A DNA stretch of 64,000 bases from Phascolomyces articulosus. Its lineage: Eukaryota; Mucoromycota; Mucoromycetes; Mucorales; Lichtheimiaceae. Shown here piece by piece: positions 1 to 64,000 of the stretch. Each line of letters begins with the position of its first letter. The first letter of the stretch is position 1. The stretch lies in NCBI GenBank assembly GCA_025677815.1, contig JAIXMP010000001.1:248001-312000 (forward strand), read 5' to 3'. Both the position numbers and the translations under genes were made by a program. The notes beneath the pieces are model-generated. The model was not told where the DNA came from. It saw only the letters and a program-made list of their open reading frames with translations, and did not search any database.

Positions 1-480
1 TTATAATATTCACACAACAGTTTTTTTTTCAAGATGTATATGAATAAATTTATTATTTACAAAAAAAAAATGAAAAGATGATGAAATGTATGCTAATATA
101 ATAATAATGATAGTAGTAATGATAATGATAATAAGAGAATGAGGGGTATATATCATGGAGATAATAAATGCACAGAAAAGTAGAGATTATGATGATAATT
201 TGGATAAGCGACAGTTTTTTTTTTGTTTGGTTGTTTTGTTTAAGCACCGGTGTTGGTACAATCAGAATTTTGCATATAGTGGTGGCCCATTTGGATCCAT
301 GAATTTTCCCACATAATCAGGAGCATTGGAAGAACGCATAGGATCATTAAGATACTTGTGGTTTACACTTGAAGAGTCAGAACATTCGGTAAATGAGAAT
401 ATAGATCCAGGTCTTGAATTAGCAGGAGAAGTAGTTGTACTACTGCTATGATCTTCAGAAGATTCCTTGGCGTGAATGGT
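1..480 (-). repeat. Truncated third copy of the palindrome-arm repeat
   Basis: This stretch aligns with the outer-middle part of the left palindrome arm (about 36276-36765) in the same orientation. It includes the 3' flank and the 3' part of the 89-aa gene. Similarity stops sharply near 475, after the bases CCTTGGC. The copy therefore lacks the first quarter of the coding region, the leader and the TATA promoter found at 36795-36931. Scattered substitutions and small indels mark it as older than the two palindrome arms, which look identical to each other. The repeat runs off the left edge of the window, so its other boundary is unknown. Confidence 0.85.
242..475 (-). pseudogene. 5'-truncated, frameshifted copy of the 89-aa palindrome gene
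   Basis: On the minus strand this encodes most of the C-terminal two thirds of the 89-aa protein at 36526-36795 (SRPGSIFSF, YLNDPMRSSNAP, HYMQNSDCTNTGA). An extra T near 288 breaks the frame around the conserved KDPMG segment. The N-terminal 20 or so residues and the promoter are missing. It is a fragment, not an expressible gene. Its value is as evidence that the 89-aa gene belongs to a dispersed family. Confidence 0.8.
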
Positions 481-657
481 TACATATGACTTTAAATGAT
501 AAACGTGTACTCACCTTTTTCTATGGTTTTTTTTTTTTTTACGTGTGTGAATGATTTTCGAATAAATATATATTTTTAATTCATGTTCCATATGCAACAA
601 AAAGATATAAAAAGACTGGAAAATCATGATGATGTTTATATGTGTCATAAAAACAGC

Positions 658-696
<39 letters not shown>

Positions 697-1610
697 ATTA
701 CTTTCCATTGAATAAAATAATAAGTTAAAATACATCCCCGTCAAAAAGTCTACTCTTGTTGATCGCCTTGGTCGTGGCTAAAAGTGATCAATTTAGCGAA
801 TATCGATTTAGTGAGTAGCCATATTTCTCCGTTAGCATTTTGTTGTTGTTCACACAAACACAGAACAAGTTTTTTTTTAGAGCAAGCGTAATAACGCATG
901 GTCCCTCCTTTCTTTCACTAACAAGGTATTTTATGTCTATTTTTATATAATTCGTTATTTTTCTTTACGTTTTTGCTGCTGTAGGAACTATGGAATACGT
1001 TTTCCATTCATAGACGTGTTTCAGGGTATGATAATTTTATCATCCAAAATGAATAGCAGGTTAAATTTAATTGGCATTCCTTGATTTTACTTGAAGGAAA
1101 GGGTGTACTGTACATAATTAGGATAGTCATTGTTGATTTTTTATATCATCTGCAAATTTACATATAATTATCCACAGTATTTCATATTTTTATAGGTACA
1201 AATAGGCAATCATATAAGATTTACTATTACATAACCATGATACTGCGTGGAGTATTGTGTTTTGAAGCACATACATGAAGAATGTATTCCCTGTCCGTAG
1301 ATTAAAGATTATTACTCTTTATTATGCATGACCCAACAGCATATTTTTATGGCAGAAAACATTCTAAATTTGCATGATTATTGGTTTTTCATCTTAGAAG
1401 TATAAGATAAAACTAAACATACTTGCATCAGCGTTTATGCTCAATAGTATATAGTATATCAAAAGGAAAGACGGTCATGTGTATTTGATTTTATGTGTGA
1501 CTTTAGCGCAGTACGGATTTGACCTCCTATATTTCCATGCACTAGACGTACTTGTTGGATTTTTAGGCAACACTTTTCTTTTTTTTTTCGTTTGATCAGA
1601 GCCAAAGACA
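481..1610. other. Intergenic, no gene seen
   Basis: AT-rich DNA with a compound microsatellite, (TA)n followed by (TG)n, at about 658-695. A short stretch at about 789-818 (TTTAGCGAATATCGATTTAG) resembles the terminal motif of the pogo-like element at 60787-61448. A pyrimidine tract at 1571-1590 lies just upstream of the next gene. No supported open reading frame or RNA gene was found. Confidence 0.6.
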
Positions 1611-2202
1611 ATGACGGACACCAATGACGATATCAAACTAGCCCAAGCACTTCAAGAGCAATTCGACCGTCCGGATTTTGGGTTTGCAGTAGAACCCATT
1701 ACCACATGTCCTCACATTCCAAATTCTATTGCTACGCAAGTTTTCATTGACACACCATGCCAAAGCTGTAACGAACCCAAGGAAAACTGGCAGTGTTTGA
1801 CGTGTGATCATACAGTTCTTTGTTCACGTTATCGTAATGGACATATGTTGGATCATTTTGAAAAGAATAAGGACCATGCTGTCTGTTTAAGTTATAGCGA
1901 TCTATCTGTGTGGTGTTTTGTTTGTGAAAACTATATCGTCAATGAGGTAAAGTATACAAAATATGTTTATTTATCAAATATCTTTTAAGGTGGTGGTATT
2001 TCATTATAAAAAATAACATGATTGTCGTGTTTTTTTTATGCATTATTAGGCTCTTGACAATCTAAAACATGCAGCTTATATGGCAAAATTTGGTGAAGAA
2101 CCTCCTCAAGCATCCACTCTTGTGGTACAAGATAATCAAGGTGCTGGAAGTAGTAGTTGTGCTGCGGGTGGTAGTGGTAGTAGTAGTAGCAATAAGCAGT
2201 AA
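1611..2202 (+). CDS. UBP-type zinc-finger (ZnF-UBP) protein, HDAC6 zinc-finger-like
   Basis: Two exons, 1611-1946 and 2050-2202, give 162 aa; the intron has a GTAAAG donor and TAG acceptor. Residues about 32-110 form a ZnF-UBP domain. Visible hallmarks are CPHI, CQSCNEPKENWQCLTCDHTVLC, SRYRNGHMLDHFEKNKDHAVCLSY and DLSVWCFVCENYIV, with the Cys/His spacing of the HDAC6, USP5 and BRAP fingers. This family binds the free C-terminal Gly-Gly of ubiquitin. No deacetylase or protease domain is attached, so it is a stand-alone ubiquitin-tail reader by inference. The tail is Gly/Ser-rich. The start is the first ATG after a polypyrimidine tract. Confidence 0.88.
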
Positions 2203-3187
2203 AAACACAACGATACCCATCCGATTGTATATTTTTTGTAGCAATAAAGCTTCCTTTATGTACCATATATATGTTAATTCCATCGAATACACTTATTCAT
2301 GATAAATGAAAGTGAATTATATAGATGAGTATTTCATGTTAAAGTGAACATTTTAATTTAATAATCAACGTTGTTGTTGGATATGGACCATTGCTTATAA
2401 TTGCTTGCAATGGATGACAAAGAATATAACCATTTGTGACACGCGGTAGAAAATTGTATAATTCATTGGTTAGATGATCCTGTCCTACCCATCTTAAACA
2501 GAAGTATGAGCTTCTTTTAAAGAAGACGTAAAATACAAAATGATCGGCAAAAATAACATTTTTGTTTGCTTTTTTTTTTAGTCTCAGAGTTGAGTTAATA
2601 TAAAGTATATATGAAAATGGCTTTGCTTATAGGTCAGGTTTTAATAACATTAATGTAAATGTACATTTCATAAAACACGGAAAGGGCTATTCGAAGCTTG
2701 TTCTTTCAATTAAAGGATAAGATGACGTTGAAAAAAAGAAATATATTGATCAATTTAGTTGGCATAGAAGCATAAAGAGCAAGGAAAATAACATCGAAGA
2801 AATTCATAAGGAGTCAATTTGTTGATGCATAAAGAATATTGGTGTTATAGGCAGGATATTTGATTTTTTTATATACATTTATATAGAGTTTCGATGTAAA
2901 GAAAAATTGCTCACATGAATCCATGAACATAGAAGCATTTTGTTTATCGCTGTTCCATAATAAGGAAGTCCTAGTTTTATATACAGTTTATCGAAAAACA
3001 CCACATCGTTTTTTTGATCAAAACGCAATACAAACCGGACTTTTTTTTTTCTTTTTCTCTCTTTTATATATACTCACAAACTTTTTTCTTTTATTTTTTT
3101 TTTTTTTGTATTCTTTCACCATTGAATTCCTTTGCCTTCATCGTAACTTTCATCTTTTCATAAAAACACAACATTTTTTCTTCATTC
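2203..3187. other. Intergenic region with pyrimidine-rich leader
   Basis: AT-rich with no convincing coding potential. From about 3030 to 3120 the plus strand is dominated by T and C runs immediately before the next gene, as expected of a promoter or 5' leader here. The open frame across 2923-3249 is low-complexity Phe/Leu encoded by these runs and is not a gene. Confidence 0.6.
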
Positions 3188-5156
3188 ATGACGGGTCAAA
3201 CTTCACCGGAATTTTCCAGTTCATCCCCATCTCAAATGGATTATTATGAAGGTAGAGTTATTATTACTATTATTATTATTATTTTTATCGTCGCCACCTT
3301 TTCCTCCAATATAAATATTTTTTTTGTTCCCGATCTTCCTTTTTTCTCATTCAATATATAATAATATATATATCATTCCCATTTTCTATTGGGGGGCATG
3401 GACAATATAGAAGGATCCACCACACCAAATAATATGAAAAGTAAAGTACGGGCCAATGCACTTTATAATACACCACGAGCACGACGATTTACAGAACGCG
3501 TTGCAGAAGCGGTAGAAGTGTCTTCATTGAATCGAGCTTTGGATGATGTTATGGTCCTTGATTCTCCTTCACCTGTACGGAATGAAGATGTAGATATGAT
3601 GGACCCTTCTTCTCCTTTACAACTACGTAACAATAAAACGATTCGAAAACGACGTTCTTTGATTAAATTTAATGAAGCACAACAACAGAGACAACGACGT
3701 AAATTACGACATACACAACAACAGTATAAATTAGGCTCTTCTTCTTCTTCGTCATCCATAGCACAAGCATCACGAGGATCAGATGATGATTATGAAGATG
3801 ATCAAGAAGACGGTGAATCCGATGATGAATATGTATATAGCAATGGTGGTACTGGTACTCGTAACAGTAGAAGATTGGCCTCTCGTCAAAGTAGTGTTGG
3901 ATCAGAAGAAGGAGGAATAGGAAATTCAACACAATCAACACTCATACGATCCACTACTACACCTACTGGGAGGACTCGACGACGATTACGATTACAAAAT
4001 AGTAATAATATACCTATGGATACACCTGAAATTGACGAGGATGCAAGTCCTACCTTTTTCCCATCCAAAACGACACGTACCATTAATCCTGTGGTAGTAG
4101 AACCAATTGTTTTGGGAACAACTCACGGTGTGACGAGAGAAAATAGAAGAAGACGACCTAATCCTATCGCTAAAAAACTAGACCGTTTGCGCCATGCTCC
4201 TGATATTAACATGTTGGATCTTAGCAAACATTTGATTATACCTGATAATACCAATCATAACAATGCTGCCAGTCCATCGTCTTCTACATCCACGACGGGT
4301 TCTACACAACAACGTCAAGAACAACGAGGGGACCGTACGAGTAGCAACAGTAGTAGTAGTAGTAGTAGTAATAACACGGACGAGGAAGAAGAAAAACAGA
4401 ATAGAGAAGAATCCCCTATTTCCATACCTGATAATGATAATAATGTACATGATAACGGAGAAGATGATGACGACGACGACGACATGATGATGGAACAAGC
4501 ATCACAAGGAATTATTGAAAACCAGCAACAGCCTTCTGAAGCCCTTACTCCCAATACAACTGCTACCACTTTGGAACAAAAACAACAACAGCGACAACTT
4601 AACGATCCTATTCAAAATAGGTAAACAAATCAATCACAAGAAAGAATATTTTTTTAATGTGTGGGGAGAAAAAAAGAGGAAAAATTATTAACCATAGATC
4701 CACAAAAAATTAAAATAATAAAAATAAATTGTATATAGTCCACCACTTGATCCCAGCCTCATTGATATGGAAGATCAATCCATGTCACCCATGGTACATG
4801 ATACAATGATTGAATCTCCAGGTTCACCTATTACACCTCAACCCATGACCACGACAGAAGACAACCATACCATGAGCAAAGAAATTGCCCACACACATAC
4901 CAATAGGATAGTCACCACTGCATCAGCAGTACAGCAAGAACCCACACCTGTAGCTACCCAATCTGAAATGGAATCTACTACAATGAATCAAGAAGAACAA
5001 GAAACAATGATACATAAAATCAAACAAGAAAATGGGGAAGATGAAGAATATAAAAGAGGAGAAGAAGGACATGGAAAAGCACAAAGTAGAGAAGATTCAA
5101 ATTCATATCTTGGACGAGTTGTTGGCAGTGTTTCACGGTTCTTTTGGGGTGCTTAA
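3188..5156 (+). CDS. Unrecognised, largely disordered basic/acidic protein (563 aa)
   Basis: Three exons, 3188-3251, 3411-4620 and 4739-5156, join in frame. The family is not recognised. Visible features: several basic clusters that could be nuclear localisation signals (KTIRKRRSLIKF, RQRRKLRH, RTRRRLRL, RENRRRRPNPIAKKLDR). There are Ser-Pro sites near the N terminus (DSPSP, PSSP), Ser and Asp runs, and a short hydrophobic, aromatic C terminus (SYLGRVVGSVSRFFWGA) that could be an amphipathic helix. Segment RPNPIAKKLDRLRHAPDI (about residue 285) is the most complex, hence most likely conserved, part. A nuclear or chromatin role is a guess from composition only. The start ATG at 3188 is the only one that splices cleanly into exon 2. 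Confidence 0.7.
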
Positions 5157-5431
5157 ATTTGTATAAATTATATATATATATATATATATATAAACCATCA
5201 TTACCATTTTCATTTATTATAGTAATAAAACACTAAGTTATGCATTCTTTATATATAAATATATAAACATCATGGTTTGAAGTAGTAGTACATCTTGAAA
5301 GAGAGAAGAGATAATGATTCTTTTTTCCCAAGTTGCCGGGCGGGTTTTTGAAAGCCCAATGTGATTCAGCTCCGTGGCATTTTACTTCGTGAAATAATTG
5401 ATAGTTGTTCACCAACCACCCACCTTACAAG

Positions 5432-6640
5432 ATGCGCGTTTCGTTTTTTTTAAACGTGCTCATAGCATTATCTATCATTGCCATTGCTGCAGCCACAGAG
5501 GTTTGTATTAAGATCTTTATTTTTTTAATCTTTCTCTCTCTCTTTTTTTTTTTTGTATTTCAAAAAAAAACAGACTCGAACAATGTAGGGCTACTATAAC
5601 ACGACCCTAATTAACCATGGCTTTAGGTTGAAAAGGAAATCAAACTTCACGTCTATCATAAACAAGGAGCTGATTATAAAAAACGAGGTGAAATTATTGG
5701 ATTACCAAACGCACCATCTTATGTAGCAACGGCTAAAGACGACACTATTGAATTGAATAGTTTACTTTATCAAGTCAAGATTCGTGACGAAACGACCGAT
5801 CGTATTATTCTTTCTTCTATTAAAGCAGTATGTATTCTCTCTCACACTATTTATATCACCATAGATTGGATAGGTTATTGTCGATATAAATAAATTGGAA
5901 ATATATAAATATATATTATAACTTTGACATGTGATTGATATATATTATTATTATTATTACTATTTCTTTATTACTGTAGTGTCAATTAGTGGATAGTGGT
6001 TGGAAAGACGAGTTTCGTGTACATTTCGATGATGAGAAAAAAGTATATCACGTGGATTATTATGCACAAACTGATGCATGCGATTCCGATATCGAGGTTC
6101 GTTTTCTGTTGGATTTTCGTGTGTGTTGGGGGGAAAGGGGAAAAGGATAAACTATATTAATAATGATTATCTCTATAGCTTCCTTATAAAGCTGAACCCA
6201 AGTTTGCTACTCGAGTATTTGTTGAAAGACCAGTTGCTGGTGCAAAGTAAGTATGAGAATAGAATGAAAGAGTATTATCTACATACTACTGACAAAAAGA
6301 GAGATATTAACAATAATAACAAAAAAAACGAATTAGACCATTTTTAGGACAATATGGTAAACAGAATCAACAACAAGCACAACAAGTAAGACAACAGGCA
6401 CAGCAAGGACAAGTACAAGGAAAAGAAGGTGGTGAAGAAGAATTCCCTATTGAAGAAGAAAAGACATTTTTCCAAAAGTATTGGTAAGCAAAATGATTAG
6501 TAAAACATAATTCCGGGGTAACAACATTGCTTATTTAATTTACGAAAATTTGTGATAGGTACCTCGTGCTTGGCGGTGCCTTAGTTCTTATAAACGCAAT
6601 GAATGCTCCACCTGAAAGCGGTCCTGCTCCAAGACGATGA
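5432..6640 (+). CDS. EMC10: ER membrane protein complex subunit 10 (EMC10)
   Basis: Six exons (5432-5500, 5627-5827, 5980-6096, 6179-6246, 6337-6483, 6559-6640) give 227 aa. An N-terminal signal peptide (MRVSFFLNVLIALSIIAIAAA) is followed by a lumenal beta-rich domain. A Gln-rich linker then leads to FFQKYWYLVLGGALVLINAMNAPP, the C-terminal membrane segment preceded by the FFxKYW motif typical of EMC10. The last residues are PESGPAPRR. EMC inserts tail-anchored and multi-pass proteins into the ER membrane; EMC10 is a lumenal-side subunit with a single transmembrane helix. Length and layout match the family. Exon 5 uses an acceptor at 6335-6336, since the next AG would close the frame early. 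Confidence 0.9.
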
Positions 6641-6818
6641 AAATTTAATTACTATATATAAAATAATAAAAATCAATTCTTTTTTTTTCTTTTTCTTCAA
6701 AAAACGCTCCTTTCTTTTACTTTTTACTTTTTGTTTTCTTTATTCCAATCCAATTTTTGATCCTACTTTAATCAAACCACGATCATTTCATCGATAGACT
6801 ATATTACCTTTTTATAAA

Positions 6819-8400
6819 ATGATGAGACCTCCTTCTATTCAAGGTAGTTCTTTTTTTTATTAATTTGACAACGTGTGTAGATATATATATATTCATTAGT
6901 TCTCATATGATGATTTCTATTTCAAAATAAACCGCATGAAAAAAAAATACAACAGCATTTTCTAGAGTACAACAACACGCTATTTCTTTACGTAAAGTAG
7001 TTCCTTCTTCGAGACGATCCGTTCAAACAACAGCAGAACCACCTTCATTACCACCTTCAGAATCATCGCTACCAGCACCTCCCAATGTCACAGACTGGAA
7101 TCCAGTTCATCTCGACATGTTTTTTGATCGTAAACAAGCAGCATCGTCAATACTTTATAGTCCCGTCCTTCGTAAACAACCACTTGTCACCGTCAATAAT
7201 AACAACAACAATAATAACCAACATGAACAAGAACAAATAGAAAAATCCACTGAGTTAATTATTGCTCAAGATATTATTGAAAATGATCACCAGTATCATT
7301 CCCTTCAAGATACATTAAATGATTCTCATTTGTTTGATACGTATGAACAGGTGACTCATTTACAAGCGTGGGGAGGATTTTCTCGAGGACAAGCAAAAGC
7401 TGTCATGGAAACTATTCAAAACTTGCTACGGATAAGGTATATTTAATATGGTACAATCTTTTTTGTGCTTTCCGTTGTATTACTATTATATAAACCCCTC
7501 TTTTGGGAGAGGATAAGACGATCATTCTCATCCCCCCTCTCCCCCTCATCTTTTAAACAGCTGGCTTTCTCCTTAAACCCATCAATATTAACATAAAATG
7601 TATCAATCATAGTGTTGCCAAGCAAACGGATCAATTTTTAACTTCATCACAACTTGAAAATGTAAGTAATAAAAAATATTATGCCTTACAAAACTCCACG
7701 CGAAAAATCTCGTATTATAGAAACGCACCTCCTACGTAATAATAATATACATCTACAAAAAAAATTACATATACTAAACCGAAACTGGGTACGACATCTT
7801 TTTTTTTTTGCGATCACTGGTCCGATAAAAACACTTTCTATAAATAGGAATCATATCTGATCAGTGCCGCTGTTGCTGAGTTCCGTAGGGAGGTGCAGTT
7901 GTTACGACGCAACGATTCGGCGTTACTACAGTCGGAGTTGACAGCCCTTACGCGTGAAGTGGAGAGTCTGGAGCAACGCCTCAGTGAAGATTTGGGTTCG
8001 ATGCGTGACGATATTGAATTATCTATGAATGATTATCGATCCGATATTCGCGAAGAACAAAAAATCACTGAACATCAAATTCAAGGTATTAATAACCGTT
8101 TGACAGTTTCTTTAGGTGATGCTGCAACAGAATTAGAATCTCTTAAATGGAATGTTATTTGGCGTGGTCTTTGTAAGTAGTGTTAAGCACATCATATGTG
8201 AATGTATTATTCTTAAATTTTAACAAACGAATATTCTTTTCTTTCTACTAGTGGGAGGATTAGTCACTGCATTAGGTATCACTGCAGTAGGGTATGCATT
8301 ATCTGCCCTTCGAAATGCGCGTGCAGCAGCTGTTCAACGTAAAGAAGCTACCAAATCCTCAAATGATAATTTAACTTATGCAGACATGGAATTATCTTAG
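6819..8400 (+). CDS. Mitochondrial coiled-coil inner-membrane protein, FMP32/CCDC90 (DUF1640) family
   Basis: Five exons (6819-6843, 6956-7436, 7613-7661, 7848-8172, 8252-8400) give 342 aa. The N terminus is Arg/Ser-rich without acidic residues (MMRPPSIQAFSRVQQHAISLRK), fitting a mitochondrial presequence. The DUF1640 head follows (DTYEQVTHLQAWGGFSRGQAKAVMETI, then AKQTDQFLTSSQLEN). A long coiled coil runs through REVQLLRRNDSALLQSELTAL to ELESLKWNVIWRG, and a C-terminal membrane helix follows (LGGLVTALGITAVGYAL). The family includes yeast Fmp32 and animal MCUR1/CCDC90B, linked to cytochrome oxidase and calcium-uniporter assembly. Which role applies here cannot be read from sequence. An Asn run near residue 100 is local low complexity. 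Confidence 0.87.
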
Positions 8401-8929
8401 ACTTTTTTACAACGTATCATTTCTCTATATACATATCGTTTTATATATATTACCTTACCTACTACTCAGCTATTCATTCATCCAATCCAATAACCTCACC
8501 TTTTTTATTTATTTTTTACTTTTGTCTTTTTTCCTTTTCTTATGTATACATTTTTTCTTATTGAGCCCGACAACCTCAAACTTGAACGTGAAACTACAAA
8601 CAACATGCTCTGAAACCCTCTCCACCCTCTTTTTTTTTTTTCTTTTTTGTAAAATAATCCCTGTTCTTTCTTTTTTCTTTTCTTAAACATCCACTCAAAC
8701 CTTGTACCATAAAAACAAACATATACACCGAGAATCAGAAAAGAAAAGAAAATAATAATAATAAATATATGATTATACATAGATATATAAAATATTTATA
8801 TATTCAAACAAAAAAAAAAGTGAGAGTGTGAGTGGGTGTCAGTGTGAGAGTGTTTGGGATAATATACTACAGAAATCATAAAAAAAAATTCAAGAGTTTG
8901 TTTTTTGTTTTTTGTTTTTGTTAAGTGAT
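8401..8929. other. Convergent 3' intergenic region
   Basis: The space between two converging genes, rich in T runs on the plus strand and then A-rich (about 8730-8880). It probably holds both polyadenylation regions. No gene seen. Confidence 0.5.
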
Positions 8930-11591
8930 TTAATAAGGGGGAGGTGGAGGAGGCATATTGAATCCACCGCCTGGAACACTGTTGTCTCTTGAAGGCAAAG
9001 GTGGAGGACCACCAGCGCCACCTTGACGATGTGGCACAGGTGGCGCTGGCACAGGTCGATTACCATATTGTTGACCAGGATATTGTTGTTGTTGTTGTTG
9101 AGGATGGGAATGTCCATAATGATGATGTTGCTGGGATTGTTGAGGAATATTAGCGCCAGCACCCAAAGGAGGTACCAAATCCTTTTTAGAATGAGAATGC
9201 AATCGAGCACCAGGTTGGCCAAAGACCAACTTGGGAGCATCGACCAAATAACCCTTGGTACCCTTTTTACCTGGTTGTTCTTCTGCTTGAATATAGAAAT
9301 GCATCTTGCCTGTACTTTCCTCATAGAAACCAGCACAATAATTACGGAAACCCATCAATTTGATATTTTGTCGATTGTTTCCATTGGGAGATTTGGTAAA
9401 CAACTTATACATTTTTTCTTCGGTATTGCCGTTAAAGGTAATATAAGTCGAGTTTTGGTTCAAGATGGATAATAAGGCTTGAGGAGGTGGGACATTGACA
9501 ATGGCACTGGAAATGATTTGTACCATTAAATGAGGATCGCCTTCTTCTTTGTTACGCATGTCTTTGGAATAGAGACGGCCTGCACCGCAACAATGGACGT
9601 CACCACCCAAAAAGGAAACACGCACGGATCGATCACGAGCGTATTGTTGCAATCGTTCAATGAATCGTTTTCGTTCTACTTCGTGGTTACCAGCGGTCCA
9701 ATCTATAATGACACAACAAAAAATGTATGAAAAAGTGTTAGTGAAAATTTTGTTATAAGAATATTCCACCATTCAATGATGCCTCATCCAAACTTATTTT
9801 ACTTACGGTCGTTCATATCATCCAACAATTCGGGATCACCGTTCCATTTATTCAAAGATCCACTAATAAGATCACCTAAAGCACCTGTTTTGCCTGCCAA
9901 GGTGGCCAAATTAAAACCAGCAGCACCGTCCATAGCCTTTTCAAAAAGCGTCAATCTAAAAATATACACATGAAAAAAAGTGGTTAATGGATGTCCTTTC
10001 TTTTTCCCCTTAAAAAAATAAAGTTATATACTCAAAAAAAAAACCATTTATTTACCTTGGATAAATCAATGGTACACCCGTTACAATCAATAAATGTTTG
10101 ATACTCATGGGTAATTTAGCCATAGCATCAAATACAATATCATAAGACTTGGGTTGACACACATCTTGCTTGGTACGTTCACCACGTGCATCCAATGACA
10201 ACAAACCAATATCAGGACCTAATGTAGTCACGACATGTTGACATGTACGTGTTGTACCTTGAATCATACCATCACGTTGAGCTAATTCCATGGTTGTATG
10301 ATGTTGGAAAAGATAATAGAAACGGCATGCATTTTGGAATAAAACTAAAATAAGAAATAGTGTAAGTTATTACTTGTCATTTTTTCATTCCTTCCCCCCC
10401 AAAAAAAAAGCAAATAAAAAACTTACCAACAAAACAATCGGCTTGTTGCATTTCAACTGGATATGAACCAAAACCATCAATGATATCCTAAAAATAGAGG
10501 GAATCGTTTGTTAATATACATCAATATATTTGTTCATGAGAATTACGAATAATAAATCATCCATCATGATATCTTACGTGATCATCCCACATGTTCACCG
10601 AAGGAATAGTTGCAAAGGCAGTGGCAACATATTTGTTACCTTCAAAACTAAATTACCAACAATAACAGCAATATATTAGTTACTATTATCGATTCACACA
10701 ACATACATATACTCAGAGTAAAAAGGACATATACACACACGTAATATCCTTCACCATCTCCTCAATATCCATCCTGAACCACGTTTATGTAAAAAAAAAG
10801 AGAATACTTTACCCAAAACACTTGATATAATTGTTCATGTAAAAATCTTCAAAACCAGAACGCATTTCAGGTGTCAATTTCATAGCAACACGTTTCTTTG
10901 GATCCTTTTCCTCATTCCAAGGTTTCATGAAATCTTCCTTAATCAAACGATCCTGGTATAATTGATCACCACCACCTAACAAGACATGGAAAGGCATCAC
11001 ACGATGACGATCCAAGACATCTTGCCAAAGAGGAGCTTCCTTTTCGCCAAATTTATCCTTTGTTTCTTGAGGAATATCCGAGAATCCATTACATGAATGA
11101 AACATGAATCGGAAAGCATCATAATAACCGGGAATATGGAAAGAATATTGCTGATTATTCAAACAAGCACTTGTATAAGTAGCCAATTGAGCTTCTTCAT
11201 CAAATGGTAGTTGTAATTCAAAACGCCAGAAACGATATTGGTTACGATAACAATCCAATTGTTCGCCTTGAGCAGTGATTTGTTTAGTACGTCCACTACG
11301 TTCGGTTTTCAAGGTTACGGTCAAGACAGGAGGTTGGACATGGTCAGAGACAATTAAACAAGAACCTCGATAAATTCCACGTCGATAATCAGTAGAAATA
11401 TATTTCAATAAAGGACCACAGACAACGTTGCCTCCAGGATTCAAGTGACCACTTGAACCACCACCGAGATTCATTCGTTGGAAATCGGCAATAGGTGGAG
11501 CATGACCACCGCCACCGTAGCCAGGGCCAGGATTAGTGGATGCGGGTGACATGCCATGACCACCTTCTTGCGGAGGATATTGTGAATACAT
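8930..11591 (-). CDS. PhoD-like metallophosphatase family protein (706 aa)
   Basis: Six exons on the minus strand (11591-10813, 10647-10578, 10487-10427, 10344-10056, 9955-9807, 9702-8930) join exactly in frame. A Gly/Pro-rich start (MYSQYPPQEGG) precedes a catalytic region related to fungal PhoD-type phosphatases. Likely metal-site segments are HVLLGGGDQLYQDRL (about residue 205), PSVNMWDDHDIIDGFGSYP (about 275), GLLSLDARGERT, DDMNDHWTAGNHEVER and FLGGDVHCCGAGRLY. The C terminus is a His/Gln and poly-Pro tail ending NMPPPPPPY, possibly an SH3 or profilin ligand. The enzyme class is a phosphodiesterase/phosphatase, but the substrate is unknown. No signal peptide is visible, so a cytosolic location is likely. 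Confidence 0.85.
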
Positions 11592-14225
11592 TGAGGGAGT
11601 GGGGAGAGAAATAAAAAAAAAAGAATGAGATGAAAAAGAAAAAGAAGAAAAAGCTATATTACTCTTGGTAGTTAGTAAAAGAACTAAAGAAAAAAAAAGC
11701 TATTTAGTACGCTGAGTTTTGTTTCTTTAGGATTGGTTGCGGGGGAAAGTCAAGAGGGAAAGTAAATAGGTAACACATCAAGAGAGGCTGTGCCCTTTTT
11801 GCTCGGCAAAACGCTAATTAGCCTTGTCTTTTTTATCTAATTGACTCTTTCTCTCTTTTTGTCAGTGCACGATCATTTTTGTGTTTATATTGTCTTGCAG
11901 GATTGTTATTCTATTTTATTACCACTTATGCTCTAGAGGCAATCATTGGGTAGTAATAAAGAATGTACATTTTTGATGATAGGAATCTCTCATCTATAAA
12001 TGTATCATTATTAACAACAAATTTATTTTCTTTTTTTTACACGTTTATTAATAAACTTTACTTGGTACTTTTGATAAACTCTCTTTTTTTTCAGTTTGAA
12101 TAATTTGGTAAGTTGAACCTGGTTCCTGGGATGAAAATGTATAGAATTCGATCCTTGTAAGTATAAAATTACCTCTGAAATCGAAAATGAAGTCATTTAT
12201 ACATATAAAATTCTTGGCTATTTACCATATTAGGAACACTTGTTCTACCTCTTTTTTCTTTTAAGGTTGATGGTGGTACAAAAAAATCATTTGTTTTTTG
12301 TCCATCTTGTTGCACGAGTCATATCAAGGACGCGTCTATCAGTAGGATAAAGAAGTGTGTAGTAGAAAAAGGTTTACGTGATATATTATACTAAGTTATA
12401 TTTTTGATCCATCAATAAAAATACTGGAAATGAAGTAAGGTGGGAAGAAGGGGGAGGGGCTCAGACCACTAGCTAAATTACCCGCAGCAACCCATCTCCC
12501 ACATGATCTATCTTCAAGAAGCATACAAATTGAATGTGAGAAAAACAAATGTTTTATTATGCACTGATGAAATAAAATAACCCTTTTGCAAATCAACCAA
12601 AGGTTTATATATATAACATTTGTTATTAAAGATTGGATACCCTTGTTCTTTTTAAAATGGATAAACATAGAAGAGTAGACCCATGTGTAAAAATATCACT
12701 ATATTAAGAGACATTCATCATAAATTTTTTTTCTGTATGTAGCGCAGTCATCATACATTGCACATATTGTTATTTTAACCTTCTTTATATGATATATGGT
12801 GAATATTGATCCAAGTACACTACATGCATCTTTCAAAGTACGGTATATACATAGTACTATAATTTACAACAACCCCACACACCATCATCATGACTACTTG
12901 GTTATATCTAGACGCAAAAAGAAAACCTCCTTTCCCGGTGTACATAATTTTTGACTGATATTAAAAGTTAAACTACATATAAGCCATAACCTTCTTTTAT
13001 TATCACCAGACAATCTTTCAAAATGCAAATGGTATTGTGTATGATATGCAGATACCAATAATATGTCAATATGGATAATAAGGGTCCGTCATCAGTGATT
13101 AATATGTTTGATTGTTTGTTTATAAAACTGCCATTATTAATGATGGTACGTATTTAATAAACTTATATATTATCATAGCCTCTATCAAACCAAAATATCA
13201 TACCGATAAGAATAATAACAAGTATACGTAAATATATAAAAAGTATATTTCATGTGGAATAAGTTGTAATTCCAATTTACTCCTTAAATTTCGGGAGAGA
13301 GATAGAAAAAACCTTTGATTTTCCTATCGGTTTTTTTTTCTAACTACGTTGTAACTTGACATGTTTAGTAAACCACTTGACATGTTTAGAAACCCTGTAC
13401 CATATAACAAAACACTCTTCTTGTTTTTCTTCAAGCGTATTTTATAAATATGGAATATTAAACCCGATGCAGATCTTTTATCATTTTAATTCACAAACAA
13501 CGATTACCACATGGAAGAGAAATAAAGTCGCCACCAAAAAAAAAAGATTCTTTCTTTCCTAGCCAACAACATCCTTTCATAACGTCTACTTGGTCTCTTA
13601 GTAGAATAGAGAGAGAGAAAATCATTTTTTTTATAACTCAATAAGTTTAAATAACTATCTATCAAAATTTTATTAGTAATAAATAGATGCAAAGGGTGAT
13701 CGCGGTGTGAGATGATTGTCGCCTTTTTTTTTCCCGATTTTATAAGAGGGATCGTCGATACATACATATTCATGTTATATCACGGATGACTGATCTATTC
13801 TATCTTAATACCTCCCCCTAATTGCTGCTTTTCTCTCCTTCTCCCCCCCCTTTTCTTTGCGATCACCCCCTCCCGTATGAAATATTCATATTAAAGTAAT
13901 TAGCTAGTAGATCCCGATCAATGGATTATAAATATATATATCAAATGAGTGATAAGTCTGTTTGGTTTATTTTACGTATGTACATTTTACAAGACGATAT
14001 TACTAATATTATATAAAAACACAATGTTTGAAGAGAAAGAAAAATGAATTTTGTGACGTACATACTACGTAACAAAAGCTAAAAGAGAAAGAGGGAAGGG
14101 GGGTGGGTCAAGTACAGATATTATACTTGTTCTATCTATCGATCATTATAGAAAGAGAAAGGGAGAGAGACACGATAGAGAGATAAGGAGTTTATATGAC
14201 AATGAGGAGCAGAAAGTCAAATGAT
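11592..14225. other. Long intergenic region, no gene seen
   Basis: About 2.6 kb of AT-rich sequence without a frame of convincing complexity on either strand and without recognisable tRNA or rRNA. It contains the divergent-side promoter of the PhoD-like gene (purine-rich leader at 11600-11700) and a GA-rich tract at about 14085-14190. Introns could hide a small gene here, but I found no protein homology by eye. Confidence 0.5.
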
Positions 14226-15774
14226 TTATATGGCAAGACTCAAGACGATATCTTCATCTACGCCATGAATTGATTCTTCTTTTTCTGGTGCTATCCTTGA
14301 TGAAGAAGAAGTATGAGTAGCAGAATGGGAAGTATCTGCAAAATGACCAAACAAATGCCTCAATATGACAATAAAAGATCGTGCATTTTCATCGGCCAAC
14401 AAAGTATCAGCAATATGACATATACAAAGATAAATGTTTCGATACAATGTCGGTAATGAATGCATTCGTTCGTCTTGTTCGTCCCATCCATATACCAAAG
14501 CATCTTCCAAGACAGTCCAATGGTGAACAAAGGCACGATAATCTCTATTTTCTTGTTGCGTTGTCATATCTTGTTCAAGTTGAATGATATATTGTTTTAA
14601 TTCACACATAGCTTGGGCTTGGGATTGAAACCATACAGAATAAGAAGATTCATTGCTTGGTTGTCGCCATCCAGAGATAGAATGAAGGTACACCATGCCT
14701 GATAAAACAGCTAATCGAGGAACAGCAATAAAGGCAATAGGATCCAAATCTTGTATCATGGATGGAAGGATTCTACCACACGATAAGGCTCGATGAAGTG
14801 TTGTGGGTAATAAACGAGTAAATGAATCACTGAATAATTCTTGAGGTAATGGTCGATAGAATTGAATAGGTTGTTCATTTTCCATTGCTGTATCATTCAT
14901 GGATTTCATTGTTATGGAGGAGGATGAAGGTGTTAACAAATCTATCAATGTGGTTGTGGTATCTTGTTCTTTGGGCAACCCAAATACAACACGACTATAA
15001 CATTGATAAAGTAAAGATTCAAAAAGATCCCAATGGCGTAGAAAATCATCCAATCGTGTATGTAATAAATGTGTGGTGGCCAAGATGGAAGCTCGTGTAG
15101 AAAGAAGAGCTTGTTGGCGTGCCACTTTACGTAACATGTCTAAAGATAGACATACACGGTCGGCTAAAGGCTTTAATTCCTCGGTATATTGTTCTAAATG
15201 ACGTACATGATTGTTATTTTTATCATCATGTAATACTTGAGCTGCAAATAAAATAGGTTCTTGTAATCGTTGGCGTACAGCTGTTTTATTGTTGTTGGTG
15301 GAGAAGGGTACGATGGAAGGTGTCTGTTGAATGGCCTTGTGTAACAGCATTAATGTGTCAAGATAAATCATTTGTTGACGATGCACAATGTCAATAAGTA
15401 AATGGGGATCTTGCTCCTTATTCGTGGGATCGTGGATTTGACGTATACTGTCAATCCATTGTTCATCTTTATTTGGGGAGAAAAAAAAAAGAAAAGCAAT
15501 CATTAGGATAGCTCCTTTTATCTGTCATTTCAAAATAATATAGCTTACCAGCATGAAATAAAAGTGATAATAAATTATCACGTTGAAGTTTTGGCACCTT
15601 GTCACCTGGACGAAGGGACCAAGTTTTGATAGAATCAAAGACAGAATTTGGTATACAATTCTGTTGTTTATCCTCTTGTTCATTAAGATTGGATATAATA
15701 GAAGATTTATTCTTATTGTTGGATGTTGGATGATGAAGAGCAAGTCGAATTGTATAAAGTAAGAGCGCATCCAT
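14226..15774 (-). CDS. Lst2-like protein (lateral signalling target 2 family) lacking a FYVE finger
   Basis: Two exons, 15774-15549 and 15466-14226, give 488 aa. The opening (KVPKLQRDNLLSLLFHADEQWIDSIRQIHDP) and the block LPTTLHRALSCGRILPSMIQ / DLDPIAFIAVPRLAVLSGMVYL resemble the N-terminal helical region of Lst2/ZFYVE28. That protein regulates endosomal receptor traffic and is normally followed by a FYVE zinc finger. Here the protein stops after a Ser-rich tail with no Cys-rich finger, and none is readable downstream. Either the finger has been lost or this is a shorter fungal form. Family assignment is by eye and moderate. Confidence 0.6.
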
Positions 15775-16357
15775 GATGGAAAAGTAATTGAAATAAAAAA
15801 AAAAGAAGGTGAAAGAAGATAAGAAAATAAAAAAAAAAAAGTAGAAAAAGAAAGTTTTATATATAAATTGAATAAAATTCAATCCAATTATTATGAACGT
15901 AGTAATAGTAATTTATAGACAAGGGGAGAAAAAGTACAAAAGGCCGGTAACTTTCTATATTTAACCAATAAGGGGAAAAAGATGAGAGAGTGAAATAAAA
16001 AACCTTATTCCCCCTTGCTTTTTTCTTCCCTTTTCCCTTTCTTTTTCTCACACACACGTCGATCCATTCGTTTGAATGTGAATAAATAAGAACAACAAAA
16101 TGCATGCAAATGCAGTTTTACACTTATAAAAAAATATCACCCCAAGTTTTGTAAACTTTATTAGAGTTGAAGATCCTCTTCGTTTTGTTCAAGGTGTCTA
16201 TGCAATCTCTATATTTATATATATAATAAAAAAATAATAATAATAAGGATAAAACACAAGATCGACGCCCAACAAAAAAAAAAAGGACCACATCTCTCCC
16301 CACTCCCCTTGAGTTGATTAATTTACACATATCTCATACAGAAACAAAAACAATCCC
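15775..16357. other. Intergenic, A/T and pyrimidine tracts
   Basis: Contains the 5' leader of the Lst2-like gene (on the minus strand a T-rich tract upstream of its ATG) and the 3' end of the next minus-strand gene. A possible tiny terminal coding exon of that gene lies at about 16319-16333. Nothing else was seen. Confidence 0.45.
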
Positions 16358-19233
16358 TCACATCATACACACACACTTTGCTCTTACATTGCATAATAGA
16401 TGTGTCTTTTTTATATTTACCTGAATATGTGAATCATCCATATGTTCTCTACCTGCCAGCTCCACCAGTCGATCCACAAAGGTTAATACGGAACGTTGCA
16501 TATAGATAAGTGACGTTTCTGGATTCATCATAATATTACCTTGACGCGTAATTGGATGGGTAATATGATGACTACGTGAAGTTTCAATCACAGATAATGC
16601 ACGCACGGTAATTTCAACAAGGGTAGATGCCAAGTTTTCTAAAACATTCAAAGATTCTGTATCAAACGGTATAAAACGAGTCTCTTCTTCTTGTTCCAAG
16701 TCTTGACTAACGCCATCGGGTAATAAGAATGTAGAAGATGCTGAAACTTCTTGTAATGTTTGTAATGATGTCAATATTTGTACAACACCATCCATCCATT
16801 GCATAAGCCGGATATCCACCCGTGCCGTTGTGATTGTTCCCATTGACGACGCACAAGTCAATGGTCTTGTGGTGGTATGATTATTTGTATTTGTATTTGT
16901 TGTGTTGGTTTGAGCGGCCGTATTTGTATTTGTTGCAGAAGTAAAATGAGGTGGAGTTGTCGTACTACTAGTAGTACTTGCTGGAGTATTAGGAGGAGTA
17001 GATGTTGCAGATATATTTGTATTTGTTGTTGTTGATGATGATGTTGATGATGTTGCAGTTGCTGTATTGATCATCTTGACATCCACCATCGTTTTTAACG
17101 AAGATAAAGAAGACGAAGATGACCCATGTTTGTTCACCTGTTGTTGTTGTTGTTGTAAAGTTTCTCTTAAAAACTCTAAATTTTCAGACGCCCATTGGCC
17201 ATAAATAGTGGTGAGAATTCTACAACCATATATCAATTTACGTGATGGTAACCCAATAAAAGAAATGACAGATGCAATAAATTCAACCCCATTTTGTATC
17301 GATTCCATTAACTTAAAAATAAAATTTGTTTTGTTTTAGTCAGTTAATAATAACAAATAAGACCCGTTTTTTTTCACTCTCATCTCTCTCTCTCCCCCCC
17401 CCAACCTTTCTTTCCCTTTTTTTGTTGTTGTTGAAAGTGTTAAACGGAAATAAAAAAAAATGATAACTCACCTTATCACCTTCAGGATGATGTAAAAGTT
17501 CTCTCATATCCGTCACCAGACTTTGTAATTTTGAACATTCTGTATCAAGTTCACTGATGAGACCAATACAAAGATTATAAAACCATCCTTTGACGGTAGC
17601 AATCAGGTGTTCATCGACAGGCATCCCCATTGTTTTCCATCCTAATCCATTTTGTATCAGATTATCTCCATAAAGTGCCACTTTGGATTCTAATATGGAT
17701 TGTAAACTTTGAATATCCGATAATAAATCACTTGTACGTGGAATTGCTTGAGAGATAAGTTCTTTCATATCTTCAATCGACTATTTATTTGTTTGTGATT
17801 GAGTCCAATGAATCCTTTTTTTCATTTGTTTCCCTTACTACCATCATTATCATAGAAAAGTTGAACTCACCTGAACATATGAAGAAACTTTATTAATATG
17901 TCCTTCAAACATTCGCCATTCCGGATAGATATCCTATTTTTATTTTATTTTATTTTTGTTATAAACATACTTTTTTTAGACTTTACCATCTTGTATTTCT
18001 TTATCCGAACAAATCACTTTTTTTTTCCTTTCTACCCCACCTTTTTTGAAACGCTAGAGTTTATTTTTCTTTTTTAGTGTGTGAAATATATATATATATA
18101 TATACTTACTTCAAAAGCAATAGAATGATCACCACTTAATTCATTGACAATTTTTAATATATGTTCCAAATTTTCTTTAATTAATTGAAATCGTTGATCG
18201 TTTGTTTTTGTATAATCCGTCGCATCCATATGAGTCAAATAATGATGTAACTGATTTTGTTTTTCATGAAATGCTTGTCGATAATCAAGAATATTCAAGT
18301 TTTGTCGTTGTGCTTGTTGTTTTAACCATTGATCGAAATCCATGGCCATTTTGGTATTCGATGCTGGTGGTAATTGTTGTAATTGAGGGGGTTGATGTAG
18401 TTGACCCAAGATGGTGGTACTTTTACGAATAGGTCTTTTATAAATACGAGGAGGGATCGGTTTATTGATACTATTATTGTTATTATTATTATTATTGGTA
18501 TCCATATCTACATCGTCAGGTGTACCAAAACTACTAGGTGTTGCCAATGGTGGTCGATTGTTTTCATGATCAGTCATGGATAAATGACGTGCTATATCAT
18601 TAGCCAAACTACTGGATATTCGTTGCATCTTGCGATCGCGTACATTATCTGAAAAGTTGCTGCGCTTTCGTTTCGTAATCATATACGAGCCATTACTGTT
18701 GTTATTGACAGATCGTGTTAATTGCTGTTGCTGTTGTTGTTGTGATTGGAATCCTATTAATTTTATTTTATTTTTATTTTATTTTTTATAAATGTGAGTT
18801 TCATTATGCATAACATAGATTGGGAAAGGTTGGGGGGTCTCATTGGTAATTTGACATTACTAATACTGCCAATCCATTATCGACATAAAACACCTTGAAT
18901 AATAATAATGATAATAAAAAACTCAATTACCAGATCGTAAAATATGAGTAGATTTGCCATGATAATGTTTTTGTAAACCTAATCGTTTATGTGACGTAAT
19001 ACCTTTGTTTTGAATATCAAAGCTATCCTCTAAAGTAGAAGTTTTAGATTTCAACTGACACTTTGACACTTGAGGATCTCGATCGTCCTTTTTTTTTCTT
19101 CTATATGAATTATATAGAAAGTTTTCAAATGCTGATAATACCTACCAAGTAATCCAAGTATGGTTTTAACACAATTTTCCCAAATCGAAGCTTCATTACG
19201 TATAGACGGATCCCACATGGCACGATCGTTCAT
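16358..19233 (-). CDS. Unrecognised multi-exon helical protein
   Basis: Minus-strand exons chain in phase: 19233 to about 19153, about 19067-18931, about 18753-18111, about 17935-17873, about 17780-17473, then about 17309-16421. The start is MNDRAMWDPSIRNEASIWENC. Gln and Asn runs and a basic patch (MITKRKRSNF) follow. A long helical region then carries WLKQQAQRQNLNILDYRQAFHEKQ, DIYPEWRMFEGHINKVSSYVQ, GLGWKTMGMPVDEHLIATVKGW and LISELDTECSKLQSLVTDMREL. A Thr/Asn-rich spacer precedes a last helical block ending MQRSVLTFVDRLVELAGREHMDD. The layout is loosely like a KAR9-type cortical/microtubule adaptor, but this is not established. The 3' end is uncertain: it either reads to the stop at 16358 or splices at a GTAAAT donor near 16420 to a tiny exon. 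Confidence 0.6.
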
Positions 19234-20440
19234 TACAGGCGTTTTAAGTTTTCAGAAAAAAAAAAAGTAATGTTCATACCGGAGAGCGGTCTTTTTAATT
19301 TTTATTTCGGGCATCATTGGAAAACGGGTGGTACAAAAATAGCAAATCTACCAATCTTTTTTATGCGAATTGTTTGGCAAAGGACAAAAGTGTGTTGCCG
19401 TTGGATAGGAATATGAAGTATGTTTATTTGGATCGATTGATAAAAATTTTTAGGGATGGATGTAAAGAAAGTTTATTATTAATTATGAAATAATATATAA
19501 GAGTCATAAATATATATATATATATATATATATTTAGTTTAGCAGACAATTATAGTAGCATGATGACTGGCATATGAAATAATTTTTTATATAGGAAAAG
19601 AAAAAGGATAAAAAAAAGTGTGTTGTATATATATATTTTATAGTAACTTACTAATTAGCATATATTAGTACAAAATCCAATAATCCGACATAGCGGGGAT
19701 AAGTAAATCAATCACTTAAGCAAAAGAACAATAATAAAATGAAAAATGATCTGGTGATGATAAAAGAAAAGAGTAATAGTTATTTATGATAATAATAATC
19801 AAGGTATATATATATATAGATAGATAGATAGATGGAATAATCAGATATAGTAAGGAAAGTATATATATATCTTTGACTAACCAACATTATGTCACTTTAT
19901 AAAAAAAAAGCAGCATGATGACAATTCCAGAAAATCATAATTATAATTCACACACACACACATGAAGTGAATGTCCGAACTTGTATAATAAATTTTGGCT
20001 ATTATAGTAAAGATATATAAATATATATAAATATATCTCTCTTATTGTTATTAATCATACAATCACACATTCACTGATGTTTCACACTATAGTCACATAT
20101 ATACTCCTAATAAAAATAAATCGTTCAATAAGAGAGAGAAAGAGAGAATAATAAGTAATAAATTATATAATAACTAATAACTAAAATATAATAATAAATA
20201 AATAATAATAATAACAATAATAATAAATTCTATTCTTAAAATCAGCTATTTTCTTTCTTGTTCTTCCCTTTTCTCTTTTCTCTTTTTTTCTTTTTCTTCT
20301 TCTTTCCTCTCTCCACCCCCCTTTTTTTTTCTTTTCAGTGGCGCCCTTTTTATATATATATATATATACATAATACATATATATTTATATTTATTATTAT
20401 AATAATAGTAATAATACATTTTTTTTTATCTATTGGGTTC
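19234..20440. other. Intergenic region rich in microsatellites
   Basis: Holds (AT)n at about 19508-19534, a short GATA run at about 19818-19834, (AC)n at about 19950-19960 and AAT-type repeats at about 20185-20228. A pyrimidine-rich tract (20250-20340) precedes the next gene. Frames here translate to low-complexity residues only. It probably contains both promoters of the divergent gene pair on either side. Confidence 0.6.
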
Positions 20441-20700
20441 ATGAATCTCTCTGAACTTATTCATCGGTCTGCAGACGATAGTTCATCGGTCGTCCATTCT
20501 ACTTATGACCACCACCATACTCACCATATTCCATTTCAACAAAGTCCAACTACTACAACCACAGATGCCATGCAACTTTATAATAACGAAGTTTTAGACT
20601 CTTCTCGTTTTGTAACAACAAAGAATAACGATGAAGCCATCTATAGTCCTTCCAAAGTAAGTTATTTGGTGGGATGGCAATAAAGTTATATAAATTCTCT

Positions 20701-20734
<34 letters not shown>

Positions 20735-22937
20735 CTATTTCATTCATGTTTTAGCCTTTACCAATGTCAAGTCCAACCACAAGTAGTAGTAGTTGGCATT
20801 ATAATTCAACCATGGGAGAAAGTTCACGTTCACCTTATGCAAGTACATTATCGGACCAATCGGATCGACCTCGATTACTATTACCTGATTCACCACCAGT
20901 TGCTTCGACTAATACCATTACTTCTACTGGTAATAATACGGCTCCTCTTTCTTCATTACCTCCACCTCCTCCTCTTTCCACTCTTCCCCCTTCCACCACT
21001 TCTTCTACCCTACTTCCTTCTTCTGGTTCTAACCATACAACCACAACAACACAAACAACAACTACAGCCACAGAAAATAATAGTACCATGTTGATAACAA
21101 GGGGAACTACAGGAACAGGAGTTCTTATAAGAGGGGATACACCTGCGAGCACGGACTCACCTGCATCACCTATCCCTATGGATCGTTCTTCCTCATCATC
21201 ACCACCACCTCGTTTCACCACTCATAATACATCATCACCTGAATTTCATCAGCATCAACAACAACGCCATCTTAGTACAACAGAGCACCATCATCACGAC
21301 GATAATTCTATTGCCAATCTATATGCACGAAAAAATAACAATCAAGCTCCTATACTCACGATTACGGGTGAAACGGTAACAAAAGATAATATTGAAGAAG
21401 GTTATGTTCAATTTGTCCTTCATCATGATCCACAATCCATCAATGATAGTATTGAAAGTTTAATGTATGTGAAACGTAAATTTTCATCAGTACCAAAAAC
21501 GGGTGATTTATCGTATACGACATGGGATGTATTTACTTTGGTCAAGAAACTTCATAATCAACAGGTAAAAAAAGTAAAAAAAAAAAATAAATAAAGGGGG
21601 GTGAGTTTTTTTTGAAAAAAAAAAAAAAAAAGTAAAAAAAAGCTAAATCATTGATAATAATATGTATGATTTAGATTAAAAATTGGTCACAATTGGTTGG
21701 ACAACTTGGATTATCTGATATGACAGGACGACCTCAATTTGCACAACGCGTCAAACGATGGATGCGAAAATATAGAATTGATTGTTATTTTGATTATCTT
21801 TTGGGGAATGCCTATAATTTCCATGCACCGGATGAAAAAAATACGGGATGTTTGCAAATGGGGAATTATCAAAAACGAAATAAAACGTCTTCTGGTAAAG
21901 GAGGAAATAATGGGACACCTCCCATTCATTCCCTCAGCAACACAAACGATGAAACGGATTCAGTGAAATCATCTGGCTCAGCACATCTTTTTTCTTCTCC
22001 CAGTGGAGGACATGGTCGAACAAGGAAACGGTCACGTTACTATTTACTGACGGATGAAGATGATGATGATGAAGAAGATGAAGAGGAGAATCGTACCACG
22101 GATGATGATGAAGAACAAGAACGACGGAGTACACCTATTGTCCTTGCTGGAAGTAGAAAAAGAGCTCGTTTATCACCTCATCAACATGTGAATACAGAAA
22201 GTTTACGATTTTCAAAAACATTACATGATCATCGATTATCTGAATTGGAAAATGATCATGATGAAGAGGAGGATGACGATGCACATCGACATCGTGACAG
22301 CAATGATTCAGAAGATCAAGATCATCAACCTATACGTCATGAAAATAATAATAACGATGAGGACGAGGAAGATATGATGGATGACAACAACAACAACAAT
22401 AATAATAATGAAGATGATGAAATGGAAGAAGGGGATGAAGAAGATGAATTAGCGTCCACGTCCTCATCATCCACTATATCACAACATCATCATAGACTTA
22501 ATTTCAACTCCATCCATGCTACATTAATAACAACTCAACATTCTAATGCTAATACAACTACTGATACTAATACAACTACAACTATACCATCATTATTAAA
22601 CAATACAACAACGGCTGGACCGTCTTCTTCTTCTATATCACGATTACCACCTTCCTCCACCGCAACAACATCTACTTGTTTCAACTGTACACAAATGCAA
22701 GGCACTGTGGATTCATTACAAAATGATATAACGTTATTAAAAGAACAAGTGGCAACGTTACAAAACAGATTGGATCAAGAAATTCAAAGCAAACACACTA
22801 TGGAAAAACAATTGGCAAGGTTTGAAAATATGTGTAGTCATTATGACAAATGGCGTACACAATTGGCAGCTCAATTACTTCAAAATCCTTTTCGTTCAGA
22901 TCCTTTGGATGTATCAAATAATAATAATAACAACTAA
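20441..22937 (+). CDS. ARS-binding protein 2 (ABP2)-like DNA-binding protein
   Basis: Three exons (20441-20656, 20755-21564, 21675-22937) give 762 aa. After a Ser/Thr/Pro-rich N terminus, a conserved block spans about residues 270-400. It runs from QAPILTITGETVTKDNIEEG and WDVFTLVKKLHNQQIKNWSQ to LVGQLGLSDMTGRPQFAQRV and KRWMRKYRIDCYFDYLLGNA. This order resembles the ABP2 domain described from the fission yeast replication-origin-binding protein Abp2. A nuclear-type basic segment (RTRKRSRYY), long Asp/Glu and Asn runs, then a leucine-type coiled coil (SLQNDITLLKEQVATLQNRL) close the protein, consistent with dimerisation. A role at AT-rich DNA is inference. Confidence 0.65.
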
Positions 22938-23361
22938 TCATCATACATCCCTCCTTTCACAAACTCACTTTCTTTCCCTCCTTTTTCCCTTTCCATTTAT
23001 CATCCATCATCATCAGCATCAGTATTATTATTATTATTATCCTTTTTTTTTTCCTTTTTCAACATATTTATATATAATATATAACCCGTTTGTACATATA
23101 GTATTATTATTATTATTATTATTATTATCTAAGATCGTATTTCCCCCTCCCCTTTTTTTCTTTCTTTCTTTGTTTTACTATCAAAAAAACCTTCTTTTTT
23201 CCTTGCTCCATTCAAGATTATTATTATCAATATTTTGTACTTTTTCTCTCTCTCTCTCGTTTCTTCTTCTTTTTTTCCCCCATTCCACTTACAATTAACT
23301 CCACTCCACCATACGTACAACAATCAATCAATCAACTTACAAAGGTATCAATTTTTGAATT

Positions 23362-23396
<35 letters not shown>

Positions 23397-24254
23397 CTTT
23401 TTAACTTTTTAGTCACATTCTGTATCATATATATAATCATGGTGGCAAAAAAAAAAAAAAACGTGGGATTTTTTTTATTGTTTCACTTCAACACGTGCAA
23501 AATAAACTATGTAAAAAAAAGATATATACAAAAAAAAATGTATTTTTTTTTATATCAACGTGTTACCATATGAGGCATAGTCCTTCAAAAAAAAAGTGGT
23601 CAATAACTGTATTATCTAATCATGAATATAATTCTAAATATATTAAAAAAAATATACTTATTAGTTGACGATAAATTTAAAGATGAAAAAGATAATGATG
23701 ATGATGGGTGACTTACTATAAAAGTGATTTTCCCATGCTTACTACTCAATATAAATGTACAAATTAGTAAAAGTTTACTTTGTTCCCTTAAGAAATTTTA
23801 TTTTTCATTCGTTTCATATCCCTTTTTTTTTTCTTGACAACCTTTTTTTTTTCTCCTTTTTTTTCGGATATATGTCATCATGATGATATATATATATATA
23901 TATATGTACAACTTTATTTTTATACATTTTACAAAAAGATAAAGGGAAATCATCATCTCATCAATAATAAAGATAGTGTTCATAATAATAGAGTCAATGA
24001 AAAAAAATCTGTGTACGGGAAAAGAAGGATGGATAGGATCAGATATAAATTAAATTTTTATGTAGATATAACGGATAATATTCAATAAAAAAGAATGGGA
24101 GTGATATTTTTTTTTGGGGGGAGGAAGGAAAGGAAACGGTATATATAGAATAATAGGGTATAGAATGATGATGATGAATGAGAGGAAAGGGGTGTATTAG
24201 TAATTATATATTTATATTAATATGAATTGTTATGGTACAAATGTTGGTATTGTG
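22938..24254. other. Convergent intergenic region with microsatellites
   Basis: Trinucleotide ATT runs (about 23025-23040, 23102-23128), (TA)n at about 23369-23396 and 23887-23905, and polypyrimidine blocks dominate. Open frames are low complexity (Phe/Leu/Ser/Tyr). It lies between two converging genes and probably contains their 3' ends. No gene seen. Confidence 0.6.
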
Positions 24255-26390
24255 TCATTCACGTTTTTTTCTTAAAGTGGTTTTTCGAAGTTCAGATGGA
24301 TCCAAATCACGAGCACGAAACACAGAAATAAATGGAGAAGCCGAAGAAATATGACGTGTTCTTTCTAATAATTCATCATTCTTTAGATTCATATCGATTG
24401 TTCTTGTTGTAATAATAGCAGATGGTGATGATGATGATGATGATGATGAAGAAGAAGAATATTGACTATTCTCTTTGAATAAGTCAAGATATTTGATCTG
24501 ATCCATACATTGAGTCGCAAAAGAACGCATATTAAACGTATCATTAAAATATGCAGCCGTACTTTTCAATAATGCCAAATTCATTAAAAGTTGTTCTCCA
24601 GCAATGGTTCGTAATTTTTCCTTGTTGTAATATTGTTCATTTTCCTCTTTTTGTTGATAAACAACCGTCGTACGAGTCAAATTCCTGTTGTCGCTGTTGT
24701 TGTTGTTGTCAACAAGTTTTTGATAGACAGAAAGAGCCGCGTTATGAATAGTAAGGAATAAATGATGATAAGTACTTTGATCACATTTATTTTCTTTGAG
24801 ATATTGTAATGCTTGTAAAAGTTGAAGATTAGTTTCCAATGTATTATGAATCAATAAGATTTTGGACGTCATCATGGATGGATTGTTTTGTTCATGTTGT
24901 TCAAGAAATCGTGAAAATATAACAAGTCGTACGGCATAATAACAAAGATGAAGATGTATATCGACTCGCGGATTAAATTGATAATGGTGAGGTCGATGAG
25001 GAATGGGGTTGGTTTGGGTATCATAAGGTAATTGATCATACCAAGCTTCCAAGGCTTCTGTGATTTGATAATAGATAGGGGATGTGATACTGGTCAATTG
25101 ATGTGATTCAAAAGCACGTAGGTAACGTCGTATAAAATGAGCAAGGATAGCGAAATGATGCAAATAATTGGCTTGTTTTAGACTATTACTTTGATGGCTC
25201 GTGAAGGATTGTTGTTGTTGTTGTTGGTCGTCAAATAGTAAAAAATGGTTGGTATTGTCTTCCATCACATCATCTGGAAGTAATCTTTGTCGATGTAATG
25301 TTAAACTCATCCAAGCATCTACATAATACCAACGATGCCAACATGATAACCAATCTGAATCTTCTATATGTTTCTGTTGTTCCGTCATGATAGTTCTTTG
25401 ACGTAATATTTGTTTTTGTTGAAATTGTCGTTGCAAAGCAATAGCAGCCATAGCAGCCCAAGTTCGTTGATGGTCATAGAGTCGAAGTAAATTCGAAGTA
25501 TAACTGAGACAGAAATAAGATTGAATCATTCTAGGACTTAATTGTTCCTCAACATCATCAAAAAAGACATCATCCACATATTGACGCGCCTTTTGATATA
25601 AAGTGATGGCCATGTCCTTGGCATGAGTTGAAAATTGTTGTTGATCTGGGTCCGAGACTAGACTAATGGCAGCAATACAATATAAGATGGATATAGGTAA
25701 AGTATGGTATCGAACAAAATCCAATTGAATCGGAGCTATCTTGAATCCAATGCAACACCAATGGGATGCTGCACGGTCCAACAATAAGCTTAGAAATTGC
25801 ATATTGGTCACGTCCGTTTGTTGGAGATAAAATCCTGGTCTTGGAACACCATGGTGATGATGATGATGATGAGGATGAAAAAGATCCATGGTCGTTGGAG
25901 GATCATTTTTCTTTTGTGTATTATTAAATAGGAATGAATCCCCCTCTTCCTCTTGTGAAGCTGCTTTTTTTGTCGTGATGGTGGTTGTTGGTGAAGCAAT
26001 TATTCCGCCCGCGTCTGTCAAAAAATGCTGAATATCTTGAAAAGATTGCCATTCAAATACAATGTCAGGATTATAAAAGTTAGAACCTTGAATTAATACA
26101 TTATCATTTCCATGATACCAAGAGTCATCTCTTTCTTCTTCCTCTTCATGATTTAATGTTAATGGAGGTGATGTAGCAAGTTGGTCATTCGACAACTGGT
26201 TAATATATTCTGGCGGTTGTTCTTGTAACTGCGGTGTTATTGTTGTATCGTAGTTATTATTCGGGGAATACAATAAACAATCATCAAACGACTGATAATG
26301 ATAATAGTAACTGTTGTTACTATTATGATGATGACTAGTAGGAAATGATGATTTTTTATCGTCTGCAGGAGGTGATGGAAGGTTTGTCAT
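24255..26390 (-). CDS. Fungal-specific transcription factor middle domain protein without a visible Zn2Cys6 cluster
   Basis: A single open frame of about 711 aa from the ATG at 26390. Residues about 200-520 look like the fungal transcription-factor regulatory domain: LLLDRAASHWCCIGFKI, LPISILYCIAAISLVSDPDQ, SPRMIQSYFCLSYTSNLLRL and WLSCWHRWYYVDAWMSLTLHRQR. Such factors normally start with a Zn2Cys6 binuclear cluster. None is present in this frame. A TAG acceptor near 26405 suggests an upstream exon, but none with the Cys pattern is readable before the retrotransposon boundary at 26753. The protein is rich in His, Asn and Gln runs. Possibilities are a missing first exon, a cluster-less co-regulator, or damage by the nearby insertion. 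Confidence 0.75.
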   Translation of the reverse strand: MTNLPSPPADDKKSSFPTSHHHNSNNSYYYHYQSFDDCLLYSPNNNYDTTITPQLQEQPPEYINQLSNDQLATSPPLTLNHEEEEERDDSWYHGNDNVLIQGSNFYNPDIVFEWQSFQDIQHFLTDAGGIIASPTTTITTKKAASQEEEGDSFLFNNTQKKNDPPTTMDLFHPHHHHHHHGVPRPGFYLQQTDVTNMQFLSLLLDRAASHWCCIGFKIAPIQLDFVRYHTLPISILYCIAAISLVSDPDQQQFSTHAKDMAITLYQKARQYVDDVFFDDVEEQLSPRMIQSYFCLSYTSNLLRLYDHQRTWAAMAAIALQRQFQQKQILRQRTIMTEQQKHIEDSDWLSCWHRWYYVDAWMSLTLHRQRLLPDDVMEDNTNHFLLFDDQQQQQQSFTSHQSNSLKQANYLHHFAILAHFIRRYLRAFESHQLTSITSPIYYQITEALEAWYDQLPYDTQTNPIPHRPHHYQFNPRVDIHLHLCYYAVRLVIFSRFLEQHEQNNPSMMTSKILLIHNTLETNLQLLQALQYLKENKCDQSTYHHLFLTIHNAALSVYQKLVDNNNNSDNRNLTRTTVVYQQKEENEQYYNKEKLRTIAGEQLLMNLALLKSTAAYFNDTFNMRSFATQCMDQIKYLDLFKENSQYSSSSSSSSSSSPSAIITTRTIDMNLKNDELLERTRHISSASPFISVFRARDLDPSELRKTTLRKKRE

Positions 26391-26748
26391 TGGCACACCA
26401 AATACTATAGGATCGATGAAAAAAGAGAGTGTGTGTGTGAGAAAATAAAAAGAGGAGAGAATAAAAAAAAAAAAGTAAAATCAGGGGACAAATGTTGAAT
26501 AAAAATATGTGGATAATGGTTTTGTTTCATACATATAAATGATATAGTTTATCTATTATGTTACATGCTTAACAAAAAGAACAAAGTGTATATGTTCATA
26601 ATGATGATGATGATTCTATAAGAAATTTATAAACAAGAAGTCTATTTCTTCTCCTCATCCGTTTCATTGATATTTAAGGAGAAAGATGCTTTAAGAACAA
26701 ATTAAAAGAATAAAAATTCTTTTTTTTGTAAAATGTCGATATAATTTC
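26391..26748. other. Upstream region of the transcription-factor-like gene
   Basis: About 360 bp of AT-rich DNA between the coding frame and the retrotransposon target site. A T/C-rich tract on the minus strand (complement of about 26425-26475) next to a TAG could be an intron 3' end. No Cys-rich exon is readable. Confidence 0.5.
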
Positions 26749-26752
26749 ACTG
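26749..26752. repeat. Target-site duplication, left copy (ACTG)
   Basis: The four bases ACTG immediately before the left LTR match ACTG at 32090-32093 immediately after the right LTR. They mark the staggered integration of the Ty3/gypsy element. Confidence 0.8.
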
Positions 26753-27126
26753 TGTCGTGATAATTATGGCGGATCAATACCAAGCCAATAGAAATGGAGA
26801 TAACAGAAGAGTAGTGATAAAATAAAGAGTAACGTGAAAGATGTCGTTTATTGTTTTAATGGTCAGGGGTATTTATATGTTTTCTAACTACTTGTGATAA
26901 TAATAAATTATATAATAAAACTAATGATAATAATATGTATACGTGGAATAATGGAGGATGCGATACGTGTTCATGACTGTCAATTGAATACGTGTTCGAA
27001 TAATTAATAAGATGATGGATGATAAATACGTGGCATAATAAAATGCAAATACGATAGCAGCGATAAGGTGTTACAAAAATAAATTAAAAAAGGAAATGGT
27101 AGTAACCCTTATTTTTAGTTACGACA
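26753..27126 (-). repeat. 3' LTR of the Ty3/gypsy element
   Basis: 374 bp, identical to 31716-32089. On the element strand it starts TGTCGTAACT and ends TCACGACA, giving the short inverted ends TGTCG/CGACA. The pol stop codon (TAA at 27121-27119) lies inside its first eight bases. Confidence 0.95.
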
Positions 27127-30100
27127 ATATCCTCTCCCCAGAATGTTGTACGTCCTCGGACAACAAAGCAATTCGATTGGAAGCATGCATATAACGGCGT
27201 TCAGCAGCGCGAGCGGCGGTGGGGTCAAACCAAGGATCAGAAGTAATTTCGGAATCATTATTAATAGGACGGAGACGATCGGTATGAACCCAAGAATCAT
27301 ATATTTTTCCATGTAAGTCTTCTAGTTGGTAGATGTCGCGATTTGGTCTTGAGGCAATGATTTTGAAGGGGCCTTTCCAGTTAAATTCGAGGCTGAATTT
27401 GTTTTCATGTCGCATCAAAACATGGTCGTTCACAAGAAATTTTTGAGGCTTTAAAGCTGCATCCCAGAGTGCTTTATCCTTGAGAGCGTTTTGTTTTAAC
27501 CGTTGTTCAGCCCGCGCTCGCGTCTCACGCAAACGATGAACTTCTTGAGCACGACTAGAGACAGCAAGTGAATCTTCTTGAGTGGATTCCGAAATATCCA
27601 TGAATGGTCGGAGATGATCACCAGGCAACACAGGTTCTTGACCATAAACGAGGAAAAAAGGACTAAACCCAGTAGTACGATGCTTTCGAACATTGCAGGC
27701 AAATACGGAAGGTTCAACAAATTGGTCCCAAAGATGGATCCTTCCATTACAATATTTGCGTATCATTTGCTTCAGTATACCATTGGTTCGTTCCACTTTA
27801 GAATTGGTACGGGGATGGAATGCACTAGTGAGCGTATGATTGACCTTGATGCGACCCAAATAGCTGTTTAATACACCGGACATGAAGTTGGCACCACGAT
27901 CCGTTAAAATTTCTGCAGGAGCACCAAATTTGAGAACAATTTCCGTGTAGATGAAGTCAGCAATAGCTTCACCAGTGGCGTCTGAAATAGCACGACAGAT
28001 CGTCCAATTGGTGGCATAGTCAACAGCAACAAGTAACCATCGATTTTTATTGACGGTGGTGGGTAATTCACCAATAAAATCGAGATGCCAGCGAGCAAAA
28101 GCGGACGGTATATTCAGAGGTTTCATAGGAGCATGGTGTACCTTACGATCAGCATTGGCCGCCAATTGGCACTGTGGGCAAGTAGTCAACCAGTCTTGAA
28201 TATCAGAGAGCATATTGGGCCACCAGTAGCGTGTCTTCATTAAGTGATGGATTGTTGTGCGACCAGCATGACCATATGATTTATGGAAATCTTGAACCAA
28301 ATCGGCACGGCGGGCAAATAGGACAAATTCAGCTCTTTTAACTCCATCATTTACAGTTTTTACAAAACGGAAAACAACATTATTTTCTACCACAAACTTG
28401 TCCTTATGTTTCTTGAGAATATCCTTGTACATGGGAGGCCAATGTTGTTCTGGTTTTGCATAGAATTTGGGCCAATCTGTTTCTTGGATTGCTTTGACAG
28501 CATACAGATAATCGGGTTCCAGTGAAGGTTCATGCGTGACACACTCGGGACCATCCCGTCTTGAAAGTAAATCCGGTACGTGATTTTCCTTACCAGGCTT
28601 GTATTGAATGTTTGGATCGTACAATTCAATTTCTGCAATCCAACGGGTCAGTCTTGGGGTCGGTTTCTTTTGAGAACGGAAGTATTTGAGTGGATGATGG
28701 TCACTCAGGACTATATACTCTCTCCCTTCGATGAAACATCTCCATTGACGAAGGCAGTGCAAAATGGCCAAAAGCTCGCGTTCTTGCGCCGGAAAATTAC
28801 GCTCCGCGACTGAAAACTTTTTTGATTCAAAGGCAAGAGGATGCATCATACCATCAGGTCCTTGCTGTAATAAAACACCACCAGCACCAAAATCAGACGC
28901 GTCTGTTTCGATAGTGTATGGCAATTCGGGATTGGGTGGCAACAAAAGTGGGGCAGCAGTCATGCGGTCTTTGATTTCTAAGAAAGCTTTCTCACACACA
29001 TCACTCCAAACAATTGGTCTTTTCTTCGCCCCCGTACCTTTTGTCAATTCAGTCAAAGGTGCAGCAATGGAAGCAAATCCTTGAATAAAACGACGGTAAT
29101 GTGATGCCAGACCAACAAATTGACGAACCTCTTGAACATTAGTCGGTTGTGGCCATTCTTGGATAGCTTTAATTTTTGCTTTTGATGGCAAAATACCCTC
29201 AGCAGAAACCCGAAACCCAACAAACTCCAACTCGGTCTTGAACAAGTCGCACTTCTTTAAATTGGCAATAAGTTTGACCTCACGTAGTTTATCCAGTACT
29301 TGTCGAACGTGCTGCTCATGCTCTTCTTTGGTTTTGCTGAAAATTAAAATGTCATCCAGATAGCACATAGCTGACTTGTCCAAAAGATCCCCCAGAACCG
29401 AATTCATAAGGCGTTGGAAAGTTGGTGGTGCATTCGTGAGACCAAACGGTAATACCAAAAATTCAAACGATCCATACCGAGTATTGAAAGCAGTTTTTGG
29501 TATATCTTCCTCAGTAATACGGACTTGATGATAACCACTACGTAAATCGATCGAACTGAAAAAGCGCGCACCTGACAACTTTTCGAGGCATTCATCGATT
29601 CTTGGAAGTGGAGTAGACTGACGTTTAGTCAATCGGTTAATAGCACGATAATCCACACACATTCGCATACTGCCATCCGCCTTCCGAACGAATAAAACTG
29701 GTGCACCCCAATCTGATTTACTTGGACGAATGAGACCCAAATCAAGAAGCTCCTTTAATTGACGACGAAGTTCATCCAACTCCAAAGGGCTCATTTTAAA
29801 AGGTGGTCTGGAGATTGGATCAGCATTACCAGTTTCAATAGCATGTTCAACTTCTCGTACTGGAGGCAATCCTGGTAACTGATCTTGGAACACATCTTTG
29901 TATTCAGCTACTAGCGATTCCACTTCCTTGTTTGGTAACTCCTTGGACACAACAGCCTCTGGTTTCACATAACACAAGAATATTTCACCCATATTCTTTT
30001 TACGATCGATCCGTTGAACTTGGCGATGAGATAGAAGGTACGACAATTCAGGAATAGAGCGCTTGTGATAAGGACGAAGAATATATTCTTGATTATTTTT

Positions 30101-30709
30101 ATGGATCTTCCATGTATCGAGCTCCCAATCAGGTGTAGGTTGAACAGTTTTGAGCCAATCACGACCAAGGATTAGGTCAAACTTTGTATCAAGAACATAT
30201 GCTGAAGCCTTATGTTTATAACCTTGTGCCTCCAGTGCCAATGTAGCTTGCTTGTTGATGGATAAAAGATGACCACCAGCAGTTTCAACATCACGACCTT
30301 GTACGAATATAGTTGGCAGACCCATAGCAACTTTTGTCGATACATAGCTACCCGAAGCGCCAGAATCAATCAATACTTTTACATCACGACCGTTACACGA
30401 CATTAAATACAGTGGTAAATCAGTTTCTTTTATTGACAATAATGAATCAAAGTAACTACTATCTGCCTCTAATGTTTGGGCTAGCAACGAGGAACCAGCA
30501 TCTTGTCCTTCCGATAAATCGATCAGTTCTCCTTCTGGCTCCACTCGTTCTCCTTCTTGAATAGCATTAAGGGATGGATATGAACGCGAAGGGACTCCCT
30601 TTAATCCCGACGCGTTTGACCTTTTCCCTGGTTGGATCGGGTTTGACCTTGACGACCTTGACGTCGTGGTGACGGACAGAAACGTGCGATGTGACCGAAA
30701 CCACCGCAA
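27119..30709 (-). CDS. pol: Pol polyprotein (protease, reverse transcriptase, RNase H, integrase)
   Basis: An open frame of about 1,196 codons in the -1 frame relative to gag, overlapping it by about 109 bp. Its first listed codon is TTG, so it is very likely made as a Gag-Pol fusion by -1 frameshifting at 30622-30628. Domains in order: aspartic protease (VLIDSGASGSYVS, about residue 112); reverse transcriptase (LPFGLTNAPPTFQ and catalytic YLDDILIFS); RNase H (ETDASDFGAGGVLLQ, LSDHHPLKYF); integrase with the HHCC finger (HAGRTTIHHLMKTRYWWPNM, CPQCQ) and core DDE residues (WHLDFIGELP, LTDRGANF, TNSKVERTNG). A basic C terminus ends in the LTR. No stop or frameshift was seen. Confidence 0.95.
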   Translation of the reverse strand: MRWFRSHRTFLSVTTTSRSSRSNPIQPGKRSNASGLKGVPSRSYPSLNAIQEGERVEPEGELIDLSEGQDAGSSLLAQTLEADSSYFDSLLSIKETDLPLYLMSCNGRDVKVLIDSGASGSYVSTKVAMGLPTIFVQGRDVETAGGHLLSINKQATLALEAQGYKHKASAYVLDTKFDLILGRDWLKTVQPTPDWELDTWKIHKNNQEYILRPYHKRSIPELSYLLSHRQVQRIDRKKNMGEIFLCYVKPEAVVSKELPNKEVESLVAEYKDVFQDQLPGLPPVREVEHAIETGNADPISRPPFKMSPLELDELRRQLKELLDLGLIRPSKSDWGAPVLFVRKADGSMRMCVDYRAINRLTKRQSTPLPRIDECLEKLSGARFFSSIDLRSGYHQVRITEEDIPKTAFNTRYGSFEFLVLPFGLTNAPPTFQRLMNSVLGDLLDKSAMCYLDDILIFSKTKEEHEQHVRQVLDKLREVKLIANLKKCDLFKTELEFVGFRVSAEGILPSKAKIKAIQEWPQPTNVQEVRQFVGLASHYRRFIQGFASIAAPLTELTKGTGAKKRPIVWSDVCEKAFLEIKDRMTAAPLLLPPNPELPYTIETDASDFGAGGVLLQQGPDGMMHPLAFESKKFSVAERNFPAQERELLAILHCLRQWRCFIEGREYIVLSDHHPLKYFRSQKKPTPRLTRWIAEIELYDPNIQYKPGKENHVPDLLSRRDGPECVTHEPSLEPDYLYAVKAIQETDWPKFYAKPEQHWPPMYKDILKKHKDKFVVENNVVFRFVKTVNDGVKRAEFVLFARRADLVQDFHKSYGHAGRTTIHHLMKTRYWWPNMLSDIQDWLTTCPQCQLAANADRKVHHAPMKPLNIPSAFARWHLDFIGELPTTVNKNRWLLVAVDYATNWTICRAISDATGEAIADFIYTEIVLKFGAPAEILTDRGANFMSGVLNSYLGRIKVNHTLTSAFHPRTNSKVERTNGILKQMIRKYCNGRIHLWDQFVEPSVFACNVRKHRTTGFSPFFLVYGQEPVLPGDHLRPFMDISESTQEDSLAVSSRAQEVHRLRETRARAEQRLKQNALKDKALWDAALKPQKFLVNDHVLMRHENKFSLEFNWKGPFKIIASRPNRDIYQLEDLHGKIYDSWVHTDRLRPINNDSEITSDPWFDPTAARAAERRYMHASNRIALLSEDVQHSGERILS
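27131..27139 (-). promoter_or_regulatory. Polypurine tract
   Basis: On the element strand GGGGAGAGG lies four bases before the 3' LTR. This is the expected position for plus-strand DNA priming in LTR retrotransposons. Confidence 0.75.
30583..30628 (-). promoter_or_regulatory. Programmed -1 ribosomal frameshift signal between gag and pol
   Basis: The heptamer GGGAAAA (30628-30622 on the minus strand) sits in the gag frame as G GGA AAA, the canonical X XXY YYZ slippery form. About five bases later a structure can form: AACGCG (30616-30611) pairs with CGCGTT (30588-30583). Inside it, AAGGGAGTCCCTT (30601-30589) is a second hairpin. The gag stop TAA (30603-30601) lies within the structure. A one-base slip back at the heptamer continues as RSNASGLKGVPSR in the pol frame. 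Confidence 0.75.
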
Positions 30710-31689
30710 TTGTAGCAGTCCTTTTCGTCGTTGTTACCAACACGGAAGTTATTTGGACCACGCCAATTGTTACCACCACGATCTGATGAACGCCAGTTTG
30801 AACCTTGTCTTCTTGGTCGGATAGCATCCAAATCCATCGGCGCGATACCAGATGAACGGAGATACTCGGGTGCAAATTGTTGTTGTTGATAAGGACGTTG
30901 TTGGAACGAGGGATGATTATTTTCTATTTGGATGGGTTGGCTATATTGTTGAGCTGCTTCAACAGCTAATGCTAACCGCATTGCTTCGTCAGTATTCATT
31001 GGGAACCGGGTCATGACTTGTAAACGGATGCTTGGGTTTAATCCTCGTTGGAAACGGTCCAAAGCTTCTTCATCTCTCATTGATGGTACCGATGACCAGG
31101 CAGCTTGGAACTGAGACACGTAAGTGGCAACGGTACTTGTTTGGAATAGAGCGGCCAAACGATCACGAGCTAATTGTGCATGATTGGGAGGATTGAAATT
31201 GGCAAGTAACCGTTTCTTGAAGTCCAACCATTGCTTGCAATCACCCAGAAGCTCCTGTTGACGCCACCATGTGTCTGCTTCGTCGCGCAGCAGGGTGGTA
31301 GCATAAGCTACCCATTGCGTTCCATCCAGTCCAGCCATCGTAAGGTATCGTTCCACTGATCGAGCCCAACCAATAGCGGCGTCCAAACTTCTATCACCAT
31401 GATACGTGTCAGGTTCACGTATGCGGGCACGGAAAATGGGAGCGGAGTCTTTCTTGGTTAGAACTTGTTTTAACGCTTGGATGAGAGTGGCAATATCGTT
31501 ATTTGGTTGTTGTTCTGATACTTCTTGTACTTGTCTTGGTTGTGGAACTTCGAAAGAAACTTCTTGTCTTGTTGTGGTAAGTACTTCTTGTGCGGCATTA
31601 GGTATGTAAGTATCTTCATCAGGAATAGGCTGTTGTACTCGATACCCTTGAAAATTCTGAGCGTTATACGGATTGTTTTCTTGAGACAT
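30601..31689 (-). CDS. gag: Gag capsid/nucleocapsid protein
   Basis: 362 aa starting at ATG 31689, 17 bp downstream of the primer-binding site. A retrotransposon capsid region is visible (DTWWRQQELLGDCKQWLDFKKRLLANFNPPN, ARDRLAALFQTSTVATYVSQFQ). A CCHC zinc knuckle follows (CYNCGGFGHIARFC, about residue 326), with an Arg/Gly/Gln-rich basic tail for RNA binding. The frame is intact. It forms the particle that packages the element RNA. The pol frame overlaps its last 36 codons. Confidence 0.95.
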   Translation of the reverse strand: MSQENNPYNAQNFQGYRVQQPIPDEDTYIPNAAQEVLTTTRQEVSFEVPQPRQVQEVSEQQPNNDIATLIQALKQVLTKKDSAPIFRARIREPDTYHGDRSLDAAIGWARSVERYLTMAGLDGTQWVAYATTLLRDEADTWWRQQELLGDCKQWLDFKKRLLANFNPPNHAQLARDRLAALFQTSTVATYVSQFQAAWSSVPSMRDEEALDRFQRGLNPSIRLQVMTRFPMNTDEAMRLALAVEAAQQYSQPIQIENNHPSFQQRPYQQQQFAPEYLRSSGIAPMDLDAIRPRRQGSNWRSSDRGGNNWRGPNNFRVGNNDEKDCYNCGGFGHIARFCPSPRRQGRQGQTRSNQGKGQTRRD

Positions 31690-31705
31690 TATTAACCTTT
31701 TCTTT

Positions 31706-31713
31706 CGCTACCA
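31706..31713 (-). promoter_or_regulatory. Primer-binding site, complementary to initiator tRNA-Met
   Basis: On the element strand TGGTAGCG begins two bases after the 5' LTR. It is complementary to the 3' end CGCUACCA of fungal initiator tRNA-Met. An 8-base match of this kind is what Ty3 uses to prime reverse transcription. Confidence 0.85.
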
Positions 31714-31715
31714 AT

Positions 31716-32089
31716 TGTCGTGATAATTATGGCGGATCAATACCAAGCCAATAGAAATGGAGATAACAGAAGAGTAGTGATAAAATAAAGAGTAACGTGA
31801 AAGATGTCGTTTATTGTTTTAATGGTCAGGGGTATTTATATGTTTTCTAACTACTTGTGATAATAATAAATTATATAATAAAACTAATGATAATAATATG
31901 TATACGTGGAATAATGGAGGATGCGATACGTGTTCATGACTGTCAATTGAATACGTGTTCGAATAATTAATAAGATGATGGATGATAAATACGTGGCATA
32001 ATAAAATGCAAATACGATAGCAGCGATAAGGTGTTACAAAAATAAATTAAAAAAGGAAATGGTAGTAACCCTTATTTTTAGTTACGACA
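31716..32089 (-). repeat. 5' LTR of the Ty3/gypsy element
   Basis: 374 bp, identical to 26753-27126. It presumably carries the element promoter and transcription start; no TATA box position is assigned. Confidence 0.95.
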
Positions 32090-32093
32090 ACTG
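32090..32093. repeat. Target-site duplication, right copy (ACTG)
   Basis: Matches ACTG at 26749-26752 on the other side of the element. Confidence 0.8.
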
Positions 32094-32858
32094 CAGTAGT
32101 AAGTAAACAGTACATATTGATGATGCATATGGGCTGTTCTTACTGTTTTATTATGTATCTATAGAATGCATCGACAAGAAACTTGAATTTATTTACTACT
32201 ACTACTACTACTACTTAGGTTGGGGATAATGATGATGAAAGAAAAAAAAACACGATGGTGGCAACTTGTAAACCTGTATAATCCATGATGACTTATACCA
32301 TATAAAGTGATCATGGGAAGACTGCATACACCGATTTGTATAACTTTTTATTATTATTATTCCATCTTCTTGAATTCTAGTTGATCCACCATATTGAATA
32401 TGATAGGAGGACGACTTAGGTCATATGAAAAAAAAAAGAATTTATTTACTGTCATAAAACAAAGTTGCATTCATTCATCGTAAGTGTAGAAATAAAAATC
32501 CTTGATTGTATGACAAAGAAAACCTTTCATCATTCGTTACACAAATTGAACCATCATGATATAAATATGCTGATACATTCAATTTATAATCATGGGGGAA
32601 GTATAATTTCTCATTTATCGGCCGTCGATTTTTTAAGGCATAATAAAAAAAATGTTTGTTATTGTTTTTTATATATTTATAAACTATATATATATATTTG
32701 AAGGGAAGAAAAGGAAAGGAGGGTATTTGTAATATATGTAGGCTATATATTAATATAGGCTATTTTGTTTCTTTTTTTATGTGTTGATATATATAATGAT
32801 GATAGGATATTTATAAGAAAGTATCACTCTGTTGTATTTATACGACTATGTTACTTTC
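32094..32858. other. Intergenic, no gene seen
   Basis: AT-rich with a TAC/ACT trinucleotide run at about 32193-32216. It lies between the retrotransposon and the 3' end of the Yop1-like gene. I looked here on the minus strand for a Zn2Cys6 exon belonging to the transcription-factor-like gene across the insertion and saw none. Confidence 0.5.
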
Positions 32859-33682
32859 TTATTGACTTTTGCTAGCAGCTTCCTTAGCAGCATTATTAAT
32901 CTTTGCTTCCACCCTTTCGACTCTGCTTTGGAGAAATGTAAGGTTGGGTCGAAAGATACGTGCATACAAGAATTCAGCGCCCTATTGCATATAAACAAAT
33001 AATAACAACCCCAGTCATTTTCTTTATGAGTTTATCATTCATACCATCTTTACCATCCACCCATCTAATGCATATCCTCTTACCCGGAATTGTGGCAAAG
33101 AAAGCCAAAGGACAAATACAGTCTTGAAAACAAAATAGAATGGGAACCAATACACTAATGCATCCGAAAAGTATTCCAACGATTGTAAAAATCCAAATAC
33201 ACTCCAATAGGTTAACCATTGTTTCTTGGAAGCCGCACTTGTTGCTTCAATTGCCTTAAACTATAAAAAAAATTAGTCATGATAGGCCTTCAATGATTTA
33301 AACCATAATCATTTTTCTATTTCCTATCACTTACTGATTCATAAGCTACGAAGAAGAAAATTGTTGTAAAAAAGAACAATGATAAAGTCAGTTACATAAA
33401 TATATGAAAAAGAAAAAACCTTCTTTTTATTTTCAAAATAACCAGATAAAACAAGGTAAAACAAGAATACATACCAGGGTAAACCCATCCAATCAAATCC
33501 GTAATCAACTGACCAGCAACGTTGAAAAAGATTAAGAAAAAGACCAAACTACCAACACCCAAGGCAATATATACTTTGGGGACTTTGGTTTTTGCTTCAG
33601 CGTCACGTAAAGTTTTATATTGAGATAATGATCGATCCAACTGAGATTCATAATCTTTAGCCTTTGCAAATGCTGCGTCCAT
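32859..33682 (-). CDS. YOP1: Yop1/REEP (TB2/DP1/HVA22) ER-shaping membrane protein
   Basis: Four exons on the minus strand (33682-33475, 33345-33335, 33260-33084, 32981-32859) give 172 aa. The family pattern is clear: an N-terminal amphipathic stretch (AKAKDYESQLDRSL), a hydrophobic hairpin (PKVYIALGVGSLVFFLIFFNVAGQLITDLIGWVYPAYES), then FKAIEA, KKQWLTYWSVFGFLQSLEYF, DALVYWFPFYFVFKTVFVLWL and a basic tail. Members curve tubular ER membrane together with reticulons. Exon 2 is only 11 bp and supplies the conserved PAYES, so skipping it would break the frame. Length matches yeast Yop1. Confidence 0.92.
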
Positions 33683-34652
33683 GATTGATTGATTGATTGA
33701 TTTGTTTTGTCTCTGGAGGTAATAGTTGTTGTTTGTGATAAAAAACAAAAAAAAAGTAGAAAAAATAAGAAGTTGTTTAAAATAAATGAAAGAGAAAAAA
33801 GAGAGAGAGAGAGAAAAAAAGACCACAGACTCTTCTCTTATTATTTAGTGTTTCACCTTGTCACACTGTGTCATTTGAGCGCATGATTAAAAGGTGTGCC
33901 ACGATCATGATTAAAAAAAAAAAGATGCGCGTTCCTATTTTTTTGTTGTCTTTTTATTATTGCATGAAAATGATGATGTATCATCCGCACATACACACAT
34001 ACACTATTTCTTTATGAGCATAATTAAGATTACCTGCTGTTTATTAGACATGATCTATCATGATCGATCGACACACACTTAAAAGTTACGATAGGATAAC
34101 AAGATAAAAAGAACTTGACAGAAGAAATTATATAAAAGAGAGCAGTAGGTCACGATGGTCAAATTCTTTATATTGCATGAAACCCACATGATCAAGCGTT
34201 TTCTTCTTGAACAGAATATATAACTATCCTGAGCCACCTTTTCTCAATATCAACCCATTATTATTAAACATTGGTCCTGAAATAATCCTCTGCTACAACA
34301 ATACTAATATATGTACATGAGAACTATTATTAAAATTATATATATATTTATAAGAGAATAATAAGGTTTTATAAAATAAGAAAATCTCCAAGTAAAAAAC
34401 GTATAGATAAAGAAGTTTTGGTTAAGTGTTTTTCATGTGTGTGCATAGAAATAAAGTCATTCAGCCACGGAATGAAGAAGTATTTATTTTTAAATTTGAA
34501 TGTTATCAAAAGGGTTTGGGTGACAAGAACAAGGAAATTACAAAACAATAAGAAGAAGAAGAAGAAGAAGAAGCAAGTAATGATTATATAAAAGAGAGGA
34601 GAGGGTTTGAAGCATTAATCGCTACTACGTACTATAAGGAAGGTTAATCTAA
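33683..34652. other. Intergenic, no gene seen
   Basis: Contains the leader of the Yop1-like gene, with a repeated ATTGATTG tract just before its ATG and a GA-rich block at about 33790-33825. It also holds the 3' flank of the next minus-strand gene, including an AAG run at about 34551-34575. A cluster of GATC/ATGATC motifs at about 34050-34070 is of unknown meaning. Confidence 0.5.
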
Positions 34653-35516
34653 TCATAACATTAAATAAGAAGACCCTCTGGGTTGCCATCCATCGTCATC
34701 TTTGGGGCTACTACTTATCATGCTTTCTGGTATATCGCGAGCTTTACCGTTATACTGTCTTTTATCATGGTTAGATGAATGCTTTTTATGGTCACCTTTG
34801 CCGTTGGAAGAATGCTTTTTATGGTCATCTTTGCTGTTAGAAGAATGTTTTTTATGGTCACCTTTGTGGTTGGAAGACCCCTTTTTATGGCGATCATCGC
34901 CGTGCTTTTTGGAAGAGTTACCATTCGATTTTACAGGGTCACCCTTGTGTTTAGAAGAAGAAGAAGAAGGTTTTTTGTGAAGTATAGTCGAACGATTACC
35001 CGTTTGGTTTTCGTCGGGTTTAGTAGCAAGGTTGGGTGATGGACTAGCATCGCTCTTCGTACCGTTGTATTCAGGGTAGCTATGATCGGGTGAAGTGTGT
35101 TCCATAGTGCTAGCACCTTTATCGTCGCTCCCAGTACCAAAGATTGAAATGACATTTGTGACATTGAGTATACAAATAAGAATCGCAACAAACACGGTTA
35201 GGCCTACTCCAATAATAATACACCACTTTGTTGTTTCCTGATCGAAAGCTTTTCTTCTAGCACGATATTCAGCACTTTCTTCTCCATTTCCTACCTCAGC
35301 TTCTGCTCCTTGACCGTCTCCACCTGTTACTCCACCTTCTTGTTGAGTTGCTGAACTACCGGGTATTCCTTCACTTTGTTGTTGAATTGAACCTGCTGTT
35401 GCAACTGTACTTCTACCTACAGAGTAATGCATACTTCCAGCAACAGAGTCATATGCACCGCCATATGAACTATTAGCAGAAGTGCCAGGTAGACTGTCTC
35501 CGGGATTTACTGACAT
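34653..35516 (-). CDS. Single-pass membrane protein with tandem HKKHSSN repeats (287 aa)
   Basis: One exon from ATG 35516. The family is not recognised. The first 95 residues are Gly/Ser/Gln-rich and polar. A membrane helix follows at about 98-122 (WCIIIGVGLTVFVAILICIL). The rest is strongly basic, low complexity Ser/Lys/His, with heptad-like repeats (KGDHKKHSSN) about residues 215-250 and a C terminus SSYLML. With no signal peptide it would be a type I or II single-pass protein. Its TATA box and leader lie inside the palindrome arm, whose edge is only 30 bp upstream of the ATG. A broken gene with a similar membrane segment lies at the other edge (39681-39979). Confidence 0.75.
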   Translation of the reverse strand: MSVNPGDSLPGTSANSSYGGAYDSVAGSMHYSVGRSTVATAGSIQQQSEGIPGSSATQQEGGVTGGDGQGAEAEVGNGEESAEYRARRKAFDQETTKWCIIIGVGLTVFVAILICILNVTNVISIFGTGSDDKGASTMEHTSPDHSYPEYNGTKSDASPSPNLATKPDENQTGNRSTILHKKPSSSSSKHKGDPVKSNGNSSKKHGDDRHKKGSSNHKGDHKKHSSNSKDDHKKHSSNGKGDHKKHSSNHDKRQYNGKARDIPESMISSSPKDDDGWQPRGSSYLML

Positions 35517-35705
35517 AATTTAATGGATGACTACTTCTTCTTGTGATATGGATATAAGACGTAATTATAGATTGTTGTTCTATAGTTGACGATATATAAA
35601 ACAACGGGCAACCAAAGCAGTAGTAGTAGCTTTAAACAATGAGTATTAAAAGTTATTGGTTGATAACAAAAAGGAATTGCGTTCAATTTGTCATTTGGTA
35701 TCTCC

Positions 35706-35714
35706 CTATTTATA
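35706..35714 (-). promoter_or_regulatory. TATA box of the left outward gene
   Basis: TATAAATAG on the minus strand, inside the left arm and about 190 bp before ATG 35516. It is followed by a GGGAGA stretch. The identical copy is at 39490-39498. Confidence 0.6.
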
Positions 35715-36525
35715 TATATATATATATATTTTACAAATCGTATATCATCCTTGGCCATATATGAAAAAAAAGGGATATATCATCATAGGATAATGTTGCT
35801 AATATTCTGTTGTCTTTTCTGTTGTTAATGGGTCTTAGGTGAGTAATAAAATTTTTTCTATAGTAAACTGTTGTTGGATTGTCGCTAACATATAATCAAT
35901 AATGGGGAGAGGATATGCATTATACAAATGGTGTGTGAATTGTTGACAGACTGCGATGTTCAATAATGGCGATAGAATTTGTTGAATAGCAACAAAATTA
36001 TGTCAAACTACATTATCCCCTGAATTACTGTCAACATTATATGTATAGAATAGACTGTTGTTCTATAGAAACGCAATATTATTACACGAAAATACATCCT
36101 TGGATGATGATGTTGCTGTTGTCGTAAGCAAAAGACATTTTCACAGTTCCATTTGAAAATATGTATTATGAGCACCTTTTTTTTAAAAAAAAAACTCTTA
36201 TCTTATATATATGCCGTACGTTAGTTGAATATGAAATAACAACAACATTGTCTATAGGAAGCAAACGTAAAAAGTTATAATATAAACACAACATTTTTTT
36301 TTTCAAGATGTAATAAAAATGTATATGAATAAATTTATTATTTACAAAAAAAAAAATGAAAAGATGATGAAATGCATGCTAATATAATAATAATGATAGT
36401 AGTAATGATAATGATAATAGTAGAATGAAGGGTATACATCATGGAGATAATAAATGCACAAAAAAGTAGAGATTATGATGATAATTTGGATAAGCGACAA
36501 ATTTTTTTTTGTTTGGTTGTTTTGT

Positions 36526-36795
36526 TTAAGCACCGGTGTTGGTACAATCAGAATTTTGCATATAGTGGTGGCCCATTGGATCCTTGAATTTTCCCACATA
36601 ATCAGGAGCATTGGAAGAACGCATAGGATCATTAAGATACTTGTGGTTTACGCTTGAAGAATCAGAACATTCGGTAAATGAGAATATAGATCCAGGTCTT
36701 GAATTGGCAGGAGAAGTAGTTGTACTACTGCTATGATCTTCAAAAGATTCCTTGGCAAAGGTAAAGTATTTGGTAATTGATTTGAAAGCAGGCAT
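36526..36795 (-). CDS. 89-aa protein of the palindrome repeat, left copy
   Basis: One exon, ATG at 36795. The family is not recognised. The N-terminal 17 residues (MPAFKSITKYFTFAKES) could form a short amphipathic helix. The rest is Ser/Thr-rich and polar, with NHKYLNDPMRSSNAPDYV and GKFKDPMGHHYMQNSDC as the most complex parts. No signal peptide or membrane helix is seen. It has its own TATA box (36923-36931) and an A/C-rich leader, and is transcribed away from the palindrome centre. An identical copy lies at 38409-38678 and a decayed one at 242-475. Preservation of a full frame with standard promoter spacing suggests a real gene. Confidence 0.7.
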   Translation of the reverse strand: MPAFKSITKYFTFAKESFEDHSSSTTTSPANSRPGSIFSFTECSDSSSVNHKYLNDPMRSSNAPDYVGKFKDPMGHHYMQNSDCTNTGA

Positions 36796-36922
36796 TATTA
36801 TAGTAGTTGTAGTGATTGAAGTGTTTATTGTTGTAAAATGTAGAAAAGTAATAAAAGTAGTGGTAAAAGTAGTAGTACTTGGATAAGTGAATGAAGTTGG
36901 GGGAAATGTACAAGAAGTGTGT

Positions 36923-36931
36923 CTTTATATA
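36923..36931 (-). promoter_or_regulatory. TATA box of the left 89-aa gene
   Basis: TATATAAAG on the minus strand, 128 bp upstream of the ATG at 36795, followed by a C/A-rich leader typical of a strong fungal promoter. Mirror copy at 38273-38281. Confidence 0.65.
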
Positions 36932-37570
36932 CTTTTTGAAATTGTTAAATGGTGACCCGAAAACCGTTTCAACCTTCGGCGGTGGAACGGAAGCACCCTT
37001 TTCCGGTTGATTTTGATTGGATACCGGACTTGAAATCGATCCCAAATGCCCTATTTGCGGCAAATCCTATTGATTTCGCCAAAACGATAAATTAATGCAT
37101 GAGGATTTTCAGCTGATTTAGCGAATCAAATTACGTCATATAAAAATAGTTTTGCATTGAATTCTATTCATCACGTTCTTCCGCAGATCATAAAACTTTT
37201 GCTATTCCCTTCTTTATGTTACTATGTACTTCTTTAACCTTCATTACTTTGTGTCATTTGCTTTTATTAATCAAAAATAGAATGAAAGAAAATGACAAGT
37301 TGCAAGTAAATGGCTACAGTTTTATATTTACTTTTCATTTATACATAAGCAATAGGAAAATATCAGCAATCACAAAAGATATAAAAATATGTATTTAACA
37401 TGATCTCATTGTCTCTTTCTATGTTCTTTATCTTGCTTATTTATTCCAACTTGATCTATATAAATTTATACCATCTAATGAAAAAAAAAAGTTCTTTAAA
37501 AAGAATGATACACTATGATATTGTAAAAGGTCCATACCAACTATTATTATTAATTCGTTCAACACCATTT

Positions 37571-37633
37571 AATTGTTCTTTTTTTTTAACTTTTTAAAGC
37601 GTAGCTCATATTAAATGATACAAAAAGATAATG
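37571..37633. other. Palindrome spacer (63 bp)
   Basis: The only unpaired part of the inverted repeat: a T run, then CTTTTTAAAGCGTAGCTCAT and an A-rich end. The diverged repeat at 60285-60750 contains a recognisable relative of this spacer directly joined to one arm. The spacer is therefore part of the ancestral unit and not a later insert. Confidence 0.7.
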
Positions 37634-38272
37634 AAATGGTGTTGAACGAATTAATAATAATAGTTGGTATGGACCTTTTACAATATCATAGTGTATCATT
37701 CTTTTTAAAGAACTTTTTTTTTTCATTAGATGGTATAAATTTATATAGATCAAGTTGGAATAAATAAGCAAGATAAAGAACATAGAAAGAGACAATGAGA
37801 TCATGTTAAATACATATTTTTATATCTTTTGTGATTGCTGATATTTTCCTATTGCTTATGTATAAATGAAAAGTAAATATAAAACTGTAGCCATTTACTT
37901 GCAACTTGTCATTTTCTTTCATTCTATTTTTGATTAATAAAAGCAAATGACACAAAGTAATGAAGGTTAAAGAAGTACATAGTAACATAAAGAAGGGAAT
38001 AGCAAAAGTTTTATGATCTGCGGAAGAACGTGATGAATAGAATTCAATGCAAAACTATTTTTATATGACGTAATTTGATTCGCTAAATCAGCTGAAAATC
38101 CTCATGCATTAATTTATCGTTTTGGCGAAATCAATAGGATTTGCCGCAAATAGGGCATTTGGGATCGATTTCAAGTCCGGTATCCAATCAAAATCAACCG
38201 GAAAAGGGTGCTTCCGTTCCACCGCCGAAGGTTGAAACGGTTTTCGGGTCACCATTTAACAATTTCAAAAAG

Positions 38273-38281
38273 TATATAAAG
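38273..38281 (+). promoter_or_regulatory. TATA box of the right 89-aa gene
   Basis: TATATAAAG, 128 bp upstream of ATG 38409; mirror of 36923-36931. Confidence 0.65.
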
Positions 38282-38408
38282 ACACACTTCTTGTACATTT
38301 CCCCCAACTTCATTCACTTATCCAAGTACTACTACTTTTACCACTACTTTTATTACTTTTCTACATTTTACAACAATAAACACTTCAATCACTACAACTA
38401 CTATAATA

Positions 38409-38678
38409 ATGCCTGCTTTCAAATCAATTACCAAATACTTTACCTTTGCCAAGGAATCTTTTGAAGATCATAGCAGTAGTACAACTACTTCTCCTGCCAA
38501 TTCAAGACCTGGATCTATATTCTCATTTACCGAATGTTCTGATTCTTCAAGCGTAAACCACAAGTATCTTAATGATCCTATGCGTTCTTCCAATGCTCCT
38601 GATTATGTGGGAAAATTCAAGGATCCAATGGGCCACCACTATATGCAAAATTCTGATTGTACCAACACCGGTGCTTAA
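38409..38678 (+). CDS. 89-aa protein of the palindrome repeat, right copy
   Basis: Identical in sequence to the product of 36526-36795 and transcribed outward on the plus strand. Transcripts from the two copies would be the same and point in opposite directions. Read-through transcription of either arm across the centre would give a long hairpin RNA. An AATAAA-type signal near 38863 lies within the arm's 3' region. Confidence 0.7.
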   Translation: MPAFKSITKYFTFAKESFEDHSSSTTTSPANSRPGSIFSFTECSDSSSVNHKYLNDPMRSSNAPDYVGKFKDPMGHHYMQNSDCTNTGA

Positions 38679-39489
38679 ACAAAACAACCAAACAAAAAAA
38701 AATTTGTCGCTTATCCAAATTATCATCATAATCTCTACTTTTTTGTGCATTTATTATCTCCATGATGTATACCCTTCATTCTACTATTATCATTATCATT
38801 ACTACTATCATTATTATTATATTAGCATGCATTTCATCATCTTTTCATTTTTTTTTTTGTAAATAATAAATTTATTCATATACATTTTTATTACATCTTG
38901 AAAAAAAAAATGTTGTGTTTATATTATAACTTTTTACGTTTGCTTCCTATAGACAATGTTGTTGTTATTTCATATTCAACTAACGTACGGCATATATATA
39001 AGATAAGAGTTTTTTTTTTAAAAAAAAGGTGCTCATAATACATATTTTCAAATGGAACTGTGAAAATGTCTTTTGCTTACGACAACAGCAACATCATCAT
39101 CCAAGGATGTATTTTCGTGTAATAATATTGCGTTTCTATAGAACAACAGTCTATTCTATACATATAATGTTGACAGTAATTCAGGGGATAATGTAGTTTG
39201 ACATAATTTTGTTGCTATTCAACAAATTCTATCGCCATTATTGAACATCGCAGTCTGTCAACAATTCACACACCATTTGTATAATGCATATCCTCTCCCC
39301 ATTATTGATTATATGTTAGCGACAATCCAACAACAGTTTACTATAGAAAAAATTTTATTACTCACCTAAGACCCATTAACAACAGAAAAGACAACAGAAT
39401 ATTAGCAACATTATCCTATGATGATATATCCCTTTTTTTTCATATATGGCCAAGGATGATATACGATTTGTAAAATATATATATATATA

Positions 39490-39498
39490 TATAAATAG
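39490..39498 (+). promoter_or_regulatory. TATA box pointing out of the right arm
   Basis: TATAAATAG preceded by a TA run, identical to 35706-35714. It lies about 190 bp before the ATG at 39681. Confidence 0.55.
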
Positions 39499-39680
39499 GG
39501 AGATACCAAATGACAAATTGAACGCAATTCCTTTTTGTTATCAACCAATAACTTTTAATACTCATTGTTTAAAGCTACTACTACTGCTTTGGTTGCCCGT
39601 TGTTTTATATATCGTCAACTATAGAACAACAATCTATAATTACGTCTTATATCCATATAACTAGCAGCATTCATAAAATA

Positions 39681-39979
39681 ATGTGCACAAGTCAAAGAGG
39701 AAGTGTAGTTGGAATTATAGCTGAAAGTATAGCTGCAGCTACAGGCGGAAACCAATGCGATAATGGAAGAACAAGTGGAAAAAGTCAATGAAGAAGAGAA
39801 TTGTTAGAGAAGGTGCTTGTCAGTGTTGTCTAAGTATGGCTATAGGCGTACCTATTCTTGTTGGAGCTTTTATATGTTTTCTCGGTGTCGTAAATGCTAT
39901 TCCATTTTATGAATTGGACATCGATGAAGGTGATATAATCAAAAACCAGATTATTGGTATATATCCCAATACTATATAA
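39681..39979 (+). pseudogene. Broken small membrane-protein gene at the right palindrome edge
   Basis: ATG 39681 opens a 36-codon frame (MCTSQRGSVVGIIAESIAAA and on) that ends at a TGA. That stop overlaps the ATG of a second frame at 39788-39979 (63 codons), which holds one membrane helix (LSMAIGVPILVGAFICFLGVV). Joined by a one-base shift, the two parts would mirror the N-terminal and membrane layout of the left gene at 34653-35516. The helix KWCIIIGVGLTVFVAILICIL can be compared with CCLSMAIGVPILVGAFICFL. I infer a frameshifted, truncated paralogue; two real small proteins remain possible. Confidence 0.45.
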
Positions 39980-40954
39980 TGATTTATAGTGTTAATGAGC
40001 CGATATTAACTTAAATGATTGGGTAGAATAATATAGGGAGTGCAAAATATTTAGTATGTTATTTGTAATAATAATTATTACTGTCCGTTTTTTAGTTGTT
40101 ATCATCAATCCATCCAGAAATCGATTCTCCGTGGCAGATGGGTCTTCATAATCAACATATCCCCTGTTGTAAACACTCGATATCTTTTCTTGCTTCTCTT
40201 TTTACATTCTATAATACCCAATAGTACTCATATCTGTTCGATTTTGCTTTTATCTCTTCTTTTGGATGGGAGATTTGAGATTTTGATATATATTTATGTC
40301 AAGCGCTCCAGTAATTTTTTTTTTTGAAAGAAGCTTTTTTATTAATAATGTTTATACAAGTATAATATACCATTTCTTGAAAATTATGTTTCCATTAATC
40401 AGACAAACAGTATATTCTAGCGGAAGTGATACACATGAATACAACCCAAAGTATGAAAGCTTTGTTTTTTGTCCTACATGAATTTCGAAACTATTGAGCT
40501 AACTGTCAAATCTCACTTTCCATTCAGCTAAAATGGCCAAAGCTCTATAGCCACATACGTTGTGCATCGTTTAGAATTAAAACATTCATAGTTTATAATA
40601 TATATATAAATATCGTTGCCACAATAGTATATTGGTAATAAATAATGGTATTAACGCCTCGCTCACAGTAATCAAAAATGGCTGATAATAATATACTTAG
40701 GAAGAAGCGAAAAACAAAAAGTGATAAATGGTACTGAGAACATATCCCTTTGAGCATAGGTTTTCTAAAATAGCTGATGTGATCGAAAGTACCAACAATG
40801 GATTTTTATGATCAAAGAAAACTTGCATAAATGATTCATGGCACCATTTTATAGGGGGGACTTTTTCGACTGGGTTTTTTTTTTAAAAAAAAAGTAATTC
40901 CACACTTTCTTTTTCTGACACGTCTCCACCTTATATCTTTATACTCCATTTTCA
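39980..40954. other. Intergenic, no gene seen
   Basis: AT-rich. It contains a direct T10A9 tract at 40875-40893 shortly before the SRP receptor gene, probably part of its promoter. An open frame at 40296-40481 is short, has no recognisable features, and is not called. Confidence 0.5.
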
Positions 40955-43577
40955 ATGCTTGATCAGTTTGCCATCTTGTCCAAAGGAGGCTTTGTCCTTT
41001 GGCAAAAAACATTTATCCCGGTCATGGGATCCCCGATCGATACTCTGATCAAGGATGTCCTTATTGAAGAACGGGCTGGTACTAATATCTTTTACAAGGA
41101 CAGTTATGCACTAAAATGGACTTTTGCAAACGAAGTTGATCTTGTGTTTGTTGTAAGTAGTTTTTATTTTATCAACGACTTATATTATTAAGAAATATAT
41201 TAATGTTATTTATTTACTTTTATAATTAGGTGGCATTCCAAAAAATATTACAATTACCCTATGTTGATGAACTATTGGAAACAGTGAAACAATTATTCAT
41301 AAAGACATTTGAACAAGATATTAAAAGTAATAATGGCATCGAAGGTGACTATGCTTCATTTGACGAGATGTTTAACAAGTTATTGCGACAATTGGAAGAA
41401 AAGCATGCCTCGGTAGGATATACAAAGAATAGACGGGAGAAAGTGTTTGTATAACTAAACTTCTATTATTGTTGTTTTTTTTTATTTATAATAAAGAATC
41501 GTCAACGGGCACCGAGAAAATTCGAACAAACAAAAAAGTACGAGAATACATTAAAAGGATCTCAAGAAGCTAATAGCCCAAGTAATAAAAGCAGATCAGG
41601 TAAATTACAACAAGTTCTTGGATAGGTGGGGTGAATGGATTGGATGATAGGAAAGGAGACGAGGGGAGTTATTGGCGTTATCTAAAATAAAGTGTAATTA
41701 CTGCAGCGAATAGCGTTACCCCAGCTGGCCTCGATCAAGATGAAATTACCAAGAATATTCAAGCTCTTAAACTCCAATCAAGTCCTAGAACTGGCCCACG
41801 AGCAAAGAAGGGTCGACAAAACAACAACTCCCCCAAATCACCCAATATGAATAATGAGTATGTTTTGTTGTTGTTGTTAATATTATTGATTGAGAGTATT
41901 TATATTTATATAAACAGCACGAAACTAACATTCAAAGAAAACCTTATTGAACAAATTCATTTAGTGAGAGTTTGAAAAAGAAGAAATCCCAAAAACAAGC
42001 ACGAGTATGGGAAGGACAAATTGCTCGAGGTGAAATGGAATCATTGGATTATAGTAGTAAGGCAGCTTTGACGAGTGAAGAGGAGGCAGCAGTTGCAGCA
42101 CAACTTGCAGATCCTACAAAATATGGTACTGTCAACAAAGATGGCGTTTATGAAGTAATGGATGTTGATCAAGGCGGTGATAGCGATCTTGATGAAGAAG
42201 ATGAAGAAGAATATGATATATTAAAACAAAACGAAAAGACTGAAAGTGAAGGAGGAAGTGGTGGTGGCATGTTCTCATTCTTTAAGAATATGACGGGACA
42301 ACGTGAATTGACAGCAGATACATTGGATCCGGTACTAAGTGATATGAAGGAACATTTGATCAAAAAGAATGTTGCAAGTGATATTGCAGAACATTTATGT
42401 CAAAGTGTTCGAACAAGTTTACTTGGCAAAAAAATTGGCAGCTGGGGCAGTAAGTTTTTTGATGTGATCGGATTTGATACTAGTGGTTGGGTGGTAAATT
42501 TTGTTGCTGACAATGGTGTTGAATATTATAGGGGTCTCAACCATGGTTCGTGATAGTATGGAGGCTGCATTGAAACGAATTTTAACACCCAAGACATCGC
42601 TCGATATCCTCAGAGATGTAGAACAAGCAAAAGCAGAAAGGAGGCCCTATGTCATTTCATTTATTGGTGTCAATGGTGTTGGCAAGGTATTATCATAGGG
42701 GATCGGAGAGAGATTTTATAATAATGTTATATATACATTGTAGGGTATTCTAACATTAAATTTATCATTATATTCTGTTATGTAGTCTACCAATCTGAGT
42801 AAAGTTTGCTTTTGGCTACTTCAAAACAATTACAAAGTTCTTATTGCTGCATGTGATACTTTCCGAAGTGGTGCTGTAGAACAATTACGAGTACATGCAC
42901 GAAATCTCCGTGCATTACAAACAAGTGGGCAAGGATCTGTTGAATTATTTGAACGTGGATATGGCAAGGATTCTGCTGGCATTGCAAAGGAAGCCATTAG
43001 TTTTGGTAAGAAAAATATCTCTATTATGATGGGTTCACTACATCTTATACTGTGATTCTATCGATAACTAATAACTTTATATATAAATAGCCACTTCTAA
43101 TCATTTTGATGTGGTGTTGATCGACACGGCTGGACGTATGCAGGATAATGAGCCACTTATGCGGGCGTTAGCTAAATTAGTGGCTGTCAATAATCCTGAC
43201 AAGATTATTTTTGTTGGAGAAGCCTTGGTCGGCAATGAAGCAGTTGATCAGCTTACTAAATTCAATCAATCATTAAAGGACTTTTCAGGATTACAAAACC
43301 CACGGAATATTGATGGCATGATCTTGACAAAATTCGATACAATTGATGATAAGGTAAGATGAAAGGAGAGGCAAGGAGAGAATCTTTAAGTCTGGTAATT
43401 GTACTAATAACTGTTGTTTTCAACCTTTTATTTTACGAAAAAAAAAAGGTCGGTGCGGCGTTATCAATGACATATATCACAGGTCAACCTATTTATTTTG
43501 TGGGCACTGGACAAACATATACAGATCTTAAAAACCTTAGAGTATCTCATGTTGTCAATAGTCTTTTGCGGAAATAA
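40955..43577 (+). CDS. SRP101: Signal recognition particle receptor subunit alpha
   Basis: Nine exons (40955-41152, 41230-41412, 41497-41599, 41707-41857, 41965-42449, 42532-42686, 42786-43005, 43091-43353, 43449-43577) give 628 aa. The N terminus ([18 protein letters not shown]) is the SRX domain that docks on the beta subunit at the ER. A charged linker follows, then the NG domain: [15 protein letters not shown] (G1), [26 protein letters not shown] (G3), [31 protein letters not shown] (G4) and [14 protein letters not shown]. It is the GTPase that receives SRP with nascent chains for co-translational targeting. Length equals the family norm and all GTPase motifs are present. The next gene starts only 123 bp downstream. 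Confidence 0.97.
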
Positions 43578-43700
43578 AATAAACATTCTTATGAGTCACA
43601 AAAACAGATCAATGCATTTAAAAAGAATTGCTTGGTTTCACTGAACAAAAATAATAATAATAAAAAAAGTCAGGGGATATCTTTAAAAAAAATATAAACC

Positions 43701-45843
<2,143 letters not shown>

Positions 45844-46010
45844 AAGTTTCAATCAAAAGGATAGAACAAAAAAAGAGGGAAAGGTCATTTATGATAGACA
45901 GAAAAAATGTTAAATGCAATATTAATATTTGTATGAAAAATAAATAAAAAGATTAGAAAAATAATAATAATAATAATAATATTTGAACAAAAATAGCTAT
46001 GTATTGTTTT

Positions 46011-47754
46011 TTAAGATTGTTGAATTCGATAGGGTGCTGTTCGTTCTCTATATGCCTGTTCATCCCAAACAATACCGCTATCAATTCGTTGCTTCCATCG
46101 TGTTGCACAACTCCACGCAGTCCAATCTATTAAAAGATGAAGAAAATAAGTTATTATGCAAATTATAATACAACAGGTTGAGGTATTCAGTTGTCAATAT
46201 AATTTACCAAAGTTATCTCCAGCATTACAGTGACACGATGCTTGTAAATAAGCTTCTGTAGGACAATGCATCAATGGGTTATGTTTATATCCAATATCGT
46301 TAAAGAAATGAACTTCACTCTTTTTCAACATCATGGCAATAGCCAATGAATGTACGGGTGCGTCACCCCAACGTTCATAAAAAAATCCACCTGCTTTATC
46401 CAAATGTTCAAAATATTCAGAATATTTTTTGCTTCGAAAAAAATCCAAAGATCCAATCTACATTTTTTTAAGAAGGATTTTTGACAGATTAGTATTATTT
46501 TTCGCTATATGCACACTGCATACACAATCGGTTTTTTTTTTGTTTACCTCGAAATTACTCCAAAAATGACATCCATTATAGGAAATGAAATTATCGTCTG
46601 TTATCCATGGCATTAAACTATCATCCCCTCTGACCACATAGTCAGGATGTTGTTCAATGAACTGCTGTACCGTTTTCCATAATGTTGGGATCGTCTCCAT
46701 ATATTCCGTTAATGAGACAGTCCAGCCTATATACGTGTAGAGTTTTGTTTTTATAAATTAGATGCACGCGTTATATTTTTTTATGATTGCCTATGTATTA
46801 TTTTCAAGTTTATTTACCGTATTTATATCCACCATCTTTCATCATTTGGAAAACATCATAGTCGATATCGCAAAAGTATTGTACATCAGGTTCAACACGC
46901 CTGTTTTATAACAATAATCGTCAGTTTTCAATTGCTATATGTATAAATAAAATAATATATCCTACCAGTAATATTCATATTCGTCCAACAAAGGATGACG
47001 GAAAAAGAATCCAGATTGATATCTATTTACAAATCCATGTCAGTAATTGTAAGTGGGTGCATCCGACGATTTTTTTTTTTGGCTTTCCATTCCTTATCCC
47101 TCCTAATTGATATGCATAAAATAAACCACCCTCCCCTTTTTCCATATTTTAGTACCTGCACATATGTCGATAAGACTCGCTTCCACCATAAATAATATTT
47201 CGATCACTCATATCCTTACGGCAATATGCAGCATGAGTTTGATTGATATGACTAGGATATCCCCACATGGATGGATCAATTTTACCATAGAATGTATTAG
47301 CCTTAGTTAGTGTAGCTGTGAGTGTTTTAAATTCAGAAGAAAAATCTTGCTCATTCAAAAAAACGTATGGATAGTTGAATTTACGATTGAATCTGTCCTC
47401 TACTTGTCGCATAGCAAAACGGACACCATCCAAATCACTGTTACGAGCTAAAATAACAAATGCGGCTTTGACACGGTTCTTGGGTTGCTTTGCCTTTTGG
47501 AAATCAAGGATATCCAACTTTTTGCCAAACCACTTGTGGTTGTTGGAGAGAGGTTGTGATTGTAATAATGCTGGCGGATTCAATTGAGGTGGTGATGCAA
47601 TATAACCATCGGTAGTAGAGATTGATTCATATTCTTGACGGGGATTGTTTTGCGGTGCGATTGGTAAGAAAAAATAGGCAACAAAGATAAAGATAGCAAG
47701 TGCTGAGGCAATCTGGATTCCGAGCGACTGCCTTCTTTTGGACATCATAATCAT
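46011..47754 (-). CDS. Alpha-1,2-mannosyltransferase, KRE2/MNT1 family (GT15)
   Basis: Six exons on the minus strand, starting at ATG 47754. It has type II topology: a short basic cytosolic tail ([12 protein letters not shown]) and a signal anchor ([20 protein letters not shown]). After a stem, the GT15 catalytic domain includes [108 protein letters not shown] and [15 protein letters not shown]. In Kre2 the EPDV segment contributes catalytic and metal-binding residues, and it is present here. The role is Golgi mannose addition to O- or N-linked glycans from GDP-mannose. The last exon ends TAPYRIQQS. Several ATGs cluster at the start. Confidence 0.93.
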
Positions 47755-48404
47755 TGGATGATGAGTATGACCTTTATATGAATGAATAGAAAAGAAAGAG
47801 AAAGAGAGAAAAGTAAATGGAAAATTAGAAAGAATCAAAAAGCAGTTTCTTTATTTTCCAATCTTGTCAAATAAAACATTCTTTAAGTTTAAACACGACT
47901 TCGATTATTTTTTTAAGAAATTTATCCCTTATTCATTAGTTGCTATGCGTTCAGGGCCAAATCAAAATTTAGTAAAAGCGTTGTTAACGATAATGATTCC
48001 GCCCTTGATTGGATAGTTTTTGTGGATATATGGAAAACATTTATATTTAAGTCGTTGTAAAAAATATAGCAGAGATTTTGATAACGTCGATGCTATGAGA
48101 AACAAGGAGTTACTAATGTGTATTTTCAATATATCAACTGATCCAAATATATACATACATACATATACATATATATATATATATGATTATTTATGATGTC
48201 AATTATCAATCTGAAATTTCTAGCAGTCTTATCTCTATTATTTTCTGATCATGCATTCCTTTTTTTTTTTTGGTTGATACAGTACCACATATTCTACGAC
48301 CCACTGTTCATTTATATTTCTTGGAAGCTCTACGTATCACACAAATATTATGAAAGGAAAGCGGTTATCTAAATCAATTGAAGCCACTTTCTAAAAGAAC
48401 CAAA
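47755..48404. other. Intergenic, no intact gene
   Basis: Leader of the mannosyltransferase gene, then AT-rich DNA with a (CATA)n/(TA)n stretch at about 48150-48184. No supported coding frame. Confidence 0.5.
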
Positions 48405-49350
48405 ATGCGTTTGGGACGCAAGAATTATGAACTTACCCTTCTATTTTCCAAAATATTGATTGAACTTGCCAAAAGACACAAAAAAGGGTCATTATTTACA
48501 AGCATCTGCCCATGTTGGCCTTGGACATTATGATGATGCAATCCAAATATGGAACGCCTTCCGAAGCCTTTTGGTGCACCATGTTATTTCAGAGCTCAAC
48601 TGGAGCAACTGCAGCAGCAACAGGATCAACAGCAACAACACTAAAAAAGTAAAAGCTGGTTACTTTTATCGCCTTCCAGTGGAGATCTTGATTCGAACTT
48701 TTTATTAAATGGATGATATCAAATAATACATTATATGTGCTCATATAAATCTTCAATGAAATGGTATTTTGACAATTGAGTCAGTCTGAAATAGTGCAGT
48801 AATGCCTTTGTTACGCAATGTCAAATCAATGAACGATAATAGGATGAGTGACAATGCGATGGCTTTAAGATATGTTTTAAAAGCTGAAGGAGTTGGTCCC
48901 TTATTTTACGAGCAAAGAACATTGATTATCTTATTGCATTGGATACCATCAGTTCATGTAACTTACACATCCTTCGTAAGTACATGTTATATATTAGCAT
49001 AAAAATACCACCATAACACACATTGGATAAGATCATTAACTTTATACGTATATATATTGCCAAACGTCACTGGATTCTAGATTAAAACCTCCTTTTTTTC
49101 CCCTCTTACACCATCAGTTTATATACTAGAGTTGCTTGAGCGTATCAATGAATCAAATCGAAAAACGCTGTTAGACCTTACAGTGTGTCTTCCATTAGTC
49201 TCTGTCAGTGATATTTTTGAGTTAGTAGCCCGCTCCACCATTCTACGTCTCCGTGTGTCTGCGTCAATCGACGATACTATCTATGATTTTAAAGTAGTAT
49301 CACAAGATGATTCTGTTTTTAGTGCCACACCTCCTGCCTTATTTCACTGA
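48405..49350 (+). pseudogene. Decayed TPR/F-box/LRR family gene
   Basis: From ATG 48405 a frame reads MRLGRKNYELTLLFSKILIE. It then needs a one-base shift to continue as PKDTKKGHYLQASAHVGLGH and YDDAIQIWN, a TPR-like helical repeat. About 50 codons on, FYRLPVEILIRTFY looks like the start of an F-box, followed at once by a stop. Later fragments (ALRYVLKAEGVGPLF, and DLTVCLPLVSVSDIFELVAR at about 49171-49230) could be remains of leucine-rich repeats but lie in different frames. This matches the architecture of the second decayed gene at 55028-56956. Confidence 0.55.
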
Positions 49351-49940
49351 GGTTATTATTGAGGGCTGCAGAGTATATAATGCCACTAAGTTACAGTTCT
49401 AGAGAAAACAGAGACCTCATTTTTCGGGAACAGGTCAACCTTCGAAAACTTCATTGTGTCAAGTTCTTTTGCCTTTATTGTCCTTGATAACAATCCTTTG
49501 TGCTTACTTCTCATGAAAGAGAATCAAACAATATGATAGAAATCTAACTTGTGTATGATAATACTGTAATTATCTCCTTCACCTCACACACTTATATTAT
49601 GATGCCATTTTTCACCACCCTTCTTCCCATTTTCTATGCATCGCTTCTTCTTTTTCTATCACCCTTTTTCGACCTTTTTGTTTGAATAATATTTTTGTAA
49701 TTGCATAAAATCAAATTTTACTTATTGATTCCACTGTTTATAGTTGTTATGACAATATGTTATTTTTCTATTCGCGTCATTAAAGGATGAAAACATGAAT
49801 TCAATTTTCCTTTTTGCCACGAATAGTTATGTAAAGGGAGGGGAGAATCAAAATTGGCAATCAAAAAAAAAAAAAAAGCGACACACCTACTTTCCTCTCT
49901 TTCTATCACCCTCTCACAACAACAAAAAATTGATTCTATA
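49351..49940. other. Intergenic, no gene seen
   Basis: AT-rich; includes the promoter and A-rich leader (A15 run at about 49863-49877) of the LSm3 gene. Confidence 0.5.
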
Positions 49941-50530
49941 ATGGCAGACACTGCCGATATTGGTGCTGTCGAGGAACCACTCGATCTTGTTAGACTGTCT
50001 CTCGATGAAAGAATTTATGTAAAATTACGTGGTGACAGAGAATTACGAGGGATATTACATGTAAGTTCAATCAATCCAAATCAAATAACGCGTCCTTTTT
50101 CCTTTTTATTTTTTGAAGAATTTTTCTAGTTGAATAATGACAATACTAGCATAATATATTAATCTCACTAAATATATATTTTTATAGGCATACGATGGTC
50201 ATTTGAATATGGTCCTGGGGGATGTTGAAGAAACGATAACTCTTGTCGATGTCAATGAAGAGACTTATGAAGAGATCATTCGGGTAAATAGACAGGCGAC
50301 TATATTTGCAGTTGCTTTGTATTATTATTATTGTGGAAACTAATCGATGAGATACTCTAATTTTAAATAGACTGTAAAACGTAATTTTGAAATGCTCTTT
50401 GTTCGTGGTGATGGTGTGATTTTGGTAAATAAGGAGGGAGAGAAAGTAGAACAAAAAGAAAGTGATTTTCAGGGTATTTCTAATATAATGTATATTTTTT
50501 AATTAGGTTTCTCCACCATCCAGAACATAA
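49941..50530 (+). CDS. LSM3: U6 snRNA-associated Sm-like protein LSm3
   Basis: Four exons (49941-50060, 50188-50283, 50371-50424, 50507-50530) give 97 aa. The Sm fold is plain: [40 protein letters not shown] (Sm1 with the AYDGHLN RNA-binding loop), VEETI, then [13 protein letters not shown] (Sm2). LSm3 is part of the LSm2-8 ring on U6 snRNA in the nucleus and of LSm1-7 in cytoplasmic mRNA decay. Size and motifs match the family. The last exon encodes only the final seven residues. Confidence 0.96.
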
Positions 50531-50758
50531 ATAACAACCTGTGTGATTCATCAATATAAAAAAATGATATATAAAAATATATGTAAAAACATTAAAAAAA
50601 AGAATTAACAAAGAAAAATAATGTGCATATATATATATATATATACGTATAAATGAGATGAAGTAGTAAAGGAGAGATATATATTTATGTATATTATATT
50701 ATATTATTATTATAGTTTTTTGTGTGGGTTTTTTTATGTGTGAGTGTGTGTACGGGAT

Positions 50759-52652
50759 TTATTGCCATATATCGCGTGGAGGATGAGGTGGTAATGGTGG
50801 TGGTCGCAAATCTGTAGTAGGTGGTATTGAATGTACATGGGATTGATGATACCGTAATCCATTTTGTGTTCGGTATGCCTTTTTACAGCCAGCAGCATGA
50901 CATTTAAATGATTTGGCTAATCTTTCATCTATAACAGTGCCTGCTCCTCCAAGTCCTGGCCCAACACCTTCACCATTCGCCGATGCTGCAGCATTGGCAG
51001 CTGCTGTAAGTGCTGGGTGCCCTGATGTACCTTTTGCTTCCCTCAAATGATATTGTAATCCATTAATGTTTTTGTAACGTTTCGTACAATTTGGCATTGC
51101 GCATCGATATGGTTTTTCTACGCCATCTAATGTTGGATGTGCCGTTTTCATATGATAAAAAAGTCCACTGGATACTGGGAAACTAGCATAACATCCTGGT
51201 ACATCACATCCATAAGGTGATAATTCCCCAACCACTAATTCTGCCGCTGCTTGTGCTGCTACTGCTTGTTGTTGGTGGTGGTGTGGATGCTGTGGGTGTT
51301 GAGGATGTTGTGGATGATGAGGATGTGGTTGATGATGTGGATGAGGATGCTGTGGATGCTGTGGGTGCTGTGCATGGGGATGTGTTACTGGTGGACCATT
51401 TTCTCGTAAAGTAGGTGTTTGCTCTCTATTATATTGCAAAAGAAAATCATTGTTATAAGATTAAAAAAAAAGTTCTCCAAACATGACACATTACATATCA
51501 CTATCCCCAATTTTTTTCCGTTTTCGTTATATTTTTTATTTCACTAACCGAATATCATAAGGCATTCCTGTACGTGGATCCGGACGGGGACCATCTGGTT
51601 TATTACTCATCATAGGACGATTCAATGGTGGTAATGTAGTTGGTAAATCTTGTACTGCTACAGCAGGACTATGAACAATGCTACTGATGGTTGTGGATGG
51701 ATTATTAGAGTATGGATCTGCATATCCTGTCGTTGCGGCCGTTCCTATCTATATATTCGATAAGAAAAATACGAGCATAGTATTTAGCGATTTTTTCATA
51801 CTCCACATTTATTTTCTATTGATTACACCTCATTCCTTTTCGCCCAAATGCAATATAGCCCCATCGAATCCAACCATCACACAAACACATTTATATATTA
51901 TCTGTGTAATTCCGCTTCTATTATTTTTTTCATTCTATTTCCTTCCTTCATCTATCCATTATGCTCTATTACTCCTCTGGTGGTTGTATATATGCATACC
52001 GAATTAAATCCATCGCTATTATAACTTGACATAATTCTTGCCTGTTTATCTTCCTCCTCGGATATTCGGTTATTATTACTTCTTTCTGATGATTGTTTAT
52101 GTCTCTGATCACCCTTTACAGGAAGCTGTACTTGTTGCTGTTGCTGCTGTGGCATATAGCCATAAGCTGCTGGCATGGGTACAGGTCCTGAAGCAGCAGT
52201 GGGTTGTTGTTGCTGCTGTACAGGAGAAAATGAAACATAGTGACGATCATTATGTTCACTAGTAGTAGGACGATGATAAGGTGGTGGCGCTTGTGGTTGT
52301 CCTTGTGAAGGTTGTTGTTGTTGTTGTGGATGTTGATGTGCCTGTTGCTGATAAGTCACTTGAGCTGACGTAGATGGGTAATGAGGTTGGTTATTATGGT
52401 ACGACGGTGGTGATTGTTGCTGATTATGCGGCAATTGACCGTAACCGTAAAGATGATTATACTATTCATGTCCAGTGTATCAAAAAACACGTATAGGGAG
52501 AGGAACAAGAAAAAAAGAAACAATAACAATGAGTTAATAAATAAAAATAATAAAACAAGTTTTTCATTTCAATATGCATTTTTTTATTATTATTATAAAA
52601 AAGAAAAACGATTAAAAATATAAAAATAGAAAATAGATTGGATGCATACCAT
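50759..52652 (-). CDS. SFP1-like C2H2 zinc-finger transcription factor
   Basis: Exons 52652-52650 (ATG only), 52461-52000, 51748-51549 and 51425-50759 give 443 aa. The N-terminal half is Gln/Pro/His-rich, with a long HPQHPQHP repeat at the start of exon 4. The C-terminal half holds three C2H2 fingers: YGCDVPGCYASFPVSSGLFYH, YRCAMPNCTKRYKNINGLQYH and, after an Ala-rich spacer, FKCHAAGCKKAYRTQNGLRYH. The split spacing and the Y(K/R)xxNGLxYH signature resemble yeast Sfp1, a regulator of ribosomal-protein genes. The first exon is inferred: the frame upstream of 52461 is closed by TAG acting as the acceptor. The nearest ATG followed by a good donor (ATG|GTATGC) is at 52652. Confidence 0.8.
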
Positions 52653-55027
52653 GACTCGATGAGTTTTTTTTATTTTTATATGTTGCAAAAAGCACCACGT
52701 TCCTTTTTTTTTTTTTCAAAAAGCGTGGAGAGCAAAAAAAGAAGAAAAAAACTAAACTTCCGCTTCTTTTGTTGCAGCTTTGAAAACCCACAGCTAAGAA
52801 CAAATAATTTTTTTAGTCCGAACGAAAAGCAAGCAAGCAAGACTTTACAATTGTGATCCGTTCTTTTATAAGAAACCTGTGATCTGCAAGCAATTGGTTC
52901 TTGTTTTGGTTTTACTAATAGAACCCCTCCTCTTCCCTTTCTCCCTTTCATCCTCTTCTTCTTATTACAGCTTTTCTCCTATATGTTTTTAATCAAATAC
53001 ATAGGCATGGTAGTATACATATTGTACATAAATTATTATTAATAAATTGCAGTAAACCATGGGGTATATCTTTTATCACAACAACAATAACAACGACGAC
53101 GACGACAACGAGCTTATGGATTGTATATATAAAGAAAATAAATCCCAATATTGGGTAGGTTTCAGTCACAAATGATTAAACCATACAAAATTGTTATTTA
53201 ACATTTCATCACATACTATTTATTTTTTCCATACTATTTAATAACAAAATCATTCGTCATATGTATCTAATATATTCATAATATTAAATCACGATAAGAA
53301 TAACGTGTTTGTATGATTTGATCATGCGCAACAAACCCCATGGACAACTTTTGACTTATAAATTCCATTGTCCTTTGACAAATATATAATAATTGTTGTC
53401 AAAATATAACCATCATTTCATACGACGTAATATAAATATTGTATTTAAGCTACAAGTTCCTTTTTGCTTATATACTTACATGTTGACTGTTCGAAACAAC
53501 AAAAGCTCATATTTTTTCTGATTTGACCTGTTTTTCAGATACATGGCGGCATTCGATTGTTTCTTTGCAGGTAACCACCATTGTTCTATTTTATTTCTGT
53601 TCAATGGTAAGTAGTCATGAACAAGTTCAACGCAATGGCTATTTGACAATTGCACTATAGGTAACTGAATATATTTTACTCGACAAAATTGAAAAGCATA
53701 AGATGATAAAGGGGGTTTTCGATTCTCTTTTTGTTTTCAATAGAATACTTGTGTTATAGCCATAAATTACTACGCAACCGTAGTATATTCCTGTTTACTG
53801 GTGGTCATCGTGTACACATTGGATGTCCAGACATACTTTTCTGTAGTTTGCAATCAGGCAAGGTACATACATATTTTTATTGATTGGAGACCTTAACGGT
53901 GTTACATCTATCGGTGTCAAGATCGGCTCGTATGAAAAAGTAATCATGGCACATAATCTATAGTATTGCTTTTCTAATTGTAATTTTTTTTTTATAGCCG
54001 TAATCACAGAATATATGCTGCTGTAGAATCTAAGGATCAATCCCAAAAAATGAAACATGGTATTACATAACTCTATATTATGGTATATGATCGACGCTTG
54101 TTTCTCTTTTTTTACATTGGTTTCAAAATAAAAGACTCCTTCCTACCGCTTTATGACTATATAAAGATATGGTTTACATATTGGTCAGTCAAAGGAATAT
54201 TTCACAACCATTGGGAGTCATGTAATTAATGATGATTACATATTAAAGAACTGATTTTTATAAATAAAAAACATTCAAATTTTAGGCACTTGTCAAGATA
54301 TCACTTAAGTGATATTCTTATACACTTACCGCGCCAAATTTCCTACAGATAACTTCGCATGCATGTATGTATAATATTATAAAGATATTGATTCATGAAA
54401 TTTTTTGATATGTCATATCATAAATAATAATATGTATAGCAACTTTGCAGAGGTTAGTTTGTATTACGAATGGTTTTTTTAAAAAAAACAAGTACCAGCC
54501 AGCTGGTTATGATAGTCGTCATTGCATGACCAAAAAGAGCCTTTGGTTCCACTTGAAATATTATTTTGAAAGGTTAATGAAATTGTTATGGAAAAGATAT
54601 ATAGATTAGTAGTGAAAAAAAGATTCTCCAACATTTTATTCATTTGATCGTGTGGTATTTTGTTGAATTAAACTAACAGGTATATAAAAAATCCGTTTTT
54701 CTTGGTTTTGTCGAAATTCTTTAATATTCATATTAGAAGGATATAATAATATCACTCATATAGGAAAGAAAACATCTCTTTTCCTCTCTTTTAATAAACT
54801 CCAATGATCTGTCATCATCCATTACCAGTTATACATATAAATATAAACTGTATTTTTTCCCCTTTTATATAGATTATCGAATATCCATTTAAAAATAACC
54901 GAACACTCATCTAATAGTACATAATTTAAACTATTTTTTTTAAAAAAAAGCACATTTACTACAATAAAATATTATTATTATTATTTTATAAAAGAATAAG
55001 CTATTTTTTTTATAATATTGCTGTTGT
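52653..55027. other. Long intergenic region, no gene supported
   Basis: AT-rich DNA with a CAA/CGA microsatellite at about 53080-53112 and T/A runs at 54474-54488 and 54934-54949. A frame at 53795-54058 (minus, 87 codons) has an ATG but no recognisable features. An 18-bp perfect palindrome (ATATCACTTAAGTGATAT) lies at about 54298-54315. Confidence 0.5.
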
Positions 55028-56956
55028 TTAAATGTGTTTTGCCAAAAAGTCCATAGTGCTTTGGTTGTTTCTAAACCCAGATACTGTTAGCTTCTGTAAA
55101 TTCTTGCATTTCACAATTACTTCTGCAGCTTCATGTGAAAATGGAACACGAAACATCTCAAGACTAGATAATAATGAAAATTCGCGTGCTCCAAGCAATT
55201 GTGAAAAATCAATTATATCGGATTGTTGGAGCCTATTCCTCACCCTAGCACATATAGTAAGTGACTGCAAACCTTTTATACCTACCATCTGCAGTAATCT
55301 AGGTCCTGTGATATAATCCTGGTTCGCAATGATCGTTGTTATTGAATGTAATAATGGACCATGGCTTTCTTGTAGTTGTGCTTCTTCTGATTTTATGCGA
55401 TAATAAGCAAGCATCCGTTCAAAACCTTTGTGATAAAGATTCATTCAAGTAAGTGTTAATCGAGAGAGTTTGTTGTCTTTCTGTGTCAAAGCATCGAATA
55501 CATTGTTGCGTGTCATTTCATTTTCCAGCGGATCCATCACTCTAGGTTCCCAAGAGTATCTTTGTTCCAAACAAAGCGATTCAAGTGCAGGAAAACATTG
55601 GATAATTGAAGGGAGCGTTTCGTAAAATGTCTGCGTTCCATTTATTATCTGAAGATCAGTTAATTTAGTCATGATGAAGCAAGAGAATGTTTGTCAATCA
55701 TCAATCAATCCAAGTTCATATCTAGGATTAAAATTTGGGTCAGATATTGCTAGAGTCATTTTCTCAAGAGTATTGGCATTCTTTCCCAAACGGGGACGTA
55801 AGCCTTATGCAATACTAATACCGTCCAGTACTAAATACCGTAGCTTTCCATCATTACTAATGATACTAGGATCTGCACCTGCATGTGGGTAACTGTTGTC
55901 GTTATCACCACTATCACTCGTAGGAGATGCTGTCTTTCTCAATATATGATCTTGATTCCAATCCAAACGATGTTGTGTCAGAAACACTTATTACCTCCAA
56001 TTCGAGACAGTGGTTTGGAAGCGAATGTATCAGATGAGCCCAATGTAAACCAATAATTGTCAAATATTGAAACTGTGGAGAATGAAGTAAAACTGGTTTC
56101 AAAATGTCAAATGAAGTGGGCCGAGGGACAGAAAATTCGAATTGTGTTGAAGATGTTGTAATGGTATTAAAATCATCAGAGAATGCTGTTATTCCGTTGT
56201 TGGTATTGTTCAAATCCATATCTTGTATATTAAGCTTGCGCACTGTGAGTTTTCGCCATGTAGAGAGGATGGATTTGAGAGAGAATCTGTCGGAAGAGCG
56301 TAATGATAGGTTCAACTCGATCAATGTGTACAAATTTTTGATATTGTTGGTAGCCAAAGGAATAACTTTAATGGGTTCCGTTGATCACAATGTGGTGCTA
56401 CATATTAGGACAATTCAGTAGCTTTGAACGCCAATCACGACATACATCTAAACAATCAACAAATGTCTGTTGATATATATCCAGATAACTGAAAATACTG
56501 CATACGATATCATACGGACATTGAGCGATGAAATTAATTCGTCGGTCCGTCGTGCTTTCAGTATATCCAAGTATTGTGCAAGTTCCTGTTGATTTGTTTT
56601 GTCAAGGTGATAGCACATAATTCTTCTTGCAATAGTTCAATCGCGTCTTGTTGATACCCTTGACATGCATAGAGTTTGGCTTTCTTTAAATAATACTTTT
56701 CACCCTGTTTGGTTTCTATTTTTATCAAATTTTCACTTATTTCTTGTATGAGGCTTTTACAGGCTCCTTCCTGTTGTTTGATTGCATCAATCTTTAACAA
56801 TGGTGGTGAATGTTCTTTTTTTCGTAGAAAAAGTTTCCGTTTCAAGTGTTTCAGTACGAAACGAAGTTGTAGTAGCATCGGGTCATCGTACAATAGATTA
56901 GACGAGAGGATTTTTTGGTTTATGAAAAAAAAATAAAGAAAGGAGGCTGAAGTCAT
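55028..56956 (-). pseudogene. TPR/F-box/LRR protein pseudogene
   Basis: Minus-strand pieces follow in order. TPR-like helices come first (KKAKLYACQGYQQDAIELLQ, about 56640-56700). An F-box follows (CPYDIVCSIFSYLDIYQQTF with VCRDWRSKLL, about 56430-56520), then a long leucine-rich region to 55028 (ELNLSLRSSDRFSLKS, QYLTIIGLHWAHLIHSL, LTDLQIINGTQTFYETL, GLQSLTICARVRNRL). A TAG where F-box proteins usually have Trp (near 56406), frame changes near 56390 and 55980, and in-frame stops near 55812, 55690 and 55445 all interrupt it. No donor/acceptor pairs explain these breaks. Intact relatives would be substrate-recognition subunits of SCF ubiquitin ligases. Confidence 0.75.
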
Positions 56957-57868
56957 GTAAATAACTCGTTTTGCAAAAGCGAACCAAACTCGTTCTTTGG
57001 CTCATGTTACTCCAAGTGACGTGTCATCCAAGACATATTCAATATCCTGAACTAACAAATACTAAGTTGTTCTTTTTAAATTTTGACTGTAGTAGGAGGA
57101 GGTAATATAATTATATAAAAGACTAAAGGAATGGTAGTAATTTTTTTTAAAAAAAAAGATTACGAAAGAAAATAAATATATGCATCATCATCCCATACCA
57201 TAAGGCTCTTATTCGAATGATAGCCTACATTGTTACAACTTGTATATACAATTACCAACAGTCTGTCAGAATATACTCTATTTGTTAAGAGCACACTCGG
57301 ATTTCCAATTGCGTGGGACTGCATTATACGAGAAAAAAAAATTTTTTCGCGCATTCTTTGGGGGGTATAAGAAGGACGCATTCGTTTAACTCGCTTCTTT
57401 TACAGGTTGTTCACGTTTAGGGTAAGCATTCAATCTATTTTCTTGTTTTATATTATATAGAAAATAAGCCTCTTTTATTATTTAATATGATGATTAAGTC
57501 GTTTTTGAGTGTTTGTCTTTAATACGCAACAAACAATGGGACTTTCACATTGAAATTTTTTATACTTGCCCTCTCTGATTACCCTAAAAAAAGCTTTTTC
57601 TATCCTTTCTTTTACTCAAAGAAAAAAAAGCCATGATCATATATAGCTAACCTTCGTTTTTTCTCTTATTTGTTGACAGATTTGTATATTCAAGAACAAC
57701 CAAGATACCACTATTATTATTATTGAATAGAAGGTTACTTTGTTACATGATAGTTTTATTTATAATAAAAAAGTTTTCTTTTAAAAAAAATGCAATTTAA
57801 ATGGGAGTTTGTGTGTTTGTGGATGGGTTTTGGATGATCTATGCGTAATAAAAAAATGGCACGATATG
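56957..57868. other. Intergenic, no gene seen
   Basis: Contains a T8A9 tract at 57141-57157, an A9T6 tract near 57340-57355, and AT-rich filler before the 3' end of the glyoxalase gene. A frame at 57160-57381 has no recognisable features. Confidence 0.5.
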
Positions 57869-58597
57869 TTAAAGATTTATAAGAAGCTTTGTTTATACAC
57901 GTAACACGTAATAGAAGAACAAGAGGATTTTTTTCTACTTACCTCAACCCAGTAATCATCAGGATCTGCAATAAAAGCAATATGTTTCATAGTGCCATCT
58001 GTAAGACGCTTGATGAACTTGACGTTCAATTGTTCGAAACGTTCACAAGCCTTGCTGATATCATCAACAAGGACAGCAATATGTCCAAAACCACGTCCAA
58101 CTTCCTTGTTACCGTTGGCATAAGCGAAGTCAGCTTGGTCTTCAGTGCCCCAGTTGCTATTTGATAGTGGTGCCATTAATATTTCAAATTTTTCTGCTTA
58201 AACTTTTTTCTCTCACGCACACACTCTCTCTCCTACTCTCAAAAAAAAAAAAATAGACTTACTGGGTCAATTCAAGCACACCAGGAATACTGAAGCAAAG
58301 CTTCTTCTTTTCTTCCTCGGACTCGGGAACTTGATCGACATAGGCTAAAAAGTACAATGTGAACTTGCCAGCAGGGAAATCAGACTTGGTGATCAATCTA
58401 TTATTTGTTTGTTAGCATTATAAATAACTAGTGATAAAATGCTTTAAACACGACAACAAAACACGTTTTATTTTCTATAATACTTACTTCATTCCGAGAA
58501 CATCGGTATAGAATTTAATAGAGGCTTGGGGATCCTTAACACGGATCATGGTATGGTTAAAAACATAGGATGAAGGATTGGTTGCAACAGTGGCCAT
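57869..58597 (-). CDS. GLO1: Lactoylglutathione lyase (glyoxalase I)
   Basis: Four exons on the minus strand (58597-58488, 58397-58263, 58156-57943, 57886-57869) give 158 aa. Two glyoxalase betaalphabetabetabeta modules are visible: [20 protein letters not shown] / [20 protein letters not shown] and [20 protein letters not shown]. The four metal-site positions of the family are present: His in NHTMIRVKD, Glu in LELTHNWGTE, His in GFGHIAV, Glu in DDYWVEL. The enzyme isomerises the methylglyoxal-glutathione hemithioacetal to S-lactoylglutathione in the cytosol. The last exon is only 18 bp (LLINL and stop), inferred from the AG at 57888-57887. Reading through the donor instead would add a non-conserved tail. 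Confidence 0.94.
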
Positions 58598-60284
58598 GTT
58601 GATTTAAAACGAGATTATGTAGCTTAAATAAAGAGAAAAAAGGTGAGAAAAAGAAGTATTAATTTTGCATTACGTGCTCAGAGCAACGGATTTTTTTTTG
58701 TATCTTTTACCCGCTAAAACGTCACACGAACAGACGCAGATATTGGGATGAATAACTCTCATTCTAACCTACAATCTATATATAATTGTCGCGTTTGATA
58801 TGGGTTTCTTAAATTAGATTTGTATAGTATGATGCTCATCATCACCTCAATTCGGTCCCACTCTTTTCACCCATGGAACATGTCCATATCGAATCGATAT
58901 TGTTATTTCCGATAAACTATACTCTCTTTTTCAAGTAATGGTACTCGCTTTAGTATAATGTAGAAGTGTGCTATCTATTTATGAATCGTATAAACGATCA
59001 GACAATAGTGACGGGTAAGGGGGTGAAAGGAAATTGACGCGTTATAAGATCATGATTCTAAATACGCTGGATAAAGACCGCTGTCTGGAATTTGCTGACA
59101 AATCTAACTTTTTCAAGGGTTCAACATTAAATACTTAAATATAAATACCACATTGAAAAGAAATATCTTTTCTACAAAACTACGAAGAACTAATATATAA
59201 AATACTTTTTCACCGATAATAAATGATTCATGATTTAACTACTCTGACCAACAGTGAATTTAATTCTAATGGGGGTTTTTGATGAGTTTAAATCCATTTA
59301 TATCCAATAAAGTTTTGTTTTTTTGTGTAAACAAAATACTTGTGGATGCGATGTTCTTCATATATGCATATATGTTCTACAAAAAAATACTTATGGATGC
59401 GCAAAATAATATGCATTACTGAAAATAACTGGGATATATGAGTTTCCCTTTCTCTTGAAATAATATTTAAGCCCTCATCATATTGATACAATCCTAATAT
59501 GTGGAGAGAAGCGAAATGAACCTAAAGGTTACTTAATTTTTCTGCTCATTCCTAAAATGTTCACGCACTGTGCTATGGATAAGAAATAGATGAAAAGAAT
59601 AATGACGAATGAAAAGAGACAAAAAACTTGTGAGAATCGATATAGGTTTATTAATGACGATAAAAAGATTGACAAAAAGGTTGATTATTTCTAAAATTCA
59701 TAATGTATGATATTTATATATGTTTTTTTATCCACACCATATCATAGATCATGGTATTTTGTTGTTATTTAAATTGTTTGTTGTAATGATCAATATTATT
59801 GGAATATAATTGTACTCTATTATATTATTTATATACGTAATAACTAGTTTTATGATGAATGTTATGTATTACGTATATTATGTTCTTACTCGTTGGTAGA
59901 AGGCATGAATAATAATGATGTCCGTTTGTAAATACTGTATGGACCTATTTCATTATTATTATTATTATTATTTAGGGTAAACAATTATATATTTATTATG
60001 ATAATGCAACGTAATATATAATCGATAATATCGGATGCCATGCTACCTTTGACACACTTTTCAATAACATTCTCCAATTATATTTAATGACAAACACTAC
60101 ATGTATATGAGAACTATCCATTATAAATGTATTCGTCGCCGTTCGTTATATGTTATTGTCCTTCTCATACGAAGGGAGGATGTACCACCACTTCTTTGTT
60201 GTGGTGTCCTTTGGAGGAAAGAATAGTCACATCTGAAAAAAAGAAATCGCGACCATCTGAAGAGTTTATTGGGTACCAGTAATT
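58598..60284. other. Gene-poor AT-rich region
   Basis: No supported gene in about 1.7 kb. A degenerate direct repeat of about 60 bp containing AAATACTT(G/A)TGGATGCG occurs at about 59333-59350 and 59385-59402. An ATT run lies at about 59953-59973. Confidence 0.5.
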
Positions 60285-60750
60285 CCATAAAATATCGCTA
60301 TTCCCTTCTTTACGTTAAAATATACACCTTTAACCTTCGTTGCTTTATGTCTTCAACTTTTTTTTTATCAAAAAAAAAAAGAAATAAAAACGACAGGTTG
60401 CAAGTATATAGGTACGATTTTATATTTATACATAATCAATAGGAAAATATCAGCAATCACAAAGATCGTATCAAGTATAAATTTCTGTAATATGCAAAAC
60501 AAAATCTATATGTTTAACATCATTTCCTTGTCTCTTTCTATGAATGTGATTTATCTTGCTTATATGTTCAAACTTGATTTATAAAAATTTATACTATCCG
60601 ATGAAAAAAATTGTTTCTAAAAAGAAAGATATATTATGATGTAAAAGGTCCGTACCAACAATTATTGATTCGTTAAACGATATTTTTTTTTTGGATATTA
60701 TGCAAACAATTACTACTTTTTAATTGGTAACCCATATTCAATAATAGTTG
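60285..60750 (+). repeat. Diverged copy of the inner palindrome arm plus spacer
   Basis: Aligns in order and orientation with 37185-37615. Matching landmarks are GCTATTCCCTTCTTTA, ATAGGAAAATATCAGCAATC, TCTCTTTCTATG and AAAAGGTCC.TACCAAC, then a relative of the spacer (CTTTTTAA, CATATT.AATAATAG). Many substitutions and indels show it is old. It contains one arm and the spacer but no adjacent inverted second arm, suggesting it represents the single-unit form from which the palindrome arose. Confidence 0.85.
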
Positions 60751-60786
60751 ATCTGCAAAATAAACTTTTGATTGATATATATTATA

Positions 60787-61448
60787 CAGTACCCGCTCGC
60801 TAAACCGATACCCAAAATATGTGAGGAACTTTATCGGTTTAACGAAATACCGGTTTAGCGAATACCGATTAACTTTTGAAACCCTGTTGACAGCATATGC
60901 TGGAAGATTGAACTAGGTTGCATAATATAAAAGAATCGAAAATGCTTATTGTAAATAATGATATTCTTATTTTATTTCATTATCTTTTATTTTCGTCGAT
61001 ATGGGCAAAAAAAGTGCATTGACAATACGTTAAAAGCTTGCTATTTGTATTAAGAAAGAAAAAGAGCCAAAGATTACTCAATCCGAACTTGCCAAATGGG
61101 CCAAAGACGAGCTCAAATTGGAAAAGGTTCCTCGTCAGCAGACTATCAGCGACATATTGAAGAAAAAAAAATGAACTTATGGCAGGACAGAGCACAATCT
61201 TGATTCTAAAAAGCTTCGAAACCTGCACTTCCAGAGTTATGTAGAATACTTGCTAACTACATAAAAATACCTAAAAATAATATATATATATATATATTAT
61301 AGCACCAGTAAATATTTGGACCAGTCTACCGGATACCAGTTTAACGAATCACCGATATTTTACTATGTATATAAAAAAATAATTGAGAGATTGTACCGGT
61401 TTAGCGAAATACCGGTTTAACGAATACCGGTTTAGCGAGCGGGTACTG
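60787..61448. mobile_element. Pogo-like (Tc1/mariner) deletion derivative, 662 bp
   Basis: Terminal inverted repeats start CAGTACCCGCTCGCTAAACC on the left and end with its complement on the right (GCGAGCGGGTACTG). Both ends are flanked by TA (60785-60786 and 61449-61450), the target duplication of Tc1/mariner elements. CAGTA ends are typical of the pogo/Tigger/Fot1 branch. The subterminal regions hold several copies of ACCGGTTTAGCGAATACC in both orientations. Only a fragment of a transposase N terminus remains inside, so the element cannot move by itself. Confidence 0.9.
61001..61173 (+). pseudogene. Remnant of a pogo-type transposase N-terminal helix-turn-helix
   Basis: From ATG 61001 the frame reads MGKKSALTIR, a TAA, then KLAICIKKEKEPKITQSELA, KWAKDELKLEKVPRQQTISD and ILKKK before a TGA in an A run. 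The pattern (SELAKWAKDELKL, then QTISDILKKK) is that of the Psq/CENP-B-type DNA-binding domain of pogo transposases. The catalytic DDE part is absent. The internal stop and A-run shift mark it as dead. Confidence 0.8.
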
Positions 61449-61450
61449 TA

Positions 61451-63917
61451 TTTTTTTATGTAATTGCTTTAATGATTAAAAGAGAATGTTATATTTATTT
61501 CAATAGAATAAAATCAATATTAATTTTCTTTATATTATTAGGCTGTTTCCTATGCATATATAGACTAATAATGTTGATCATTAGTAGAATCATTATATCG
61601 TAACAGCGTTTTTATTTATTTTTATTAAAATAACAACACAAGTATAGAGACAAACTTAGCTTTTGCGACATTCTTAGCCGTAATCATCATTTGTAAAATG
61701 ATTACGTTTCCAAGAGTCACCACGAGGAGGTGATGTCGCGTCGACTCTCCCGTCCGTTTTGGTGCTGTCGTCCATGTGGGTGTTGTCGTCTTGTTGATGC
61801 CGTTGCTATTCATTTGGTGCTGTCAGCCGTGTGGGCGCTGTCGTCTTGCTGACGATGTGCGGTGCTGGCGTCCTTTTTTTTTGTTGAATTGTCCGTCTGC
61901 TGAATCGCCCATTTTGTTCAAAAACCCATTTTTGTTCGCGTACATCCGTTTGCATTAATATTGATTTAATAACAAGATCTCATTAGTTTTATAAAGTTAC
62001 ATTGTTAAAAAATATGCACAACTTACCATTTCCGTTTGTGTAATGATGAAGAAGCAAAAGAAAAAAATTCGGATCCGCGGAACAGGAAGTTCTTTTATAG
62101 CTTTTCAATTGAATATCCGAAAAGTGACTCTTTTATGGCGCAGTAGTGATGAGTGGAATCAGCTGTACCGTTATAATATGATGATATTATATAGTGAAAA
62201 ACTGGTCAAAATGAAAGAAGTAAATGTCAGAAAAGAAAGGAAAGAGTAGTAATAGACAATATCACTGTTGATGTGGAAAAATGTTTAAGTTGTCTGACTG
62301 TTCCTGAAATGTTTCACATTTCTATAAAAAGTCAATGATCTGCACACTGTGGCGTTGCCTTTTGACTAAACTAGGGTTAGTTTGGTTGGAATAATAATGA
62401 ACTACTTTATTGTATACTTCACACATTCATTGCAATCTCATTTACTTGATTCCTGTAAACGTTTCAACAGGAATAGTTGATTGTCTTGCAAAAATACAGG
62501 TGCCTGTTTCGTTTCGTAAGTTTTATGTTTCCGTCAGGGAACTTATCTCTGAATATGCTTTTTTGTTGATTCATAGAGTAGGAGCTACTTATAAATGGGG
62601 TGCTCATTCTTTTTTATAGCTTGCAAATCAAACTGAAGCAAAAGGAAAGAAAAAACAATGCATGACTATATATTCAACAGCACCCAAGGCCCATCTATTG
62701 ACATTCACTTCGCCTTGTTTGAAGACTAAGAATATTTTCATGATACACCTTTTTTGACAAGGGTGGCATTTTATTTATTTATAGGCTTCCTCTTGAATAA
62801 AGTTTTTCTCATGATTTGTTATTGCAAGTGCACTTATTAGTCTTCCTTGAAATTTTCCATGAGTGGAAATCCAGCGACGAGTGGAAAAATAAGCGATAAA
62901 TGACATGAATGATGATATTGAAGTAACAAAAAACAAGAAAGCAAGGAATAGATGAGATCCCCATCCAAACGCCTGAAAACATTCTGCATAGAACAAGAGT
63001 AAATCATATAAAAAGGGGAAAAAAATAGTTATAACCATATAAAAATATCTTGCTTATACGTTTCTTATTCAAAATTTTGTGTATGTTATTGATAAAGTAT
63101 CAAAGCAAGACGCTAAGAGAGATTACCGTTAAGTATTCGCAATCCAAGTCTACGTAATATTGCATTTTTCACTATCGCAGATCGGTTTATTTTGACGGAT
63201 TAGTATGGAAAACGAACTGGTGATTTTATTTTGCGGAAAAACAATAATTATCAAAGGGTAAAGGTAAGAGGTAGGTGGTTTTTTATTTTGGATAGCAGTT
63301 ATACTATTGACATTTTTTGTTGATGGAAGGGCCTTTTTGGCTTATAACTCGACAAATAAGATTTCATTTATTCTATACACTATGTTATACTATTCTATGC
63401 ACAATGTTCTCTGCTACTTAATTTTGTATCATAAACAAAATAGATTGGATTTCTGGGATTGATGACTATGTTATAACGAAGAATATATCCAACGTATTCA
63501 GAATGGACATATCTATGGAAAAAACAACAAATATATTTTATTTACACAATTACAGAGTCATTGGAAAAACCATGTGAGTTACAGTGTGTTTATGTTATAA
63601 ACGATGAATTATCCACCGAACATTTGTCAGCTTTCTTAATTTACAAACCAAAGCTGGTTCACCCTTTGGTCGTCATGATGAAAATGGAGCGGAAGACCTG
63701 GATGAAAAAGATTATTGTTGTAATTCAAAATTCTCTTTTGTGTAAATTAGAAGAGCAGATGGCAAAAATATTAACGAAGGTATAGATGCACGCATACTAT
63801 CTAAATTTATATTAGAGTAGTTCTTGAAGTATGCACATCATTTTATTATTCTTATGAATAAAAGAAAAAAAAAGCATAAAACATTATCTATTTGGTTATA
63901 ATATGATATATTCTTCC
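61451..63917. other. Gene-poor region with weak coding remnants
   Basis: No confident gene. A relatively GC-rich block at about 61735-61890 contains two diverged copies of a roughly 55-bp unit (GGTGCTGTC...GTGTGGG.G.TGTCGTCTTG). On the minus strand it reads as DDNTHMDDSTKTDGRVD followed by TSPPRGDSWKRNHFTNDDYG and a stop, with a frame change upstream: a possible decayed gene end. Frames at 62043-62249, 62410-62619 and 63561-63785 are short and unrecognised. Confidence 0.5.
62775..63038 (-). CDS. Possible small membrane protein (87 aa), doubtful
   Basis: ATG at 63038. The predicted product has a hydrophobic N terminus (MVITIFFPFLYDLLLFYAEC) and a second hydrophobic helix (HLFLAFLFFVTSISSFMSFIAYF). 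A basic, polar tail follows (STRRWISTHGKFQGRLISAL). No family is recognised. It sits alone in repeat-rich DNA and could be an exon remnant of a larger membrane protein. Confidence 0.25.
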   Translation of the reverse strand: MVITIFFPFLYDLLLFYAECFQAFGWGSHLFLAFLFFVTSISSFMSFIAYFSTRRWISTHGKFQGRLISALAITNHEKNFIQEEAYK

Positions 63918-64000
63918 ATTCTATTCTTTATCGATAAAAATGGAAGGCATATAAAGTAATGAAGATTAAAGAAGTACATAGTAACATAAAGAAGGGAATA
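63918..64000 (+). repeat. Start of another palindrome-repeat copy, opposite orientation to 60285
   Basis: Aligns with the right arm at about 37918-38000; the end of the window (AAAGAAGTACATAGTAACAT, then AAAGAAGGGAATA) is an exact match. It is inverted relative to the copy at 60285-60750 and continues beyond the window. Confidence 0.85.

What the first reader, a model, noticed from the sequence alone, without database searches (positions are those of the whole stretch)
35546..39658. A 2,025-bp near-perfect inverted repeat with a 63-bp spacer
Arms 35546-37570 and 37634-39658 mirror each other with a constant coordinate sum of 75204 at every landmark and identical encoded frames. Palindromes this long and perfect are unstable, so it is either very young, maintained by arm-to-arm gene conversion, or selected. 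Transcription through it would give a long hairpin RNA, a natural source of small RNAs in fungi with RNA interference. The two flanks differ, which argues against a simple fold-back sequencing chimera.
Basis: partly seen in the sequence, partly recalled or inferred. Interest (0 to 1): 0.85.

Follow-up and report, generated by a model that had tools for sequence, protein, structure and literature searches.

The report
Young gene-pair palindrome from DNA repair
In what appears to be the mould Phascolomyces articulosus, two back-to-back copies of a small gene form a perfect 2-kb DNA mirror image that was probably made recently when the cell mended a break, and a related single copy elsewhere in the genome still shows the order before the join; it is a well-preserved case of a known kind of rearrangement, not a new genetic element.

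Summary
The genome is inferred to be Phascolomyces articulosus. Each arm carries an 89-aa gene, with relatives in other Mucorales, pointing outward. A single-copy relative on contig C48 has the order X - spacer - arm - right flank. The palindrome's spacer ends in 17 bp of repeat X, and the join to the right arm lies on 5 bases (AAATG) present in both X and the arm, so the palindrome derives from a C48-like order. The two flanks differ but are diverged homologues, and the arm is closer to C48 than to the left-flank relative wherever both could be compared. The left unit was probably overwritten by an inverted copy of the right unit: strand invasion, copying and microhomology joining, or fold-back. 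Of 14 neighbourhoods of related blocks held, 4 (this one included) have a near-identical inverted pair, none a direct one; an 80-kb control stretch has neither. Gene directions do not support a hairpin-RNA role. Long-read confirmation is missing. Closest precedent: the C. elegans F44E5.4/F44E5.5 palindrome.

The parts
35546..37570 (+). Left arm (A), 2,025 bp; probably the overwritten copy
   Evidence: 0 mismatches to the right arm; closer to the right-flank-type unit on C48 than to the left-flank-type unit at C1:326k wherever both were compared
37571..37616 (+). Spacer, first 46 bp: continuation of the A unit's upstream region
   Evidence: The same sequence follows A in C48, with one substitution and one T-run difference; its start has a diverged counterpart on C45
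37617..37633 (+). Spacer, last 17 bp: end of repeat unit X (GATACAAAAAGATAATG)
   Evidence: With the next 5 bases, 22 of 22 identical in C48 and in both C45 copies; 1 mismatch in C13 and C1:1327k; position checked
37634..37638 (+). Junction microhomology AAATG, shared by X and by the inner end of the right arm
   Evidence: C48 reads AAATGATACG (X continues), the window reads AAATGGTGTT (arm begins); 5 or more at a random 63-bp junction of this window: 479 of 50,000 draws
37634..39658 (+). Right arm, reverse complement of A; probably the native unit
   Evidence: Colinear with C48 through the arm into the right flank to 40653, apart from a 228-bp stretch absent from C48
36526..36795 (-). 89-aa gene, left copy
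   Evidence: ORF; relatives in other Mucorales; 4 synonymous, 0 non-synonymous changes against C48
38409..38678 (+). 89-aa gene, right copy
   Evidence: Same as the left copy
34653..35516 (-). Left flank (LF): 287-aa ORF with a membrane-segment-like stretch (read by eye); relative at about C1:324.8-325.7k
   Evidence: no Pfam family at E up to 1
39659..40653 (+). Right flank (RF): diverged relative of LF with stops in all three frames; second copy on C48 (86%)
61564..64000 (+). Left part of a second, wider inverted pair (C1:309564-312956 / 326568-329960, 3,393 bp, 99.8%)
1..471 (+). Partial relative of arm A (94%) containing part of the 89-aa gene

Best explanation
A recent inverted duplication made by double-strand-break repair between two old, head-to-head paralogous gene units. 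Shown: the arms are identical; a single-copy order X-spacer-A-RF exists on C48; the window spacer ends in 17 bp of X, and the junction sits on AAATG, shared by X and the arm; arm A is of the right-flank lineage. Inferred: a break between the units was processed so that the left end (LF side) invaded the right unit on a sister or homologous chromatid, copied A, the 46-bp upstream piece and 22 bp of X, came off, and was joined by the 5-bp AAATG to a right end trimmed back into the arm. The result is LF - A - spacer - rc(A) - RF, with the spacer in the orientation seen. Both copies of the 89-aa gene keep 775 bp of upstream sequence, so both could be expressed; the palindrome itself needs no function.
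For: 0/2,025 differences. C48 (L009 4257-7119) is colinear with spacer, arm and right flank, and continues into X where the window turns back. The 22-bp X end at the junction is exact in C48 and both C45 copies. On the side away from A, X continues past the junction in C48, C45, C13 and C1:1327k, so the window junction is the derived state. Outer arm against C48 is 90.4% (39407-39658), much like RF against C48 at 89.3%, while outer arm against C1:326k is 76.2% (39150-39658): A is of the right-flank lineage. LF and RF are homologous. Microhomology of 5 or more by chance: 479 of 50,000, 1.0%. The observed spacer orientation follows directly from this model, whereas fold-back of the right unit predicts the opposite (reasoning).
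Against: The inner 1.04 kb of the arm is 98.6% like C48 but the rest only 90-94%, apart from about 100 bp at 97% between them, so at least one more exchange with C48 is needed. A single event cannot be separated from later arm-to-arm conversion, or from fold-back plus a spacer flip. The ancestral order on C1 itself is inferred from C48. Of four shuffle tests of flank homology, the weakest (C1:326k flank against C48 flank) was reached by 1 of 300 shuffles, and BLAST showed no LF-RF match at the arm edge. No reads or other strains were available. One 5-bp microhomology is weak evidence taken alone.
Confidence: 0.5

Rival explanations
1. Fold-back (hairpin-primed) inverted duplication: a resected end paired with itself through CATTT/AAATG, copied the arm, and was resolved by homologous recombination with the other unit; the spacer then flipped by crossing-over between the arms.
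For: 5-bp inverted microhomology at the edge of a short unduplicated spacer, as in human inverted duplications (PMC3907307, passages: 2-8 bp in 13 junctions); homology-mediated resolution is usual in yeast (PMC7467729, section 13). The flanks are homologous.
Against: Starting from the right unit, to whose lineage A belongs, it predicts the opposite spacer orientation, so an extra flip is needed. Starting from the left unit, it needs that unit to have carried right-lineage A-S-X already.
Confidence: 0.22
2. Old head-to-head pair kept identical by continuing arm-to-arm gene conversion, as proposed for C. elegans palindromes.
For: LF and RF are old homologues, so the two units look like an old inverted pair. 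A precedent of similar geometry exists: F44E5.4 locus, 2,207 bp of palindromic arms, 126-bp spacer, 99.7% (PMC1803023).
Against: The inner junction is derived from a C48-like single arrangement by a join inside X, which conversion alone does not make. No second species was available to show long persistence.
Confidence: 0.18
3. Assembly artefact (fold-back read, or false joining of repeat copies).
For: Arms are perfectly identical and four inverted pairs occur in one assembly; no reads were examined.
Against: Different flanks on the two sides; the spacer is natural sequence, also present on C48 with small differences; two of the other three pairs carry mismatches (7 in 3,393; 3 mismatches and 3 gap openings in 4,145); 80 kb of control sequence shows no repeat pair of 100 bp or more.
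Confidence: 0.06
4. Mobile element with long terminal inverted repeats.
For: Arm sequence recurs at other loci.
Against: No common termini seen: the four pairs end at different points of the blocks they share; the 63-bp spacer has no room for a transposase; the ORFs of 80 aa or more in the arms are the 89-aa gene and overlapping frames of 96 and 107 aa, none taken for a transposase by eye (of these only the 89-aa one was scanned with Pfam).
Confidence: 0.02
5. Selected hairpin-RNA source of small RNAs silencing the 89-aa gene family.
For: Dicer-dimer domain present in the genome; the arms would form a 2-kb hairpin if transcribed through.
Against: The 89-aa genes and the left-flank ORF read outward from the spacer; no Rfam match at gathering scores in 33000-42000; no RNA data.
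Confidence: 0.02

Closest known systems
C. elegans F44E5.4/F44E5.5 inverted repeat with divergent gene pair (Zhao et al. 2007, PMC1803023; first of four parts and passages seen)
   Same: Divergent paralogous genes, 2,207 bp of palindromic arms, short spacer (126 bp), 99.7% identity
   Different: There the structure is found in three species and read as maintained; here only one genome is available, and the junction shows derivation from a single-unit arrangement
Fold-back inversions / inverted duplications with disomic spacers (human: PMC3907307, passages; yeast: PMC7467729, abstract and section 13)
   Same: Inverted copies around an unduplicated spacer with 2-8 bp inverted microhomology in the human set; homology-mediated resolution in yeast
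   Different: Here both outer flanks are old paralogues and the event is interstitial; spacer 63 bp against 766-70,466 bp in the human set; the spacer orientation fits copying from the neighbour better than a simple fold-back
Inversion breakpoints with inverted duplications from staggered breaks (Drosophila; model recalled, PMC7584159 seen only in listing and start of abstract)
   Same: Pair 2 (C1:309.6-330k) has this pattern: the left copy keeps the 5' flank, the right copy keeps the 3' flank
   Different: The window palindrome has only 63 bp between its arms, no inverted segment

Membership tests
Long near-perfect inverted repeat with divergent gene pair (C. elegans type) | Near-identical long arms with short spacer | tested here: met
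   2,025 bp, 0 mismatches, 63-bp spacer
Long near-perfect inverted repeat with divergent gene pair (C. elegans type) | Paralogous gene on each arm, divergent or convergent | tested here: met
   89-aa ORFs at 36526-36795 (-) and 38409-38678 (+)
Long near-perfect inverted repeat with divergent gene pair (C. elegans type) | Structure conserved across species while sequence diverges | not testable with these tools
   The genome tool states that this genome has no relatives held
Fold-back inverted duplication | Unduplicated spacer bounded by inverted microhomology | tested here: met
   63-bp spacer, AAATG/CATTT; chance 479 of 50,000
Fold-back inverted duplication | Spacer orientation as left by copying back from the source unit | tested here: inconclusive
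   Opposite to the prediction for a right-unit source; met with a later flip, or with a left unit that already carried A-S-X (reasoning)
Terminal-inverted-repeat transposon | Fixed termini shared among copies | tested here: not met
   The four inverted pairs end at different points
Terminal-inverted-repeat transposon | Target-site duplication | not tested
   No systematic test was made
Hairpin-RNA small-RNA locus | Transcript crossing both arms | tested here: inconclusive
   ORF directions argue against it; no RNA data

The most novel reading that the evidence does not exclude
This fungus (inferred to be Phascolomyces articulosus) has an unusually active process that makes inverted duplications. 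The four near-identical local pairs found among the X/U/A repeat blocks are inverted, no direct one was found in the stretches held, they end at differing points, and one is a perfect palindrome with a 63-bp spacer. The species could be a natural fungal system for watching palindromes form and be homogenised.
Probability: 0.15. Interest if true: 0.6.

Novelty: new member of a known kind. Interest (0 to 1): 0.4.

Why it matters
Natural long palindromes with short spacers are expected to be unstable, and their origin is hard to read from the palindrome alone. Here a single-copy relative keeps the pre-palindrome order, so the direction of change and the junction can be read. The same genome offers three more young inverted pairs of related blocks, which makes formation and homogenisation testable in a long-read resequencing study.

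Tried and rejected
Transposon or MITE: the repeated 242-bp piece at the end of the C45 pair first looked like a MITE (note); one search showed it is the end of a longer unit X, and the reading was withdrawn (note). RNA family: none at gathering scores in 33000-42000. Pfam: none at E up to 1 for the 89-aa protein or the LF protein. BLAST did not show the LF-RF relation at the arm edge; shuffled alignment scores did.

Corrections made on checking: the microhomology rate printed (0.87%) kept skipped draws in its denominator; one search repeats it properly (479 of 50,000, 1.0%). The repeat scan used a filter that would miss a short-spacer palindrome; one search repeats the scan of all 14 neighbourhoods and the control without that fault, with and without low-complexity masking, with the same outcome.

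Papers: 'Phascolomyces articulosus' with 'genome' gave 0 papers; 'Phascolomyces' alone 6, none about this locus by title and start of abstract. Listings on palindromes, fold-back, fungi and inversions (20 of 21 listed; 15 of 45; 1 of 1; 15 of 66) showed no report of this locus by title and start of abstract. Seen of papers: PMC1803023 part 1 of 4 and 12 passages; PMC7467729 outline with abstract and section 13; PMC3907307 12 passages; all others listing only.

Weak points of the control: ten of the 14 neighbourhoods were scanned only within the 5-10 kb held; further weaker matches (for example C34, C36, C45:203k, C23:512k, C48:2.4k, C27, C89) were not fetched; and the four pairs were reached by following shared sequence, so 4 to 0 is not an unbiased ratio. 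The control not chosen by shared sequence is 80 kb of one contig.

Full report
Observation. The two arms, 35546-37570 and 37634-39658, are perfect reverse complements over 2,025 bp, with 0 mismatches and a 63-bp spacer. The repeat finder and self-BLAST agree. The window is G000:C1:248001-312000 of a 47.4-Mb, 110-contig genome. Two database proteins from a contig of exactly this length (2,713,739) are named Phascolomyces articulosus, a mucoralean fungus (order recalled); the species is therefore inferred.

What the arms carry. Each arm has one 89-aa ORF (36526-36795 minus, 38409-38678 plus), reading away from the spacer. A single-sequence search found 2 proteins, both from this species; the profile search found 9, including ones named from Circinella (2), Syncephalastrum, Cunninghamella and Radiomyces, and 2 without a name, with a similar C-terminal end (PDYVG...TNTGA). 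Against the C48 copy the gene has 4 synonymous and 0 non-synonymous differences. The gene is therefore probably real and conserved; it has no Pfam family. Its function is unknown and does not explain the palindrome.

Relatives of the arm in the same genome. The arm search gave 21 matches and the protein search 13. Three matter most. C48:68.3-71.1k is a single copy that runs colinearly from the spacer through the arm into the right flank, lacking 228 bp of the arm. C1:324.8-327.7k runs colinearly from a relative of the left-flank gene into the arm. C45:1378k and 1387k carry the arm's upstream region beside two further blocks, U and X.

The junction. In C48 the arm is followed by the same spacer and then by repeat X (...GATAATGAAATGATACG...); in the window the same spacer is followed by the other arm (...GATAATGAAATGGTGTT...). 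X is a longer unit also found on C13 (in both arms of a pair), C1:1325k and C45. On the side away from A it runs on past this point in C48, C45, C13 and C1:1327k; on the other side it runs on by about 300 bp in C13 and C1:1327k and by a few bases in C45, where block U begins. The last 17 bp of the window spacer plus AAATG match the X end 22 of 22 in C48 and in both C45 copies, and with 1 mismatch in C13 and C1:1327k. The window junction therefore cuts X after these 22 bp: the C48-like order came first and the palindrome is derived. The shared AAATG is a 5-bp microhomology; at random 63-bp junctions in this window 5 or more occurs in 479 of 50,000 draws.

Which arm is native. The right flank is 89.3% like C48 and the outer arm (39407-39658) 90.4%; the outer arm (39150-39658) is 76.2% like C1:326k. 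The left flank aligns at 64% over 974 columns with its relative at C1:326k. LF and RF are themselves diverged homologues: LF-RF score 424 against a shuffle mean of 299 (0 of 300 shuffles reach it; z 6.5); LF'-RF z 3.8 (0 of 300); LF-C48RF z 4.6 (0 of 300); LF'-C48RF z 3.4 (1 of 300); reversed controls z 0.0 and -0.8. So there were two old inverted units, and the left one was probably overwritten by right-lineage sequence up to 35546. The inner 1.04 kb of the arm is closer to C48 (98.6%) than the rest (97.0%, 94.2%, then 90.4% going outward), which implies a further exchange with C48. Since the arms differ at 0 of 2,025 positions while this inner part differs from C48 at about 1.4%, arm identity is younger than that exchange, or is being renewed.

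Mechanism (inferred). Strand invasion of the right unit by the broken left end, copying through A, the 46-bp piece and 22 bp of X, then joining at AAATG to the trimmed right end, gives the observed order and spacer orientation in one event. Fold-back at the same microhomology is the main rival; from the right unit it needs a later spacer flip. Continued arm-to-arm conversion may have helped and cannot be excluded.

Wider pattern. Three more near-identical local pairs of related blocks were found, each inverted: C1:309564-312956/326568-329960 (3,393 bp, 7 mismatches, 13.6 kb apart), C45:1377960-1379898/1385817-1387755 (1,939 bp, 0 mismatches, 5.9 kb apart), and C13:9767-13903/15286-19430 (4,145 aligned, 3 mismatches and 3 gap openings, 1.4 kb apart). 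They end at different points, and flank comparison shows truncated copies beside native ones; the C1 pair looks like a staggered-break inversion. Of the 14 neighbourhoods of related blocks held (the window palindrome; C1:305-330k; C45; C13; C48 at 68k and 108k; C1 at 247k, 512k and 1325k; C32; C67; C23; C50; C21), 4 have an inverted pair of at least 100 bp and 95%, and none has a direct pair of family sequence at that level within the stretch held; the only direct pair at that level is the LTR-like pair at 26753/31716 in the window. An 80-kb control stretch of C56 has no pair of 100 bp or more of either orientation. The 14 are not a random sample.

RNA idea. The genome has one Dicer-dimer match, but the 89-aa genes and the left-flank ORF point outward. 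The hairpin-RNA reading is possible but unsupported.

Verdict. A young palindrome with a readable origin; a new member of a known kind. The main uncertainty is the lack of reads and of other isolates.

Noticed in passing
C1:309564-312956 and 326568-329960 (left arm enters the window at 61564): Second inverted pair, 3,393 bp, 99.8%, 13.6 kb apart; each copy keeps a native flank on the opposite side, as expected of an inversion with staggered breaks.
   Followed up: partly
C45:1377960-1379898 and 1385817-1387755 (L013, L014): Third inverted pair, 1,939 bp, 100%; the right copy continues into related sequence on both sides, the left is a truncated inverted copy.
   Followed up: partly
C13:9767-13903 and 15286-19430 (L028, L023, L030): Fourth inverted pair, 4,145 bp aligned, 99.7%, 1.4-kb spacer, containing repeat unit X.
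   Followed up: partly
window 26753-32090: Retrotransposon-like stretch: two long ORFs (gag-pol-like by eye) between two identical 375-bp direct repeats (LTR-like), so recently inserted.
   Followed up: no
window about 60785-61452: About 670-bp repeat with roughly 26-bp terminal inverted repeats; at least 25 other places in the genome match over 500 bp or more (counts are lower bounds). Looks like a MITE.
   Followed up: no
L009 (C48) near 5849-5855: C48 lacks 228 bp of the arm (window 39179-39406), with a 7-bp overlap at the deletion point.
   Followed up: no
arm against C48, window 37634-40650: Identity to C48 steps from about 98.6% (inner arm and gene) through 94% to about 90% (outer arm and right flank), suggesting a separate exchange between contigs.
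   Followed up: partly
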